In this document: piece by piece, positions 1-64,000 of the stretch
Layout of the letters: the number at the start of each line of letters is the position of its first letter
Numbering within the stretch: position 1 is the stretch's first letter
Position numbers and translations under genes: made by a program
Notes under the pieces: model-generated
What the model saw: the letters and a program-made list of their open reading frames with translations, nothing else
Told to the model about the DNA's origin: nothing
The model's database searches: none
NCBI GenBank assembly: GCA_016933275.1
Contig: JAFGBI010000225.1
Location: 94,622 to 158,621, forward strand
DNA from: Polyangiaceae bacterium
Lineage (GTDB): Bacteria; Myxococcota_A; Polyangia; Polyangiales; Polyangiaceae
Direction of reading: 5' to 3'
DNA: 64,000 nt

Positions 1-676
1 CGGCTCCACCTTTCCGCATGGCTCGCCCCTCCTCCCCGTCAGTCTCGGTGCGTTCGACGAGTTCGTCCAGTGACGACGTAGACAAAGCGGGATCGCCGGC
101 GCAGAAGCGCGCGAACGACACCGAACAGGTAACGGGCAGGAGGTCACCCTTGGACGTGACCAGGGGCGTCCCCACCACCGCCTTGCGCATCGCCTCGGCC
201 TGGGTGGCGGTCTGCTCCGGAGTGACGCCCTCCACGGTCACGAGGAACATCCCCTCGCGCAGGTGGGTGACACGACCCGAAGCGCCGGCTGCGGCAACGA
301 GCCGGCTGCCGGCGAGCATGGCAACCGCTAGCGGAGAATCCGCGCGCGCAGAGGAGCCCGACACCTCGACGCGCACGACGAACACGGTGGTCGCACTCCC
401 CGCCGCAGCGCCGCCCACGACCGACTCGTGACGATGGAGACGCGCGGGGCGAAGGCTCGGCGTCGAGTAGGGAACGGCGTCGGCTCGCCCCGGGATCAAC
501 GCGTCCGCGCGCCGCGGCGGATCGGGACAGGCAGTGAATGGATGCGGCGGCTCGCCCGCCGTCGCATCGAGCGGCCGCGCCCCGTTCGGCGAGCCTGCCC
601 TGCGGCGAGCGAGCTCGCGCCAGAGAAGGACCGTCACCAGCACGGCAAGAACGATCGTTGCCCACGTCACGACCAA
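1..676 (-). CDS. Membrane-anchored protein with degenerate GGDEF domain (partial, runs off the left edge)
   Basis: This reading frame is missing from the ORF track; I found it by translating the minus strand. It is open from a TAG at 830-832 to base 1. No ATG occurs in it; the first plausible starts are TTG at 676 or GTG at 670, just before a TM segment (TIVLAVLVTVLLW). After a Pro-rich linker comes about 150 residues that follow the diguanylate cyclase fold: TVFVVRVEV in place of the first strand, SRLVAAAG then REGMF where GGDEF should be, a helix with EAMRKAVV, LPVTCSVSFARF in place of the usual SIGIA strand, and LDELVERT. The signature is lost, so it is probably not catalytic; it may bind nucleotide or act as a structural module. 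ORFs 18..431 and 144..809 are shadows of it. The start is uncertain. Confidence 0.6.
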   Translation of the reverse strand, partial: MVVTWATIVLAVLVTVLLWRELARRRAGSPNGARPLDATAGEPPHPFTACPDPPRRADALIPGRADAVPYSTPSLRPARLHRHESVVGGAAAGSATTVFVVRVEVSGSSARADSPLAVAMLAGSRLVAAAGASGRVTHLREGMFLVTVEGVTPEQTATQAEAMRKAVVGTPLVTSKGDLLPVTCSVSFARFCAGDPALSTSSLDELVERTETDGEEGRAMRKGGA

Positions 677-902
677 GGAGAGGATGGCGCTGCCGAGACG
701 GAATTGGAAGCTCGTCGCGGCCTTTCTCCCGACCGCTCCAGTTCTGGCCGGTCCCGGACGAGAGCCCGCGCTCCTCGACGAGAGCGGGTGGGGTGGCGGT
801 ATCGGCCAACCTCCGCCGGCGCCGCGGCGCTACGGCTCGGAAGGCGTACAGACGTCCGACTACCCTGGCAGGCGCAATCGGCCGACGCCCAGTCGGGGTG
901 GG

Positions 903-1318
903 TCAGCGAACGGCGCTCGCCCTCTCAGTCGAACTCGACGGTGACTCGAGGGCGTCACGCATTGGTTCGAGCGCCATCGCTTCACTGCCGCTGTTGTCGG
1001 CGACCAGGATCACATCGAGGCGGTGAGGTCCGACGAAGTGTCCGCCTCCACGCCGGTCAGCACCTCCCAGGGTCCGCCCTCCACGCTCGCTTCCACGACG
1101 GGGCTCGGATTGGCCGCTGCGAGGTCCACCGGCTCGCCGTCATCCTTCTTCGAAACGCTGACCGCCGCTCCCAGCATCGCCGCCTCGTCACCCCCGGGCT
1201 GGCTGATCCGCAGCGCGAGCGAGCCCGTGCTCGATGGTTCGGGGTCACCACCGCACCCGAGGAGAGGCAGCAGGATGGGCGTCAGCGCGAGGAATTGCGG
1301 CAGGAGGCGTGAGCTCAC
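903..1318 (-). pseudogene. Lipoprotein with truncated von Willebrand A domain, frameshifted
   Basis: The gene starts at GTG 1318 and has a lipoprotein signal peptide ending in LLPLLGCGG. About 80 residues of a small beta-rich domain follow, and the frame stops at 1010. Exactly at the stop, a second frame (1019 down to the TGA at 903) reads LDVILVADNSGSEAM, which matches the first strand and MIDAS loop (DxSxS) of a VWA domain. The two frames join naturally after DLTA with a one-base shift. Even when joined, only about 38 residues of VWA remain before a stop. This looks like a decayed or sequencing-frameshifted VWA surface lipoprotein. Nothing coding is seen between it and the GGDEF-like gene. 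Confidence 0.5.
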
Positions 1319-1477
1319 AACCTACCAAGTAGCAGCGTGTTTGGCGCCCTCCACGGCCCCGGAGAGGATTCGTCGCAGGTCCACCCGAGTTGTCGCACCA
1401 GTCGGGCCCGCGCCCGCCGAGCGAGACGGGTCGGTCCCGACCCATGGCTCGCGCCGCGAGCGCCCGGAGCGCCACGA

Positions 1478-3886
1478 TCAGGGCTTTTTCTCTGGGATCC
1501 TGGCGGCCGGAGGCAAGGCGACCACGGCAGCGGCCGGCTCTGGCTCGACGCGCGGGCGCGCGCGAACCAGGCTCGCCGTGAGACGGATCCCCCACCCTTC
1601 CTCCTGCCTGAAAGCGACGGAGCCGTGACTGTTCTCGACCGCGCGGGTGAGGGCACCGAGCCCGAGGAGGCCTGGCGGTGGCTGGCTGGGCGCGAGAAGC
1701 GTCCGCCTGACGGCGCCCGTGGGCGCGCCCAGCTGCACGTCCATGATGGTCAGCTCGATCCGATACTGACGTTCCTTGAGCGTGAGGATGGGCGCCGAGC
1801 GCTTCCCATCGGCCCCGGCCGCCTCGGTGAGGAAATCGACCAGTGCGGCAGTGAGCTCCCGGCGGTGTCCGACGACGTGCGCGAGGATACGCGGTGTCTG
1901 CAGCTTGATGCGACCCTGCGTGCGACGTGAGACGTCGTCAACGACGTCCCGGAGGAGCTGCGCGAGCGAGAAGACGACCAGCGGGTCACCACGATCGGGG
2001 AGGCGCTCGATATTGGTCGAGGAGGTCTCGATGGTCGACGCGCCAGCGGCTTCCACCAACGAGACGATGGTGCCCGGCACGTCCTGGTGCACGAAACGGC
2101 GCACCGCGACCAGGAGCGCGCTGTCCGTGGGAGGTTCTCTGTGGGAGCCGATGACGACGAAGGACACCGGCTCTTCCGGCAGCGCTTCGAGGTGGAGCGC
2201 TGCCTGACCCCCCGCCCGCGTCAGCACGTCGAGGACCTCGGCGAGGGTGAGCACGCCAGGGGGGAAGTTGCCCCCCGCACCAGGAGCTGGCGCCGTCCCC
2301 CCGACCGTGAGGTAGAGACGGCGAAACGCTTCGCTCATCAGGCGGACGTCTCCGAAGGCGTCGGCGTGGACCAATCCCACGGGCGCCGCGGCGATCACCT
2401 CGTGAGCGAGGGCAAGCCGATGGAGTGCGCCGCGCGCACCATCGACCATGCTCGTGGCCCCCTGCATGGTCGTCTCCACGTCGAGCCCACCAGGCCGCCG
2501 CCACTCGGCAGCGCGATGTCGGGCGAGGCGTCGATGCCGAATGAGGTGGGCGAGGTCGTCGGCGATGCGTTGGGTGACCTCGGGATGCTGAAGGAATGCT
2601 TGCTCTGCGCTCTGACCGATCAGGCAGAGGTATCCCTCCGGCTCGCCCTGCGCCTCGAGGGGAACGAGCACCGTGGGGACATCCTTCATCGCCACGAACC
2701 CACGGTGTACATGGGGACGCCGAGCCCCAGACTCGTCCGTGAACGGCGTCCGGCGGATGTCGCGGCGCCGTTCGCTGATGATGGCCTCGGTCAGATCCCC
2801 GTTGGGGTGAACCCGCAGCCGCCAAGCGGATGCAGGCAGCTCCGCGACGAGCACTCCCTCGGCCGGGTGTACCTGGGCGACTCGGCGGGGTAGCGAGGCC
2901 CAGAACTCGCTGTCGGCGAGCTCGGTCGTCGAGGCGGGCCCGAGCTCCGCGATCTCGTGGAGCATCCTGCGAGCAGCGGCGTCGGCGCGTCGAGCCGCGA
3001 GGAACGGCGGGAGCGCCGCGAGCGACAGGCCGCTCCCGAGCGCGAGAACCGCGGAGGGGATCCCCAGGAGATAGCCGTGACCGAGGAGCCCTGCGCCCAC
3101 GAAGCCGAGCGCCCCGCCGACGGGGACCAAGCTCCCGATCAGGCGGAAGGGTGCGCGCCAGCGAGAGCGGGCGACCAAGAGCAGGAGCGCCGCCAGCACG
3201 GTGGTACCGAGGGCGGTGAACCCCGACGCGAGGTGCCGTCGCGGGCGATCCTCGACGGCGGCAGCGACCGCCGCCGCCACCCGGTTCGCGAACGGGCCAC
3301 GCCCGACGCCGACGCTCCACATCGGCTCCTCGATGGCGACGACGGCGATCCGCTGGCGGAGCGCGCCTTCGGGCACGCGCCCGGACGTGACCTCGGACAG
3401 GGGAACGGCGGGGATGGCCTGGAAGCTCCGCGGCGCCACCCAAGGCGCCTTCTCTATCCCGAACGCGGCCAGCGTCGCCCGGTCTGCCGCCCGCGGAACC
3501 CACCCCACCACGTAGCCACCCGCCGTGGTCCGAACCGCCCCGCGAGGCAGGGCGGCGACCGGCCGTCGCCCGCCGATGCTGTCCGCTATCCGACAGAGAT
3601 CCTGCGCGGGTGGGACCACGAGCGCCCCTTTGGCGCCTCCGCGCTGAAGCGCGTCGGTGAGCCGCCCCGCGCATCCGTCTCGAATAGCGACGTCATCCAG
3701 CATCAGGAGGATGACGCTGGCCGGTGGCTCGCTGCGCCCGAGGGCCACCAAGAGCTGTCCGTTGACCAGATCATCGAGCCGCTGGAGGGGAGCGAGGACC
3801 CCGACGAGGAACACGACGGCGCACGCGATCGCTTCGAGGGGAACCACGCTCCAGAACGGGTGCTGACTCCGAGTCGGGGTCTGCAT
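1478..3886 (-). CDS. CHASE2-like membrane sensor with degenerate histidine-kinase ATPase domain
   Basis: The ORF opens at 4219, but I start it at the ATG at 3886 (MQTPTRSQ), which puts one TM near residues 14-35 as in CHASE2 sensors and clears the divergent promoter region (802 residues). A periplasmic CHASE2-like domain follows (about 36-225, with VPLSEVTSGRVPEGALRQRIAVV typical of its end) and then three TM helices (about 230-310). The cytoplasmic part has a GAF-like region (PTVLVPLEAQGEPEGYLCLIG), a helical/PAS-like stretch, and a C-terminal module resembling HATPase_c (HRRELTAALVDFL as N-box; LGLGALTRAVENSHG as the G2/C-terminal part). I see no phospho-accepting H-box, so kinase activity is doubtful. 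It is divergent from the PgsC-like operon, which it may sense or regulate; that is inference. Confidence 0.7.
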   Translation of the reverse strand: MQTPTRSQHPFWSVVPLEAIACAVVFLVGVLAPLQRLDDLVNGQLLVALGRSEPPASVILLMLDDVAIRDGCAGRLTDALQRGGAKGALVVPPAQDLCRIADSIGGRRPVAALPRGAVRTTAGGYVVGWVPRAADRATLAAFGIEKAPWVAPRSFQAIPAVPLSEVTSGRVPEGALRQRIAVVAIEEPMWSVGVGRGPFANRVAAAVAAAVEDRPRRHLASGFTALGTTVLAALLLLVARSRWRAPFRLIGSLVPVGGALGFVGAGLLGHGYLLGIPSAVLALGSGLSLAALPPFLAARRADAAARRMLHEIAELGPASTTELADSEFWASLPRRVAQVHPAEGVLVAELPASAWRLRVHPNGDLTEAIISERRRDIRRTPFTDESGARRPHVHRGFVAMKDVPTVLVPLEAQGEPEGYLCLIGQSAEQAFLQHPEVTQRIADDLAHLIRHRRLARHRAAEWRRPGGLDVETTMQGATSMVDGARGALHRLALAHEVIAAAPVGLVHADAFGDVRLMSEAFRRLYLTVGGTAPAPGAGGNFPPGVLTLAEVLDVLTRAGGQAALHLEALPEEPVSFVVIGSHREPPTDSALLVAVRRFVHQDVPGTIVSLVEAAGASTIETSSTNIERLPDRGDPLVVFSLAQLLRDVVDDVSRRTQGRIKLQTPRILAHVVGHRRELTAALVDFLTEAAGADGKRSAPILTLKERQYRIELTIMDVQLGAPTGAVRRTLLAPSQPPPGLLGLGALTRAVENSHGSVAFRQEEGWGIRLTASLVRARPRVEPEPAAAVVALPPAARIPEKKP

Positions 3887-4058
3887 CGGGCGCGGGCGCA
3901 GATACCGGCGCGGCACGCGATGCTTGCGGGGCGAGAGGCCGAACAAGATGACCCAACCCTGGCGCTGCGAGCACTTATCGAAGCGATCGTGCCGAGCAGA
4001 ACCAAAGGATGATACTACCCGAGCGCTGGCTAGGCGGCCAACCAGGAGTCGCGTAGCC
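3887..4058. promoter_or_regulatory. Divergent intergenic region between CHASE2 sensor and pgs-like operon
   Basis: The 172 bases separate two divergently transcribed genes, so promoters for both must lie here or just inside. The most A/T-rich patch is around 4003-4016 (aaccaaaggatgatac). A Shine-Dalgarno AGGAG at 4044-4048 lies 10 bases before the TTG start chosen for the PgsC-like gene. No convincing -35/-10 pair or operator palindrome was found by eye. Confidence 0.4.
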
Positions 4059-7000
4059 TTGTCGGCGGTGCTGACGACTGGCTTGCTGGAACTCGGGACC
4101 GCGGCTCTCGCGCCGTTCGACCTCGGGGGGTTCGTGATCCAGGCCCTGCCCTCGAACGGGCTCGACCGGAGCCTGCACGCCCCCGTACTGATCGGGCTCG
4201 TCTTCCTCACCTTCTTCAAGGAGACCTACGGCTGGACCTACGCTGGCATCGTGGTGCCCGGGTACCTCGCCACGGTCTTCGTCGTGGCTCCCATCACGGG
4301 GATCCTCGTCTGCGTTGAGTCGGTGGTGGCCTACCTCCTCGCCGCCCTCGCCGGGCGCTGGATCCCGACGACCGGCGCCTGGTCGAGCTTCTTCGGGCGG
4401 GAGCGTTTCCTCCTCATCATCATCTGCGCCGTGCTCGTCCGCCTCGCCATGGAGGCGTCCTTCATCCCGCGATTGGTCGACGCGATGGAGCTGCCCCACT
4501 CACGGGAGCTCTACAGCATCGGTCTGGTGCTGATCCCCTTGGTCGCGAACAGCTTCTGGAACGCGGGGCTCATCTCGGCTCTCCCGCGCGTCGCGATCTC
4601 GACGGCGCTCACCGGGGCGACGGTGGTCTTCGTCCTGATGCCGTTCACCAACTTCACGGTCTCGCGGTTCCAGGTAGCCAACGAGAGTGTCTCGCTCCTG
4701 TTCCTCGAGACGCCGCACGCCTATGTCATCCTGATCCTCGGTTCGATCATCGCAGCTCGCGACAACGTCAACTACGGCTGGGACTACAACGGGATCCTCG
4801 TTCCCGCGCTGCTCGCGGTCGCGTGCTACCAACCGACCAAGCTCGTCACGACGGTGATCGAGGCGCTGATCGTGCTGTGGCTGTCCGAGTTCATCACCAA
4901 GCACGGCCCCTTGTCGCGAGTGCTGATGGTCGGGTCACGCCGCATGCTGCTCGCCTACTCCGTCGGCTTCGTCGTCAAGTGGGTGCTGGGACAAATCGCC
5001 CTCGTCGTCGCCCCTGACGTCGAGATGATCGACTACTTCGGCTTCGGGTACCTGCTGCCGACCCTCCTCGCCGTCAAGATGTGGAACTCGGACCGCATCG
5101 GCGCGACATTGATGCCGACGATCCAGGTAGCAGTCACCGCCTTTCTCGCGGGAAATATCCTGGCCTTCGGCCTGCGAACCATCTTCCCCCAGCAGACGTC
5201 GACCGAGTGGCGCAGCAACCCGAGCACCGCGACCCACGAAGTCTCTCTCGAACTGATGCTGGGAGACAGCGCACCTGCCCCGACGCCCGTGCGAGCCGCC
5301 TGGGGCAAGGTCACGCCAGGCCAACAGGCGCTCGCCATCCTTGAGGAGCTCGTGGGAGCGGAGGAGCCCAAGACGCAGCTGGCCGCCGAATGGAGCCCGG
5401 GGATCGCCCTCACGCGCCGCGACTCGGGTTGGTGGACGTTGGTGCCGCGCTCGACCGATCCGGACGCGGACGAGATCGCGCCACGCATCGCGTTCCGTTT
5501 GCCGGTGGGCAGAACCGCACCTTGGCTCGTGGTCGTCGATGCGGACAGGGTTGCGGCGCCCGCGATCGTCGTCGCCACCGAAGTCGCAGAACGAACGCGC
5601 GCACGTGCAGTCGTGGTCCGGTCGCGTCTGTCTTCGGTGAAGAGCCATGACGATGCCTTCCTCGCCGCCGCCGCGCCGCTGCTCGGGGTCGCGCACATCC
5701 TCCAGCTCACCTCGGGCGGCACGACGCCGAGCCTGGAGCTGTCCGGGAATCTCCCCGCCGGCCTCGATCTCGCCTGGGTCAGTGAGCTGCTCGGACACGA
5801 GGTGAGCCTCTCCTGGCGCGCGTCGGCGAACACCGACAGCCCCCTGGCCGAGGCGTTGGTCTTGCGCGTGCCCGACGGCATGTCCACTGCCGCGGCGGCC
5901 AAGATATGGGGCACGCCTCCCCTCGACGACTGGGAAGGGTCGCTCGCGGGTGCGCTCGGGGAGCGGATCGAGGCGCTCACCACCGTGGCGCCCGGCGCAT
6001 TTCGCCGGCCGACCGTCGAGGAGCTGCGCGTCTACGGCAAGGGCCTGCTCCCGCTCGTCCTTGAAGGGAGGGAGCCGACGCCATGGGCACGAGCGCTCGC
6101 CCTCCACCTCGGGTTCTCGTTCGCTCGCGTGGATGACGACGCAGGCTGGGTCCTCTACGAGCCGCCGAGCGCGGAGCGGCGTGGCGCGGCCACGGTCGCC
6201 GTGCAGGCAGCGGCCCGCGCGAAGGCCCGCGCCTCCGGCGGTCGTGTCCTCATCGAGATCGCAGCACCCCGCTGGGAATCCGGGGTGGTGGACGCCGGAT
6301 TCGCGCTGGCACGCGCGGTCCGTGCCGACGGCTTGCTCATCCACGGCGCGTTGCCGACGGCGGGGCCGAACCGGGTCGCGGACGTGCGCCATGCCAACGG
6401 CGCCCAATCGTATTTCCAGCTCGCTCACGAGATCTGGCTGCAGGGTGGAAACCACACGGCGGTCGTCTACGGGATCGCGCCAGGTCGCCAGGTGAGCGCC
6501 GACGTCGTCGTCGCCTTCGATCGCCCTCTCCCGTCAGCGACGGTAGGACCGGACTGGAGTCGCCGGGTCATCGACCCCCTGGTCGCTTCCGGACTCACCG
6601 TCAAGGCCGTCGACCGCAGCCTCGAGCTCGAACCGTTCATGGCCGCGACGGACCCTACCATGGGGTACTCGCGTCGGTTCGCGCCGGATCAGTCCCTCGT
6701 CGTGTGGCTGACGGAGCGAACCCGCGAGGAGCTCCTGGCGGGGCTGGACGATCGGATCGCGAGCGAGCGGCTCGAGCGGCTCGGGCGCACGTTCGCCACC
6801 GCCTCCGTCGCGGGGCGCGCCCTCGAGCTCGCGCGCTGTCTGCCGCAAGCCGTGCGGCCCGCGGCAGACTGTCCGAGATTGCCGAGCACATGCCAGAGCT
6901 CCCTTCTGGTGGACGGGCTCGTGGCCCATGCAGAGAACAACAACCCATTTGCCCTGCGCGCGGCCCTCGCCGGTCCCCACGGTTGCCACGTGGAGACGCT

Positions 7001-7178
7001 CCGTGACGTGGTGTCGGAGCGCGCCTGGGTGCTCGTGGCCGGAGGCGATCGAGTCGAGCTCGTACCCCTGCGCCATGGCGCCATCGCCGCGCCCACGCGC
7101 ACGGTGACTTCGCGACCAGAGGTGGAGGCAGCGATGGCGCTCGCCTTGCGCCGGATCCGGGTCGGGGTCGCGCCATGA
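4059..7178 (+). CDS. pgsC: PgsC/CapC-like poly-gamma-glutamate synthase membrane subunit, tandemly duplicated and fused to a large soluble region
   Basis: PgsC/CapC is the small (about 150 residue) membrane partner of the poly-gamma-glutamate ligase PgsB. Here the family signature appears twice: YGWTYAGIVVPGYLA near residue 60 and YGWDYNGILVPALLA near residue 240, each followed by TM helices, giving about 12 TM segments in the first 430 residues. The remaining 600 residues are soluble, unrecognised, and may contain two related alpha/beta modules. Start: TTG 4059, with AGGAG 10 bases upstream and in frame; the ORF track start at 3924 lies in the divergent promoter region. At 1039 residues it is about seven times the usual length. 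It is the first gene of the operon and overlaps the next by ATGA. The family call is firm; the polymer made is not known from sequence. Confidence 0.8.
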   Translation: MSAVLTTGLLELGTAALAPFDLGGFVIQALPSNGLDRSLHAPVLIGLVFLTFFKETYGWTYAGIVVPGYLATVFVVAPITGILVCVESVVAYLLAALAGRWIPTTGAWSSFFGRERFLLIIICAVLVRLAMEASFIPRLVDAMELPHSRELYSIGLVLIPLVANSFWNAGLISALPRVAISTALTGATVVFVLMPFTNFTVSRFQVANESVSLLFLETPHAYVILILGSIIAARDNVNYGWDYNGILVPALLAVACYQPTKLVTTVIEALIVLWLSEFITKHGPLSRVLMVGSRRMLLAYSVGFVVKWVLGQIALVVAPDVEMIDYFGFGYLLPTLLAVKMWNSDRIGATLMPTIQVAVTAFLAGNILAFGLRTIFPQQTSTEWRSNPSTATHEVSLELMLGDSAPAPTPVRAAWGKVTPGQQALAILEELVGAEEPKTQLAAEWSPGIALTRRDSGWWTLVPRSTDPDADEIAPRIAFRLPVGRTAPWLVVVDADRVAAPAIVVATEVAERTRARAVVVRSRLSSVKSHDDAFLAAAAPLLGVAHILQLTSGGTTPSLELSGNLPAGLDLAWVSELLGHEVSLSWRASANTDSPLAEALVLRVPDGMSTAAAAKIWGTPPLDDWEGSLAGALGERIEALTTVAPGAFRRPTVEELRVYGKGLLPLVLEGREPTPWARALALHLGFSFARVDDDAGWVLYEPPSAERRGAATVAVQAAARAKARASGGRVLIEIAAPRWESGVVDAGFALARAVRADGLLIHGALPTAGPNRVADVRHANGAQSYFQLAHEIWLQGGNHTAVVYGIAPGRQVSADVVVAFDRPLPSATVGPDWSRRVIDPLVASGLTVKAVDRSLELEPFMAATDPTMGYSRRFAPDQSLVVWLTERTREELLAGLDDRIASERLERLGRTFATASVAGRALELARCLPQAVRPAADCPRLPSTCQSSLLVDGLVAHAENNNPFALRAALAGPHGCHVETLRDVVSERAWVLVAGGDRVELVPLRHGAIAAPTRTVTSRPEVEAAMALALRRIRVGVAP

Positions 7179-9586
7179 CCCGCTGGCTCATCGTGGCCTT
7201 TCTGCTCGGCATGGTCGGGCTGGCCCTCGTGGGGATTCGATCCAGCAGCACTGGCAAGGGGCCGAGCGACGAGATCCTGAGCTACGAGCTGTCCGGCGGG
7301 CGGGGCGTAGCGGTAGGAGTCCCCGCGGGGATCCCGCGGGTGTTCCTCACCTCCTGGCTCGTGATCGCACCGGAGACCGCACACGACCCGACCCACCAAT
7401 ACTCCTACGGCATCGACATCGAGCTGATCGGCATCGACGGCGCGCTGGTGTCGCACGAGCGTGAGGATGTGGTGAGTCGGGTGAGCGGCGAGCCGGATTC
7501 ACCCATCGAGCTCGGTCGTTTCAGCGCCCGTCTCGTCGATTCCCCTGAGTGGGTGACCGACTCACGCTCGCGCACCGTCGAATTGAGCGCGCTCGCCGGC
7601 AAGCGAGGCTCGGTTCGCGTCCGTGCGACTGGTGACCGTCCGGTGCTCGTCCGCCTCGTCTACGCGGAGCCGCGATCGAGCCTCGCACGGAGGTTGCGGG
7701 AACGGACTCTGAACGCCCGAGAGCGCGCCCGCCGGGTGGATGGACGATCCGCGCTGGGTTTCGGTGATCTCACTGCGGACGCGCACGACCGCGCGCTGGG
7801 CGCCTGGGGACGCCGCCTCACGGCACGAGGCCGCGCGGGAACCGATTTCGTGAGTCGACGCCTCCTCGTCGGGGACTTCCGGGCCGACACCAACGATCCA
7901 CACGTGCCCGACCCGGTGGTCATCGGACCGGAGCGGCTCGCCGTCTTCAACGCGAACGGCCCCCTCACCCTGCGCGTCGAGGCGCCTCCCCGCACCCAGA
8001 TCATCGCCGTCGAGGGTACCGCCGAGCCGACTACCCAAGTGGTGGGCGACAGCGGGCTCGTGGACCTCACGCTCCTTGGTGCGGGCCCGCGCGCGGTGCG
8101 GATCAGCGCTGCCCCCCCGGTTGCCGCTCGCTTCGAGGCGAGCCTCGCGGACGCGGCGCGGCTCCTGGGGGTAGTGCCGAAGCGCCCCCGCGGCACCCTG
8201 CTCGAGGTTTCCCCGGCCGTGCTGCGACACCGCTACTTCGCGTTGGATCCGACGGGCCCGGTCCTGCTAGACGTGTTTCCGGGGCAGGACCGGGTGGGGT
8301 TGACCGTTCGGGGAGTGGCAGAAGGCGGGGGCCGGGATCCCCTGCCCGTGGAGCTGACGGTGAAGTGGATCGGAACGGGACCGATGCCCATCGAGGCCGT
8401 GGAGCGAACGAACCTCGATCGGTCCGTCATCGAGCGAATCGGCGAAACCGCGGTGAGCGAGCCGCTCATGGCCCTCTTGCGCGTCCCGAAGGGCGCGGCA
8501 CGCCTGGAGATCACCGGCTCGGCGGCGACCCTCGCGAGCTTCTGGACGCGGGAACCGGACGTGGCAGATCCGCTCCCCTTGCCCGGATACGACGTGGAGC
8601 TCGGACCCGAGCTCACGTTTCGCTACGCGCCGCGACAACCGCGCACCTGGGCCACGCTCCTCCCGGCCAACACGGGGGCGCTGGCGCGCGCGGGACGGGA
8701 GGTGCGAGTCGAGGTGTACCCGCGGATCGATCCCTTGCGGAGTCGTGCGGGGGCGTTGGCCTTCGATCGCCCGCTCCAGCCCCGCGGGGACCCGCTCTCC
8801 CGACGTCTGCTCACCCCGATCTGGTTTGGCGCGGGAGCTCCATTCGAGTCGCACTACCTGACGCCCCTCTACGAGAAGCCCACTCGGGTCACGGTCCCCG
8901 AGCGAGGGCTCAGGGCTGGCCGCCTGGCGATACTGTACCGAACCGAGGCGGAGCGGCTGGGCGAGGAGCTCACCCTGCTGGCGGGAGGCGAGGTGGTGGC
9001 GAAGCGCGAGATCCTGTCTCGAAATGGGGAGCTCCAGGTGCTCCTCACCCCGGGCAGCCGGGAGCTCCAGCTGGTGGGGCTCGGCGAGGGTGGGTTTGGC
9101 CTGGTCGATGCGCCGCCAACGAGCGGGGGCGAGGTATTCCGCTCCCAGCGGGTCGTAGCCCTCATGCCGGGCAGCGAGGTATCCTTCGGCTTCGACTGGC
9201 GCGCAGGAGAGCTCGGGAGCCTGCGGCTATTCTTCGTGAGCGAGGGCGGCCCGGCGCCGTATCGAGTGGGGTTCATGATCGACCGGGGCGACGTAGGGCG
9301 GGCGGAGAGCAGGCTCCTCCGCCGGATCACGGAGCTCGAGGGAACCATCGGGGGCCGCACGGGGACGAGGGGCCGCGGCTTGCTCTGGGAGGCCGGCAGC
9401 CGACCGGGTGAGGGTCGCTGGTCCGATGCCGTGGGATCGGCGCGGATCGCCATTGGCGACGATCTCGGCCCCGGCCGACACGAGCTCGTCCTCCGCGGGC
9501 TTCCGGTTCAGGGAGCCGCTCCGCTCTGGGTGCGTGGCGTGGTCGTCGGTGCGTTCGAGAGCCCCGCGGAGGAGGCGGGGCCGTGA
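7175..9586 (+). CDS. Membrane-anchored periplasmic protein of the pgs-like operon, function unknown
   Basis: The ATG overlaps the stop of the PgsC-like gene (ATGA). Residues 1-22 form one uncleaved TM anchor (WLIVAFLLGMVGLALVGI); the remaining 780 residues should be periplasmic. They are rich in short beta strands with recurring patterns (PLTLRVEAPPRTQIIAVEG, RPVLVRLVYAEPR), suggesting several Ig-like or jelly-roll sandwich domains such as those in polysaccharide co-polymerase or periplasmic chaperone proteins. I recognise no catalytic motif. Being second of five coupled genes, between a membrane synthase subunit and secreted proteins, it is a good candidate for the periplasmic scaffold guiding the polymer. 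The role is inferred only from context. Confidence 0.7.
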   Translation: MTRWLIVAFLLGMVGLALVGIRSSSTGKGPSDEILSYELSGGRGVAVGVPAGIPRVFLTSWLVIAPETAHDPTHQYSYGIDIELIGIDGALVSHEREDVVSRVSGEPDSPIELGRFSARLVDSPEWVTDSRSRTVELSALAGKRGSVRVRATGDRPVLVRLVYAEPRSSLARRLRERTLNARERARRVDGRSALGFGDLTADAHDRALGAWGRRLTARGRAGTDFVSRRLLVGDFRADTNDPHVPDPVVIGPERLAVFNANGPLTLRVEAPPRTQIIAVEGTAEPTTQVVGDSGLVDLTLLGAGPRAVRISAAPPVAARFEASLADAARLLGVVPKRPRGTLLEVSPAVLRHRYFALDPTGPVLLDVFPGQDRVGLTVRGVAEGGGRDPLPVELTVKWIGTGPMPIEAVERTNLDRSVIERIGETAVSEPLMALLRVPKGAARLEITGSAATLASFWTREPDVADPLPLPGYDVELGPELTFRYAPRQPRTWATLLPANTGALARAGREVRVEVYPRIDPLRSRAGALAFDRPLQPRGDPLSRRLLTPIWFGAGAPFESHYLTPLYEKPTRVTVPERGLRAGRLAILYRTEAERLGEELTLLAGGEVVAKREILSRNGELQVLLTPGSRELQLVGLGEGGFGLVDAPPTSGGEVFRSQRVVALMPGSEVSFGFDWRAGELGSLRLFFVSEGGPAPYRVGFMIDRGDVGRAESRLLRRITELEGTIGGRTGTRGRGLLWEAGSRPGEGRWSDAVGSARIAIGDDLGPGRHELVLRGLPVQGAAPLWVRGVVVGAFESPAEEAGP

Positions 9587-9672
9587 CCCAACGGCGGCGT
9601 CGCTTGGTCCCGACCGAGGGCCGATCGGCTCGCCGGCGGCGACGGTGTCCTCCGAGGCGAAGGGGCGTCCCG

Positions 9673-10680
9673 ATGGATATCCGCGCCCGCGACCGACGCT
9701 CGACGGCCCATTTCCTCCCCACGATCATCCTGACCGCCGCGTTGACACCGGCCCTCCTGCCCGCCTGCCGCTGCGAACGGGCAGAGGACCACGAGTCGTT
9801 GCCTGGCCCCCCGGCGAGCTCGTCGGCGACACCGACAGGCCCGACGATCCCTCTCCTCGCTACCGTTCGGGACCTCCGGAGCCGCGGCAAGGCAGAGTAT
9901 CGAGCACCCACGGAGGACGAGGCGAAGGAGTACCGCGTGTGGGTCGGCGCGATCGCCAAGGCGGCTTGGACGGACCGGCTCCCCACGCACCCGGCGCCGG
10001 AGGGCTTCTCGGGACGCCTGGGGAACGCCGGGGCGTTGTGGCTCCTTCAAGAGCAGCCGACGCGCAAGCGCGGCGCCGGGGTCGTGGTGATTCGGCCGAG
10101 CCGGGGGACATCCGTATTGGTCGAAGCGCCACACACCTTCTTCGACGAGGGGACGCTCGAGATCGCGCTGTCTATCTTCCACGGCATCGGAGCGCGCGGC
10201 CTGTTGGCGAACACCATGCATCGCTACGTGACCGTGCCCGAGACCCTACGCGGCGACAAGGACGAGGTCAGGAACGCGGTCAGCGATTTGGCGCACGAAG
10301 ACCGCACCTATTTCTCCGCCGCGCATCGCAGCCTGCTCGGCGTCGAGGCGCTGACCACGCTCCAGATCCACGGCTTCGCGGACGCCACTGCGCCCGGCGT
10401 GATGGCGGTGGTCAGCGCGGCGCGGACGACCGGAGATGCCCTCGCGGTGGCGCGGGCGTTGCGCGACGCGCTCGGCGACGATGTGGTGCGGGTCTACCCC
10501 GACGAGATCGATGTCCTGGGCGGCACCACCAACGTTCAAGCGAAGGCGTCACGGGAGCTCGGCCTCCCCTTCATCCACGTCGAGCTCTCGCGTTCGTTGC
10601 GCGATTCCGTCCGCGAGGACCCCGCGCTGGCGGCTCGGCTCGTCGAGGCATTTCGGACCCTGGAAGGGGCTGCTCGGTGA
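9673..10680 (+). CDS. Poly-gamma-glutamate hydrolase-like lipoprotein
   Basis: I prefer ATG 9673 because it gives a short n-region and a lipoprotein signal (ALTPALLPAC, lipid Cys about residue 32). The alternative GTG 9583 overlaps the previous stop by 4 bases but would add 30 very Arg-rich residues before the signal. The mature part follows the zinc peptidase-like fold of phage PghP/YjqB-type poly-gamma-glutamate hydrolases: APHTFFDEGTLEIA (about 152) supplying His and Glu, TLQIHGF (about 230) supplying the second His, and IHVELSRSLRDS (about 302) corresponding to the conserved QLELSR end. Conserved ligands suggest an active metallo-hydrolase anchored in the envelope, plausibly trimming or releasing the polymer made by the operon. 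N-formylglutamate amidohydrolases share this fold and are an alternative reading. Confidence 0.65.
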   Translation: MDIRARDRRSTAHFLPTIILTAALTPALLPACRCERAEDHESLPGPPASSSATPTGPTIPLLATVRDLRSRGKAEYRAPTEDEAKEYRVWVGAIAKAAWTDRLPTHPAPEGFSGRLGNAGALWLLQEQPTRKRGAGVVVIRPSRGTSVLVEAPHTFFDEGTLEIALSIFHGIGARGLLANTMHRYVTVPETLRGDKDEVRNAVSDLAHEDRTYFSAAHRSLLGVEALTTLQIHGFADATAPGVMAVVSAARTTGDALAVARALRDALGDDVVRVYPDEIDVLGGTTNVQAKASRELGLPFIHVELSRSLRDSVREDPALAARLVEAFRTLEGAAR

Positions 10681-13600
10681 GGATGGGGGTTCGGCCTGAG
10701 AAACGCAGCGCCGAGCCGCGCGTCGAGATCGCTTGGGCCCGGCCACTTCCTGCCCTGGTGGCGTTCCTATTGCTGCTCCTCTCCCCGAGACACGCCGGAG
10801 CGACGCCGCCCGATCTCGCGTGGGTCCCGCCTTCCGAGCTGAGGCTGGTCGAGCTCTCGCATCCGACCCCTTCCGCCACCCTCGAAGAGGTGACAAACCT
10901 CGCGGAAGCGATCCCAATCGGGAAGGGAGAGGCGCTCCTCGTTCCCTCAGCGGGCGGCGAGCTCGTCCGCCTCGAAGGCGACGAGCTCGAGGTAGGGTTC
11001 GGCACGGGGATCGGCCCAACCCCCGACGCGGTGGTGTGGCCGCCGGCAAACGATCCGGGGCGCGTGCGCGAGATCCGCGTCCCGACCTGGGGGATGACCC
11101 AGTGCGTGGTCGTCCGCGGTCGCGACCACCGGCCCGTGACCGCCGTGGTCCGCGTCGCGGCGCGACGCGCGGATCCGATGCGATGGTTCCGCACCGACCA
11201 GGAGATCGCCGCTTGGTTGCGCGACCCCACGGCACCAACGCCGACCCTCGCCAATCCACTCGAGGATGCGCAGTCGATCGTAGACTTCCTCGCGGCCGCT
11301 CGGGATTCGTTCGAAGCGGCTGCGGGCCTCCCAGCGGTCCGGTGGCTTCTGCTCGAGCGATGGCTCGCTGACTCGGCCCGCTTTCGCCCACTCGACGCGC
11401 CGTTCTTCGCCAGCGGCGTGCCGCAGGTCACCGGGGGGACCGTCCCGCCGCCGAGCTCGCTCCGCCCCGTCGGACCGCGAGCAGCCCAGCGCATCGTCGA
11501 GACTGGACGATCGCTCCTTATTGACGCAAACGGCCTCGACGTCATCACGTTCCAGCTCGAGACGCGCGCCGATCGAGGATCCGTGGTTCGGATCCGGCAA
11601 GGGGAGGCCCTCGTCGCCGAGCTTCGCACGGATGTGCCCCAGCTCGCCCGAGACCGCGCCCGCTTCACCGCGCCGAGGGGAGTTCGGGCGGTCCCCTCCC
11701 AGGGTAGGGTCCGGCTCGAGGTCGCGGTGGGGACGGTGCGCGTCACGGTTCGGGGCTACGCGCAGCGCAATTCCGCGGGAGCGCCGTCGCTGCGCGAACG
11801 GAAGCGCCTGCTCCGACGGGCGGCCGCTGCGGAGCAAACCTCGGGGGCGAGCTCGAACACGTTGCGGGTAGTGGCGGCCCTCGCCAATGCCGAGGCGAAC
11901 CAGACGCGAAACGCGGTGACGGATGTGCTCGCACTGGCCGCGGATCCCGGAGTCCCGGCTGGTATGAGGGCGCTCCTGGTCCATGACGCCATCCGCAACG
12001 GGCTGGAGCTGTCGACGCTGGGGGAGCGGCTCGGCAAGCTCGCGGCAGCGACCTCGGGACTCCCCGCGACGCAGTCCGGTCCACTGCGGCGTTCGGCGCT
12101 CGAGTTCGTCGCCAGGGCGACCACGACCGTGCCCGATGACCTTCGCCCCCGAGATCTCTCCGGATTTCTGGCCGGCTCGGTCGAGCCTTCGGAGGCCGAA
12201 GAGATCCGGTTGTTGGTCGAGCTCCTGCTCCCGCCCCGGGATCGCGCCCGTTCGCTGACGACCGCGCGTGCCGAGGAGAGGGCGGCACGCTCGGCCAGGA
12301 GCCCCAACGTCACGAACCTCGCGGACCTCGCGTGGCGCCGGATTGCCCCATGGTCAAACCTCAAGGCAGGAGACAAAAGCCCGACGGTGCAGCGATTCGC
12401 CGCGGTCTTTGCGGAGCCGGACTCGAACGGACGGTGCTCGTGGAACGGCGCGGCGGGGTTGCGCTGGCTGGCGCTCGGCGAGGACGCCGAGGTCGACGTC
12501 AGCGAACGTGGCGGCACCCACACCCAGGTGGCGCTGGTGGGAGATCCTTCCGAGCCGCCCCATGATTCGCTGGTCGAGATCGAGGGGCAGCCCATGGCGG
12601 TCCACGGCGGCGCGAACCTCGGGAGTCGCATCGCCGTGCGTCCCGGCCGGCGTCTGTTCTCGCTCCGAAGCGGCGCCGGCGTGCTCGCCAAGATCCCGTC
12701 GGAGGGCGAGATCGACTGCGAACGGCTCCGCGACGAGGTCACCTGGGTGGTGGTGCGAGGGACGGCCGCCTTCCCGCTCCCCGGGGGTCCGGCGCTCACG
12801 GTGGCGAACGTCCTCGTGTCTCCGGAGACCCTCACCGGTCCGTCCGAGGTCGAGATCGAGGTCGGCGCCACGACCTACCGCGGGTGGGTTCACCCTCCGG
12901 CGACCGGCGGTCTCGAGGTGCCGATCCCACCGGACGCCACCCTGATGCGAGTTCGCGCGTCCCAGCCGCTCATGGTCCGGGTGCTCATGAGGATGCACCG
13001 TTGGCCGGAGCCCCCGCCTCCGAAAGCCGCGCCATCGACCGTGACGCCGCCGGCCGAGGCGGAGCTGATCGAGCAGATCCGTCAGGCCACGCGCGCGCTC
13101 CGACGGGCCACGGGAGCGCCGGGACGGATCGCTGCGTGGCGGGACCGAGCTCGGGCGCTGGAGGCCCTCACGTTCCTGCGCTACGCCGCGGCCGACCGCG
13201 GCCGACTGCTCGCGGCCGGCGGGGAACCCGACCCCGCGCCCGCCGCGCTCGGAGCCCCCCTCGCGATCGACCTCCTGCCCGGCAGCGGCGACGTCGAGCC
13301 GCTGGGTTCGCTACCGCTCATCCCGCCGCTCCCCCAGCCCAAGAACCCTGCCCCGCTGCGGGATGTGCTCAACGCCCGTGATCGCGGGGTGGAGCCGCGG
13401 ATCCTGCTCGAGAAGCTCGCCCCGAGCGCCGAGCGCTCGAACGCTGTCGATGCCCTGCTGCTCGCGGTCCTCGCCGAGGATCTCGGGGAGTCGAGCCTGG
13501 CGGCGCATGCCTATGAGCGGATCGGCCGCGCCCACGATTCCCCGCGTGCCCTCGCGCTCGCCAGCGGATTGAACGCCGATGCGGCGGTGGCCAACGACGA

Positions 13601-15602
13601 TCTCAAGGCAACCCTCGATGCCTACGTGCTCGCGCGGGAGGTCGCCGAACGGGACCCCCGCGCGGCGGGCGTGTTGGCGCGGCTCCAGGACTCGATGGAT
13701 TGGGAGGCCGTGGGCGCCGACGAGACGGCCGGCACCGCGCTCGTCGAGGCGTACCGCTACACGGATCCCGAGACAGCGCCGCTCGGCGTTCGGGTGCGAT
13801 CCGCGTTGCTCGATGGTCCCAGCTATGCGGTCCTAAGCTTCGGCGATCCCATCACTACGACGGTGCGCGCCGGTTCGAGCTACCGTGTCGATGCCCTGTG
13901 TCACGCGGTGGAGGGCCCGCACGAGGGCTGCCCGGTTCGGCTCGAGCTCGATGGCAAACCCACGCGCTGCCGGACGCTCGAAGACGATGGGGTGTCGTCG
14001 CCGGCCGGCGAGGACCAGCCGTCGCCTCCGCTGGAGATCGGGCTGGTCGGGTCGGACCGAACGATAGCCCACGAGCATTCCTGCTGGGTCGAGGCCCCGG
14101 AGATGGACGGACGCCTCGTGGTCACGCCGCCTTCGGATCGGGAGGTGCTGGCCTGGGTGGCCGTGCGCAGGTTCACCGAACAGGGACTGGAGCCCGTTAC
14201 CATCGTCGGACGGTGGTCGGAGGCCACGCGCGAGATGCCGTTCCGGATCCTCGTACGCGGCCCGACCGTGCTCCGGGTATCGGTCCGGGGCGAGAGTGGC
14301 ATCCTGCAGAACCTCGAGCGAGAGATCGCGATCGCCAACGCGGCCGGCGAAGCGGCCACGATACCTCTCGATCAGCGCTCCGACGACTACGCATGGCGGC
14401 GACCCGGTCGGGAACCGGTCGGGGTGGCCTCCACGAACTACGTCGTGCTCACGGAGCCCGGGTTGCACTCGGTGACGCTGGCGCCCGACCGCGGGCGAGC
14501 ATTCCTGAGGGTCGAGGTCGCCCGCGCGCGTCGAACACCCCGTCCCCGAGCGTCGGCGGCGAAGGACTCCGTCACCCCACCACTCGCGGGGACGAACGGC
14601 GGGCTGCCGCCCGTAGTGATACCCGCCGTCGGTTGGGATCCGGAGCTCGGGATGCTCACCCTCGGCGCGGAGGCCAGCTTCGTCGTGGCCGATCTGTCGG
14701 AAGGAGATCGGGATCCACAGTCGGACTACTTCCAACTCACGCTCGCTGCCCGGCGCTCCTTCGACGCGCTCCCGACCTCCCTGAGGTTCGCGCTGCTCGG
14801 TCGCGCCCGCCACGGACCGGAGACCATGGGAACCGAAGCGAGGATCGGGTTCAGACGGACCGCGTGGACCCCTGCGGCCTTCGCGTTCGGACGCCTCCTC
14901 GCGCAGCGTTTCCCCTCGGTGACCGCGGCCGGCTTCTATGGCCTCGTCGGCGTTTCGCACGCGGAGCGGCTCGCTCGTGACCTCAACCTGGTGTCGCTGG
15001 GCTCGGCCGCGCTGCGCGTGGTGGACCGCCGGGCAGCAGACCTCGACGAGGTCGACCCCGGGATCTACGCTCCCTACTCGGCGGCCCACCCGACATCCCT
15101 CGACCTGCAGGTCCGGCTGGAGGAGAGGCCGTTCGTCGACCTGCGGGGGCGGGTCGGCTCGATCGCTCGTTTCCTCCCCGAGAAGCGGACCCTCGATCGA
15201 GTCGAGGGCTTCGTGCAGGGCACGCTCCTCGGTGGCAACGGGCTCGCCCCAGAGATCGACCTGGAGCTCAGCGCCAGCATCCGCCCCACCACGGTCGCGC
15301 GCGACGAGGCCTTCATCCGCTATGTGGCGGCCTCTTCCGTGGGTTTTTCTGCCTGGGCGAGCGACTCCAGCTACCTCGCGCTGCTCGGCTCCCTGACCTT
15401 CTTCGCTGACGCGCCGCCGACCAACGCGCGAGGTAGCGGGGTCGCGGGGATGATCGGGCTCAGCTACGACCATGTCTCGCGCCGCGGCGTACGGGATCTC
15501 GACGCGGGAGCGCGGTCCTTCCCGGACCGACGGGAGGAGGGCCATGCCCCACCGAACCGAATCCCGCCGCGCGGCCATCCATTCTGGGAGCCCTCTCGGT
15601 GA
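10677..15602 (+). CDS. Giant secreted protein with beta-barrel-like C-terminus; candidate outer-membrane exporter of the pgs-like operon
   Basis: The GTG at 10677 overlaps the previous stop (GTGA), giving 1641 residues; ATG 10683 is two codons later. The ORF track start (9408) reads through the upstream gene in another frame. A Sec signal (LVAFLLLLL, cleavage near AGA-TPPD, about residue 43) is followed by beta-rich and helical regions, a Pro-rich linker near 770-790 and TPR-like helices near 900-1000. From about 1315 to 1600 alternating hydrophobic strands (YFQLTLAARRSF, ATTLRFALLGRAR-like, SYLALLGSLTFFAD, GVAGMIGLSYDHV) resemble the C-terminal barrels of PgaA/BcsC/NfrA-type exporters. A short basic tail follows the last strand, unusual for a barrel. 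Proposed role: moving or anchoring the polymer across the outer membrane. No close family is recognised. Confidence 0.7.
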   Translation: MRMGVRPEKRSAEPRVEIAWARPLPALVAFLLLLLSPRHAGATPPDLAWVPPSELRLVELSHPTPSATLEEVTNLAEAIPIGKGEALLVPSAGGELVRLEGDELEVGFGTGIGPTPDAVVWPPANDPGRVREIRVPTWGMTQCVVVRGRDHRPVTAVVRVAARRADPMRWFRTDQEIAAWLRDPTAPTPTLANPLEDAQSIVDFLAAARDSFEAAAGLPAVRWLLLERWLADSARFRPLDAPFFASGVPQVTGGTVPPPSSLRPVGPRAAQRIVETGRSLLIDANGLDVITFQLETRADRGSVVRIRQGEALVAELRTDVPQLARDRARFTAPRGVRAVPSQGRVRLEVAVGTVRVTVRGYAQRNSAGAPSLRERKRLLRRAAAAEQTSGASSNTLRVVAALANAEANQTRNAVTDVLALAADPGVPAGMRALLVHDAIRNGLELSTLGERLGKLAAATSGLPATQSGPLRRSALEFVARATTTVPDDLRPRDLSGFLAGSVEPSEAEEIRLLVELLLPPRDRARSLTTARAEERAARSARSPNVTNLADLAWRRIAPWSNLKAGDKSPTVQRFAAVFAEPDSNGRCSWNGAAGLRWLALGEDAEVDVSERGGTHTQVALVGDPSEPPHDSLVEIEGQPMAVHGGANLGSRIAVRPGRRLFSLRSGAGVLAKIPSEGEIDCERLRDEVTWVVVRGTAAFPLPGGPALTVANVLVSPETLTGPSEVEIEVGATTYRGWVHPPATGGLEVPIPPDATLMRVRASQPLMVRVLMRMHRWPEPPPPKAAPSTVTPPAEAELIEQIRQATRALRRATGAPGRIAAWRDRARALEALTFLRYAAADRGRLLAAGGEPDPAPAALGAPLAIDLLPGSGDVEPLGSLPLIPPLPQPKNPAPLRDVLNARDRGVEPRILLEKLAPSAERSNAVDALLLAVLAEDLGESSLAAHAYERIGRAHDSPRALALASGLNADAAVANDDLKATLDAYVLAREVAERDPRAAGVLARLQDSMDWEAVGADETAGTALVEAYRYTDPETAPLGVRVRSALLDGPSYAVLSFGDPITTTVRAGSSYRVDALCHAVEGPHEGCPVRLELDGKPTRCRTLEDDGVSSPAGEDQPSPPLEIGLVGSDRTIAHEHSCWVEAPEMDGRLVVTPPSDREVLAWVAVRRFTEQGLEPVTIVGRWSEATREMPFRILVRGPTVLRVSVRGESGILQNLEREIAIANAAGEAATIPLDQRSDDYAWRRPGREPVGVASTNYVVLTEPGLHSVTLAPDRGRAFLRVEVARARRTPRPRASAAKDSVTPPLAGTNGGLPPVVIPAVGWDPELGMLTLGAEASFVVADLSEGDRDPQSDYFQLTLAARRSFDALPTSLRFALLGRARHGPETMGTEARIGFRRTAWTPAAFAFGRLLAQRFPSVTAAGFYGLVGVSHAERLARDLNLVSLGSAALRVVDRRAADLDEVDPGIYAPYSAAHPTSLDLQVRLEERPFVDLRGRVGSIARFLPEKRTLDRVEGFVQGTLLGGNGLAPEIDLELSASIRPTTVARDEAFIRYVAASSVGFSAWASDSSYLALLGSLTFFADAPPTNARGSGVAGMIGLSYDHVSRRGVRDLDAGARSFPDRREEGHAPPNRIPPRGHPFWEPSR

Positions 15603-18600
15603 CCCCGAGCAGCCCGGCCGAGGCCGTGCTTCGCAGACTGGAGGGTGCGGTGCCGCCCCTCCAGGTGAGGCTGCGGCGCCCGACCCTCGCGGCGCTCGCG
15701 GGACGGGTGCTCGCCCTGACCGCGGGCACCGTGGACAGCCCGGGCCAGCTGGTCAACACCTTGCTCCGAGCCGCAGCGGAGGCCCTGACCCGACGTGACC
15801 AGCTCGAGCAACGCAGTCAGACGATCGCCCGAGAAGCGAGCGCCGCCCTCAGCGACGTCGAGCGGTCGCGGCACTTGGTCGAGCTCCTCGGCACCATCGT
15901 CGGCGACCACGTCGAGTTGCTCCGAGACCTCGGGGCGATGCGGCGCTGGCTCGACCACGAGGCGATCCTCGATCGTATCGGGGGGCTCGCCGCGGCCGAA
16001 CTCGACGAGGTCGAAGTCGCCTGCTTGGCCGCGGCGGGCCTGGTGACGGAGCTCGATTCCGCTGCGGTGATGGATCTGGATCCCGCCGCGACCGTCACGC
16101 TCGCGCTGAACCTCGCGAAGCGCGCCCAGGTGGAGGTCGTGGTCGTGGCCGCCCTGCGGGCAGCCACGGCCATCCTCGGTCGCCTTCCGGGACCCGAACG
16201 CCTGATGGTGCTCGGCCTCGTCGGGTTCCGCGAGCTGTGCGGCTGGGTCGACGACGAACGGCGGGAGCCTTGGATACGGGCGGCCGCCCTGGAGGCGGCC
16301 GTCAAGGCCGCCCCGAACGACGCGCGCACGATCCTCGCCAGCGCCCTCGCACAGCGCGAGGGTCGCGACGGGATGATCGTGCGGAGCGCCGCGTTGCGGC
16401 TCACGGCGACCGCCGAGTCCGGCGGCGCGTGGCAACACGGGGTCGCCTGGACGGCGGCTGAGGATCCGAGCGAGCACGTGCGCCAAACCCTGGCCTGCTC
16501 GCTCGTCACCATCGGCGGCCGCAGAGCCGCGGAGCATCTGACCCATCTCGCAACCCAGGATCCGGCGGAGCGGGTCCGCGCGTTCGCCCTGCGGGAGCTT
16601 TACCGAGGAGCAGCCCGGCGGCAGGAACTCGCCAGAGCAGCCTTCGGCTGCACGCTCACCCTGCTCGACGCCGCCGCGACCGAGCCCGACAAGGTCGGTC
16701 GCCTCATCGTCCTCGTGATGGCGCTCGAGTTACCGCGGATCGCGTGCGGCGTCGGGGCCCCGTTGCCCGCCGCCGAGTTCGTCGAGCCGCTCAGCGTCCT
16801 GGTCCAAAAGGCGAGCCTCGATCCGGATCTCGTGGAGCGCCTCGCCGCGGTCCTTCGCGCCATGGAGGTCGCCGCTCATCCGGAGCTCGAGGACATGCGG
16901 CGGTTGTTCGCCGGCGAGCTCGCCGATCTGGTCGAGAACCATCGGGTCGTCGTCGAGCTCTTCCCCGAGACGCCGACGGGACAGATCGAGAAGGCCCTCG
17001 CGGTGGCGGCTCGCGACGACCTGTCCGTCTCGCTCGATCCGCTTCGTCCCGGGCGGTTCCGCCTGGTGCGGGGGGAGCCGCAGCGCTTTCGGTGGTGGCG
17101 CTGGCTCTTCGAGCTCAGGACACCCGAACCCGACAAGCGCCAGGCGTTCCTGCACAGCTACGCCGCCGCCGACCGCTCCCAATTCGTCGTGCCTCCGTTC
17201 GGCATGGGAGAGGTGACCCCGACCCGGGTCCCGGGGATGCGCCGCATGATCGCGGCCATCAAGAGCTGGGGGGTGTTTCTGCCCCGCGTGGACGACTTCT
17301 TCGCGGCGCTCTCTGGGCGCCAACGTGAGCGAAGGGTGGTAACGACCCTCGGCACCCTGGTGATCGCAGCTCCGCCCACGGCCTGGCAGCGCTGGAAGGC
17401 GCGCGGGGTGCTCGTCCTGCGCTACGTCAAGCTGGCACGCCTGCGTGAGGTAGCCCTCGCGGCCAGCGACGCCAAGACTCAAAGATCCTATGTCGGCGCC
17501 TTTCGCGACCTCGGCTTCGCGGTCCACGTCGAGAACACATCGGGCACGATCGGAGGCGTCAACTACGAGCTCGGAACGACCCTCACCGGACGGTATCTCT
17601 CGATGCTCGCGGGTCTGCCAACCTTCATCGATCCGATCGTGAACGAGTTTCTGCGGCCGACTGGGAGCTCGGCGCTCCATCTCTCGCTGGTCGCCTGGAC
17701 GGCCTTCGCGTGGATGATCGTGCGCGCGGCGTGGATCCGCGCCCGCATCGAGCATTCCCGCCGGGCCGTGCCGCTGACCGTGGGCGGCTGGGGCAGCCGT
17801 GGCAAGAGCGGTTCGGAGCGGATCAAGTCGGCGCTCTTCCACGCGCTTCGCTTCGATGTCGTGGTCAAGACCACCGGTTGCGAGGCGATGTTCATCCACG
17901 CGCGCCGGGACCGCCCCGCCCGGGAGATCTTCGTCTATCGACCGTACGGCAAGGCTACGATCTGGGAGCAACGCGCGCTCTTGGGATACGCGGAATCGCT
18001 CCACGCGCAGGTCTTCATGTGGGAGTGCATGGCGCTCCGGCCGCAATTCGTCGAGCTGTTGGAGAGCGAGTGGATGCGTGACGACGTGACGACGCTGACC
18101 AACGCCTATCCCGACCACGAAGACGTGATGGGGCCGTCCGGCGAAGACGTGGCTCGGGTCATCGCGACGTTCATGCCGCACGGCGGGACGGTCCTCACCG
18201 CCGAACAGGAGCTGCTGCCGATCATCGACGAGTCGGCGCGACGGCGAGGGAACCGCTTCGTGCCCGTCCCGGACCTCGAGGCGCTCCTGCTCCCCGCCGA
18301 CATGCTCGCGAGGTACCCCTACGCCGAGCACCCGCGCAACATCGCGCTGGCGCTGGCCCTCGCGGAGCATTTCGGCGTCGACCGCGAGTGGGCGCTCGCC
18401 AAGATGGCCGACCACGTGGTCCCCGATCTCGGCGTCCTCAAGACCTACCCCACGGTGGTCCATCGTGGACGCAGCCTCACCTTCATGAATGGCATGAGCG
18501 CCAACGAACGCGCGGGGTTCATGTCGAACTGGGTCCGGCTTGAGCTGGACAAGATCGACCCGGACGAGCACGCCGGCACCGTGACCGTGGCGGTGGTGAA

Positions 18601-19789
18601 CAACCGCGCCGACCGTGTCCCGCGCTCCCGCGTCTTCGCGGAGATCCTGACGCGCGACGTCACATTCGACCACGTCGTCGTCATCGGCAGCAACCTGAGC
18701 GGGATGGCGCAATTCCTCGAGGAGTCTCTCGACCGGTGGCTCGCCACCGTGAGCGTCGGATCCGAGACGAAGGAGACCGCGCACGGGAACCTCCACGAGC
18801 TCATCAAGCGCCTCCGCGTCGTTCACCACCCGAAGACGCTCGGGCGGCGCCTCGACCTGATCCTCGAGGCCGCGGGTGTCCCCGACGAGACGCGTGGTGC
18901 GCGGGTCGGCGTGCTCGTCGGGGTCGCCACCGCCCCCGGCGAGGCGGACGCCGAATCCGTCGCGCGGGACGCCCTCGCGACCGGAGATGCTGCGAGCGAA
19001 GCGAACCAGGACGCTCTCCCCCACCTCTTACGCCTCGTCCGCGAGTATCGCAGCGCCCACGAGCAGCTCTCTCGGGTCCACTGCGCGATCGAGAAGGGGG
19101 ATCCCGCGCAGGCGGACCGCCTGCTCCGCGCATGGCTCCGCGCCCTCGCGCTCGCCCGCAACACCCAGGTGACGGACTACCATGCCACTGGGGACCAGAT
19201 CATCGACCACGTGGCGCGCCAGGTCCCTCCCGGTCACGACGCGCGGGTCCTCGGATGCCAGAACATCAAGGGGACCGGCCTCGACTTCGCCTACCGCTGG
19301 GTGAGTGTCGGTGACGTGGACACGGCGTTGCGCCGGCTCGAATCGGAGCCCGGACGCCGCGCGGACGCCATCCGCTGGCTGCGCTCGCACGGCGACTACG
19401 GCCTATGCGACTCGAGGATGGCTCGCGCCAGGGTGGCCGCGATCCGCGACGACGAGGCGACCGAGTGGGATCCCTTTCGCGCCGATCTGAACGCCCTCGT
19501 CGCCCACCTCGACCAGGTGGTAGCGGCGAGACTCACCCGGCTCGCCGCCGCTCCGAAGCGGTCCTGGTTCGCAAAGGCGCTCGACACGATCGAGCCGTTC
19601 GTCGACCACCTCGACTCGATCCGCCGCCACCGCACCTCGCGCCGGATCATGCAGGATCTCTTCGCCCAACGCGTCAGCCAGAGCCGGGCCGCGGTGCTCC
19701 TCCGCGAGCTCACCGATCGCAGCAAGGGCGGATGGCTCGCGAAGGACTTCGAGAACTGGAAGAAGCGGAGGCGGAAGCGGCGAGCGTGA
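15599..19789 (+). CDS. pgsB: PgsB/CapB-like Mur-ligase-family poly-gamma-glutamate synthase with large N- and C-terminal extensions
   Basis: PgsB/CapB is an ATP-dependent amide ligase that polymerises glutamate through gamma bonds. The core is clear: a TM segment (LSLVAWTAFAWMIVRAAW, about 690-710), the P-loop GSRGKSGSERI (about 733), TTGCEAMFI, then LTNAYPDHEDVMGPSG (compare the TNxxxDHxDxMG of the family) and HVVVIGSNLSGM near 1025. Canonical PgsB is about 400 residues; this protein has 1396. The first 590 residues are all-helical, HEAT-like. After the core come about 300 helical residues including GCQNIKGTGLDFAYRW, which I do not recognise. GTG 15599 overlaps the previous stop (GTGA). Polymer identity (glutamate or other) cannot be read from sequence. 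Confidence 0.85.
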   Translation: MTPSSPAEAVLRRLEGAVPPLQVRLRRPTLAALAGRVLALTAGTVDSPGQLVNTLLRAAAEALTRRDQLEQRSQTIAREASAALSDVERSRHLVELLGTIVGDHVELLRDLGAMRRWLDHEAILDRIGGLAAAELDEVEVACLAAAGLVTELDSAAVMDLDPAATVTLALNLAKRAQVEVVVVAALRAATAILGRLPGPERLMVLGLVGFRELCGWVDDERREPWIRAAALEAAVKAAPNDARTILASALAQREGRDGMIVRSAALRLTATAESGGAWQHGVAWTAAEDPSEHVRQTLACSLVTIGGRRAAEHLTHLATQDPAERVRAFALRELYRGAARRQELARAAFGCTLTLLDAAATEPDKVGRLIVLVMALELPRIACGVGAPLPAAEFVEPLSVLVQKASLDPDLVERLAAVLRAMEVAAHPELEDMRRLFAGELADLVENHRVVVELFPETPTGQIEKALAVAARDDLSVSLDPLRPGRFRLVRGEPQRFRWWRWLFELRTPEPDKRQAFLHSYAAADRSQFVVPPFGMGEVTPTRVPGMRRMIAAIKSWGVFLPRVDDFFAALSGRQRERRVVTTLGTLVIAAPPTAWQRWKARGVLVLRYVKLARLREVALAASDAKTQRSYVGAFRDLGFAVHVENTSGTIGGVNYELGTTLTGRYLSMLAGLPTFIDPIVNEFLRPTGSSALHLSLVAWTAFAWMIVRAAWIRARIEHSRRAVPLTVGGWGSRGKSGSERIKSALFHALRFDVVVKTTGCEAMFIHARRDRPAREIFVYRPYGKATIWEQRALLGYAESLHAQVFMWECMALRPQFVELLESEWMRDDVTTLTNAYPDHEDVMGPSGEDVARVIATFMPHGGTVLTAEQELLPIIDESARRRGNRFVPVPDLEALLLPADMLARYPYAEHPRNIALALALAEHFGVDREWALAKMADHVVPDLGVLKTYPTVVHRGRSLTFMNGMSANERAGFMSNWVRLELDKIDPDEHAGTVTVAVVNNRADRVPRSRVFAEILTRDVTFDHVVVIGSNLSGMAQFLEESLDRWLATVSVGSETKETAHGNLHELIKRLRVVHHPKTLGRRLDLILEAAGVPDETRGARVGVLVGVATAPGEADAESVARDALATGDAASEANQDALPHLLRLVREYRSAHEQLSRVHCAIEKGDPAQADRLLRAWLRALALARNTQVTDYHATGDQIIDHVARQVPPGHDARVLGCQNIKGTGLDFAYRWVSVGDVDTALRRLESEPGRRADAIRWLRSHGDYGLCDSRMARARVAAIRDDEATEWDPFRADLNALVAHLDQVVAARLTRLAAAPKRSWFAKALDTIEPFVDHLDSIRRHRTSRRIMQDLFAQRVSQSRAAVLLRELTDRSKGGWLAKDFENWKKRRRKRRA

Positions 19790-19807
19790 GGACGGCGGGG
19801 GCAGGCC

Positions 19808-19825
19808 CCACCGCTCGATCGGTGG
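19808..19825 (+). terminator. Short hairpin after the pgs-like operon
   Basis: CCACCG and CGGTGG form a perfect 6-bp stem around CTCGAT, 19 bases after the PgsB-like stop codon. There is no T-run, only cgaaaac, so intrinsic termination is uncertain. The rest of 19790-20248 (459 bases before the permease) holds no convincing gene; ORFs there are Arg/Pro-rich shadows. Confidence 0.25.
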
Positions 19826-20248
19826 CGAAAACCGCCGGTCGGCGCGACATTGGATGCCGCGCTGCGTCGTCGCCGGGCACCCCGCCATGGGGCCGGTGGG
19901 GAGAGCAGACCAGGACGCCGCCGCCCCACCGGTCTCGCGGACCGAACCACGAGGCAGGGGTTTCCCCGAGGAGCTGCGGGCGATCCCGGAGCCTGGTCTT
20001 CGCGCGGACCGCGCTCGCCTCGGCGCGCAGGGGCGGACGCGCTGTGGACGGCGGGTCGATAGGCCAGCGCCCTCGCCGCACCGACCGCCCGTCGCGGGAA
20101 ACCCGCCGGAAGCCCCTGCCCGTCGCGATCCCGCTGCGGCACCGAAGCCGACGCCAAGGCCCGCAGACGGCGATCCAGAGCCCGGGATCGCCAGCGAAAA
20201 GCCGGGCCACCGCTACCTTCACGCCGGGGTCGAAGCTAGGATGGCCCG

Positions 20249-21664
20249 GTGACCGCGCGGAAGCTGGGGCTGTGGTCGGGCGTGGGGCTGACCATGGCGG
20301 ACATGGTCGGCGTGGGCGTGCTGACCACCGCGGGGTTCATGGCGCTCGACCTGTCACCGCGGCTCATCCTTCTCGACTGGCTGCTCGGTGGGCTGCTCGC
20401 CGTGTGCGGCTCGCTGGCGTACGCGCGCCTCGCCTGGATGGTGCCACGATCCGGCGGCGAGTATCGGTACCTCTCGAGCATGCTCCATCCCGCGGTCGGG
20501 TACTTCGCCGGGTGGACATCCCTCCTCGTCGGCTTCTCCGTCCCCGTGGCGTTGGCGGCCCTCGGCGCGGGTGCGTTCGGGGAAACCGTGCTGGTCGGCG
20601 CCGACGGTCGCCTCATCGCCGCCGCGCTGATCGTCGGCGTCACCATCGCCCACGCCGTCGGGTTGCGGGCCGCGAAATGGACGCAGGACCTGCTCGCGGC
20701 GACGAAGGCGGTGCTCATCGTCGCCTTCATCGCCCTGGGCATCACCTTCGGGACCAATCGGCTGCCCGAGTGGACCCCTGCTGATCCCGAGGCTGGCTTC
20801 CCCCTGCGCGCGTTCTTCACGTCGCTCATCTTCATCACGTTCTGCTACACGGGCTGGAACGCTGCGACCTACGCCTCCGAGGAGTTCGAAAACCCGCGCC
20901 GCGACGTGCCACGCGCGATGCTCGTCGGTTGCCTCATCGTCACGGGGCTCTACCTGGTCGTAAACTGGGTGTTCGTCACCAACCTGACCCAGAGCGACTT
21001 GTCGCAGTGGATCAAGGGCGACACCGACCGCGTGACGCTGGCGCACCTGGTGGTGAAAAACCTCCTCGGGTCGAGGGCTGCCGTCGCGATGTCCATCGTG
21101 GTCATGATCGCGCTCACCTCGGCGATCAGCGCGATGACCCTGATCGGGCCACGGGTGTACGCCGCCATGGCGGCCGACCATTTCCTCCCCTCCGTGTTGG
21201 CCGCCCGCGCCGGGAAGCCGCCGATCGGCTCGTTGGTGCTGCAATGCTCACTGGCAACGAGCCTGGTGTTCCTCTCGGGGTTCCGCGAGCTGCTCAACAA
21301 CGTGGGCTCGATCCTGGCCATCGTGTCTGCGATCACGGTGCTCTCGCTCTTTCGGCGGCGGCGGTGGCGACGGGGCGAACGTCCGCCGCTCTCGGCGATG
21401 ATCGGAGCCTTGGCCTACGCGGGCATGTCCGCGTGGATGGTCTGGTTCTCGATCCAGTCCTCCAAGCGGGTCGACGTGATCGGTTTCGGCGTCCCGACGG
21501 TCGTGCTGTGGATGATCGGGATCTTCGTGGTGGCGATGGCAGCCTACGGCCTGACACGCGCGCTTCGTCCCGATGCCGGCGCGGCCGCGCCCCGCCGCAA
21601 CTCCGATCGTTCAAACGAAGGGTTCGTGGCCGTACGAGCGTCGATGATCCCTCCTGGCGAGTAG
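20249..21664 (+). CDS. APC-family amino acid permease
   Basis: The GTG at 20249 follows a weak GG-rich leader. The protein has 471 residues with 12 predicted TM helices. The first helix carries the APC signature GVGLTMADMVGVGVLTTAGF (unwound substrate-binding Gly motif), followed by YARLAWMVPRSGGEYRYLS, the typical PrSGGdY loop, and in TM6 the FCYTGWNAATYASEEFENPRRDVPRA block. It imports or exchanges amino acids at the inner membrane; substrate is not readable. It sits 459 bases after the PgsB-like gene on the same strand, so it may have its own promoter. An amino-acid transporter next to a poly-amino-acid ligase is suggestive of precursor supply, but that is inference. Confidence 0.9.
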   Translation: MTARKLGLWSGVGLTMADMVGVGVLTTAGFMALDLSPRLILLDWLLGGLLAVCGSLAYARLAWMVPRSGGEYRYLSSMLHPAVGYFAGWTSLLVGFSVPVALAALGAGAFGETVLVGADGRLIAAALIVGVTIAHAVGLRAAKWTQDLLAATKAVLIVAFIALGITFGTNRLPEWTPADPEAGFPLRAFFTSLIFITFCYTGWNAATYASEEFENPRRDVPRAMLVGCLIVTGLYLVVNWVFVTNLTQSDLSQWIKGDTDRVTLAHLVVKNLLGSRAAVAMSIVVMIALTSAISAMTLIGPRVYAAMAADHFLPSVLAARAGKPPIGSLVLQCSLATSLVFLSGFRELLNNVGSILAIVSAITVLSLFRRRRWRRGERPPLSAMIGALAYAGMSAWMVWFSIQSSKRVDVIGFGVPTVVLWMIGIFVVAMAAYGLTRALRPDAGAAAPRRNSDRSNEGFVAVRASMIPPGE

Positions 21665-21885
21665 GAGCTCCCTCCTGGCGAACAACCGGCGAACGGAGCG
21701 ACGAGGAGGCGCGCCTGACGCCCCGTGAGCGGAGCGCCCGATTCCGCCACCGCCTGCCCGTGACGGCGGCGGCCTCAGCGACGACCCTGATAGCCCGGTC
21801 ACCGCCCGACCGAGGTGGAGCGCTGCCAACCGGAAGGAAGACCCGCCGCCGGAGTCCGCCGTCGCGGACGACCAAGGACAGTCCT

Positions 21886-22278
21886 TCAGAACCCGAACGT
21901 CTTGCGGTTGGGTTCCTGAAACAGCGCCCATCCGATCACGATGCCGAACGGAAGACAGCCGCTCGGCAGGTAGAGGACCGCGAGCCCGAGCCCGAGCACG
22001 TAGCCCCATTTGGTACGCCGGCGAACACCGACCATGGCCGCGAAGTTCAGCGCGGTCAGAGCGACGCCGATCACGCACAGGAGCGCGCCGTAGCCGACGA
22101 GCACCCAGGCGCCCGCGTCCTGCTGCGGCAGCTCCGTGAACGGCACCACCACGGCGGCCGCCAGGCCACCGAGCGCGAACAGGAGGTAGCAGCCGCCGAC
22201 GATCGCGAGGCACACCTCGGCCGCGAGAAGCCAGCGCTCGTTCTGCCGTGAGGGAGACGTCTCGATCTGCATGGTCAT
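21886..22278 (-). CDS. Small four-TM membrane protein, unknown function
   Basis: I start at ATG 22278 (MTMQIETSPS), preceded by GAGGGA six bases upstream; the track start at 22386 adds 36 residues with no ribosome binding site. The 130-residue protein has about four TM segments (ERWLLAAEVCLAIVGGCYLLFALGG; GAWVLVGYGALLCVIGVALTALNFAAMV; a third and fourth near the end) and ends in WALFQEPNRKTFGF. Proteins of this kind (DUF4064-like) are common in these bacteria and have no assigned role. The gap to the permease (21665-21885) contains a short direct repeat (CCTCCTGGCGA twice) and nothing else. Confidence 0.65.
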   Translation of the reverse strand: MTMQIETSPSRQNERWLLAAEVCLAIVGGCYLLFALGGLAAAVVVPFTELPQQDAGAWVLVGYGALLCVIGVALTALNFAAMVGVRRRTKWGYVLGLGLAVLYLPSGCLPFGIVIGWALFQEPNRKTFGF

Positions 22279-22472
22279 GTGATCCCTCGAGCCCCCGAAT
22301 ACCACGGAGACGACGGCGGGTACCAACGCCGCTCCGCCCGCAGTCACGACGGGGGCGAGCGCGAGGCGTTCCGCGATGCTCGCCATCGACCGGCAGGTGG
22401 GGCCGGCTCCTCCCAGCCGACTCGGGACCGCGGTGCTGGCGGCGATTGACGAGACCCTAAGGGTATCGTTTC

Positions 22473-22928
22473 ATGAGGCGCATGAGGAAAGCCGAGGCTT
22501 GGCTGGTGGTAGTCGTCGGGTTGGGGCTGGTGGGCGGCTGCGGTGATGACGGAGGCGAGGACGACGGTGGTGGCTCGGGGGGACGAGCCGCGACCGGCGG
22601 GACGAGCAATGGCGGCAGCGGGCCAGCCGGGACTACGAACGGCGGCTCCGGAGCCGGGATGGATGGCACGGGGGCGACGGGCGGCGGCGAGGACCCCTGC
22701 GAGCGTGGTTGCGTCGAGACGATGGCGGCAAGCTGCGAGAACGGGCCGAGTTCTCAGGGCGAATGCGTGAGCGACTGCCACGCCCTCCAGGACGGCGATT
22801 GTGGGGCCGAGTACGACGCGTTCCAGGCCTGCGCCGAAGGGGAGACCATCACCTGTAGCTCGCTGGGGATCCCCATGGTCGAGGCGTGCATGACGGAGCA
22901 GCTCGCGTTCATCGCGTGCCTGACCTGA
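22473..22928 (+). CDS. Small Gly-rich, Cys-containing lipoprotein
   Basis: ATG 22473. Basic n-region (MRRMRK), hydrophobic core LVVVVGLGLVG and lipobox VGGC with lipid Cys near residue 23. A 45-residue Gly/Ser/Thr linker leads to a C-terminal domain of about 75 residues with ten cysteines, spaced as CERGCVETM...C...CVSDCHAL...CGAEYDAFQAC...C...C...C. The pattern of paired Cys with a helix is common in myxobacterial exported proteins and should form disulfides at the cell surface or in the periplasm. The partner is unknown. Confidence 0.75.
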   Translation: MRRMRKAEAWLVVVVGLGLVGGCGDDGGEDDGGGSGGRAATGGTSNGGSGPAGTTNGGSGAGMDGTGATGGGEDPCERGCVETMAASCENGPSSQGECVSDCHALQDGDCGAEYDAFQACAEGETITCSSLGIPMVEACMTEQLAFIACLT

Positions 22929-22985
22929 TCGAAACCCCGCCAGGCCCTCGGCGCGCACCGAGCGCACACCGGAGCCACTCCGGCG

Positions 22986-23792
22986 CTACCCACTCGGCAG
23001 CACGGGCTCGGGGCCGTCACCCGCGATCTCGCGGTAGACGCGGACGAGGAGAGCGATGGGGAACATCGGCCCGATCACGGGTACGTACTGGGCAACCATC
23101 GTGACGAGGAGGTAGACGAGGAAGAACCTCAGGTACCAGCCGAGATCGCTCCTCACTTCCCGCGCGGACCGGCGGAGCGCGGCCCCGACCGGCAGCCCGT
23201 GCAGCATGACGAGCGGCGAGGCAAGCAGCAGCAGGAAGGCGACGATGAGGCCGGGGACATAGCAGAAGAGCGCACCGAGCACGGAGAGCGTCATCACCGC
23301 CACCGTCACCCCCACGCTGGCCCCGAGGCGCTGTCGCGCCGTCGAGAACGCCGTCCCGAACCCCAGCGCTGCCTCGCCCCGCTGGTGGGCGGCGATGCCG
23401 CGCAACAGGCTCGCGTAGAACGCGGCGCTCACCACCGAGAGCACGAGGACCAGGCCGATGATCCCGACGGACATGCCCACCAAAACGAGCGCCGACATCG
23501 CCTCGCCAGAGCCGCCGCTGGCTTGATTCGCGGAGTCCGCGATGACGGCGACCATGATCACCGCGCCATACAGCAGCATGATGACCAGGGCCAGACCCAT
23601 GGCCACCACCATGAAGCCCAGTCCAGCCAGCGCGTAGGGACCGAGATCGCGCATGAATTCCTGCATCGTCTCGTTGAAGACGCGACCGATCTCCGGCTTC
23701 TGGCCGCCGGGACGGCGAACCGGGTCGGGAGCGGGCGCGCCGGGGCTCCCGTACCCCGAGCCCGGCGGTGGAACGTAGATCGACGGCTGCAT
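22986..23792 (-). CDS. Multi-pass membrane protein with Pro/Gly-rich N-terminus
   Basis: 268 residues starting at ATG 23792. A Pro/Gly-rich cytoplasmic N-terminus (PPPGSGYGSPGAP) is followed by IGRVFNETMQEFMRDLGPYALAGLGFM and about six TM helices. The layout resembles the membrane regions of glycerophosphoryl-diester-phosphodiesterase-type and DUF4013-like proteins, where amphipathic helices alternate with Gly/Pro-rich TM segments (GALFCYVPGLIVAFLLLLASPLVMLHG). No catalytic motif is seen. It ends 57 bases from the convergent lipoprotein gene. Function not known. Confidence 0.7.
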   Translation of the reverse strand: MQPSIYVPPPGSGYGSPGAPAPDPVRRPGGQKPEIGRVFNETMQEFMRDLGPYALAGLGFMVVAMGLALVIMLLYGAVIMVAVIADSANQASGGSGEAMSALVLVGMSVGIIGLVLVLSVVSAAFYASLLRGIAAHQRGEAALGFGTAFSTARQRLGASVGVTVAVMTLSVLGALFCYVPGLIVAFLLLLASPLVMLHGLPVGAALRRSAREVRSDLGWYLRFFLVYLLVTMVAQYVPVIGPMFPIALLVRVYREIAGDGPEPVLPSG

Positions 23793-23816
23793 CGCAGTGA
23801 ATCCTCGAGGTGAATC

Positions 23817-23882
23817 GGCCAGCTGTCAAAGCGTTCCGCCGTTCGCGCACCCTCGATCGGCGGCACGCTTTGACAGCTGGCC
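23817..23882. repeat. Long inverted repeat (17-bp arms) between two minus-strand genes
   Basis: GGCCAGCTGTCAAAGCG at 23817-23833 is perfectly repeated in inverse at 23866-23882. Inside, CCGCCG and CGGCGG pair again, so the whole 66 bases can fold into one long hairpin with a 2-base internal mismatch. It lies in the 193-base gap between the kinase gene (ends 23986) and the membrane protein start (23792), 25 bases upstream of that start. There is no T-run. It could be a mobile palindromic repeat or an operator. Confidence 0.7.
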
Positions 23883-23985
23883 GTTCGCGGACCGATCCGA
23901 GCGTACCCGAGGTGGCGGCAGTGGCTCACCAAGCCGGCGATCGGATCCACGCGCGGCCGAGCCTACGACGCTCCGCCATCGCGCC

Positions 23986-25437
23986 TCAGTACCCGAAGTC
24001 GACCCCTCGCCGGGGTGGTGCCGGGGGTCGCGGCGCCACCGGGTTCGGTCGTGGCGCTGGCGACTCGGCGCGCCCCGCGGGGCTGACCGGCGGACGCGCG
24101 GCCGTCGCCCTGAGCGCGGCCGAGGGGGCAGCTGAGGCGCTCGCGCTCGGCGATGACTCGGGACCGTTCTCGGGCTCCGCCGACGCGGGCGCTTCTGCCG
24201 ACGTGGATCCTTCGGGCACGCCAGGGCCCTCTGCGGAGGCCGGCACCTCGAGCGCCGAGGGAACAGGCTCCGTGGCCGTGGCCGAGGCCGCGAGTGCCCC
24301 ATCCGTGGAGGCGCCGCGTCCGAACAAGAAGAAGAGGCCGATCGCGACACCGCTGACGAACAGGACGGCGACCGCGCCGAAGCCGAGCAGGATCGGCAGG
24401 AAGCTTCGCTTGACCGGCGTCTCCTCCGCTTGGCTCGCGGACCAGTTGACGCGCGTGCCGCCCCCCGCGAGGCCGGAGTCGCCGGGCTCGAACCCGGTCG
24501 CCGCGGGCGCCGGCGGGCGGGGGGCGCCGGGCACGAGCTCGGAGACGTCACCCGGTGGAGGGACGGTGACGGCGGCTCCCTGCGCCATCCAGGCCTCGAT
24601 GGCCGTGGCCATCTCCTGCGCGGTCTGGAAGCGATGATTCACGTCGCGTGCCATCGCCTTGAGGATGATGCTCACGAACGCGGGATCGAGGTCGGGAACG
24701 ATGGTGAGCGGGGAGGGCACCTCCTCGAGCACGATCTTGAACATCAGCTGATTGAACGTCTGGGCGTCGAACGGTACCCGTCCGGTCACCGCCTCGTACA
24801 GGATCACCCCGACCGAGTAGAGGTCGCTGCGCGCGTCGGCGTCCCGGCTGCCGCTCGCCTGCTCCGGTGCCATGTAATAGGGCGTGCCCATCACCGCTCC
24901 GGTGCGGGTCATGCGCATGCCGTCGTTGGCGAGGGGCTGGAACTTGGAGATCCCGAAATCGATGATCTTGACGAAGTCGCGGACGCCCGCCTTCTCCTTG
25001 AGGACGAAGATGTTGTCGGGCTTGAGGTCCCGGTGGACGATGCCAGCCGCGTGGGCTGCCGCCAGGCCTTTCAAGACCTGCCAGGCCAGCGGGGCGACCT
25101 GCTGGGGTGTTATCCGTCCCGTTCGATGGATCCGATGGGAGAGCGGCTCGCCATCGAGGTACTCCATCACCATGAAGCGTTCTCCATCGGACAACGCCCC
25201 GAGATCGAGGACCTCCATGATGTGATCGCTGCCGATCCGGCCGGCCGCCTGCGCCTCGCGCTCGAACCGCTGCACCGCCTCGTTGCTCTCCCCGAAGCTC
25301 GGGTGCAGGACCTTGATGGCCACTCGCCGATTGATCCGCTCGTTCTCCCCTTCGAAGACCGCGCCCATCCCGCCCTCCCCAATGAGCGCGACGATCCGGT
25401 ACTTGCCTTCGATGATGTCGCCGATGTTGAAGGCCAT
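23986..25437 (-). CDS. Membrane-bound Ser/Thr protein kinase (PknB-type)
   Basis: I start at ATG 25437 (MAFNIGDIIEGKY); the track start at 25587 adds a non-conserved leader. The kinase domain (about residues 10-275) has all key motifs: GEGGMGAVFEG, VAIKVL lysine, HRDLKPDN, DFGIS, and MAPEQA with D-x-YSxGVILYE. A Pro-rich linker leads to one TM helix (FLPILLGFGAVAVLFVSGVAIGLFFLF, about 380) and a periplasmic Ala/Ser/Pro tail that ends RPPAPPRRGVDFGY. It should phosphorylate cytoplasmic proteins in response to envelope signals. It is divergent from a TPR protein gene, a common pairing in myxobacteria. Confidence 0.9.
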   Translation of the reverse strand: MAFNIGDIIEGKYRIVALIGEGGMGAVFEGENERINRRVAIKVLHPSFGESNEAVQRFEREAQAAGRIGSDHIMEVLDLGALSDGERFMVMEYLDGEPLSHRIHRTGRITPQQVAPLAWQVLKGLAAAHAAGIVHRDLKPDNIFVLKEKAGVRDFVKIIDFGISKFQPLANDGMRMTRTGAVMGTPYYMAPEQASGSRDADARSDLYSVGVILYEAVTGRVPFDAQTFNQLMFKIVLEEVPSPLTIVPDLDPAFVSIILKAMARDVNHRFQTAQEMATAIEAWMAQGAAVTVPPPGDVSELVPGAPRPPAPAATGFEPGDSGLAGGGTRVNWSASQAEETPVKRSFLPILLGFGAVAVLFVSGVAIGLFFLFGRGASTDGALAASATATEPVPSALEVPASAEGPGVPEGSTSAEAPASAEPENGPESSPSASASAAPSAALRATAARPPVSPAGRAESPAPRPNPVAPRPPAPPRRGVDFGY

Positions 25438-25841
25438 GGTCTTTCCCCAGCTCGGGCGATGTATTTCGGGACCCACCGCCATTACGGTCTGAATCAGCTT
25501 ACGGAATTCTGCAACGAGGTTCTTCGCCCACCCTAGCCGACGCCCGCCTCCGCCGTCCCCGAGACCGCGCCGCGCCGCGGGGGGCATGGCTCGTCCCGAA
25601 CCCCACGCCGCGGGAGCGCTGGCGGCTCAGATCCGAACACTTCCGATGCCTTGGCAGATAGTCGCCCGGTTCCTCCCCACCGGCGGCCGGCGCCGACGGC
25701 CGATGGTGCTGCCACCCCATCACCCGACGAGATCGCGGGCAGAACCACGGGTCACCCTGGGCAAGCCCCCGAGACCACCCCACAGGATGCCCTGCTCGGA
25801 CCCTCGCCCTCCCCCGCGCCGTCGTGTTAGCCTCCACGGTC
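25438..25841. other. 404-base divergent intergenic region, no gene seen
   Basis: This region separates the kinase and TPR genes and must carry both promoters. The stretch next to the kinase start (25440-25520) is the least GC-rich (tttcggga, attacggtctgaatcag). ORFs 25499..25843 and 25533..25748 are Arg/Pro-rich, lack ribosome binding sites and are judged chance frames. Confidence 0.4.
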
Positions 25842-26897
25842 ATGGTGGGCCTGACGAGGTTGGTCGTACCGTTCGCCGTCGCCGCGGCGCTTGGTCTGGT
25901 GTCAATGGGTGCGTTCGGGCAGTCCGATACCGAACGCGCTGGCGCCCGCGCTGCGGCCGAGGCCGGAGTCCGGGCCTACAGCGAGGAGAAGTATCAGGAG
26001 GCGCTCGACCTCTTCACCCGAGCCGAGAGCCTGGTCCACGCTCCCCCCCACCTTCTATACATCGCCCGGTCCGAGGAGAAGCTCGGCCACCTGGTGGCGG
26101 CCAAGGAGGCCTACAACAAGATCGTCCGCGAGGCGGTGCCGGCATCGGCGCCGCTAGCGTTCGTGAACGCGAGGACCGACGCGGAGAGGGAGCTGGCCGC
26201 CCTCGAGCCGCGGATCCCAGTCGTCACGGTGGTGGTGGAGGGAAACGGGGCGAACGAGGCCATGGTGACGGTGAACGGCGAGGAGCTCCCCAAGGCCCTG
26301 GTCGGGATCCCGCATCCCATGGACCCAGGCGAACACCACTTTCAGGCCAAGATCGGCAATGCGGCCAGTGAGGTGGTGACCAGAACGGTAGCAGAGCGGT
26401 CCGCCGAGACCATCACCCTCACCCTGGTCGGCGATCCCGGGACCGCGGCGACCGCAGCGACGGCCCAAGCGGAGCAGCCTGCGGTCGCGCCGCCCGTGGA
26501 ACCCCAACCGTCCGCGGCGGCCGACGCCGATCGGGGCACCAAACCGAGCAAGATCCCGGCCTACGTCGCCTTCGGCGTCGGTGGCGTCGGTGTCATCGCC
26601 GGCACGGTGTTCCTCGTCGTGCGGGGGAGCAAGCAATCCGAATCGGACTCGCTGTTCGACGAGTGTCTCGGCCGCGTGTGCTCCCAGGACGAGCGAGACG
26701 ACATCGTCGACATGGACAAGAGCGCGGCGAGCGCGGGTACCATGAGCTGGGTTGGCTACGCCGTGGGCGCAGCGGGGATCGGTACCGGGGTGGCGCTGCT
26801 CGTCACGAGCAAGCAGGGCAAGCGAGAGCAGGCCGAAGGCACGTTCGTGCGACCCTTCGTGGGCGCGGCGCACGCCGGGCTCTACGGTCGTTTCTGA
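25842..26897 (+). CDS. Exported TPR protein with PEGA-like domain and C-terminal TM helices
   Basis: 351 residues from ATG 25842; the GTG at 25824 is an alternative. A Sec signal (VVPFAVAAALGLVSMGAFG) is followed by a TPR pair (AGVRAYSEEKYQEALDLFTRAESL; HLLYIARSEEKLGHLVAAKEAYNKIV), a beta domain of the PEGA type (VTVNGEELPKALVGIPHPMDPGEHHFQA), a Pro-rich linker and two TM helices (YVAFGVGGVGVIAGTVFLVV; SWVGYAVGAAGIGTGVALLV). The same architecture occurs again at 52227-53222. Such proteins are very common beside Ser/Thr kinases in Polyangia and are thought to act in the envelope; the exact role is unknown. Confidence 0.8.
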   Translation: MVGLTRLVVPFAVAAALGLVSMGAFGQSDTERAGARAAAEAGVRAYSEEKYQEALDLFTRAESLVHAPPHLLYIARSEEKLGHLVAAKEAYNKIVREAVPASAPLAFVNARTDAERELAALEPRIPVVTVVVEGNGANEAMVTVNGEELPKALVGIPHPMDPGEHHFQAKIGNAASEVVTRTVAERSAETITLTLVGDPGTAATAATAQAEQPAVAPPVEPQPSAAADADRGTKPSKIPAYVAFGVGGVGVIAGTVFLVVRGSKQSESDSLFDECLGRVCSQDERDDIVDMDKSAASAGTMSWVGYAVGAAGIGTGVALLVTSKQGKREQAEGTFVRPFVGAAHAGLYGRF

Positions 26898-26909
26898 AAG
26901 GCGATTCGA

Positions 26910-29225
26910 ATGGCGACGAACGGGCTGGGACTGCGACGGTGGGCGGTGGTTTCCGGGATCGGGGCGATCTGGGTGTTCGCGTGCACGGCGAAGGACCGAG
27001 ATCTCTCCGAGTTGATGGATGACGAGGGGACGGAGACGGGAGCCAGGGGCGGAGCAGCGGGCGCGGATGCCGGGACGAACGGCGGCGGGGGCGGGGAGCC
27101 TGGCGTCGGCGGCAGTGGAGCCACGGTACCCGGTGGGGCCGCGGGTGCGGAGCCGGGTGGCACCGCGGGGACCGGGGCCACGGAACCGGGTGGCGCCGCA
27201 GGCGCGGAGCCGGGTGGCACCGGTGGCCAGGCGGGACAAGGCGCCGGCAGCGCTGGGGAAGCGGGGGCGATGGGAGGCGGCGCGGGTGGCGTCGTCGCCT
27301 GCGTGGATCCCCAGACGATGTGCCTCGGGGTGTGCACGGATCTCGCCACGGACGCAGCCAACTGCGGCGTCTGCGGCAACGACTGCGGGGAGGGCAAGAC
27401 CTGCGCGGACCATGTCTGCGTCTGCGACGACGAGCACCTGAATTGCGCCGCCGTCTGCATCGACCCGAACACCGACGACGACAACTGCGGCGGCTGCGGG
27501 ACCGAATGCCCTGACGACCGCGCCTGCGCCGAGGGGATCTGTACCTGCGCGGCGCCGCTGATCGAGTGCGACGGTCGGTGCGTCTACCCCGCCTCGGACA
27601 TCACCAATTGCGGGGAGTGCGGCCGTCGCTGCAGCGTGGGGGCATCCTGTATCGACTCGGATTGCCGTTGCCCGGAGGGCCGCGAGCTCTGCGAGGTCGA
27701 GGGCATCGAGCTTTGCCTCGACACGTCCTCCGACACCAACAACTGCGGTGGCTGCGGCGATGCCTGCGGCGCCAACCAGGTGTGCGCGAACAGCGAGTGC
27801 GAGTGCACCGGCGGGCTCGCGCTCTGCGACGGCGAGTGCGTCAACACCAACGCCGACGGTGAGAATTGCGGCCAGTGTAACCACACGTGCACGGGCGGTA
27901 CGTACTGCGTGGGGGGCAATTGCCAGTCGGACTGCGTGTTGGACATCTGCGGCGCCTCCTGCGTGGACCTCGACACCAACATCCAGCACTGCGGCCAGTG
28001 CGACCACGCCTGTGCGCTGCCGCATGCCACCCAAATCTGTTCGGACGGAGTCTGCGGCCTCGGCCCCTGCGACACGAACTGGTACGACCTCGACCAGGAC
28101 GTGGACACGGGCTGCGAGTACCTCTGCACGTCCGATCCACTCGTAACGGAGTCCTGCTCCGACCCGAACCTCTCGAGGGACGGCAGCGACAACGACTGCG
28201 ACGGAGACACCGACTGCGCGTTCATCGAAGCGACCTTCCCGGAGTCCGGCAAGGCGGCCGCCGCCGAGGACGTGTTCATCAAGATCCAGAAGCTCTACGA
28301 TGCGGCGGTCACCTTCCAGTGTCGCTCGGCCAAGGTGGGCTCGGAGCTGCCGCCGACCTGGTCGCCCTGCCCCACCGCCGCCAGCGACCCGTACAAGGTC
28401 CTGCCCTGGACAGCAGACCAGTCGTCGGACCCGGCGAACGACGGGCGCTGGATGACCCAGGTGCGGATGCGGTTCACGGCCAACGGGCACGTGAGCGCGC
28501 CCACACCCGTGTTCCAGTATTACCTTCACCACAGCCTCAGCGGCGAGAAGGCCGAGATTTGCAAGCCGGCGGCCACCGACGCGGCCTTCTTCTCGGCAGC
28601 GAGTCCGTATCTGCTCGCCGGGATCGGCAGGCCGCCGACCTTCGCCGAGGCCGAGACGTACATCGCGAACCCGTTCATCAACGTGCCGTTCTCGCCGCCC
28701 ACCGTGCAGACGCTGTCCTGGGACCTCAACGGCCGGGACCGAACCATCGAGATGCTCTCGCTGAGGCGGCGGTTCGTGCTCGACGCGGCCCGCACGCTCC
28801 TGCTCGTCACGCGGGTCTATACCTCGAGGCGGGGCTCGGACGAGCGGATGGCTTGCGAGGTCGGCATGATCCACAAGCACGACTATTTCGACGGCTCCAC
28901 CTACGACATCAACCGTCAGTTCTACAACCACTGCGATGCCTGGGTGCTAAACCGGGCGGGCGCGGGCGTCTGTCTCGACGTCCAGTCGAGCGGGACGATT
29001 CGGGTCATGAACCCGACCAGCGCTCAGCTCAAGAAGCGCTTCCCCGCCACGGTCCTGTTCGACGACGCGGACAACCTCATGTGGAGGAAGCTCCAGGCGG
29101 GCGGTGCCTCCTCCTCGGACCACTTCTCGCCCAAGTGCTACACCGCGCCGGACTGCCCGCGCTCGGAAGAGGAGCTCTATCTGCCCGACCGAGACCTGTT
29201 CCCGGGTCTGCCGGATCTGCCCTGA
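26910..29225 (+). CDS. Cys-rich surface lipoprotein with NCGxCG repeats
   Basis: ATG 26910, 12 bases after the TPR gene stop, so probably co-transcribed. Lipoprotein signal WAVVSGIGAIWVFAC (Cys about residue 25), then a Gly/Ala/Pro linker with GGAAGAEPGGT repeats. From about 130 to 400 come seven to eight repeats of about 35 residues built on NCGxCGxxC and D-x-D/N-x-D (TDAANCGVCGNDCGEGKTC, TDDDNCGGCGTEC), which should be disulfide-bonded and may bind calcium. The last 350 residues form a separate domain with few Cys (WDLNGRDRTIEMLSLRRRF, YDINRQFYNHCDAWVLN). Known only as a myxobacterial surface family; likely adhesion or matrix. The long antisense ORF 26154..28931 is a shadow. Confidence 0.8.
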   Translation: MATNGLGLRRWAVVSGIGAIWVFACTAKDRDLSELMDDEGTETGARGGAAGADAGTNGGGGGEPGVGGSGATVPGGAAGAEPGGTAGTGATEPGGAAGAEPGGTGGQAGQGAGSAGEAGAMGGGAGGVVACVDPQTMCLGVCTDLATDAANCGVCGNDCGEGKTCADHVCVCDDEHLNCAAVCIDPNTDDDNCGGCGTECPDDRACAEGICTCAAPLIECDGRCVYPASDITNCGECGRRCSVGASCIDSDCRCPEGRELCEVEGIELCLDTSSDTNNCGGCGDACGANQVCANSECECTGGLALCDGECVNTNADGENCGQCNHTCTGGTYCVGGNCQSDCVLDICGASCVDLDTNIQHCGQCDHACALPHATQICSDGVCGLGPCDTNWYDLDQDVDTGCEYLCTSDPLVTESCSDPNLSRDGSDNDCDGDTDCAFIEATFPESGKAAAAEDVFIKIQKLYDAAVTFQCRSAKVGSELPPTWSPCPTAASDPYKVLPWTADQSSDPANDGRWMTQVRMRFTANGHVSAPTPVFQYYLHHSLSGEKAEICKPAATDAAFFSAASPYLLAGIGRPPTFAEAETYIANPFINVPFSPPTVQTLSWDLNGRDRTIEMLSLRRRFVLDAARTLLLVTRVYTSRRGSDERMACEVGMIHKHDYFDGSTYDINRQFYNHCDAWVLNRAGAGVCLDVQSSGTIRVMNPTSAQLKKRFPATVLFDDADNLMWRKLQAGGASSSDHFSPKCYTAPDCPRSEEELYLPDRDLFPGLPDLP

Positions 29226-29449
29226 GCTCGGGTTTCGTTGGGCCTCGGGTGGCGCTACCATGGCTCCCGCCGGAGCGCCGGCGGCCCTCGCGACCCAGGT
29301 CGCGACCGTCCACGAGTCGTCATGGGGACCGCGGTCCCGGACGGCTCTCATACGGTCCCACTCGCCGGCGATCCGTACCTTCCCGCCGTCCGCTCCGGCA
29401 GTTCGTCCTTCCGACGTTGGTTGTTCGACGCCAGGCTGGCTGAGCAAAG
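29226..29449 (+). ncRNA. Structured leader upstream of the reverse transcriptase (candidate non-coding RNA)
   Basis: The 224 bases between the lipoprotein stop and the reverse transcriptase start have no gene but several perfect palindromes: CGCCGG-ag-CGCCGGCG near 29270, TCGCGACC-ca-GGTCGCGA at 29288-29305, and GGGACCGCGGTCCC at 29325-29338. Many bacterial reverse transcriptases (retrons, DRT2, DRT9) use an RNA encoded directly upstream as template or cofactor. Whether this is transcribed as such is unknown; part could simply be the terminator of the upstream gene. Confidence 0.3.
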
Positions 29450-30877
29450 ATGCCGCCATCCGCGCTCGCGGGGCTCTTCGCCCCCAAGCTCTACCTGAGG
29501 AAGCTCGCCGAGCTCGAGGCGCGCTGGCGTGAGCGGCGGCGTCTCGATCGGGTGACGAGCGGCGGGCTCTCGCTGCTCGACCTCGGCGCCCGCGGACCCG
29601 AGCTGGTGAGCGAGATCGTGCGGGCGGTGCGACGAGACGAGTACGAACTCGGCCCGCTCCACGAGGTCGAAGCACGGGTCGAGGGCAAGCGGCGCACGCT
29701 CTATCTCCCAAACCTCACGGACGCGCTGGTGCTCGCGGTGCTGGCCGATCGGCTCGCCGCGATCCTCGAGCCGTCGCTCTCGCCCCACCTCTACTCGTAT
29801 CGACGGGGGCGCTCTTCGTGGCAGGCGCTCCGGGGTCTCCAAGGGTTCCTGGCCGAGCACCGGGCCCGGCTGCCGGTCCGCGAACGTGGCCTCTACGGTC
29901 TTCACCGCGACGTCGCTCGATATGGCGAGTCGATCCCGACTGGCCGCGGGGCACCGATCCACGAGAAGGTCGAGCGATTGCTCGCGCCCCATCGGGCCGA
30001 GACCGAGGCACCGGTGTTCGAGCGACTCCTCAAGGCCGCCATCCGGCCGCGAGTCGTCAGGGACGGGGCGCGGTCTCATCGGTTGAAGCGGGGGCTCCCC
30101 ACGGGATCGCCCATCCAGCCCGCCCTCTGCAACCTCTACCTCGCGGGGCTCGACCAGGAGCTCGAGCGCCTCCCCGGTGCCTTCTACGCTCGTTTCGGCG
30201 ACGACATCCTGTTCTTGCACCCTGACGCCGCCGTGGTGCAGAGCGCGAGCGAGCTCGTCGATCGCGAGCTAGCCCGGCTGGGACTCACGACCAAGCCCGA
30301 GAAGCGCCGAGACTTCTACCTGAACGGCTGCGGCCGTTCGGGAGCGGCGTGGCCCACGGCTCGAGCGGGCACGGACCTCGAGTATCTCGGCGCGCGGGTG
30401 GCGTTCACGGGCAACATCGGGCTCAAGCGCGAGAAGCTGCGGAGGCTGCTCGGTCGGCTGCGACGACGCCTCCGCAACACGGCGGTGCTCCTCCGCGCGG
30501 AGTCGCGCGAGGAGCGGGCGCGAACCCTGTGCGCGGTCGTGGAGGTTGCCCTCGACCCGACGTCGCCCCTGGCGGAGCCGACCACGATGCTCCTCCATTT
30601 CGTCCTCGACGACCGGCGTGGGCTTCGCCAGGTAGACCATCTGATCGCGCTCGCCGTGGCCGAGCTCGTCGCCGGACGCCGCGGGCCGCGCGCCTTTCGC
30701 CAGGCGCCTCCCCGGTGGCTGCGAGCGCTCGGCCTGCCCTCGCTCGAGGACCGGCGCAACACGATGGGGGGGAAAGCTCGCACGGCCCCACACACCACGC
30801 CGCCCGTCACCGACGACCCCTCGATCCACGGATCCTACCGCGATCTTTCGACGGACGACGACGGGGGTGACCCGTGA
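29450..30877 (+). CDS. Reverse transcriptase of an unassigned group (FGDD active site)
   Basis: 475 residues from ATG 29450 with no strong ribosome binding site. RT blocks in order: ADRLAAILEPSLSPHLYSYRRGRSSWQAL (block 2, about 100-128), LHRDVARYGESIP (block 3 with the first catalytic Asp, about 152), RGLPTGSPIQPALCNLYLAGLD (block 4, about 212), YARFGDDILFL (block 5, FGDD in place of YADD, about 245), LGLTTKPEKRRDF (block 6) and LEYLGARVAFTGNIGLKREKLRRLL (block 7/thumb). There is no maturase or endonuclease domain and no group II intron around it, so it is not an intron RT. The C-terminus is short and Ser/Asp-rich. It overlaps the next gene by GTGA, which implies a joint function. The group cannot be assigned without a tree. 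Confidence 0.85.
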   Translation: MPPSALAGLFAPKLYLRKLAELEARWRERRRLDRVTSGGLSLLDLGARGPELVSEIVRAVRRDEYELGPLHEVEARVEGKRRTLYLPNLTDALVLAVLADRLAAILEPSLSPHLYSYRRGRSSWQALRGLQGFLAEHRARLPVRERGLYGLHRDVARYGESIPTGRGAPIHEKVERLLAPHRAETEAPVFERLLKAAIRPRVVRDGARSHRLKRGLPTGSPIQPALCNLYLAGLDQELERLPGAFYARFGDDILFLHPDAAVVQSASELVDRELARLGLTTKPEKRRDFYLNGCGRSGAAWPTARAGTDLEYLGARVAFTGNIGLKREKLRRLLGRLRRRLRNTAVLLRAESREERARTLCAVVEVALDPTSPLAEPTTMLLHFVLDDRRGLRQVDHLIALAVAELVAGRRGPRAFRQAPPRWLRALGLPSLEDRRNTMGGKARTAPHTTPPVTDDPSIHGSYRDLSTDDDGGDP

Positions 30878-32946
30878 AGACGCTCCGCGCCTGGCTCGCT
30901 CGGGAGCGACGCCGCCTGGAACGAACACCTCGCCTGGCGGACGCGCTCGTCACCGACCGAGGCCTTTGGTACGCGGCGTATCGGCTCCGGTACGGGGTCG
31001 TTCGCGTCGCTCTGCGCACAGCGCTCCACGTCGTGGAGCTCGCCCTGCTCTCGCTGGTGTTCCCCTTGTCCTGGCTCGCCCCCGTGTTCATCGTGCGCAC
31101 GGCGAGCTCCCTCTTCGCGGTGCTCTGGTGGGGAGGGCTCGAGGCCCTCCGGGAGCAGGTCCGTCGGCTCGCGCGCGAACGCCGAGGCGACGCCGTGGGC
31201 GGAGTCATCGACGACTGGCTCGTCTTGAGCGTGATCGTGGCGGCCGCGCTGCAGCTCGTCGCCGTGGGCTGGGCGGCGTTCGGTCCGGATCCCGTGGGCG
31301 GCTTCAGCATCTTCGACGCCTACGCCATCGCCGCGGGGATCCGGGTCGGGCTGGAAACCATCGCCCGCACCTACCACTCTGGCATCTTCGCCCTGCGCCG
31401 CATCTATCGGCCCCTCTGGACCCTGCTCCTGATCGATGTCTTCGACTTGCTCGGCCCGCTCCTGCTCTGGCGGGCCGTCGGTACCTGGTCGTTTGCTACA
31501 AGCATCCTGGCGGTGGGGCTCCTCAGGGTGGGGATCCTCCTTCACTACACCCGCCGCGGCTACCGAGGGGCGCGCTTGGCAGACCGTCAGCTGCTTCAGG
31601 CGGCGCGCCGAGCACCGCGACGCCTCGCCAAACTCGGGCTCGGCACCGCAGCCAGCCACGCGCTCGCCGCCGCTGCCGGACAGGTGGATTCGCTCGTGCT
31701 GATGGCGCTCGTCGCGGGCTCGCGCGCCGGGACGTCGCTCCGCCTGGCGGCCACCCTGTTCGTGCTCTCTCCGTTGCTCGGGGCCGGTGTGGGCTGGGCC
31801 CGGGTGTTCTACTTCGATTTCAAGCGCCTCCAGCGCGGCGCCCCGCTCTTCCTCGTGGAGCGCTTCGAGGGCCTGGTGGGCAACGTCGCTGGTGGGTTCC
31901 CCATCCTCTGCTGGGCGCTCGGGTTCGCTTCCGCCAGCCTCGTCGCGCCGGAGGTGGTGAACGCGGGATCCCTCGTCCTACTGCCGTTTCTGGTGGCTCG
32001 GTCGCTGTTTGCCCTCCGGCACGTCCAGGCCTTCGCCTACCAGGACCACCGCGTCCAGGCCGCGCTCGCCCTGGCGGTGCTCGTGGGCCTCGGGCTCGTG
32101 GTCGTCCTACCAGAAGACGAACACCTCTTGTTGGGTGCGCTCACCCTGGTGCTGGTGGTGGCGATCGTGGCGGTGCCGGCTGCGCGTCGCCCGGCGTCGG
32201 GGCCATCCCTCGACAGCGTCCCGGAATTGCCCCTGCTCCGCTGGCTGCCCGCGGGGGTCGCCGCCGAGCTGCCGGCGCGGATCTGGAGGGTGCGCCATGA
32301 CCGCCGGCTCGCGTCGGGCGGGAAGCTGCGCGTCGCGCTCCGGCGGGTGGTCGGCGCGGGCGCATTCACCAGCCCCGCCGCCGATTCGCTGCTGCTGCTC
32401 TCGCTCGGGGAGGCGGAGCGCGACCGGGAGCGACGGTCTCTGATCCGCGCCGCTGGCGGGTGCATCCTCGCGATCGACTGCCTGGGCGCCGGACCGAACG
32501 GGCGCAGCGCGATCGCTGCCGCAGTCCGCGAGCCCGCGCTCGTGGAGGCGCTCGGCGGCGCCGACACCGGGCGCCGACGCACCAGGCGCGCAGACGACCC
32601 GCCGGGCTCATCGATCCCCGACGCCCTGTGCGCGGAATTCGGGCGCCGGTTCCCCGATGGTGAGATCCTGCGGATGGACCGACGCGCGGACGCGCGCTTC
32701 CGGCGGAAGAAACCGGCAGACGTGCGCCAGCTCGTCGCGCTCGTCACCGGAGTGAGTTCACCTCGCCCGGTCGAACGGGTGTGGGGGGCGGAGGTGGACG
32801 GAGCCGTCTACGCACCACTCGGCGAGCCCGAGCTGGTCTTCGTCATGCGCCGGAGCTCGCCCCAGGAACCCAGGGGGAACTTCAAGCGGAGGGTCTGGGC
32901 AGCGAGCCTCGCGGCCTCGCTCATCGTCCTCGAGCTCACGGAATGA
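30874..32946 (+). CDS. Polytopic membrane protein coupled to the reverse transcriptase
   Basis: 690 residues from GTG 30874, overlapping the RT stop by 4 bases. About 12 TM helices fill residues 35-440, with a repeat-like layout reminiscent of MATE/Wzx-type flippases (GTAASHALAAAAGQVDSLVLMALVAG; FVLSPLLGAGVGWARVFYFDFKRL; ending in LLLGALTLVLVVAIVAVPA). A soluble C-terminal domain of about 240 residues follows (RVALRRVVGAGAFTSP, GGCILAIDCLGAGPNGRSAI, ALCAEFGRRFPDGEILRMDRR), with no motif I recognise, and a final hydrophobic stretch (AASLAASLIVLEL). Tight coupling to an RT suggests a membrane effector or a polymer exporter; that is inference. Confidence 0.7.
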   Translation: MKTLRAWLARERRRLERTPRLADALVTDRGLWYAAYRLRYGVVRVALRTALHVVELALLSLVFPLSWLAPVFIVRTASSLFAVLWWGGLEALREQVRRLARERRGDAVGGVIDDWLVLSVIVAAALQLVAVGWAAFGPDPVGGFSIFDAYAIAAGIRVGLETIARTYHSGIFALRRIYRPLWTLLLIDVFDLLGPLLLWRAVGTWSFATSILAVGLLRVGILLHYTRRGYRGARLADRQLLQAARRAPRRLAKLGLGTAASHALAAAAGQVDSLVLMALVAGSRAGTSLRLAATLFVLSPLLGAGVGWARVFYFDFKRLQRGAPLFLVERFEGLVGNVAGGFPILCWALGFASASLVAPEVVNAGSLVLLPFLVARSLFALRHVQAFAYQDHRVQAALALAVLVGLGLVVVLPEDEHLLLGALTLVLVVAIVAVPAARRPASGPSLDSVPELPLLRWLPAGVAAELPARIWRVRHDRRLASGGKLRVALRRVVGAGAFTSPAADSLLLLSLGEAERDRERRSLIRAAGGCILAIDCLGAGPNGRSAIAAAVREPALVEALGGADTGRRRTRRADDPPGSSIPDALCAEFGRRFPDGEILRMDRRADARFRRKKPADVRQLVALVTGVSSPRPVERVWGAEVDGAVYAPLGEPELVFVMRRSSPQEPRGNFKRRVWAASLAASLIVLELTE

Positions 32947-33079
32947 GCCCGGGGCAGGCCGGGGATCCATGACCGTGGCGTGGTTGGTTGGCAAGCTCGA
33001 GGGAGCACCTTCCTCGGGTGGCGCCGCTGCTGTAGCCTCCTATGAGCGCCGTGCGCTCGCCAGACCAGGAGAACGACCC

Positions 33080-33793
33080 ATGAATGCCTCGACAGTGATC
33101 CTGATCGCGCTCGTGACCTCGGTGGTTACCACGGTCGGTACGGTGTACGTGGTGGAACGATACGACATCGTCCCGCACGCAGCTCCATCGGCGCCGGAGA
33201 CGGTGGTGCCGAATTTCGTGGGCCAGATGGAGGCGGACGCCCGCAGCAACGCCGCGGCGGCGAACCTGACGATCGCCGTGTCCTCCCAAGAGGCCACCGA
33301 TGACCTCAAACCCGGTACGGTGCTGCGCCAATCTCTACCTGCTGGCCAGCGAGTATCCCCCCAGCAGACCATCGACGTCGTCCTGGCCCAAGCCCTCCCG
33401 AAGGTACCCACGTTGACGGGCCTCAGCGTGGAGGCGGCCACGGAACGGCTCAAGGAGGCAGGCTATTTTGCGCAGTTTGCCGGCACGGTAGCAGATGCCA
33501 AGATCGCCGCGGGGTTGGTCGCGAGACAGCTGCCGTCGGCGGACGCGGCATATGTGAAAGGGGCTGCCATCACCCTGCAGCTCTCGGGTGGCCCGGCCGA
33601 CGTCGAGATGCCAAAGCTCCTCGGCCGGCCCTATGTCGAAGCGACCAAAGCCGTCGAGGCGCTGGGGCTCAAGCCGGTCGTCGGTTGGATCAGCGAGGGC
33701 GAGACCCCCGCATACGTCATCCTGCAACAGACGCCCGCGGCAGGCGAGAAGGTCGAACCCGGCGGCGTGGTGCGCTTCGTCGTGAATCGATGA
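33080..33793 (+). CDS. Membrane-anchored protein with three PASTA domains
   Basis: I start at ATG 33080 (MNASTVILIAL) because AGGAG lies 8 bases upstream; the track start at 32969 is unsupported. One TM helix (TVILIALVTSVVTTVGTVYVV) anchors 200 periplasmic residues made of three PASTA repeats: VPNFVGQMEADARSNAAAAN, VPTLTGLSVEAATERLKEAG and MPKLLGRPYVEATKAVEALG, each ending in a GxxVxxxx strand. PASTA domains bind peptidoglycan fragments or beta-lactam-like ligands and are usually part of PknB kinases or PBPs. Here they stand alone without a kinase domain. Gene spacing to neighbours (133 and 242 bases) argues for its own promoter. Confidence 0.85.
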   Translation: MNASTVILIALVTSVVTTVGTVYVVERYDIVPHAAPSAPETVVPNFVGQMEADARSNAAAANLTIAVSSQEATDDLKPGTVLRQSLPAGQRVSPQQTIDVVLAQALPKVPTLTGLSVEAATERLKEAGYFAQFAGTVADAKIAAGLVARQLPSADAAYVKGAAITLQLSGGPADVEMPKLLGRPYVEATKAVEALGLKPVVGWISEGETPAYVILQQTPAAGEKVEPGGVVRFVVNR

Positions 33794-34035
33794 CCAAACG
33801 AGCGGGCGGTCCGGCTCCCGGGCTGAACACTCCTAGAGCGCCTGCTCGATTCTTAGATGGCGAACAAATCCACTCACACTAACCAACCGGGCAGTCACAC
33901 GGTTGGCGAAACGGAGCTTTTTCCTGGCGATTCTTGTTTGGATCCACAACCAGAGACAAAAATCGGAACAGGCATCCTCGAAGGCGCCGTTTTGTGCTTT
34001 GCTTTTCGCCCTGGGCGTTTGCCGGAGGGCTGCCC

Positions 34036-35607
34036 ATGCAGCGTCGTGATGGAAACCGTCAGCCGCTGGCCGTGTCGGCCAGTCGCGATCCCGACTGGGA
34101 CCGCGACACGCTGCCGTTTTTCGAGGGCGCGCAGGTTCTGGCCATCCATCGCGCGGTAAACGCGGAGAGCGATCCGTCCGCGGGAGAGGCAACCGAGGAG
34201 GAGAAGACGGGGGTGGTCGAGCGCAGCTCGCGGGAAGCACCGCTCTCCATCCGCCCCCCGCTCAAAGAGGATCACACCGCCGAGTGGTATGTGCGGCTGC
34301 GGCTGCGCGAGGATCGGGTCGCGCGCCTCTGGCTGGAAGGGCACACCCGGCACGATGTGCTCGTGTGGCGCGACGACGCCGAGTCATGGGCGCCGCTGCT
34401 GACGGTGCCGCAGCTCCGCAACGCCATTCATGTGCAGCGCGCGCTGAGCGAACCGCCTCCGCGCGTGCCGGAGACCGTGCGCCACGAGGTCGCGGAATCG
34501 GCAGCGAACCCGGAACGGGCAACGCCATCGAGCTGCGCGCCGGTGGTGGTCGATTCCGGGCCGGTCGTGATCCCCGGAGCCCCCCGTGTCCCCGATTTCG
34601 CGGCCTTCCTCATCTCGGGCTCGGCAGCGACCACGGCGCCCGAGCTTCCACCACCGGGAACCGTCCCTGGCACGAAGCGGATCACCACCCGCCCCCCGCC
34701 ACCGAGCGCTCGGGTGGGCACGACGACGGCAAGGATGCCCATCGCCACGGCACCGCCCGTCGTTGGCCCGAGGCCCACGACCGCTCGGCTCATCGCTCCC
34801 GTCCCGGTGGCACGCGCAGCGAGACCTCAGCGGGTGACGCTGGCTACCCTCCTCGGTGGCGACGCACGGCTGGCGCAGACCGAACGCCTCGCGTGGATGG
34901 CTGCCGTCGTGGCGGTTTCGTCGTTCGCCGTCGTCACCGTGGTCATGCACAAGCGCGATGCGGCAAGGGTGACGGCACTCGCCGAGCTCCGGGCCATCGC
35001 GGCGCTGGCGACCATTCCCGCCGTCGCCGCCAATGCCCCATCTGAAGCGCCGGCGTCCGAGGCCTCGACCAGGACCGAACCGGCGCCCAGCACGGACAGC
35101 TCGACCGACGCGAAGACCGCTGAGACCACGGCCGGCGCGAAGACCGTCGGCGCCAAGGCTACCGGGGTCGATGCGAAGGTCGATGGGCAAGAGGGGCCCA
35201 AGTCCAAGGACGACACCCCGGCGGCGCGGACCGTGCGCGGGCGGCCTCGTGGGGTCGCGGGCGCCGTTGCGGCCACCCCGCCCCCAACGGCGGTGACAGC
35301 CGCCCCCCGACCTCCGACCGAGGACTCGGTGGCCCCGGCGACCGGCGGCAGCGCTTTCGACAAGGCCGCCGCTCGCAATGCTGCGATCAGCGCAGCCCAA
35401 CGCGTCCGCTACTGCACCGAGGGCAAGGCATCGGGCACCGTGGTCATCACCTTCGCACCCTCTGGGTTGGTGTCGAACGCCTCGATCCTGTCCCTGAAGG
35501 GTGATGACATCCGACAGGACTGCGTCCTCCGCTCGTTCCAGGCCGCGAGGGTGAACCCCTTCGTGGGCCCGCCCGTGACCGTGCAGAAGAGCTTCTCCGT
35601 GAAGTGA
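34036..35607 (+). CDS. GYF-domain, single-TM, AgmX/PglI C-terminal (TonB-like) protein, GltJ-like
   Basis: Start ATG 34036 (MQRRDGN) has GGAGGG 6 bases upstream; the track start 33934 is unsupported. The 523-residue protein has an N-terminal GYF_2-type domain (about 75-125: EWYVRLRLREDRVARLWLEG, VWRDDAESWAPLLTV), a long Pro/Thr/Ala linker, one TM (MAAVVAVSSFAVVTVVM, about 300), a second Ala/Lys/Pro-rich periplasmic linker, and a C-terminal TonB-like AgmX/PglI domain (TEGKASGTVVITFAPSGLVSNA, CVLRSFQAARVNPFVGPPV). In Myxococcus, GltJ of the gliding machinery has a related layout with an added zinc ribbon, absent here. Likely an energised inner-to-outer membrane link. The 242-base gap before it shows nothing. 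Confidence 0.75.
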   Translation: MQRRDGNRQPLAVSASRDPDWDRDTLPFFEGAQVLAIHRAVNAESDPSAGEATEEEKTGVVERSSREAPLSIRPPLKEDHTAEWYVRLRLREDRVARLWLEGHTRHDVLVWRDDAESWAPLLTVPQLRNAIHVQRALSEPPPRVPETVRHEVAESAANPERATPSSCAPVVVDSGPVVIPGAPRVPDFAAFLISGSAATTAPELPPPGTVPGTKRITTRPPPPSARVGTTTARMPIATAPPVVGPRPTTARLIAPVPVARAARPQRVTLATLLGGDARLAQTERLAWMAAVVAVSSFAVVTVVMHKRDAARVTALAELRAIAALATIPAVAANAPSEAPASEASTRTEPAPSTDSSTDAKTAETTAGAKTVGAKATGVDAKVDGQEGPKSKDDTPAARTVRGRPRGVAGAVAATPPPTAVTAAPRPPTEDSVAPATGGSAFDKAAARNAAISAAQRVRYCTEGKASGTVVITFAPSGLVSNASILSLKGDDIRQDCVLRSFQAARVNPFVGPPVTVQKSFSVK

Positions 35608-35772
35608 CGCGTTCGAGCGCGGCGCTCGTCGGTGACGCCGAGGCTGCTGACGGGCACGCCTGTCTGCCCGTCGCCCGGCGTCTCCACGCCCTCCTCACCG
35701 GGCTCCGCAAGGGGGGGTGCGCAGAGGCGAACGTTCAGGTTCCGGTTCAGGTTGAGGAGCGGGCCCTGCCTC

Positions 35773-35826
35773 GCGGGGACGCGTCTTCAGCGCTGCCGTT
35801 GCGGTTGGCAACCTGATCGGTGCTCT
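35773..35826 (-). repeat. Partial copy of the CTAG-ended palindromic element (reverse orientation)
   Basis: Read on the minus strand it gives AGAGCACCGATCAGGTTGCC and then the GGCAGCGCTG arm, matching the left half of the elements at 44050 and 61960. The right half and the second terminus are missing. It lies in the 314-base gap (35608-35921) between two convergent genes; nothing else is seen in that gap. Confidence 0.7.
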
Positions 35827-35921
35827 GGCGCGGGCACGATCCGCCGCCGTGCCAGGATTTCTGGCCTGCGACGCGCTAGGGCGCAGGCGGCTCGGCGCCG
35901 ATGTCGCTGGCGATCGTGGCT

Positions 35922-37238
35922 TCAGGGTCGCCGCGTGATGATAAGGTGCGGCTTCTTGTCCTGGTCGGGGTAGCCGAAGAGGAACTCGAGCGGGCGAGGC
36001 GGATGGTTCGCGAAGAGCGCGACGAAGTCGGCATTGTACTGGGGGTGGGAGCCCTGGTCGCTCGGTTCGTAGGCTCCCGAGAAGACTCCGTAGGTCTCCT
36101 GCACGAGACCGGCGGCCGTCGCGGACGGGGGAGGCAACCCGGTCGAGTCCGAAGGCATCCACACGAGGTTCTGCGCCAGGTAGTCGCGAATCACCGAGAA
36201 GTACGGCTCCCAGAGGAGGTGCGACGCGGCGCGCGTGAGCGCGCAGACCGGGCCCTTCGACTCGAGGTGCGCGATGAGCGATGGGTCCTTGGTCAGATGC
36301 TCGCGGTCACGAGTGATGAAGTTGTCCGAGAGGTTGGCCGCGACGTGTCGGAACACCTTGACCGGTCCTCCATCGCGCTTCCTGAAGCGGATCTCGGCGT
36401 TCGAGAAGGCCTTCGAGTAGTCCGGAGCCCCCCATTGCCGCAGCGCCTCTGGGCGTCGGTCCGCGAGCGCCTCGATCTCGGAGACATCCAGGTAGTCGAG
36501 CGTGCCGTCCCGGCGGAACGCGAAGAACCGGAGGGACAGGGGCTCGTAGCCGTGGATCACCATCGCGCCGAGCGCGTACACGAGCTGATCCGGCACGCCG
36601 GCGCGCTGCGTCTCCTCCATGTTCCGCGTCCAGTTCCAGCCGCCACGCAGCTGGGTTCCCATCGCCTCTTCGATGAGCTTGAAGCCCTTCGCGAGATCCT
36701 GTTTCGAGCTCTTGGCGAACCGCCTGGGGTCGCCCGCGTACTCGAGGGAGATGGTCGTGTACTCGAGCGCATCGGGGAAGACGATCAGCGCCCAGAGGAG
36801 GTCTCCGCCCCCGAATGGATACACGACCGCTGGGGGTAGATCGTGGGGGCGAATCCCAGCGAAGAAGGGGACCGCCTTGGACATGGTCTTGTCTCGGAAT
36901 CCCTGCATGAGGGGTCGCATCACCTTGCAGTGTGCCTCCACTGCCTTGGGATCGGAGAGCTTTGGCTCAATGCCGAAGCCGCATGCGGCCGCCACGTACA
37001 GGAGATCGAGGTCGGATTTGTACTGTTGGCCGCTGTTCGGCTCGGGATCGGTGTCTACGGGAATGAAGCTCGGTTTCTGGGTGGTCGCGGGCGCGGCAAT
37101 CGCCACGGGCGCCGCGGAAGCAGGCGGCGCGGGGGACGGCGCGGGGGGCGGGCTCTCACTCGGTGCAGGTGTCGTTCCGGCACACGCCACACCCCAACAG
37201 ACCAGCGCACAAGCGAGGCTCCGGATGGTCGTCGACAT
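35922..37238 (-). CDS. Lipoprotein with large unrecognised domain
   Basis: ATG 37238. Signal peptide MSTTIRSLACALVCWGVAC (lipid Cys about 20) followed by a Pro/Ala/Ser linker to about 55. The remaining 380 residues form a folded domain with few repeats: YVAAACGFGIEPKLSDPKAVEAHC, PFFAGIRPHDLPPAVVYPFGGGDLLWAL, VFPDALEYTTISLEYAGDPRRF, FAFRRDGTLDYLDVSEIE, and an end HLIITRRP. The two cysteines in the first block could pair. The text resembles secreted proteins of unknown function restricted to Polyangia; I recognise no enzyme motif. It is monocistronic, convergent with the GYF-AgmX gene. Confidence 0.75.
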   Translation of the reverse strand: MSTTIRSLACALVCWGVACAGTTPAPSESPPPAPSPAPPASAAPVAIAAPATTQKPSFIPVDTDPEPNSGQQYKSDLDLLYVAAACGFGIEPKLSDPKAVEAHCKVMRPLMQGFRDKTMSKAVPFFAGIRPHDLPPAVVYPFGGGDLLWALIVFPDALEYTTISLEYAGDPRRFAKSSKQDLAKGFKLIEEAMGTQLRGGWNWTRNMEETQRAGVPDQLVYALGAMVIHGYEPLSLRFFAFRRDGTLDYLDVSEIEALADRRPEALRQWGAPDYSKAFSNAEIRFRKRDGGPVKVFRHVAANLSDNFITRDREHLTKDPSLIAHLESKGPVCALTRAASHLLWEPYFSVIRDYLAQNLVWMPSDSTGLPPPSATAAGLVQETYGVFSGAYEPSDQGSHPQYNADFVALFANHPPRPLEFLFGYPDQDKKPHLIITRRP

Positions 37239-37606
37239 CGTGTGGGTAGGTTATCCTGTGCGGATTCAGCTGTAAACTTGGCTTTCTGGGGCGCCCTGGC
37301 CTGCCCCCGACCCATCTCAAGGTGAGCGCCGTGGTCACCCGTTGGCGGCGCTCCTCGGCCGTCAGTGCGCGATTGGCCGTTTCTCGCCAGGGTCCCCATG
37401 ATCGGTGCCCCAGACCACGCCAAGCACACCGGGCGCCGCTTGCACTTCGGGTTCGTGGAGCGGCCTCGAGCTACGCCGGGTGCAGTCCCCGGATTGCTGA
37501 AAGAATCCCAAATGAGATCGATCGGTTAGCGCGTGCGGGGTGAAACGTGGGTCCCGATTCCGGCACATGTCCGGCTGCAGCACACGAAAGCACCGGAAGG
37601 AGCCCC

Positions 37607-37963
37607 ATGCAGGCGATCGTCAATCGAGCCAAGCGAGATGTCCAGCGCTCCGTCGAGCACGCACGCAAGTGCGCGGACGGGGCCACGCCGAGGCCGCTGG
37701 CGGAGGTCGAGGGAGAGCTGTGGAGCGCGGTGCTGGCGCTCGGCGGAGCGCTGATCGTGTTGTTCCTCGTGCGACGAGCGACGGCGCTGCGGCCGGGCAT
37801 CGTACGAGGCCGCCGGTTCGCGCTACTTTTTGGACACCAAGGGGTCGAGGGACCGATCAACAAGCGCCTCATCGCCACCTTCGAGAGCCACGACGCTCTG
37901 TTCCGTTGGCTCCGTGAGCACGCCGATCGCCGCGGTTACGGCCGCAAGCGCACCATCTTCCTA
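37607..37963 (+). pseudogene. Remnant of an insertion-sequence transposase (ISKra4-like)
   Basis: A good ribosome binding site (GGAAGGAG) precedes ATG 37607. The first 65 residues (MQAIVNRAKRDVQRSVEHAR, ATPRPLAEVEGELWSAVLALGGALIVLFL) look like the N-terminus of ISKra4-type transposases, and HDALFRWLREHADRRGYGRKRTIFL resembles an internal block just before a catalytic Asp in these enzymes. The middle is missing, and after IFL the frame runs into unrelated sequence and the 3' end of the next minus-strand gene. No terminal repeats or target duplication were found. The region 37239-37606 holds no gene; it may contain the left flank of the lost element. Confidence 0.55.
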
Positions 37964-38020
37964 CATACACTACGACCCCATGCCGATAGGCGTTTGGCTG
38001 CGCGTGGGGGATCAGGACAG

Positions 38021-39199
38021 CTACGCCTCGGTCACTGGTGGCCGGACAGGCAGGGTGAACCAAAAGGTGGTCCCTCGATCCGGCTCGCTCTCCACTCCGA
38101 TGCGACCGCCGTGGGCGTCCACGACCAGCTTGCAGAACGCGAGGCCGACCCCCACCGAGTGATACGACAGGGCTTCCCGCGCCCGCAGCGATGCGTACTT
38201 CTCGAAGATCCGGTCGCGGAGCGTGGCGGGCACCCCAGCTCCCTCGTCGTGGACCGTCACCCGAACCCCCTCGTCGGTCGAGCCGAAGACGACGAGGATC
38301 GGACGCGAGGTGGGCGAGTGTTTGCGGGCGTTGTTGAGCAGATTCTCGACCAGGCGGCCAACCAAGGCCTGATCGCAGATCCAGCGCAGGGGGCCCTGAC
38401 CTTCGATGCTCACGAGGGAAGCATCTCTCGCCGCGAACACGTTATTTACCGAGCTTCGGATCAGCAACGCAAGGTCGCATTCTTCGAAGTCGATGGGCAG
38501 CCCTTGAGCTTCGAATCGGCTCACGTCCAATAGGTCGTTCGTCATGCGAATCACGTGGCGCGTGCACCGAACCGCTTCGCCGACGACCTCGGCGTCCAAG
38601 CTGCCGGCATCCCCAACGAACTCATCCTGGAGCGTCTGGAGATCCACCAACAGCACGGAGAGCGGAGAGCGCATGTCGTGCACCATCATGTGGACGAGAC
38701 CGTCGCGCAGACGCTCCGCCTCACAGAGCTTTTCGTATGCCGCGCGGAGCGCCGCCTGTCGCCATCGCAGCTCGAGGTGGGTCGCCATCCGGGCGCGGAT
38801 CTCCTCGAAGTGGAAGGGCTTGGCGACGTAATCGACGCCACCTGCGGAGAACGCCTCCACCTTGTCCCAGGTGTCCGAGAGCGCGCTGATGAAGATCACC
38901 GGGATCTCGGAGAGCAAGGGATCGGCCTTCAGCCGACGACAGACCTCGTAGCCGTTCATCTCCGGCATGTCGACGTCGAGGAGCACGAGATCCGGCGGAC
39001 GCGCCCGGGCCGCCTGGAGGGCCAGCTCGCCGCTTGGTACGGGACGAACACGGTATCCGCAGCTCCGAATCATTGAGGCGAGCAGGGTCAGATTGGCCGA
39101 CGTGTCGTCGACCACGAGCACCTCGGCGACCTGTCCGCCAGGGCTGGCCGGGGTCGCGGGCGCCCCGCCTGCCCCCGCTACCGAGGTGGGTCCCGTCAC
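38021..39199 (-). CDS. Response regulator-histidine kinase hybrid (REC-HisKA-HATPase)
   Basis: GTG 39199 overlaps the stop of the upstream hybrid kinase (GTGA), so it is third in a three-gene operon 42253-38021. REC domain (about 25-140) with VLVVDDTSAN, LVLLDVDMPEM (phospho-Asp), FISALS and YVAKPF lysine. A coiled linker leads to HisKA with the H-box MVHDMRSPLSVLLV, then HATPase with N-box LVENLLNNARKHS, DEGAGVP and SVGVGLAFCKLV. No TM or PAS: a cytosolic relay protein, likely taking a phosphate from the hybrid kinase encoded just before it. Confidence 0.9.
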   Translation of the reverse strand: MTGPTSVAGAGGAPATPASPGGQVAEVLVVDDTSANLTLLASMIRSCGYRVRPVPSGELALQAARARPPDLVLLDVDMPEMNGYEVCRRLKADPLLSEIPVIFISALSDTWDKVEAFSAGGVDYVAKPFHFEEIRARMATHLELRWRQAALRAAYEKLCEAERLRDGLVHMMVHDMRSPLSVLLVDLQTLQDEFVGDAGSLDAEVVGEAVRCTRHVIRMTNDLLDVSRFEAQGLPIDFEECDLALLIRSSVNNVFAARDASLVSIEGQGPLRWICDQALVGRLVENLLNNARKHSPTSRPILVVFGSTDEGVRVTVHDEGAGVPATLRDRIFEKYASLRAREALSYHSVGVGLAFCKLVVDAHGGRIGVESEPDRGTTFWFTLPVRPPVTEA

Positions 39200-41019
39200 G
39201 TCCCCTCGCTGTCGATCAGCAGACGTAGCATCCGTTCGTACTCGAACCCGGCCGCGAGGCGGCGGAGCGCTTGGACGATCTGCGGATCGTGCGCCTCCGC
39301 GCGCTGGAGAAGCTCCATCAGGCGGTCAAGATCTGCCGCCACGATGGCTTCTTCCATCTCTTCTCGGAGTCCGGGAGGCAGGCGTCCCCTCGGACCCTGC
39401 GCCCTCGTCGTCCCGGACAGGCGGACAGGGTCGTGGTCCGCACCGGTCGGGTCACCGTAGTCGTACTCGACCCCGAGGACCCCACGGAGCTTGCCAAAGA
39501 GCTCGTCTTCGCGCAAAGGCCTGCCCAGAAAGTCATCGGCACCGGAGGCAAGTGCCTCATGTCGGTCCTCCTCGAACGCGGGATCGATGACCGATAGGAT
39601 CCGCACTTCCTGCCCCCCGGGGAGCGCGCGCAGACGACGGACGGTCTCCTGGCCATCGCCCCCCTGCATGCGGGGGTCCACCAGGACGAGATGCGGCCTG
39701 AAGGTGGACTGCTCGCGCAGGATGTCCTCCCCGCCGGTGACTACCCGCGTCACGAAACCCGCGTCGGCGAGGCGTCTGGAGAGGAACGCGCGGTCTTCTG
39801 CCTGGGCGACCGCGACGAGGGCCCGAACCTCGGGCGTACCCCGGCGAATGGCCTTCACTCGCCCAGGTCGCATCGGCTGCGAAACCCAGCCGCGGTCACC
39901 CTCCCCGACCGTGATCTCGAAGCGAAAGACGCTGCCGCGATCGAGCGCGCTCTGCACCGAGATCCCTCCGCCCAGGATCCGGACGAATTCCTGGCAAAGG
40001 GCGAGGCCGAGGGCCGCATCGCCGCCCATTCGTCGCCCCGCTTCACCCCGCTCGGATAGGCTGAACAGACGCGGAATGTCCTCCTCGGCGATGCCGGTGC
40101 CGGTGTCCTCCACCTCGAACGCCAACCGATAGCGCCGAGGTGACACGGCATCTGCGCGGACGCGAACCGCGACGCCACCGACCTCGGTCGAGGTCAGCGC
40201 GTTCTCCACCAGACGCCGGAGGATCTGCCGAAGCTTCGCCTCGTCGGTGCGCACGAGACTCGGGAGTTCCCCGACCGGCTCCACGATCATGCGCAAGCCC
40301 TTGGCCATCGCGCGGACCCGGAAGGCCTGTTCGAGGTCGGTCAGCAGCCCCCGGAGGTCGAAGGTGGAGAGGTGGAGCTTCCCCCATCCCGCCTCGATCC
40401 GGGAGATCTCCATGATGTCATCGAGCAAGGCCAGAAGCTCGGATCCGCTCCGGGCGATGGTCTCGAGGTACTCCCGCTGGCGAGCCGTGGCCCCCGAATC
40501 GCGCAGGAGCAGCTCGGAGAACCCGAGGATCGCGTTCAAGGGAGTCCTGATCTCGTGTGATAGACCAGCGAGCAGCGGGGCCTCGGCCCGGCCGGGACGC
40601 TCGGGGGCTCCCTTCGCGGCAGCAACGTCGGCGGTCGGCACGCGCTCGCTGATGTCGATCGACAGGATGGCCACGCCGGCGGCCACCGGTTCCAGACGGA
40701 GCTCGAACCGGTGGCGCGAGCCGTCCGAGAACACGACCTCCTCCTCCAAGGTGCGTGGGAGGCGATCCTCCATGCACCGGCGGAGGCTCCCGAACATCGC
40801 CGTGCCCTCGATCCCCGGCGAGCAGTCGGTCATCTTCCGACCGAGGAGGGCTTCGACGGTCGAGCGCCCGTGCCTGGCGGCGGCAGCGTTGAGGTAGACA
40901 TAGCGGAAGTCGTGATCCACGACCTGGCACCCCTCGAGCAGATCGTCGAGGATGCCTCGGTCCGGCCCCTCTCCGGTGTGTCCGCGCCTCAGTCTCCCGT
41001 CGCCCGACCCCTCCGCCAT
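39196..41019 (-). CDS. Hybrid histidine kinase (PAS-HisKA-HATPase-REC-helical tail)
   Basis: Start ATG 41019 (MAEGSGDGR), 16 bases after the REC-EAL gene; the track start 41085 would overlap that gene. N-terminal PAS (VDHDFRYVYLNAAAARHGRS ... LSIDISER), HisKA with LSHEIRTPLNAILGFSE, HATPase with LVENALTSTEVGG, DTGTGIAEEDI and ALGLALCQEFVRILGG. The REC domain (about 430-550) keeps LVLVDPRMQGGDG but the usual first Asp pair is AQAED, somewhat degenerate. The last 60 residues (LPPGLREEMEEAIVAADLDRLMELLQ) form an HPt-like helical bundle without an obvious His, as in many hybrid kinases. Soluble, cytoplasmic. Confidence 0.9.
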   Translation of the reverse strand: MAEGSGDGRLRRGHTGEGPDRGILDDLLEGCQVVDHDFRYVYLNAAAARHGRSTVEALLGRKMTDCSPGIEGTAMFGSLRRCMEDRLPRTLEEEVVFSDGSRHRFELRLEPVAAGVAILSIDISERVPTADVAAAKGAPERPGRAEAPLLAGLSHEIRTPLNAILGFSELLLRDSGATARQREYLETIARSGSELLALLDDIMEISRIEAGWGKLHLSTFDLRGLLTDLEQAFRVRAMAKGLRMIVEPVGELPSLVRTDEAKLRQILRRLVENALTSTEVGGVAVRVRADAVSPRRYRLAFEVEDTGTGIAEEDIPRLFSLSERGEAGRRMGGDAALGLALCQEFVRILGGGISVQSALDRGSVFRFEITVGEGDRGWVSQPMRPGRVKAIRRGTPEVRALVAVAQAEDRAFLSRRLADAGFVTRVVTGGEDILREQSTFRPHLVLVDPRMQGGDGQETVRRLRALPGGQEVRILSVIDPAFEEDRHEALASGADDFLGRPLREDELFGKLRGVLGVEYDYGDPTGADHDPVRLSGTTRAQGPRGRLPPGLREEMEEAIVAADLDRLMELLQRAEAHDPQIVQALRRLAAGFEYERMLRLLIDSEGT

Positions 41020-41035
41020 TGTCCCCCGAGCTACG

Positions 41036-42253
41036 TCACCGCCCGCCCCCAACCGGTGCGGCGCGCGAAGGCCAAGCTGCGGCACCGAATCCAGCGGCAG
41101 GCCTGGCGATCAAGTAACCCTGGAACAGGTCGCAGCCGAGATCGAGCAGATTGTCCCGTTCGCCGGTGGTCTCGACGCCCTCCGCCACCACCGTCACGTC
41201 GAGCTCGTGGCAGAGCTTGACGATGCCATCGAGGATCTGCGCTTTTCTCCGGTCTTGGTCGACTCCCCGTACCAGAGACATGTCAATCTTCACGATATCC
41301 GGCTCGATCTGCGCGAACGTCGTCAAGCCCGCATACCCCGCCCCGAGGTCGTCCACGGCGACGCGGCATTCTCGCTCACGTAGCTGGGCAATCAGTCTAC
41401 GAGGATCGGGGAGGCGGTCCAGCGTCTCTCGCTCGGTCACTTCCAGGACCACACGCGCACCGTACACATCGAGCAGAGAGTCTTTGCTCAGAAGCGCCGG
41501 ATCACCAAGGTCGCTCGGATGGAGATTCACGAAGCAGGAAAGGCCCCCGGGAAGCTCGGGCAGCGATTCGGCGATGAGGGAGCGTGTGCGTCGGCCGACG
41601 TCGGGCAGTCTCCCGAGCCGCTCCGCGGCCGAGAGGATCGCTCCGGGATGGGGGAGCGCCGTCTCCCCCGAGCGCATGAGCGCTTCGTAGCCATAGAGCG
41701 AGCCGTCCCGTCGCACGATGGGCTGATACGCCATCCAGAGCCGCTCCAGCGTGCGGGTCAGGGCGAGGTCGAGCCCGATCAGGTCCCCGGGTTCCTCCGA
41801 AGGTCGGCCGAAGGCGGCCTGCGCCTCCCGTTTGAGGCGACCGAGCCGAGTCATGGCTCCGGCGCGCGCAACGACCTGGCGAATGGAGTCCGCCGCCTCC
41901 GCCTTCTCCAGGTAGTCGAACACCCCTAGTCGCAACGCCTCCACGGCGGAATCGACGTCTGGGCGCCCCGTAACGATGACGCACGCGACATCGAGGTGCT
42001 TCTCGCGGACCGCGCGGACGACGTTGAGCCCGTGCTCGCCAGGCAGCGTGAGATCTGCGAGCACGACATCGAACTCTGACGCGGTGAGCGCCTCGACCGC
42101 CCTGGCGACACTGTCAACCGCGATGACCTTGGCACCCCCGCCAGTTAGCCGCCGGGCAAACGCGCGGCGCACGGGTTCCTCGTCGTCGACGAGCAGGACG
42201 CGCAGCCCCTCCAGGGAAGGGGCGGCTCCCTGAGCTACGGCATCGGACGCCAT
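41036..42253 (-). CDS. REC-EAL protein, likely cyclic-di-GMP phosphodiesterase response regulator
   Basis: I start at ATG 42253 (MASDAVAQ); the track start 42508 runs into the divergent kinase gene's leader. REC domain about 16-130: VLLVDDEEP, VVLADLTLPGEHG (phospho-Asp), VTGRPDV and YLEKAEA lysine. A short linker leads to an EAL domain (about 165-400): YGYEALMRS (EAL motif), CFVNLHPSDL, VVLEVTERE, VAVDDLGAGYAGL, IVKIDMSLVRG, VVAEGVET and FQGYLIARP. All metal and substrate residues of active EAL enzymes appear present, so it should hydrolyse c-di-GMP under phosphorylation control. First gene of the operon with the two kinases. Confidence 0.9.
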   Translation of the reverse strand: MASDAVAQGAAPSLEGLRVLLVDDEEPVRRAFARRLTGGGAKVIAVDSVARAVEALTASEFDVVLADLTLPGEHGLNVVRAVREKHLDVACVIVTGRPDVDSAVEALRLGVFDYLEKAEAADSIRQVVARAGAMTRLGRLKREAQAAFGRPSEEPGDLIGLDLALTRTLERLWMAYQPIVRRDGSLYGYEALMRSGETALPHPGAILSAAERLGRLPDVGRRTRSLIAESLPELPGGLSCFVNLHPSDLGDPALLSKDSLLDVYGARVVLEVTERETLDRLPDPRRLIAQLRERECRVAVDDLGAGYAGLTTFAQIEPDIVKIDMSLVRGVDQDRRKAQILDGIVKLCHELDVTVVAEGVETTGERDNLLDLGCDLFQGYLIARPAAGFGAAAWPSRAAPVGGGR

Positions 42254-42584
42254 GGGGAGGAGTCTACACGGAACGTCCGGGGTCCGCTCGGCCCTGCGGC
42301 GCGGGAACGTCTCCACGCCGGCTCCTGCCAACATCGAAGCGCCGCGACGACAGGGAACGCGCGCGCCACCGGCAACGAGAGCTGCTCCGCGACGCGGCCA
42401 CCGAGACCCAGGGAAGGGCGCGGCTCGGCCCTGGGCTCGGCCTCCTACCAGAATGAGACGGCGCCCGGACCCCTCAGGAATGACCCACCCTGTCCCACCC
42501 GGCAGCACCCCGCCTCCGCCCTATCGCGCCGGGTATCGACGGACTCCAACCGATCGGCAAGGATCCCTTTCCAGGGAGAGGGGC

Positions 42585-44030
42585 ATGCGCAACGACGACA
42601 GACCTGACACGGCGTCCAGGTCGGACCCAGCCGTGACCGCTCCCCAACCCAGCCCGAGCGGCACGGGTGGTGGAGCGGGGCTTGCGCGAAACGAACGAGA
42701 TGCCGCCGCGTCCGCCCCCAGCGCGGAAGCGCCCGTGCCGTCGCCGTCCCCGGCGTTCCCGGAGATCGGCCCGGGTACGGTGATCGATCGTCGGTACCGC
42801 CTGCATCGCCTCATCGCCCGAGGCGGCGGAGGCACCGTCTACGAGGCAGAGCACATTGTCTTCGGTCGGCGCGTCGCGCTCAAAATCATCACGCCCAGGG
42901 ACGCAGGGTGGGTCCAGAAGCGCGCACGGCTCGCGCGCGAAGCCCGTGCCCTCGCCATGGCGCAGCAGCCCAACGTCGTGGAGGTGCTCGATGCAGGCGT
43001 CGACTCGGCCGGCATCCCCTACCTCGCCATGGAGCTGCTCGAGGGCCGCGGGCTCGACGGGATCCTGGCCAGCAAGCGGTGCCTCGACGAGGCCGACGCG
43101 ATCGGGCTCGGCGTCGAGCTGGGCCGTGCACTCGGCCACGCGCACCACCGCGGGCTCTTACACCGCGACGTCAAACCCAGCAACGTATTCATCGCACGGA
43201 GCGCGATCGGAGAAGAACAGGTGAAGCTCATCGACTTCGGGATCGCACGCATGCGCGACGAGGGCCCGACCGACGTGCGCATCACGCGCGTGGGAGAGAT
43301 AGTGGGAACCCCCGAGTACTTCTCGCCCGAGCAGATGCTCGCCCCCGAGACCTGTGACCACCGAACCGACGTCTACTCGCTCGGCGTGCTCCTCTTCGAG
43401 TGTGTGACCGGAGCCGTGCCCTTCGAGGGCAGCTTCGGGGAGATCGTGCTGCGCGTGAACACCGAACCTACGCCCACCGTTCGGTCGCGCAACCCCGCGG
43501 TGTCCGCCGAGCTCGATGCCATCGTCCAGCGAGCCCTCGCGCGCAATCCTGCGGATCGCTTCGCGGACATGTCCGCGATGGCGGCAGCGCTCGGCGCGCT
43601 CGCGGCGCCGGGACCGCGGCGGCCCATCCTCGTCGGCCGGCCTCCAGGATCCACAGAGTCGCCGCCGCGAGCTCCCGTCGCGGCGCCGGATGACGCGCCC
43701 TTCGCCGCGCAACGCCGGCAATTCCCCCGCGTCCCGTACATCACCCCGATCCAGCTCATGCTGCGCGACGGCACCGTGATCGACGGACGAACCGAGGACA
43801 TCGGAGAAGGGGGCGTGCTCGTAATCCTCCCGCGTCCGTTCGACGCCGAGCTGCTCGCACAAGTGCGCCTCGCCATGCCGGTGACTGGACGGATCGCGAC
43901 CGTGCAGGCCCGGACTCGATGGCTGCGGATCGCCCGCACGGGCACCGCGGCCGGCATCGAGTTCGTGGATCCAACACCCGAGCTCGGCGCGGCGGTGCGG
44001 TCCTGTGTCGACCTGGCCCGCGGCGAGTAG
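42585..44030 (+). CDS. Ser/Thr protein kinase fused to a PilZ domain
   Basis: ATG 42585 has GGAGAGG 5 bases upstream; the track start 42252 is a leader overlapping the REC-EAL gene. 481 residues without a TM. After a disordered N-terminus the kinase (about 70-335) shows LIARGGGGTVYEAEH, VALKII, LHRDVKPSNV, IDFGIARM, GTPEYFSPEQM and DVYSLGVLLFE. A Pro-rich linker leads to a PilZ domain (about 385-475): RRQFPRVPY (RxxxR), TEDIGEGGVLV (DxGxxG, Gly in place of the usual Ser) and GIEFVDPTPELGAAV. PilZ domains bind c-di-GMP, so the kinase may be gated by it. Divergent from the REC-EAL operon, supporting a shared c-di-GMP circuit. Confidence 0.9.
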   Translation: MRNDDRPDTASRSDPAVTAPQPSPSGTGGGAGLARNERDAAASAPSAEAPVPSPSPAFPEIGPGTVIDRRYRLHRLIARGGGGTVYEAEHIVFGRRVALKIITPRDAGWVQKRARLAREARALAMAQQPNVVEVLDAGVDSAGIPYLAMELLEGRGLDGILASKRCLDEADAIGLGVELGRALGHAHHRGLLHRDVKPSNVFIARSAIGEEQVKLIDFGIARMRDEGPTDVRITRVGEIVGTPEYFSPEQMLAPETCDHRTDVYSLGVLLFECVTGAVPFEGSFGEIVLRVNTEPTPTVRSRNPAVSAELDAIVQRALARNPADRFADMSAMAAALGALAAPGPRRPILVGRPPGSTESPPRAPVAAPDDAPFAAQRRQFPRVPYITPIQLMLRDGTVIDGRTEDIGEGGVLVILPRPFDAELLAQVRLAMPVTGRIATVQARTRWLRIARTGTAAGIEFVDPTPELGAAVRSCVDLARGE

Positions 44031-44049
44031 CAGCCACTCGAATCCATCT

Positions 44050-44209
44050 CTAGAGCACCGATCCCGTTGCCGACAGCAACGGCAGCGCTGGAAACACGTC
44101 CGTGCAAGGCGAGGACGCGTTTCCAGCGCTGCCTCCGGAGAGGTCTGCTGCCGGTTCGGTGCTCTAGGTTGTTGACTTGACGCAGCAATCAACCTGATTG
44201 CTGCTCTAG
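44050..44209. repeat. CTAG-ended palindromic element, full 160-base form
   Basis: Terminal repeats CTAGAGCACCG... and ...CGGTGCTCTAG (44050-44167) enclose an inner stem GGCAGCGCTGGAAAC (44081-44095) with GTTTCCAGCGCTGCC (44119-44133). A second hairpin, GCAGCAATCA-acc-TGATTGCTGC, ends at another CTCTAG (44209). The same 160-base form recurs at 61960-62119. The final CTAG contains the stop codon (TAG, 44206-44208) of the minus-strand EAL remnant. No ORF; non-autonomous or structural repeat. Confidence 0.9.
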
Positions 44210-45376
44210 GGATGGGGCGAGGGAGCGCCGTCCATCGGAGCCTGCCCTCCCCGCAGTCGCTCGCCGAGCTCCTCGGCGGGCAATGGACGAGCAAAGAGGA
44301 AGCCCTGCAGGAGGTCGCAGGACATCCGATCCGGGGCGCACCAGGGGAAGGTCCTCAGCAACCGAAGCTGTGCGTCCGTCTCGACCCCTTCGGCGACGAC
44401 CTCGAGGTGCATGCCCCGCGCAATCGCCATGATGGCCCCCACCACGACCCGCTGGCTCTCGTCCGCAACGATGTCCTGGATCAGGAGGCGATCGATCTTG
44501 ATTCCATCGACGGGCAGCCCGGCGAGGTATCGGAGTGATGAGCAGGTCGCCCCGACGTCGTCGAGATGGATCCGGACGCCCTGGCCACGCAGGGCGGCAA
44601 GGACCGAGAGGGTTTCGTCGTTGAGCGCCACCGCGGCGCTCTCGGCTATCTCGAGCACCAAGCACCTGGGCGAGAGCCCGGTTCGATCCAATACGTCGGT
44701 GATGGAGCTCACTCTCGTACTGAGTGGCGATAAGCGTCTGCGTCTCTAGCTCGCGCCGGCGGCCGGCTTCCGCGATCTGTTCGCCCAGCACGCGATCGAG
44801 CAGCACCGAGATGGCATGGCTCAACAGCAAGACGAACAACAGCTCCGCCGAGACCACCACGAAGTTGGTGGTCGGCTCGGTGACGAAGACCGGGATGACC
44901 TGTCCAGTGAGCTGAAGGCTCCCGATGATGACGTACGACGCCAGCAGCGCGGAGGCCACGATGTGGTAGTCCCGGCCGCGCAGCAGCACGCTCGTCTCGA
45001 CGATGGTGAGCACGTAGAGGGTGGTGGTGCCGATGTCGGTGACGCCCCACCCAATGTGAAGGGCGACGCAGAAGACGGAGCCGAGCAGGCTAAACACGAG
45101 GATTGCCGGGCGCGCGCCGTGGCGCCGTGATACCCAGCGGATGCCGAGGAGAAAGCCGATGGCGAGGAGCAGGACGCCAATCAGCGCCGTGGCACCCTCT
45201 CCGTTCCCCCAGAGTGCGGAGACCAAGCCCGCGAGCAGGGCCACGGTGCAGAAGGCGAGGAGGGCAAGGACCAGGCGGTGGAGAACGCGCCCGCGCCAGA
45301 CGAGCTCGGGATCCGCCGAAGCTTGGCTGGTCTCCCCAGAGCTCGAGACCACCAGCTGCTGCAACCAACCTCTCAT
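44206..45376 (-). pseudogene. Membrane-EAL protein with internal deletion (broken)
   Basis: ATG 45376 opens a frame with about six TM helices (LVLALLAFCTVALLAGLVSALWG; FAVALHIGWGVTDIGTTTLYVL-like; ELLFVLLLSHAISVLLDRVLG) and a coiled linker (RRRELETQTLIATQYESEL). At about 44712 the EAL domain continues in a different frame, but only from its middle: SSITDVLDRTGLSPRCLVLEIAES, HLDDVGATCSSLRYL, IKIDRLLIQDIV, VVAEGVETDAQL, LLQGFLFARP. The N-terminal third with the EAL signature is missing, so the domain cannot be catalytic. The join looks like an out-of-frame deletion. The last stop codon lies inside the CTAG end of the neighbouring repeat. Confidence 0.75.
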
Positions 45377-45514
45377 GACTCGCTTCGGCCTATCCCGAGG
45401 ATCCCCTGGCGAGGGGACGTTTGGCGAGACAACGTTCCATCGCTCCCCACCTACGCCCGTCCTCACGCAAGCCTAGCCGATGAGAGACACCCGCGAAACG
45501 GGCTCGCTGCCCCT

Positions 45515-45632
45515 CTAGAGCACCGATCAGGTTGCCGACAGCGCCGGCAGCGGCAAGAAAGCGCCTGTGCGAAGCGGGGACGCTTCTCCAGCGCTGCCCG
45601 TGGCGAGATCTGCCGCCGGTTCGGTGCTCTAG
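45515..45632. repeat. CTAG-ended palindromic element, 118-base form
   Basis: It begins CTAGAGCACCGATCAGGTTGCC and ends GGTTCGGTGCTCTAG, exactly matching in length the first 118 bases of the 44050 element; the second hairpin is absent. The inner stem is degenerate here (GGCAGCGGCAAGAAAGCGCC / GCTTCTCCAGCGCTGCC). The TAG in its right terminus (45629-45631 on the minus strand) is the stop codon of the PAS/GAF hybrid kinase. Confidence 0.9.
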
Positions 45633-48600
45633 GTAGTCCCGTCCGTCCCGCGGTGGGACCTCGCGGCCAACGTCAGGTCGGCGACGAGACGACGGAGCTC
45701 CTGCCGCTCGAAGGGCTTCTCGAGACGCCGGTTCTCCGTCTTCGCCAGGTATTCGAGGGCGCTCGGCGTGAAGGCACCCCCGGTCATGAACACGAGCCGG
45801 TCCGCCAGGCCCGGCTCGAGCTTCACGATCCAGGAGTGAAGGTCCATCCCCGAGCACCCGGGCATCATGAGATCACAGAAGATCACGTCGAATCGGCGGT
45901 CCTGCTCGAGTAGTTCCTGCGCTTCATCGCCCGAGGCGACCGCCACGACGTCGTGTTCGTTGCCAAACAGCCGGAGGAAGATACCGCGAATCCCGGCCTC
46001 GTCGTCGACCACCAGGATGCGCCCGCGGGGCGCGGCCGTCGATGACGGCGAGACCCTGCGCGCCGGCTCCGCGCGGGTGTCGTCCGCGGTCGCGAGCGAA
46101 GCACCACGGTGCTGGGTCGCGCACGGCAGCTTGACCCAGAATCGGGTGGGCCGACCTGGCTCGCTCGAGAACCCGATCCGACCGCCGAAGCCATCCATGA
46201 TGTTACGACAGATGGCGAGGCCGAGGCCGGTGCCGACACCGACGCCCTTGGTAGTGAAGAAGGGCTCGAACAGCCGATCCTGGAGGTGGACCGGAACACC
46301 TCGGCCCGTATCGCTGACCTCCGCACAGACCCAGTCCCCGTCCCGCCAGGTTCGCACCCTGATCTCGTTCCCTTGGACGTCTCCTTCGTCGATCGCCTGC
46401 GCAGCGTTGAGCGCAAGGTTGAGGAAGACCTGCGCGAGCTTGCCGTCGACGGCGAGCACCTTGGGCACCGGCGCGAGATCCTTGACCAAGCGCGCCCGGT
46501 ACTTGATCGTGTTGCCCGCCATGCGCAACGCGGTCTCGATACTGTCGTTGAGATCGACGGGTGCAACGACCGCGCCGTCGGCACGAGAGAAGGTGGCGAG
46601 CCCTCGGGCGATCTCCCGGATGCGGTGCGCGCCATCGACGACCGAACCGAGGCTCTCCAAAACGTCGTCGAGTCTCGGGCGTTCCGGGGAAGGCGGTTCC
46701 ATTCGTCGTCCCGCCGGGATTGCCTCGGTTCCCGTCCGACCGGTGCTGGCGCCGGACCATCCGCGCAGATCCTCGAGGAGCCTCGGGAGATCCTCGGCCA
46801 GATCCTCCGCGCTGCAGAGCATGTACGCGAGAGGGTTGTTGATCTCGTGAGCCACCGCGGCAGCCATCATGCCCATGCTGATCAGACGATCCGACTGGGC
46901 CAGGCTCGCCTGGAGGTCACGGCGTGCCATCTCGGCCTGCTTGCGCTCGGTGATGTCGATCGTGTACCCGGCGAGGAGCATCTTCTCGCCAAAGGCGATG
47001 GGAAACTTTATGGTCGTGTAGTGACGATCGCCGAGATCCTCGTCGAGCTGGAGCACTTCGCCGTTCGCCACCACCTCCCAGTCATCGGCGCTGATCTTGG
47101 CCGCGAACTCCGGAGGGAACAGCTCCGGCATCGTCTTGCCCGCCATCTGCGACCCAGGCAGCCCGATCATGTCCTGGAAGCTCTCGCTCGCCACCAGAAC
47201 TCGACTCTCGTGGGGGGTCACGTCCTTGATGAATGCGTAGACGGGCGAGTGCTTCACGAACGCCGAAAGGAGCGCGTTGCTCTGGCTAACGACGTCCTCC
47301 GCTCGCTTCCGCTCCGCTATGTCCCAGGCGAGATCGGCGAGGAAGGACACCGCTTCGACGTCGCCCTCCGTGTACTCGGTCGCCTTGTTGCCGACGCCGA
47401 GGACGGCGACGACCCGCTCCGAACGAAGGACGGGCACGATGAGCTCGCGAACCAACGGGGTGTGTCCCTCGGGCAGCCCCCTCCAGTGCGGGAGGGAGGC
47501 GCAGTCGTTGTGCACGACAGGCCGCCGCTGGCGGACGCAGTCCGCCCACACTCCCGCCGTCTCGATGGGGTAGTGCAGTCCTTCCTTGTCGGTTCGACGG
47601 AAGTGGGCAACCGTACTCGTCGACCAGGCTTGCAGCGAGATGGTCTGCTCTCCGTCTTCGACGAAATGGAGGAAGCCCGCGTGGCTTTCCGTGAGCCGCT
47701 CTACTTCGTCCAGGGTTCGCTGCAGCAGCTCGTGGAGCGAGTGCGCCCCGGCGAACTCATGCAGGCGGAGGCGCAGTCTGGTAAGCTCGGCGCCGCGCCT
47801 CTCTTCGGTGACGTCGTGGCAGATCCCCTCGATGGCCACGAGTCGGGTGTCCTCGAAGACGGGGTGCTGGGTGACCTCGATCGTCCGCTTGGTGCCCTCC
47901 GAACGAGCCACGACCATCTCCACGATTTCGGGGGGCTCTCCCGGGGAATGCACGTCGTCGCCGGCTTCCGTGGGTCGAATCGACGAGAGGTCCAGGCCGA
48001 GCTCACGCCAGTCGTGCCCCACGACCTCCTCGGGGCTCCTCCCGATGAGGGCCCGGATGCTCGGGCTCGCGTAGCTGACTTCGCCATCCAGCTTCCGGGA
48101 GAACACCGCGTACCGACTCCCGAGCCCCTCGATGAGGCGACGGTACTTTGCCTCCGACTGCTCCAGCCGCGCCTGGTCCCTGCGCTGCTCGGTGACGTCG
48201 TGGGCAATGGACAGCGCACCGACCACCGCTCCGGCCTCGTCCTTCAGCACGCGGCACCACCACGCGAGCAGGCGCTTCTCCCCGTCGCGACGCCGCTGCC
48301 AGCTCTCGACGTAGTAGGTCTGCTCGTCACCGTCGAACAGGGGACCCACGTGATCGTAGGTGGCCTGCGCACCTTCGAAGAAATCCCTCGCCTCCTTGCC
48401 CAAGACGTCGTTGCCGAAAAACTCTCGGCCGGCGTCGTTGGTCCAGGTGTAGATTCTGCGCGCGTCCACCTCCATGATGATGTCCGGCAGGGCAGCGAGC
48501 AGGGACTCGTAGCGCTGCAGCAACGAAACCCTGGCGTGTTCGGCGGCGCGCGCCGCGCTTCGGTCCCGAATCAGCAGGACGAGACCGGCGACGATCCCCT

Positions 48601-48952
48601 GTTCGTCACGGATGGACGCGGTCGAGCCCGCGATGGATCGCTCCTGCCCATCGCGAGCAACCAGGAGGCCTGGCTGGAGCGCCATTGGCCCCTGGCCCGC
48701 CTCGGGGGGCATCCGCGCGAAGGGACTGACCAGCGGCGCGCGCGTCCCCTCGCCGACGACGCGAAAAATCTCGTCGAGGGGCCGGCCGCGAGCCTCGGCG
48801 GCGGTCCATCCGGTCAGCGCTTCCGCGGCCGGATTCATGAACTCGACGAAGCCTCGTACGTCGGTCGAGATCACCGCGTCCCCGATGCTGCGCAGGATCG
48901 CGGCGAACAGCCCCCCCTGGGCGGTCACGACCGTCGGTGTTGCCTCCCGCAT
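45629..48952 (-). CDS. Multi-PAS/GAF hybrid histidine kinase with C-terminal receiver
   Basis: Start ATG 48952 (MREATPTVV) has GGAGGG 5 bases upstream; the track start 49063 has none. 1107 residues, no TM. Domain order: PAS (SIGDAVISTDVRGFVEFMNP), PAS (LPDIIMEVDARRIYTWTNDA), PAS (YASPSIRALIGRSPEEVVGHD), GAF (about 390-540, ESHAGFLHFVEDGEQTISL), PAS (FVKHSPVYAFIKD), HisKA (AAVAHEINNPLAYM), HATPase (LNLALNAAQAIDEG, DTGRGVP, VGTGLGLAICRNIM) and REC (ILVVDDEAG, FCDLMMPGCSG, EKPFE). It integrates several soluble signals. The stop codon sits in the CTAG end of a repeat element. Confidence 0.9.
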   Translation of the reverse strand: MREATPTVVTAQGGLFAAILRSIGDAVISTDVRGFVEFMNPAAEALTGWTAAEARGRPLDEIFRVVGEGTRAPLVSPFARMPPEAGQGPMALQPGLLVARDGQERSIAGSTASIRDEQGIVAGLVLLIRDRSAARAAEHARVSLLQRYESLLAALPDIIMEVDARRIYTWTNDAGREFFGNDVLGKEARDFFEGAQATYDHVGPLFDGDEQTYYVESWQRRRDGEKRLLAWWCRVLKDEAGAVVGALSIAHDVTEQRRDQARLEQSEAKYRRLIEGLGSRYAVFSRKLDGEVSYASPSIRALIGRSPEEVVGHDWRELGLDLSSIRPTEAGDDVHSPGEPPEIVEMVVARSEGTKRTIEVTQHPVFEDTRLVAIEGICHDVTEERRGAELTRLRLRLHEFAGAHSLHELLQRTLDEVERLTESHAGFLHFVEDGEQTISLQAWSTSTVAHFRRTDKEGLHYPIETAGVWADCVRQRRPVVHNDCASLPHWRGLPEGHTPLVRELIVPVLRSERVVAVLGVGNKATEYTEGDVEAVSFLADLAWDIAERKRAEDVVSQSNALLSAFVKHSPVYAFIKDVTPHESRVLVASESFQDMIGLPGSQMAGKTMPELFPPEFAAKISADDWEVVANGEVLQLDEDLGDRHYTTIKFPIAFGEKMLLAGYTIDITERKQAEMARRDLQASLAQSDRLISMGMMAAAVAHEINNPLAYMLCSAEDLAEDLPRLLEDLRGWSGASTGRTGTEAIPAGRRMEPPSPERPRLDDVLESLGSVVDGAHRIREIARGLATFSRADGAVVAPVDLNDSIETALRMAGNTIKYRARLVKDLAPVPKVLAVDGKLAQVFLNLALNAAQAIDEGDVQGNEIRVRTWRDGDWVCAEVSDTGRGVPVHLQDRLFEPFFTTKGVGVGTGLGLAICRNIMDGFGGRIGFSSEPGRPTRFWVKLPCATQHRGASLATADDTRAEPARRVSPSSTAAPRGRILVVDDEAGIRGIFLRLFGNEHDVVAVASGDEAQELLEQDRRFDVIFCDLMMPGCSGMDLHSWIVKLEPGLADRLVFMTGGAFTPSALEYLAKTENRRLEKPFERQELRRLVADLTLAARSHRGTDGTT

Positions 48953-49227
48953 GGGTCCCTCCGCGGCCAATGGTGACGGATCCTTGCCCGAAAAGCGATC
49001 CGAGCGGAGAGCCCGGACGATCCGACGGCGCTCGGGACGCCGTCCACGGGTCGTCAGCGGCACGCCGTGGCGGTCCTCTCCCTACCGAGAGGTCGACCGA
49101 GCAAGGATCGGTGACCGAGACGGTCTGCTGCCGACCCCAAAACCCAGCTGCCCGACCCGGCAGAGCCCTACCGATCCTGCAGAGAGGGCGTCACTCGTGG
49201 GGTGACCAACCTTCCTTGGCCCCTTGG

Positions 49228-50940
49228 CTAGAACGGGTACTCCGTCACCAGGCCGGGGGCGGTCTTGGCAGGCGCGGACGGTGCCGCCGCCGGGCTCCTT
49301 CGCGCAGAATCGACCATGAGCGTTGGCTTCGGCGGCAGGCTGGACCCTGTTGGCCGCGGGTCCGTCCTGGCAGTGGCGGCCGTCGCTACCTCCGCGGTCG
49401 GTGATGGGGAGCTCGCTGCACGGGCGGCGAGCGGCGGACGTTCGCCGCTCGCGCTGGCGTCGCCCTTCACGAGCGGCACGACGACCCCGCGGTCGCGGTC
49501 GGGCGTAACGGTGAGGGTGACCGGCGCGAACCCCGCGGCGAGGACGTCGACGGCAACGGGCCTCGTGCCACGCGGAACACCGCGCCGCGCCGGACGATCG
49601 GCCACGAGCTCTCCCCCAACCAGAATGCGTGCGGGTACGGGCGGCTGGAGCTGTACGTCGATCTGCACTAGATCCGGAGGGGACGGTGGGGTAGCCGCGG
49701 GCTCCACGGCGACCGGGGGCGCCTCCACCACGACGTCGCCACCCATCAGCGCGATGGCCGTGACGATGCCGAACACCAGGAGCAGCCCGGCGACGGCCAA
49801 CGGAGTCATCCGCTGGCGCCAAGCCCGCGGGAGCGCCACGGGAGCCGGCACGAGGACGGCATCGTCGGTCTGGCGGTCGTCCAGCGCGCGGAGCTCAGCG
49901 ACGGCTTGCGCGAGCTCCCGACGCTCCTCGACGAAGAGGGTATCGAGGATCTCGGCGAGACGCTCGCGCTGATCGTTACGTCCGCTCGCCTGGACGACAC
50001 CGTCGAGGTCGCGAGCGAGCTCGGCCGCGGACTCCTGACGAGCATCGGGGTCCACCGCGAGCGCTCGCGAGAGGACGGGCGCAAGCCCGGTGGGTGGATG
50101 GCGGCGCTCGGCGAAGAGCTCCGCGGGAGCTCCCCGGAGGACCCTCCCGAGCGTGTCAGCCTCATCCACCCCGTCGAACAGGGGACGGCCGTGCACCCCC
50201 TCGCCGAGGGTGGCGCCGAGCGCGAAGACGTCCACTCGGTGGTCGAGCGCGCGCCCCAGCGCCTGCTCGGGCGCCATGTACCGGTACTTGCCCTTGATGT
50301 GCCCGAGGGCCGTGGTGGTCATTCGACCGACGGCACGCGCGATGCCGAAGTCGATCACCTTGACGTGCCCCTCGTAGGTGACAAACACGTTCTCGGGGCT
50401 CACGTCGCGATGCACGAGGGCGACCGGAGCGCCCTGGTCATCCGCGAGCTGGTGCGCGTGATGCAGCGCCTCGGCCACCCGCGCGCCGATGAAGGCGAGG
50501 ACGTCCGGGGGCAGGGCGCCACCCCGCGTGGAAAGAGCCCGATAGAGGTGCGACAGCGGCTGTCCGTCGAGATACTCCATGGCGATGAACAGCACGTCGC
50601 CTTCCCGCCCGAGCTCGTAGACGTGCACCACGTTCGGGTGCGCGAGGCGCGCGGCGAGCCTGGCCTCGTCGAGGAACATGGCAACGAATTCGGGCTCGTC
50701 CGCGAGGTGCTCGTGGATCACCTTGACCGCGGCGATGCGCTCGAACTGGTGCGGCCCGCTGAAGCGGGCAAGGTAGACGGTCGCGGCACCGCCGGCCCCC
50801 AGGCGGGCACCGAGGCGAAACCGGCCCACCCGTGTGCCCGAGAGGCGGCCTCGTCGCCTGAGCCCAGCCGCGCCAGCCGTGGATCGAACGGGGGACTCCC
50901 GGTCCTCGCTGGCCAGCTCCCGCCAGACACGCGCGCTCAC
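49228..50940 (-). CDS. Membrane Ser/Thr protein kinase with PEGA-like periplasmic domain
   Basis: GTG 50940 overlaps the stop of the upstream lipoprotein gene (GTGA). Kinase domain about 40-300 with LGAGGAATVYLARF, IAAVKVI, VHRDVSPENV, VIDFGIARA, YRYMAPEQA and DVFALGATLGE. A helical linker (ERLAEILDTLFVEERRELAQAVAELRAL) precedes one TM (MTPLAVAGLLLVFGIVTAIALMGG, about 380), a PEGA-like domain (VPARILVGGELVADRPARRGVPRG), and a Pro/Ala tail. The HRDVSPEN variant is typical of one large myxobacterial kinase family. The gap 48953-49227 holds no gene. Confidence 0.9.
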   Translation of the reverse strand: MSARVWRELASEDRESPVRSTAGAAGLRRRGRLSGTRVGRFRLGARLGAGGAATVYLARFSGPHQFERIAAVKVIHEHLADEPEFVAMFLDEARLAARLAHPNVVHVYELGREGDVLFIAMEYLDGQPLSHLYRALSTRGGALPPDVLAFIGARVAEALHHAHQLADDQGAPVALVHRDVSPENVFVTYEGHVKVIDFGIARAVGRMTTTALGHIKGKYRYMAPEQALGRALDHRVDVFALGATLGEGVHGRPLFDGVDEADTLGRVLRGAPAELFAERRHPPTGLAPVLSRALAVDPDARQESAAELARDLDGVVQASGRNDQRERLAEILDTLFVEERRELAQAVAELRALDDRQTDDAVLVPAPVALPRAWRQRMTPLAVAGLLLVFGIVTAIALMGGDVVVEAPPVAVEPAATPPSPPDLVQIDVQLQPPVPARILVGGELVADRPARRGVPRGTRPVAVDVLAAGFAPVTLTVTPDRDRGVVVPLVKGDASASGERPPLAARAASSPSPTAEVATAATARTDPRPTGSSLPPKPTLMVDSARRSPAAAPSAPAKTAPGLVTEYPF

Positions 50941-51980
50941 TGCACCTCCGTCGTCACGCAGACATCGTCGATGTACGCGACCAGTTGAGCGGGGAACGAC
51001 AACACGATGCGCGCGGTCGCTGCCCCTTCCGGGACCGGCGAAGGATGGAACGCTACACTCCTGAATCCAACGCTCTGCTCGAACTCGACCGCCGACGGAG
51101 CGCCTCCGATCAGCACATCGCCGGCGTCTCGGAACTCGAGCCAGGCTTCCGAAGCGAGACCGGTGGTCCTCGACGAAACCGACGACGCGAAGGCGCCGCC
51201 AAGCGCCGTCTCCGGGGGCGGGAGGCCCTGGAGCTCGGCCACGACCAGTAGACGGAAGTTCGGGAAGACACCGGCATCGACCGCTGATGTGTCTACCGCG
51301 AGCGCGTGGCTTCCCGAGGTCGTCCGGTCCGATTGCACCACCGCCGTACCGCCTTCACCATCCAGGCGTTCGAGGACCCACCGCTTGTTGCCAAAGACCA
51401 CCCCGCCGTCGAAGTAGCCGTTCTTCAGGAGAGTCCCGGAGCAGCCGTCGTACGGGTCGACGTACTGCGCGCCCTCCGCGCCGCCGCCGTTCGTGCCGCC
51501 CGATACTGCACCCCCGGCGCCGTCCGTTCCCGCGCCCCCATTGGCCACGCCGCCCTGCTCCGCGCCACCTCCAGCGCCGCCGGCCCGACCCATCCACGCT
51601 GCCCCCACGCCACCACCGACAGTGCCGGCGTCGCCCGGCGCCGCGCCCGCTGCGCCACCTCCAGCGCGGCCGGCGTCGCCCATCCACACGGCACCCGCGC
51701 CACTACCCGTGCCGCCGCTGCCATCATCTGCGGCACCACCGCCGGCGAGACCCAACGCAGCGACAGCACCGCCCGCCTCCTCGACGCCACCAGTGGTCGG
51801 GTCGGACGGGGCGCCGCCGCCGGACGGGGACGGCGCGCCACCGGCGCCCCCCCTTGCCGAACTGGGGTGGACGACATCCCTCACTCCCTCCCAGTCGTAG
51901 CTGCAAGCCACCACCGTGAGCAGCGTCAGCGCGGATGCCCAAGCTCTTCTGCACGACTCGACGCGCATCGCCTCTCTCAT
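50937..51980 (-). CDS. Gly/Ala-rich surface lipoprotein with carbohydrate-binding-like C-terminal domain
   Basis: I start at ATG 51980 (MREAMRVESC); the ORF start at 52085 lies within a repeat element. Signal WASALTLLTVVAC (lipid Cys about 26). Residues 40-180 are a Gly/Ala linker with a recurring GGAGAVWMGDAGRAGGG unit. The C-terminal 155 residues form a beta sandwich like carbohydrate-binding modules (NGYFDGGVVFGNKRWVLERL, TSGSHALAVDTSAVDAG, YIDDVCVTTEVQ). Overlap of 4 bases with the kinase gene downstream implies co-expression; it could be a ligand-binding partner of that kinase. Confidence 0.75.
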   Translation of the reverse strand: MREAMRVESCRRAWASALTLLTVVACSYDWEGVRDVVHPSSARGGAGGAPSPSGGGAPSDPTTGGVEEAGGAVAALGLAGGGAADDGSGGTGSGAGAVWMGDAGRAGGGAAGAAPGDAGTVGGGVGAAWMGRAGGAGGGAEQGGVANGGAGTDGAGGAVSGGTNGGGAEGAQYVDPYDGCSGTLLKNGYFDGGVVFGNKRWVLERLDGEGGTAVVQSDRTTSGSHALAVDTSAVDAGVFPNFRLLVVAELQGLPPPETALGGAFASSVSSRTTGLASEAWLEFRDAGDVLIGGAPSAVEFEQSVGFRSVAFHPSPVPEGAATARIVLSFPAQLVAYIDDVCVTTEVQ

Positions 51981-52040
51981 ACCACTGGATCTTGCCACCG
52001 TCGGGCCCGTCGAGCTGCCGATTCCTGGTACGCGGACGAC

Positions 52041-52230
52041 CCGAGCACCGATCGGGTTGCCGAAGGCGACGGCGCCGCGGATCACCTACCCCTGGCCAGG
52101 TAACCAACGGTGCCAGTGGTTGCCAGCGGCGAGGTTTCGTTTCCAGCAGCGCCGCTGGCGAGATCTGCTGCCGGTTCGGCAGCTCCAGGCTGTTGATCCG
52201 TCGCAGCGATCGACCTGATCACTGGTCTAG
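52041..52230. repeat. Degenerate CTAG-ended palindromic element with insertion
   Basis: Begins CCGAGCACCGATCGGGTTGCCGA and contains GTTTCCAGCAGCGCCGCTGGCGAGATCTGCTGCCGG as in the other copies, then the second hairpin in a diverged form (CAGCGATCGACCTGATCACTG) and a final GGTCTAG at 52230. About 30 bases longer than the 160-base form. The final CTAG again provides the TAG stop (52227-52229) of the minus-strand TPR gene. Confidence 0.7.
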
Positions 52231-53222
52231 AATCGCCCCATCACGGCCGCCATCCCTGGCGAGATCAGGAGGCTCATCCGCTGCGTCCGCGCGCGTGGAC
52301 GCAGCGAGACCACGACGAGGACACCGGTAGTCAAGGCTACTACACCGGTGAGCCCGAGGAGTACATTGGTGCGAAGCTCCCGCCGTTCGCCATCTTCGAC
52401 GCGGTCCTGACGTTCGGCCTCGGTGAGACCCGATACGTCCCCCTCGAACTCGCGAAAAGCTCGCCGGGTGTCGAGGCCGCTCGCCAGCGAGGCCACCCCC
52501 AACCCCGCGGTGGCCCCACCGGAGACCAGGACCCAAGATCGGAGCGGCGAGCGCGGACGTGGAGCGGCCGCTCGGACCTCCGGCTCGGCGGTAACGACAG
52601 CAGGGGGACGGGGGGTGGGTGAAGCTGGCGCCGGAGGAGGGTGCCGGGGCGCGGTGATCGCCAAGCGGAGACGCTCCCCTGGCACCACCACCGCCTCCCG
52701 CTCCGAGACGATCTCCCCGTCGATCTCGACCCGGATCCGGTGCGCTCCGGGGTTCACCCTCGCCGACGGCGGATCGCCGTCGGCCCGCTCGCCGTCCACG
52801 GTGAGCACAGCCTCCGAATCCTCCACCGTGATCAGGGCAACCTTGGCCTCGACCTGGTCCCGGAGGGCGCTGACTTCGGGGAGCATGCCGTCCGGTGTCG
52901 CCGGATCGGCGTACACCTCGCGGACGTGCGCGGCGGCTTCGAGGAAGAACCCGAGCTTCGCCTCGGCGAGCGCCACGTTGTAGAGCACGACCGGATGCGC
53001 CTTCAGCGACTGGGCAGAGCGAAAGTGACGGAGCGCGAGCTCGTAGTCCTCCGCCTCGTACGCCATGACGCCCGCGGCGAAGGCTGCCCTTCCGCACTCC
53101 GCTGGCGTCCCCGCGCAGGCCGGGGCGGCTGGTTCGCCGTTCGGCTCCGCGCCCACGGCGCTCGCCATGAGGGTGACCGCACCGAGGAGGCACGGCATCA
53201 GCACCTTTCGCCACGAGCTCAC
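52227..53222 (-). CDS. Exported TPR protein with PEGA-like domain (second copy of the 25842 architecture)
   Basis: Start uncertain: GTG 53222 or ATG 53198, both giving the Sec signal LMPCLLGAVTLMASAVGA; the track start 53375 is too long. A TPR pair (GVMAYEAEDYELALRHFRSAQSL; VLYNVALAEAKLGFFLEAAAHV) is followed by a PEGA-like strand set (AVLTVDGERADGDPPSARVNPGAHRIRVEIDGE), a Pro-rich linker and two TM helices (SWVLVSGGATAGLGVASLASG; NVLLGLTGVVALTTGVLVVVSL). Same domain order as the protein at 25842-26897 though sequences differ. Its stop codon lies in the repeat terminus. Likely part of the kinase neighbourhood. Confidence 0.8.
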   Translation of the reverse strand: MSSWRKVLMPCLLGAVTLMASAVGAEPNGEPAAPACAGTPAECGRAAFAAGVMAYEAEDYELALRHFRSAQSLKAHPVVLYNVALAEAKLGFFLEAAAHVREVYADPATPDGMLPEVSALRDQVEAKVALITVEDSEAVLTVDGERADGDPPSARVNPGAHRIRVEIDGEIVSEREAVVVPGERLRLAITAPRHPPPAPASPTPRPPAVVTAEPEVRAAAPRPRSPLRSWVLVSGGATAGLGVASLASGLDTRRAFREFEGDVSGLTEAERQDRVEDGERRELRTNVLLGLTGVVALTTGVLVVVSLRPRARTQRMSLLISPGMAAVMGRF

Positions 53223-53737
53223 CGAGCGTGGCTTATTCCCCAGGACAGCGGTTACCAAGGCCTCGGCGCGCACGACGAACACCATCTTCGGGGATCCGGC
53301 CCCGCCGCGTGAGAAAAAAATAGCGGGACCCCGCGCGCCGTACCGCGTCGAGGTCCGGACAGGCGAATCCGGCAAGAGCCCCTCGACGCCACCCGGTTCC
53401 TGGTGCTAAAGCCCGCGCGTCCAAGGCGGCAACCGTGTCCACCCCCGCCGGTGTCTCGCGATCCGCCGCCGGTCTCTCCGTCGCCCCGTGGCGCGGGACC
53501 CGGCAAGCCACGCGGCCTTGCGCACCATTGCGCGGGCGGGCGGACGAACCCTGATCTCACACTGATTCCTGCCGAATCCGGGTCCATGCGACCACGATAC
53601 GTCATAATGGTGGGTGGCGGCCCGCTCACCATCGGGAGACTGGACCGCCGGTCGCGCGTCCATGACCGCGCTCCTGCCCCGTCGAGGCGCGCATTGGACG
53701 GGGATGCCGTCGGTGGCACGGCGATGGCGGTGGCACC
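53223..53737. other. 515-base divergent intergenic region with a terminator-like hairpin
   Basis: On the minus strand GCGGGGTCCCGC followed by TATTTTTTT (53334 down to 53314) resembles an intrinsic terminator or attenuator ahead of the TPR gene, though the loop is tight and no minus-strand gene precedes it. The rest holds promoters for the Ehr operon. ORF 53403..53741 is Pro/Arg-rich and not supported as a gene. Confidence 0.3.
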
Positions 53738-54436
53738 GTGAAGCTCAACCAAGGCGAGGCCGCCAATCTGGTCGGCGTCTCGGAAGGAGCCATCATCCGA
53801 CTCGCCAAGGACGGCGCCATCCCCTGCCAGCGTCTGGAGGGTGAATACTGGTTCCACCGCGCCGAGCTCCTGGAGTGGGCCACCGCGCGCGGGTTCGCCG
53901 TGGCCACCGACGCCTTCTCGGCGTCCCGCCGCGCCAACGACCTGCCCCTCCCGCGGTTCGCGCACGCGCTCCAGATCGGAGGGATCCACCACGGCATCAC
54001 TGCGCGCAACCGTGACGAGGCGTTGCGCGCGGTGGTCGATTGCCTTCCGGTGGAGGACGAGAGCGAACGCGAGCTCCTGCTTGCCGTGATGGCCGCCCGG
54101 GAGGCGATGGGCTCGACGGGCATCGGGGACGGGATTGCCATCCCGCACGCCCGCGCCCCTGTCCTGCTCGAGACCCGTAACCCTTCGATCGTGCTCTGTT
54201 TCCTCGAGCAGCCGGTCTCGTTCGGCGCCGTCGACGGACGCCCCGTACACACGCTCTTCTCGATGGTCACCCACACCGTCCGCTCACACCTCCACCTGCT
54301 CGCTCGCCTCGCTGCGTCCCTGCGAGACCCGGACTTTCGCCGCACCGTCCTCGAGCGAGCGCCCGCTCCCCGGATCCTGGCCGAGGCGACGCGCGTGGAG
54401 CTCCAGCTCGGCCATCCGGGACCGGAGGAGCGATGA
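53738..54436 (+). CDS. HTH (excisionase/MerR-like) protein fused to a PTS EIIA (PtsN-type) domain
   Basis: GTG 53738. Residues 1-50 are an excisionase-type winged HTH (MKLNQGEAANLVGVSEGAIIRLAKDGAIP, LEGEYWFHRAELLEWA). Residues 80-225 are an EIIA fructose/Ntr domain: IHHGI at the start, LLLAVMAAREAMGSTGIGDGIAIPHARAP with the phospho-accepting His in IPHAR, and LHLLARLAASLRDPDF. Such fusions can link nitrogen-PTS phosphorylation to other targets. The gene is on the same strand just before the Ehr complex genes with a 43-base gap, so it is probably the first gene of that operon and may regulate it or sense energy state. Confidence 0.85.
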   Translation: MKLNQGEAANLVGVSEGAIIRLAKDGAIPCQRLEGEYWFHRAELLEWATARGFAVATDAFSASRRANDLPLPRFAHALQIGGIHHGITARNRDEALRAVVDCLPVEDESERELLLAVMAAREAMGSTGIGDGIAIPHARAPVLLETRNPSIVLCFLEQPVSFGAVDGRPVHTLFSMVTHTVRSHLHLLARLAASLRDPDFRRTVLERAPAPRILAEATRVELQLGHPGPEER

Positions 54437-54479
54437 GCGCACCGTGCGGCTGTACAAGCCTCCCCGTCCGAGGACGAGC

Positions 54480-56444
54480 GTGAACGAGCTCTTGGTACTC
54501 TGTGCGATCGGGATCGTGGCCACGAGCGGGCTCGGCGCGCTCCCGTTCGGGACGCGTTCGGTGACGGGTGACCGGATCTTCGCGGCGTGGTTCGGGGCCG
54601 GGGCGGGGCTCGGCGCCGTCGCAGCAGGACGCGCCCTCGCGGGTGTCCCGGCCACCCCGATATCCCTACCCTGGCAGGTGCCGGGCGGTGAGCTCGCGAT
54701 CGCGCTCGATGCGCTGTCGGCGGTGTTCTTGCTCCAGATCTGCCTGGTGGGGAGCCTCGGCACGGTCTTCGGCCTCGCCTACTGGTCCGCGCGGGAGCAT
54801 CCGGAGTCGGCGGCCCAGCTCCGCGTCTTCTATGGGCTCCTGGTCGCGGGGATCGCGCTCCTCCTCGTCGCCAAGAACGCGGTCCTGTTCCTCGTCGGCT
54901 GGGAGATCATGGCCCTCGCCGCGTTCTTCGCCATCACCACCGACGACACCGACGCCGAGGTCCGCGCGAGTGGGTACGTCTACCTCGTCGCCACGCGCGT
55001 CGGCTCGCTCTTCCTCATCGCGACGTTCGCGGTGCTCCGCTCGTTGACGGGGTCGTTCTCACTCGCCATCACTGGACTCTCGGGAGACACGGCGGCGGGA
55101 ACCGCGATCTTCGCGTGCGGACTCGTCGGGTTCGGAATGAAAGCCGGGATGATGCCCCTCCATGTCTGGCTCCCTGGCGCGCACGCCAACGCGCCGAGCC
55201 ACGTCTCGGCCCTGATGAGCGGCGTGCTGATCAAGATGGGCATCTACGGCCTCTTCCGGATCACGGGCTGGTTCTCGACCGTGCCGCTCGCCTGGGGGCT
55301 CGCGCTGTTCGCGCTCGGTGCGTTGTCCGCGGTCCTCGGCGTCGCCTTCGCGCTCGGACAGCACGATCTCAAGCGCCTCCTCGCGTACCACAGCGTCGAG
55401 AACATCGGGATCATCGGGATGGGGCTCGGGATCGCCCTCATTGGGCGTTCGCTCCAGCAGCCGACGCTGGTCGCCCTAGGGTTCGCTGGTTCACTGCTCC
55501 ACGTGTTCAACCACGGCCTCTTCAAATCGCTCCTCTTCTTCGCCGCCGGTGCCACCATCCGCGCGACCCACACCCGCGAGATCGATCGCCTCGGCGGACT
55601 CATCCGGCAAATGCCACGAACCGCCGTCGCCTTCCTCGTGGGGGCGGTGGCGATCTCGGGGCTCCCGCCGCTCAACGGCTTCGTGAGCGAGCTCTTCCTC
55701 TATCTCGCGATGTTCCGCTCCCAAACGCTCGATCTCGGCGCCGCCGGGCTCTTCGTCGCGCTCGGCGCCCCGGTGCTCGCCCTGGTCGGCGCGCTCGCCG
55801 TTGCCTGCTTCGCAAAGGTCTTCGGCATCGTGTTCTTGGGGCTCCCACGCGCCCCCCAACCCGCGAACCTTCGCGACGCGCCCCCGGCGATGCTGGCGCC
55901 GATGGTGGTGCTCGGGCTAGCCTGCGTCGCGATCGGCGTCGTACCGAGTTGGGTCGGCCCGCTGCTCGAGCGGAGCCTCGCCGCGTGGACGGGGGAGCCC
56001 ACGTCACTCGTGGGGCTAGCCCCGCTCTCGACCCTCTCGTGGCTGAATGCCCTACTGCTCGCCAGCCTCCTGGTCTTCGGTTTCGCCCTCGTGTCGGCGA
56101 CCGCGAGGAAGGCCGACCGCCAACCAACCTGGGACTGCGGCTACGCAGCGCCGACGCCCCGCATGCAGTACACGGCGTCCTCCTTCGCGGACGGCCTCGT
56201 CGAGCTCTTCTCCCACGTACTCCGCCCGGAACGCCACACGGCCCTCATCGACGGCCCGTTCCCGCGGCCGAGCTCCTTCTCGAGCCACGTCCCCGATCTC
56301 GTGCTCGACCGGATCCTGACCCCCGTGGCCGCGCGCCTGGCGCGCGGCGCCACGTGGTTCCGCTGGATCCAGCGGGGAACCGTGCACCTCTATCTGCTCT
56401 ACCTGCTCGTCACGTTGATCCTCATGTTCGTCGTGTGGCGCTAG
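54480..56444 (+). CDS. hyfB: HyfB/HycC-like proton-pumping subunit (NuoL/M family)
   Basis: GTG 54480 with GAGGA 5 bases upstream; GTG 54444 is an alternative, and the track start 54135 lies inside the previous gene. 654 residues, about 16 TM helices. The proton-channel core keeps VGWEIMALAAFFAI (Glu of TM5), GFGMKAGMMPLHVWLPGAHANAPSHVSALMSG (Lys of TM7 and the broken helix), HDLKRLLAYHSVENIG and LLHVFNHGLFKSLLFFAAGA. The C-terminus has the WDCGYAAPTPRMQYTASSF block specific to HyfB/HycC rather than NuoL. It is the antiporter-like pump of a membrane-bound complex. Confidence 0.9.
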   Translation: MNELLVLCAIGIVATSGLGALPFGTRSVTGDRIFAAWFGAGAGLGAVAAGRALAGVPATPISLPWQVPGGELAIALDALSAVFLLQICLVGSLGTVFGLAYWSAREHPESAAQLRVFYGLLVAGIALLLVAKNAVLFLVGWEIMALAAFFAITTDDTDAEVRASGYVYLVATRVGSLFLIATFAVLRSLTGSFSLAITGLSGDTAAGTAIFACGLVGFGMKAGMMPLHVWLPGAHANAPSHVSALMSGVLIKMGIYGLFRITGWFSTVPLAWGLALFALGALSAVLGVAFALGQHDLKRLLAYHSVENIGIIGMGLGIALIGRSLQQPTLVALGFAGSLLHVFNHGLFKSLLFFAAGATIRATHTREIDRLGGLIRQMPRTAVAFLVGAVAISGLPPLNGFVSELFLYLAMFRSQTLDLGAAGLFVALGAPVLALVGALAVACFAKVFGIVFLGLPRAPQPANLRDAPPAMLAPMVVLGLACVAIGVVPSWVGPLLERSLAAWTGEPTSLVGLAPLSTLSWLNALLLASLLVFGFALVSATARKADRQPTWDCGYAAPTPRMQYTASSFADGLVELFSHVLRPERHTALIDGPFPRPSSFSSHVPDLVLDRILTPVAARLARGATWFRWIQRGTVHLYLLYLLVTLILMFVVWR

Positions 56445-56457
56445 GAGGCGCCATCCC

Positions 56458-57372
56458 TTGCCCGTCCACCAGGTCGTCCTCCACCTTCTCTGCCTGCTGA
56501 CGCTGCCGCCGCTTCTGGTCGGCATCATCGTCAAGGTCAAGGCGCTCTTCGCGGGACGCGTCGGGGCGCCGCTCCTCCAGCCGTACCTCGACCTGTTCCG
56601 CCTCTACCGGAAGGGCACCGTCCTCAGCAGGACCTCGACATGGCTCTTCGTCGCCAGCCCCGTGGTGGCGATCGTGACCATGCTGCTCGCGGGTCTCCTC
56701 GTGCCCTTCGGGTACCCGAGCGCGCCCCTCGCCTTCACCGGGGACTTGGTGCTCTTCGCCTACCTCCTCGGGCTCGCGCGGTTCTTCACCCTGCTCGCGG
56801 CCCTCGACACGGGATCGGCCTTCGAAGGGATGGGTGCCGCCCGAGAAGCCACCTGGGCCTCGCTCGCCGAGCCGGCGCTCTTCCTTGGCCTGCTCGCGCT
56901 CGTGCGGCGCTCCGGCTCGATGTCCCTGTCCACCGTGCTCGACGTGTCGCTGGATCGTGGCTGGGGCGAGAGCTCCGCGGTGCTCTTGCTGGTCTTCGTC
57001 AGCCTCTTCGTGGTGTTCCTGGCGGAGAACTGCCGCATCCCGTTCGATGATCCGAACACCCACCTCGAGCTTACGATGATCCACGAGGCGATGGTGCTCG
57101 ATCACAGCGGTCCCGCCCTCGGTCTCATCCTCCAGGGCGCGGCCACCAAGCTCTTCGTCCTCGGCGCCCTGGTCGTGCACACCATCCTGCCCATGAGTCG
57201 GGGCTCGAGCGTCGTTGGCTGGGCGAGCTTCCTCGGGGCGATGATCGGGCTGGCCGTGGCGGTCGGCGTCATCGAATCGACCATGGCCCGCGTCCGCATG
57301 AAACGCGTCGCTAGCCTGCTCATCGCCGCATGCGTACTCGCCGGCTTCGGCGTGATCCTGACCGCGAGGTAG
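56458..57372 (+). CDS. hyfC: HyfC/HycD-like membrane subunit (NuoH family)
   Basis: TTG 56458, 13 bases after the HyfB stop. 304 residues, eight TM helices. NuoH-family hallmarks: GRVGAPLLQPYLDLFRLYRKG after TM1, AENCRIPFDDPNTHLELTMIHEAMVLDHSGP in the central loop, where the conserved Glu/Asp residues form the link between the catalytic subunit and the membrane. It should anchor the large subunit and pass charge to the pumps. Next gene begins 2 bases after the stop. Confidence 0.9.
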   Translation: MPVHQVVLHLLCLLTLPPLLVGIIVKVKALFAGRVGAPLLQPYLDLFRLYRKGTVLSRTSTWLFVASPVVAIVTMLLAGLLVPFGYPSAPLAFTGDLVLFAYLLGLARFFTLLAALDTGSAFEGMGAAREATWASLAEPALFLGLLALVRRSGSMSLSTVLDVSLDRGWGESSAVLLLVFVSLFVVFLAENCRIPFDDPNTHLELTMIHEAMVLDHSGPALGLILQGAATKLFVLGALVVHTILPMSRGSSVVGWASFLGAMIGLAVAVGVIESTMARVRMKRVASLLIAACVLAGFGVILTAR

Positions 57373-57374
57373 TC

Positions 57375-58019
57375 GTGACCGCCCTCGTCGATAGTCTCCT
57401 CATCCTCGTCCTACTCCTGAACTTCTTCTCGCTGGGAACGACCCGCGTGAAGGCGCTGATCAACGGCTCGGCCGCGCAAGGGGTGGTGATCGGCTTCGTG
57501 GCCCTGTTCTCGCAAGGCGAGCTCACCGTCGAGACGGCGGTGGTGGCGGTGAGCGCAGTGACGCTCAAGGGGATCGTCATCCCTCGCCTGCTGCTGCGCG
57601 CCCTTCGCGACGTGCGCATTCGGCAGAACATCGAGCCCTTCATCGACTACGTCCCCTCCTTGCTCATGGGCGCGGTGGGTAGCGGCCTCGCGATCCTCTT
57701 CGCGAACACCCTCCCGCTCGCCCCGGAGCACGAGGGCGCGCTCCTCGTCCCCACCTCACTCTCGACCGTGCTCACCGGATTCCTCCTCCTTACCACGCGG
57801 CGGAAGGCGATCAGCCAAGTCATCGGCTACCTCGTGCTGGAAAACGGGGTGTTCATCCTGGGCCTCACGCTGGTCGGCGCCATGCCGTTCCTGGTCGAGC
57901 TCGGCGTCCTTCTGGATCTGCTCGTCGGAATCTTCGTCATGGGCATCATGGTCAACCACATCGGCCGCGAGTTCTCGTCGCTCGACACCTCCCGCCTCGC
58001 TCAGCTCAAGGAGGAGTAG
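57375..58019 (+). CDS. hyfE: HyfE-like small membrane subunit (NuoK-related)
   Basis: GTG 57375 with GAGG 5 bases upstream and 2 bases after the previous stop; the track start 57330 overlaps the previous gene. 214 residues with six TM helices. HyfE signature near the C-terminus: VIGYLVLENGVFILGL (TM Glu) and FLVELGVLLDLLVGIFVMGIMV. HyfE combines a NuoK-like unit with extra helices. Confidence 0.9.
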   Translation: MTALVDSLLILVLLLNFFSLGTTRVKALINGSAAQGVVIGFVALFSQGELTVETAVVAVSAVTLKGIVIPRLLLRALRDVRIRQNIEPFIDYVPSLLMGAVGSGLAILFANTLPLAPEHEGALLVPTSLSTVLTGFLLLTTRRKAISQVIGYLVLENGVFILGLTLVGAMPFLVELGVLLDLLVGIFVMGIMVNHIGREFSSLDTSRLAQLKEE

Positions 58020-58022
58020 GCG

Positions 58023-59453
58023 GTGGCCCTGGCGCTAGTCCTCGTTCCGTGGTGCTTCGCGGCGGTGATCTTCGCGATCCGAGGGCAGCGTGCCCGCCCC
58101 TACCTCGTGGCCGCCGGAACATTGGTGCAGGCGATCCTGGTCCTGATTGCGCTGTTCCTGCCGGAGGTCACCGCGATCGAGGGATGGCTCCGTCTCGACG
58201 CCCTCGGCCGGCTCGTCCTCGGCACGACCACGGTGCTCCTTCTGGCAACCGCCGTATACCTTCCCGCCTACCTCGAGCAGCACCCCACCAAGTCGAACCG
58301 CGGTTTCTGCACCTGCATGATGGCGTTCGCCGGGGTCGTCGGCCTGATGACGCAGGCGTACCACCTGGGGCTGCTCTGGGTCGGGCTCGAGGCGAGCACC
58401 CTGGCGGTCGCGCCGCTCATCTACTTTCACCGCACGCCACGCTCCCTGGAGGCGGTGTGGAAGTACCTGCTCATCGGCTCGGTGGGGATCGCGCTGGCCC
58501 TGTTCGGTTCCTTTTTGCTTGGCTATGCGGTGCTCCACGGGGGCGGGCATCCCTCGCTCCTGCTCCCGGACCTCGTCGCGAGCGCGCCGAGGATGTCACG
58601 TCCCTGGCTGCATGCCGCGCTGCTCGTGTTGCTCGTCGGCTATGGCACCAAGATGGGGCTTGCCCCGATGCACACGTGGAAGCCGGACGCCTACGGCGAG
58701 GCACCCGGCGTGGCCGGCGCGCTGCTCGCGGGGGCCGTGACCAACTGTGCGTTCCTGGCGGTGCTACGGGTCCATCGCGTCGCGGTCGCCGCGGGCGAGG
58801 CCGATTTCGCCCGTCGACCGCTGCTCGCGCTCGGCCTCCTTTCCATGCTCGTCGCTGGCATCTTCACGGTGCGCCAGAAGGACTACAAGCGCCTGCTCGC
58901 CTACTCGAGTGTCGAGCACATGGGGATCCTGGCCATCGGGATCGGCATCGGAGGTGGGGCCGTATTCGGGGCGCTGCTCCACATGGTGAACAACGCCCTC
59001 GCCAAGGGGACGCTGTTCCTCACGGCCGGAAACCTGCACCGAGCCTTCGGCAGCAAGTCAACCGACCAGGTGAGGGGGGCCATCCGGCGGGTTCCGGCCT
59101 CTGCAGCGCTGCTCCTGGCCGGATTCTTCGCGATCACGGGGTCACCTCCGTTCGGACCGTTCCTGAGTGAGCTCACCATAGTCGGCGCTGCGATCGACCG
59201 CGGACACATCCTGGTGGCGGGCACCTTCCTCGCCCTCCTCGCCGCCGTGTTCGTCGGCATGGGGGCCACGATGCTCGCCGTCGTGCAGGGCAACGCGGAT
59301 GGGACCGACTCGACCCCGCCTGTCCGCGAACCGGTGGCGCTGGTGGCCCCCGCCGCCTGCCTTCTCTGCCTCGTGCTCCTCCTCGGGCTCCACGTCCCCG
59401 AGCCCCTCGCCGCACTGCTTCGAGAGGCCGCCGCCGAGCTGGATGCGCCATGA
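58023..59453 (+). CDS. hyfF: HyfF-like proton-pumping subunit (NuoN/M family)
   Basis: GTG 58023, 3 bases after the HyfE stop. 476 residues, about 14 TM helices. Antiporter-like motifs: LGLLWVGLEASTLAVAPLIYF (Glu), VGYGTKMGLAPMHTWKPDAYGEAPGVAGALLAG (Lys), KDYKRLLAYSSVEHMGILAIGIG and LLHMVNNALAKGTLFLTAGN, all diagnostic of HyfF and absent in NuoN. The second pump of the complex. The stop overlaps the start of the large subunit (ATGA). Confidence 0.9.
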   Translation: MALALVLVPWCFAAVIFAIRGQRARPYLVAAGTLVQAILVLIALFLPEVTAIEGWLRLDALGRLVLGTTTVLLLATAVYLPAYLEQHPTKSNRGFCTCMMAFAGVVGLMTQAYHLGLLWVGLEASTLAVAPLIYFHRTPRSLEAVWKYLLIGSVGIALALFGSFLLGYAVLHGGGHPSLLLPDLVASAPRMSRPWLHAALLVLLVGYGTKMGLAPMHTWKPDAYGEAPGVAGALLAGAVTNCAFLAVLRVHRVAVAAGEADFARRPLLALGLLSMLVAGIFTVRQKDYKRLLAYSSVEHMGILAIGIGIGGGAVFGALLHMVNNALAKGTLFLTAGNLHRAFGSKSTDQVRGAIRRVPASAALLLAGFFAITGSPPFGPFLSELTIVGAAIDRGHILVAGTFLALLAAVFVGMGATMLAVVQGNADGTDSTPPVREPVALVAPAACLLCLVLLLGLHVPEPLAALLREAAAELDAP

Positions 59454-61063
59454 CCCGCAGCGACGAGCAAGATCCCGGCCGAGACGGCAACGATCCGGGC
59501 GCCCTCGGCGGCGAAGGACGCGTCGATCCCCGGGCGCATGAGCCGGGACCCGCGCTCGCCGCGTTCCGCAACGGGCGGTCGCTGGCGCTCGAGGAGATCC
59601 CGGTGCTCTCGCTCGAAGAGCTCCGCAATGCCGTGATCCAGGCGCCGAACGGCCATGGCCGAGTGTCAGCGCTCTTCGCTGTACCCGCGGCCGATGGGTT
59701 CACGCTCTATGCCGTGTTGTCCTGCGAGGCCGATGGCCTGATCCGCGTGGGGCGCGCCGCGCTCGCCGAGCCGAGCTTTCCGTCGATGACCCCAGAATGC
59801 CCGCAGGTGCACCTCTTCGAGCGGGTGCTCGCCGAGCGCTGGGGCCTCGTGCCCGAGCAACACCCCTGGCTGAAGCCCGTCCGCTTCGCTCCGCCTTGGA
59901 GCCGAGAGCCAGACCTCGACCCCCCTCTCTCCGCCGAGCGCTCCGCCATCGCCCTCGAGCATCCATATCGCATCGACGGCTCCTCCGTGCACGAGGTCGC
60001 CGTCGGCCCCGTCCACGCCGGAGTGATCGAACCCGGGCATTTTCGCTTCCAGTGCCACGGAGAGCTGGTAATGCACCTCGAGATCAGCCTCGGCTACCAG
60101 CACCGCGGGATCGACCGCGCGCTCGCCGGCGGTCCGGCGCCACGCACCATCCCCTACGTGGAAACCCTCGCGGGGGACACGACGATCGGACACACCCTCG
60201 CCCATTGCGAGCTCGTCGAGGCGCTCTCGGCGACCCGGGTGCCGCCGCGGGCGCTCTCGATTCGGGCGATCGCGCTCGAGCTCGAGCGGCTCGCCAACCA
60301 CGTGGGTGATCTCGGCGCGCTCGCCGGCGATGTGGGCTACCTGCCAACGGCGTCCTTCTGCGGCCGCCTACGCGGCGATCTCCTCAACCTCTCGGCGGCC
60401 CTCTGTGGCAGCCGGTTCGGGCGTGGGCTGGTCCGTCCCGGAGGGGTCGCCTTCGACCTCGAGCCGGAGCGCGTCGAGCGGATCGCCAAGGGCCTCGAGG
60501 CGACGCTCGGCGACGTCGGGAGCGCGGTGACCCTGCTCTGGGAGAGCCCCTCGGTGATGGAGCGCTTCGAGAACACCGGCGTCCTGACGCCCGACACCGC
60601 CGACGCGCTCGGCCTCGTGGGAGTCGTGGCCCGAGCCGCTGGCCTCGACCGCGACGTGCGCCACGACTTCCCCGCCGGGATGTACCGCCTCGCACAGATC
60701 CCGACCTCGGTGGCCCGCACCGGCGACGTGTTCGCCCGGGCCTATGTCCGCTGGCTCGAGGTTCAGCGTTCGGGAAGGTTCCTCCACGAGCAACTCCGTG
60801 CACTCCCTGCCGGCCCCGTTCGACGGCCCGCCGCCGAGCTTCGTCCGGGCCGCCTCGCCGTCTCGCTCGTCGAGGGTTGGCGCGGCGAGATCTGCCACGT
60901 CGCCATCACCGACGCCCAGGGCCGCTTCGCCGCCTACGAGGTCGTCGACCCCTCCTTCCACAATTGGACGGGCCTCGCCCTCGCCCTCCGCGACCAGGCT
61001 ATCTCCGATTTCCCTCTCTGCAACAAGAGCTTCAACCTCTCGTACTGCGGCCACGACCTCTGA
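59450..61063 (+). CDS. HyfG/HycE-like large subunit (NuoC-NuoD fusion) lacking nickel-binding cysteines (Ehr-type)
   Basis: ATG 59450 overlaps HyfF by ATGA. 537 residues: NuoC-like part (about 40-160) then NuoD/large-subunit part. In [NiFe] hydrogenases the L1 motif RxCGxC and the L2 motif DPCxxC bind nickel. Here L1 reads ETLAGDTTIGH (Cys to Ala and Thr, about 234) and L2 reads DPSFHNW (Cys to Ser and Asn, about 498). The flanking fold is well kept (HLEISLGYQHRGIDRAL; ELERLANHVGDLGALAGDVGY; FPLCNKSFNLSYCGHDL). It cannot hold a NiFe centre; such proteins define energy-converting hydrogenase-related (Ehr) complexes. The real electron donor or acceptor is unknown. Confidence 0.9.
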   Translation: MTRSDEQDPGRDGNDPGALGGEGRVDPRAHEPGPALAAFRNGRSLALEEIPVLSLEELRNAVIQAPNGHGRVSALFAVPAADGFTLYAVLSCEADGLIRVGRAALAEPSFPSMTPECPQVHLFERVLAERWGLVPEQHPWLKPVRFAPPWSREPDLDPPLSAERSAIALEHPYRIDGSSVHEVAVGPVHAGVIEPGHFRFQCHGELVMHLEISLGYQHRGIDRALAGGPAPRTIPYVETLAGDTTIGHTLAHCELVEALSATRVPPRALSIRAIALELERLANHVGDLGALAGDVGYLPTASFCGRLRGDLLNLSAALCGSRFGRGLVRPGGVAFDLEPERVERIAKGLEATLGDVGSAVTLLWESPSVMERFENTGVLTPDTADALGLVGVVARAAGLDRDVRHDFPAGMYRLAQIPTSVARTGDVFARAYVRWLEVQRSGRFLHEQLRALPAGPVRRPAAELRPGRLAVSLVEGWRGEICHVAITDAQGRFAAYEVVDPSFHNWTGLALALRDQAISDFPLCNKSFNLSYCGHDL

Positions 61064-61072
61064 GGGACGAAC

Positions 61073-61840
61073 GTGTTCAAAGAGCTCTTCGCCCGCGCCC
61101 GTCAGGGCCACCACACCATCCCCTACCCGCGGTCGCTCCCGGTCCTCCCCGACCGCCTCCGCGCCGCCCCAGAGCTCGACCCCGCGCGCTGTCCGGCGGA
61201 CTGCCGCGCCTGCGTCGAGACCTGCCCGACCGCCGCCATCCTGCGCGACGCCACCGGCCCCATCCTCGATCTTGGCCGATGCCTCTTCTGCGGTGACTGC
61301 GCCGCCGCCTGCCCCGCAAACGCCCTGCGCTTCACTCCCGACCACCGCCTCGCCACCCGCAGTCGCGAGGCCCTGGTCCTCCGTGACCGCCAGCACCGCG
61401 GTGATCTCCGCCTCGAAGCGGCCCGTCGCAGGCTCTTCGGCCGCTCGCTGAAGCTCCGCCAAGTGAGCGCCGCCGGCTGCAACGCTTGCGAGGCGGACCT
61501 CAACGTCCTGACCACTATCGGCTTCGACCTCGGCCGCTTCGGGATCCAGTTCGTCGCCTCGCCGCGCCACGCAGACGGCATCGTCGTCACCGGGCCGGTG
61601 TCCGAGAACATGAAGCTTGCCCTCGAGAAGACCTACGCTGCCGTCCCTGCCCCGAAGCTCGTCATCGCCGTCGGCGCCTGCGCCATCGCGGGCGGTCCGT
61701 TCGCAGGGCACGCCGAGGTCCGCGGTGGCGTATCGGCAGCAATCCCGGTACCGATCGATCTATTCGTCCCCGGTTGCCCGCCGCATCCGATGACGATCCT
61801 CGATGGACTGCTCGGACTGCTCGGGAGAGGCCCTCGCTAG
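61073..61840 (+). CDS. hyfI: Ferredoxin-HyfI fusion: iron-sulfur electron-transfer small subunit
   Basis: GTG 61073, 9 bases after the large-subunit stop. 255 residues fusing two proteins usually separate (HyfH and HyfI). The N-terminal ferredoxin has CPADCRACVETCP and CLFCGDCAAACP for two 4Fe-4S clusters. The C-terminal NuoB-like part has AAGCNACEADLN, GACAIAGGPF and PGCPPHP, giving the cysteines of the proximal 4Fe-4S cluster. Electrons would flow ferredoxin domain to NuoB-like cluster to the Cys-less large subunit. Last gene of the operon. Confidence 0.9.
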   Translation: MFKELFARARQGHHTIPYPRSLPVLPDRLRAAPELDPARCPADCRACVETCPTAAILRDATGPILDLGRCLFCGDCAAACPANALRFTPDHRLATRSREALVLRDRQHRGDLRLEAARRRLFGRSLKLRQVSAAGCNACEADLNVLTTIGFDLGRFGIQFVASPRHADGIVVTGPVSENMKLALEKTYAAVPAPKLVIAVGACAIAGGPFAGHAEVRGGVSAAIPVPIDLFVPGCPPHPMTILDGLLGLLGRGPR

Positions 61841-61959
61841 CGTTCCCAAGGCGGCGAGCCGGGACCATTCAACCTGGATTTCGCGCCCTCTAGTCCGCCG
61901 TGCCGCACTCCTCGCATCTTTCGGTCTTCTCCGCGCCCGTCCTGCTCGAATGAGTGCTG

Positions 61960-62119
61960 CTAGAGCACCGATCAGGTTGCCAACAGCAACGGCAGCGCTG
62001 GAAACGCGTCCGTGCGAAGCGAGGACACTCTTCCAGCGCTGCCTCTGGAGAGGTCTGCTGCCGGTTCGGTGCTCTAGGTTGTTGGTTCGACGCAGCAATC
62101 AACCTGATTGCTGCTCTAG
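61960..62119. repeat. CTAG-ended palindromic element, full 160-base form
   Basis: Same length and layout as 44050-44209, with about 90% identity by eye: CTAGAGCACCGATCAGGTTGCC, inner stem GGCAGCGCTGGAAA/TTCCAGCGCTGCC, GGTTCGGTGCTCTAG, then GCAGCAATCA-acc-TGATTGCTGCTCTAG. It lies 120 bases after the Ehr operon stop; here no stop codon is supplied. The region 61841-62607 has no gene; ORFs through the element (61803..62231 and others) arise from the repeat. Confidence 0.9.
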
Positions 62120-62300
62120 TGCACTGCGCCTCCGCCGCTCCCTCGCTGGGCTCGGGCCGTGGTCTTCCGTGGACTCGTGCAGCAGGCTGCACTCGCTCCA
62201 CTCCGGCTCTGTGCGCGCCGAACGCGGATAAGGCTCGAAATCTGCGTCGGATTCCGGCATGTCCTCCGTCGTCGGCGCGAAACCTAGGTTCAAGAGCCAC

Positions 62301-62394
62301 CGGCCAGCCGCCAGCCATCAGCCATCAGCCATTGGCCAGCCCTCAGCCATCTGCCAGCCAGCCGTCAGTCCTCTGCCAGCCGCCAGCCATCAGC
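62301..62394. repeat. Degenerate short tandem repeat (CAGCCAT-type)
   Basis: CAGCCATCAGCCATCAGCCAT and related CCAGCCGC/CTGCCAGCC units repeat for about 95 bases with a 7-base period and frequent substitutions. No ORF or known element is associated. It sits between the palindromic element and the end of the convergent surface-protein gene. Confidence 0.7.
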
Positions 62395-62607
62395 TTCTCC
62401 GCGTGCTGCCTCGCTGCTGACCGCTGATCGCTGATGGCCTGGCCTGTCTGGTTCCGGCTCCGCGGGCTTAGGTAGGTGCAACCCCGATGGGCTCCCCGCG
62501 GGAGTCGCGAGGGGGAGCCATACTACCGGCAACCCCTCGCAGCCGCTCGGATCTCGCCGTGGAGCAGGAGGGAAGCTCACGTGGCGACGGCTGGCCTTCC
62601 GCCCGCG

Positions 62608-64000
62608 CTACTTTCTCCGAGTCACTCGCCGCCGCGCGACGGCGAACGCCAGCCCCGCCAGGGCGAGGAACCCAGCCCCGGACGATGGCCTCTGACCAGC
62701 GGTCCGACAGCCACAGCCTCCCTTCTTGCCATCCTTGCCGTCTTCCCCGTCTTCCCCATCCTGTACCGTGGCGCTCGCGCCGTCCTCGCAAGAAATGGTC
62801 TGGGTACCATCTTCGTTGTCGATGACCGTGCAGGAAGACCCGTCCTCGCCGTCGGCGATGGTGACGCTCGTACCATCGGTGCACGAAATGGTCGCCGTCC
62901 CATCGTCGTTGTCCGCGACCGTGCAGGGGGAAGTCCCGACGGCGGCGCCCGCGCCGCCGGCTCCGCCGGCACCGCCGTGCAGAACGACCGGCAACGATAC
63001 GCGGGTGCCATCCTCGCAAGACAGCGTTGCGGTCCCATCGCCGTTGTCGGTGACGGTACAGCTCGTGCCATCGGTGCCGTCGGTCCCGTCCATGCCGTCG
63101 GTCCCGTCCATGCCGTCGGTCCCGTTGGCCCCGTCGGCCCCGTCAGCGCCGTCAGCGATCGTCGCCGAGGTGCCGTCCTCGCAGCTGATGGTGGCGGTCC
63201 CGTCGTCGTTGTCGCTCACAGAGCAGCTGGTGCCGTCCACGCCATCCGCTCCATCCGAGACGACGACCGAGGTGCCGTCCTCGCAGCTCACGGTGGCGGT
63301 CCCATCGCCGTTGTCGCTCACGGTGCAATTGGCGCCATCTGCACCGTCGGAGACGGTGGCCGAGGTGCCGTCGTCACAGCTGATGGTGGCGGTCCCATCG
63401 CCGTTGTCGCTCACGGTGCAGCTGGTCCCGTCGAGCCCGTTGGTGCCGTCGATACCCTCGGTGATGACGACCGAGGTGCCGTCGTCGCAGGCGACGGTGG
63501 CGGTCCCATCGCCGTTGTCGCTCACGGTGCAGCTCGTGCCATCGAGCCCATTGGTGCCATCAGCGCCGTCGTAGACGGTGGCGGAGGTGCCGTCGTCGCA
63601 GCTGATGGTCGCCGAACCATCCCCGTTGTCACTGACGGCGCAGCTCGTCCCGTCGAGCCCGTTGGTGCCATCGAGCCCGTCAGCACCGTCGTAGACGGTG
63701 GCGGAGGTCCCGTCCTCGCAGCTGATGGTCGCCGAACCATCCCCGTTGTCGGCGACGGTGCAGCTGGTCCCGTCGAGCCCGTTGGTGCCATCGAGCCCGT
63801 CGGTGCCATCGATCCCGTCGGTGCCATCGATCCCGTCGGCGCCATCGTAGACGGTCGCGGAGGTCCCGTCCTCGCAGCTGATGGTCGCCGAGCCATCCCC
63901 GTTGTCCGCGACGGTGCAGTTCGTGCCGTCGATCCCGTTCGTGCCGTCGATCCCGTTCGTGCCGTCGATCCCGTTCGTGCCGTCGATCCCGTTCGTGCCG
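62608..64000 (-). CDS. Repetitive surface protein with MYXO-CTERM anchor (partial, start lies beyond the right edge)
   Basis: The track shows 62608..63525, but the frame is open to base 64000 and continues beyond. It consists of repeats of about 30-45 residues: DGTSCTVSDNGDGTATISC, DDGTSATVSDGADG and collagen-like (D/N)G(T/I/L/M) triplets. Each repeat has two cysteines and Asp/Gly/Asn-rich loops likely to bind calcium. The C-terminus has KKGGCGCRTAG, a hydrophobic segment (GFLALAGLAFAVA) and RRRVTRRK: the MYXO-CTERM sorting signal cut by myxosortase and attached to the cell surface. ORF 63522..63896 and the plus-strand ORF 62726..63574 are shadows. Function likely adhesion or matrix. Confidence 0.85.
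   Translation of the reverse strand, partial: GTNGIDGTNGIDGTNGIDGTNGIDGTNCTVADNGDGSATISCEDGTSATVYDGADGIDGTDGIDGTDGLDGTNGLDGTSCTVADNGDGSATISCEDGTSATVYDGADGLDGTNGLDGTSCAVSDNGDGSATISCDDGTSATVYDGADGTNGLDGTSCTVSDNGDGTATVACDDGTSVVITEGIDGTNGLDGTSCTVSDNGDGTATISCDDGTSATVSDGADGANCTVSDNGDGTATVSCEDGTSVVVSDGADGVDGTSCSVSDNDDGTATISCEDGTSATIADGADGADGANGTDGMDGTDGMDGTDGTDGTSCTVTDNGDGTATLSCEDGTRVSLPVVLHGGAGGAGGAGAAVGTSPCTVADNDDGTATISCTDGTSVTIADGEDGSSCTVIDNEDGTQTISCEDGASATVQDGEDGEDGKDGKKGGCGCRTAGQRPSSGAGFLALAGLAFAVARRRVTRRK

What the first reader, a model, noticed from the sequence alone, without database searches (positions are those of the whole stretch)
53738..61840. Ehr-type complex I-like membrane complex lacking all four nickel cysteines
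The large subunit has L1 AGDT in place of CGxC and L2 DPSFHN in place of DPCxxC, while two pump subunits (HyfB, HyfF), HyfC, HyfE and the Fe-S subunit are intact. Ehr complexes are described as an evolutionary link between group 4 hydrogenases and complex I, with unknown reaction. This one is complete in seven genes and includes a regulator.
Basis: partly seen in the sequence, partly recalled or inferred. Interest (0 to 1): 0.65.

Follow-up and report, generated by a model that had tools for sequence, protein, structure and literature searches.

The report
Nickel-free hydrogenase-like membrane complex (Ehr)
A myxobacterial-type genome carries an intact seven-gene set for a proton-pump-like relative of hydrogenases and respiratory complex I that has lost its nickel site; such complexes are already known and widespread, but what they react with is still unknown, and the conserved residues found here narrow the possibilities.

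Summary
The seven genes are real and intact: regulator, HyfB, HyfC, HyfE, HyfF, HyfG (fused NuoC/NuoD-type large subunit) and a fused ferredoxin/NuoB-type Fe-S subunit. It is an ordinary, well-conserved Ehr complex; at least 557 relatives were found. True L2 is the protein's last residues, NLSYCGHDL, against HycE DPCYSCTDR. HycE C241/C244/C531/C534 become A241/T244/S531/G534, and the protein ends where mature HycE ends. The site is not degenerate: proton-wire residues E194, H284, R395, E437 and R478, all 12 Fe-S cysteines and the pump lysines/glutamates are kept, and D243 is invariant. The complex I quinone ligands (His, Tyr) are absent, and the proximal cluster is hydrogenase-type, unlike complex I or MBS. 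Two less familiar points: an HTH-EIIA(Ntr) protein heads 53 of 67 Ehr operons, and one sister complex (L104) still has all four cysteines. Best reading: a low-potential donor, probably ferredoxin, drives reduction of an unidentified non-H+ acceptor in the rebuilt pocket, coupled to ion pumping. New member of a known kind.

The parts
53738..54436 (+). Regulator (232 aa): HTH_17 DNA-binding domain (nt ~53753-53890) plus PTS EIIA-Ntr-type domain (nt ~53984-54352; phospho-acceptor His137 at 54146-54148)
   Evidence: Pfam HTH_17 1.9e-7 and PTS_EIIA_2 5.1e-22; His137, His184 and Arg121 invariant in 51 homologues; first gene in 53 of 67 Ehr loci with at least 1 kb upstream
54444..56444 (+). HyfB, antiporter-like (NuoL/M-type) pump subunit; GTG start inferred
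   Evidence: NCBIfam hydrogenase 4 subunit B 1.2e-173; E154, K233, K264, K361 invariant in 75 sequences
56458..57372 (+). HyfC, NuoH-type membrane anchor
   Evidence: Pfam NADHdh 4.2e-35; charged residues invariant or nearly so in 67 sequences
57375..58019 (+). HyfE, membrane subunit with NuoK-like part
   Evidence: NCBIfam hydrogenase 4 membrane subunit 8.6e-21
58023..59453 (+). HyfF, second antiporter-like pump subunit
   Evidence: NCBIfam hydrogenase 4 subunit F 3.3e-88; E123, K210, K289, K328 invariant
59450..61063 (+). HyfG/EhrL large subunit (537 aa), NuoC-like N-terminus fused to NuoD/hydrogenase-large-subunit domain
   Evidence: Complex1_49kDa 3.4e-34; best solved relative FHL HycE 8.3e-39; best fold match HycE 7z0s_E, E 1.7e-25
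60029..60031 (+). Glu194, equivalent of the proton-gate Glu193 of HycE (kept)
   Evidence: role in HycE from PMC9474812
60170..60181 (+). L1: A241-G242-D243-T244 in place of HycE C241-G-I-C244
   Evidence: D243 invariant in 82 relatives
60947..60964 (+).
61034..61060 (+). True L2 and C-terminus: N529-L-S531-Y-C533-G534-H-D-L537-stop in place of HycE D529-P-C531-Y-S-C534-T-D-R537
   Evidence: S531 and G534 invariant in 82 relatives
61073..61840 (+). Fe-S subunit: two ferredoxin-type [4Fe-4S] motifs (nt ~61190-61312) fused to a NuoB/HycG-type proximal-cluster domain (Cys at nt ~61478-61777)
   Evidence: Oxidored_q6 1.9e-25 and Fer4_7 4.8e-8; all 12 ligand Cys present in 76-79 of 79 sequences

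Best explanation
An intact Ehr complex of the complex I / group 4 hydrogenase superfamily. Shown from sequence: an electron chain of three predicted [4Fe-4S] clusters leads to a pocket derived from the [NiFe] site that has lost all four nickel ligands and the cleavable tail, but keeps the hydrogenase-type proton wire (E194, H284, R395, E437, R478) and has new invariant polar residues (D243, S531, plus N525 and K526). The membrane arm has two antiporter-like subunits with intact pump residues. Inferred: a soluble low-potential carrier, most likely reduced ferredoxin, delivers electrons at the ferredoxin-like domain, since no dedicated dehydrogenase gene travels with the operon. Two electrons and protons meet at the rebuilt pocket to reduce a small acceptor other than H+, and the reaction drives ion translocation through HyfC, HyfE, HyfB and HyfF. 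Expression is probably tuned by the HTH-EIIA protein according to phosphotransferase (PEP/nitrogen) state. The acceptor is not identified.
For: Domains and gene order; residue mapping to HycE with roles from the FHL structure paper (PMC9474812); conservation in 82 large subunits, 79 Fe-S subunits and 62-75 pump subunits; no recurrent partner gene; purifying selection; regulatory PTS genes present in the assembly, with rpoN, PtsN, HprK, RapZ, HPr and EI on contig C390.
Against: Donor, acceptor, pumping and regulation are all untested. The pocket could not be modelled: loops 150-203 and 519-537 have pLDDT below 50. The canopy Asp529, strictly conserved elsewhere (PMC9474812), is Asn here. A quinone bound in a different way is not excluded. 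In other lineages Ehr has been proposed to pair with a formate dehydrogenase (PMC6349859).
Confidence: 0.5

Rival explanations
1. Ferredoxin:quinone oxidoreductase, working like photosynthetic NDH-1 or complex I, with the former nickel pocket as a quinone site.
For: Fold and subunits shared with complex I; D294, the equivalent of Nqo4 Asp139, is invariant as in NuoD.
Against: The quinone-binding His (Nqo4 H38, here I193) and Tyr (Y87, here G242) are absent; the proximal cluster has CxxC, not the tandem CC of complex I (PMC9474812).
Confidence: 0.28
2. Polysulfide (sulfane) reductase like Pyrococcus MBS, with catalysis at an incompletely ligated proximal cluster.
For: MBS is the characterised case in which partial loss of nickel Cys gave a new reaction (PMC7684303).
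Against: MBS has a 3-Cys proximal cluster in a hydrophobic pocket; here all four cluster Cys and the hydrogenase-type CxxC are kept, and the pocket is polar with a proton wire.
Confidence: 0.07
3. A non-cysteine metal site (for example D243, S531, T244 and neighbouring His/Cys) replaces [NiFe].
For: D243, S531 and G534 are invariant in the window clade, as are C202 and C524; no maturation or cleavage would be needed.
Against: C202, C319, C524 and C533 are not kept across wider Ehr; H189, E194 and H197 are shared with nickel enzymes, so they are not a new site; no reliable model of the pocket.
Confidence: 0.1
4. Still a hydrogenase, for example making H2 from formate as suggested from Geobacter proteomics.
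For: Ehr subunits rise on formate in G. sulfurreducens (PMC7894505).
Against: The four Ni/Fe ligands are absent in every relative checked in this clade, apart from a lone Cys at position 241 in 3 of 82; no maturation protease tail; HypD not nearby.
Confidence: 0.02
5. Degenerate remnant, or a plain ion antiporter with no redox role.
For: Loss of a cofactor; antiporter-like subunits present.
Against: dN/dS about 0.17; catalytic-pocket and Fe-S residues are among the most conserved.
Confidence: 0.03

Closest known systems
[quoted passage not shown] Geobacter sulfurreducens GSU0739-0745 and M. tuberculosis Rv0081-Rv0087
   Same: Same kind of subunit set, no nickel ligands, antiporter-like subunits; described as of unknown function (PMC7894505, PMC6728331, PMC10284858). 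A Geobacteraceae locus (L045) has the same order including the regulator, with a second HyfB.
   Different: Many relatives carry a second HyfB (about 18-19 of 67 loci); this one has a single HyfB. The named Geobacter and M. tuberculosis loci were not compared by sequence here.
E. coli formate hydrogenlyase / hydrogenase-4 (HycE, HyfG)
   Same: Best sequence and fold match to the large subunit; same fused NuoC/NuoD form; same proton-wire residues.
   Different: No nickel ligands, no cleavable tail, Fe-S subunit fused, no HycB/FdhF partner.
Respiratory complex I / NDH-1
   Same: Shared core of NuoB, C, D, H, I, K and antiporter-like subunits.
   Different: No NADH module; quinone His and Tyr absent; CxxC instead of CC at the proximal cluster.
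Pyrococcus MBS sulfane reductase
   Same: Another nickel-free relative of group 4 hydrogenases.
   Different: MBS keeps two nickel Cys and has a 3-Cys proximal cluster; here none and four.

Membership tests
Ehr complexes | Large subunit related to group 4 hydrogenases but without the four Ni/Fe-binding Cys | tested here: met
Ehr complexes | Antiporter-like membrane subunits plus NuoH-like and Fe-S subunits in one operon | tested here: met
Ehr complexes | Large subunit groups apart from NuoD and from Cys-bearing hydrogenases | tested here: met
   22 Ehr rows form one side of a branch, support 100/99; named published Ehr proteins were not in the tree
[NiFe] group 4 hydrogenase | CxxC at L1 and at L2 | tested here: not met
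   AGDT and SYCG; no PF00374 match to the window protein, while the sister L104 matches
[NiFe] group 4 hydrogenase | Hyp maturation genes nearby | tested here: not met
   single HypD is on contig C101; no recurrent neighbour. Some true hydrogenases also lack nearby hyp genes, so weak.
Respiratory complex I | Quinone-site His and Tyr in the NuoD subunit | tested here: not met
   I193 and G242
Respiratory complex I | NADH-oxidising module (NuoE, F, G) | tested here: not met
   absent from the operon and from recurrent neighbours
MBS sulfane reductase | Proximal cluster ligated by only three Cys | tested here: not met
   four Cys conserved with CxxC spacing
Any of these | Reaction catalysed and ions moved | not testable with these tools
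   needs the purified complex

The most novel reading that the evidence does not exclude
Ehr is a distinct class of ion-pumping enzyme in which the hydrogenase pocket, kept with its proton wire but without any metal, reduces an as yet unknown acceptor, under control of a dedicated DNA-binding PTS EIIA sensor that ties it to the PEP/nitrogen phosphorelay.
Probability: 0.3. Interest if true: 0.75.

Novelty: new member of a known kind. Interest (0 to 1): 0.4.

Why it matters
Ehr complexes occur in many phyla and are reported in M. tuberculosis, yet their reaction is unknown. The residue map here argues against three ready answers (hydrogenase, complex I-type quinone reductase, MBS-type sulfur reductase) and points to a specific pocket with a proton wire and no known metal ligands. 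The frequent HTH-EIIA partner gives a physiological handle on when the complex is used, and the Cys-bearing sister complex gives a natural comparison for how nickel was lost.

Tried and rejected
Conserved cysteines as substitute ligands: rejected, none holds across Ehr. Dedicated electron-input partner: no gene family recurs beside the operon in more than three of the loci examined (many loci are short or near a contig end). Sigma-54 promoter upstream of the regulator, suggested by the PTS-Ntr link: none found in 31 loci. AlphaFold model of the large subunit: overall fold good (pLDDT 76.7, TM 0.75 to HycE), but both pocket loops unreliable and no coordinates available for distances. Papers linking EIIA proteins to Ehr: none found with the terms tried. 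The second structure job was not used.

Full report
What is there. Seven collinear genes on the + strand, 53738-61840: an HTH_17 plus PTS EIIA protein, HyfB, HyfC, HyfE, HyfF, a fused NuoC/NuoD-type large subunit (HyfG) and a fused ferredoxin/NuoB-type Fe-S protein. The large subunit's best solved relative is HycE of E. coli formate hydrogenlyase, which is also its best fold match.

L1 (AGDT) is right. The stated L2 is not: DPSFHN at residues 500-505 aligns with HycE AATYAN and NuoCD TPSFAH, about 30 residues before the real site. True L2 is the extreme C-terminus, NLSYCGHDL, against DPCYSCTDR of HycE. The four nickel ligands of HycE, C241, C244, C531 and C534, are A, T, S and G here. The numbering happens to be identical, and the protein stops at residue 537, the equivalent of HycE R537, after which hydrogenases carry a tail that is cleaved during maturation (cleavage site from general knowledge). 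So no maturation protease would be needed.

The site is rebuilt, not decayed. In 82 large subunits (the others at about 56-63% identity to the window), S531 and G534 never vary and D243 is invariant. The residues that the FHL structure paper assigns to proton transfer in HycE (E193, H284, R395, E437, R478; PMC9474812) are all kept (E194, H284, R395, E437, R478). The canopy Asp529, said there to be strictly conserved, is Asn in the window and most close relatives, and Asp in some subclades. Conserved cysteines C202, C319, C524 and C533 are clade features only: C533 is A or S in several loci and C202/C524 are V/I in L130, so they are not universal replacement ligands.

What it is probably not. 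The complex I quinone ligands (His and Tyr of NuoD) are I193 and G242. The proximal cluster motif is C136-x-x-C139 plus C203 and C235, the hydrogenase arrangement, not the tandem CC of complex I nor the three-Cys cluster of MBS (PMC9474812, PMC7684303). All 12 Fe-S ligands and the pump Lys/Glu of HyfB and HyfF are conserved. A second copy in the same assembly (contig C266, 84-87% identical depending on the region compared) shows dN 0.090, dS 0.536, ratio 0.17, so the protein is under purifying selection; the copy may be a paralogue or a related strain in the bin.

Origin. In a 32-sequence tree the 22 Ehr proteins form one group (100/99). With L105 they join L104, a Myxococcota-phylum protein that still has CGVC and CYAC, matches the nickel-hydrogenase Pfam model, and shares the HAGIIEPGHFRF and NKSF motifs of Ehr. 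This fits loss of nickel from a Cys-bearing ancestor. It rests on a single such sequence among the loci examined and on a tree without published Ehr, Mbh or Mbx proteins.

Operon and regulator. Of 67 Ehr loci with at least 1 kb upstream, 53 begin with the HTH-EIIA protein; about 18-19 have a second HyfB, so the number of pump subunits varies (some could be split reading frames). The EIIA phospho-acceptor His137, second His184 and Arg121 are invariant in 51 sequences, so it looks phosphorylatable. The assembly has a regulatory PTS set on contig C390: rpoN, a separate PtsN, HprK, RapZ, HPr and EI. No partner gene recurs beside the operon, which favours a soluble donor such as ferredoxin. Target and signal of the regulator are untested; no sigma-54 motif was found upstream.

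Maturation genes. HypD is on contig C101; nickel-hydrogenase family genes are on C44 and C352. The genome can therefore probably make [NiFe] enzymes, but nothing ties that to this operon.

Known or new. Papers describe Ehr as lacking the metal-binding Cys with unknown function (PMC6349859, PMC7304191, PMC10284858, PMC4378227, PMC6728331), use it as a negative class in HydDB (PMC5037454), and report it more abundant on formate in Geobacter (PMC7894505). This locus is a new member of that kind. I found no paper on the HTH-EIIA association with the terms tried, which does not show it is unreported.

Noticed in passing
window 29450-30877 (+): Reverse transcriptase (Pfam RVT_1 2.1e-14; PADLOC generic RT 1e-25, weaker to UG26 and UG4), followed directly by an unidentified 690-aa ORF at 30874-32946.
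   Followed up: partly
window 62608-64000 (-): Asp/Gly-rich repetitive protein with repeats of about 90-160 nt, running off the window end.
   Followed up: no
window 3924-7178 (+) and 26910-29225 (+): CapC (capsule biosynthesis) domain protein, and a protein with a STIG1-like domain.
   Followed up: no
window 39196-41085 (-), 45629-49063 (-), 49228-50940 (-): Two hybrid histidine kinases and a Ser/Thr protein kinase upstream of the Ehr operon.
   Followed up: no
L104:1008-2618 and 2284-3492: Ehr-like large subunit with all four nickel cysteines (CGVC, CYAC) and a fused Fe-S subunit whose ferredoxin part looks reduced; candidate Cys-bearing sister of Ehr.
   Followed up: partly
L130 / L155 (G296:C464): A second Ehr type with LINKSFNLSYSGHDL C-terminus, lacking C202, C524 and C533, in the same phylum.
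   Followed up: partly
L123 (G000:C266:1-4183): Second Ehr copy in the same assembly, 84-87% identical to the window's; paralogue or strain mixture not resolved.
   Followed up: partly
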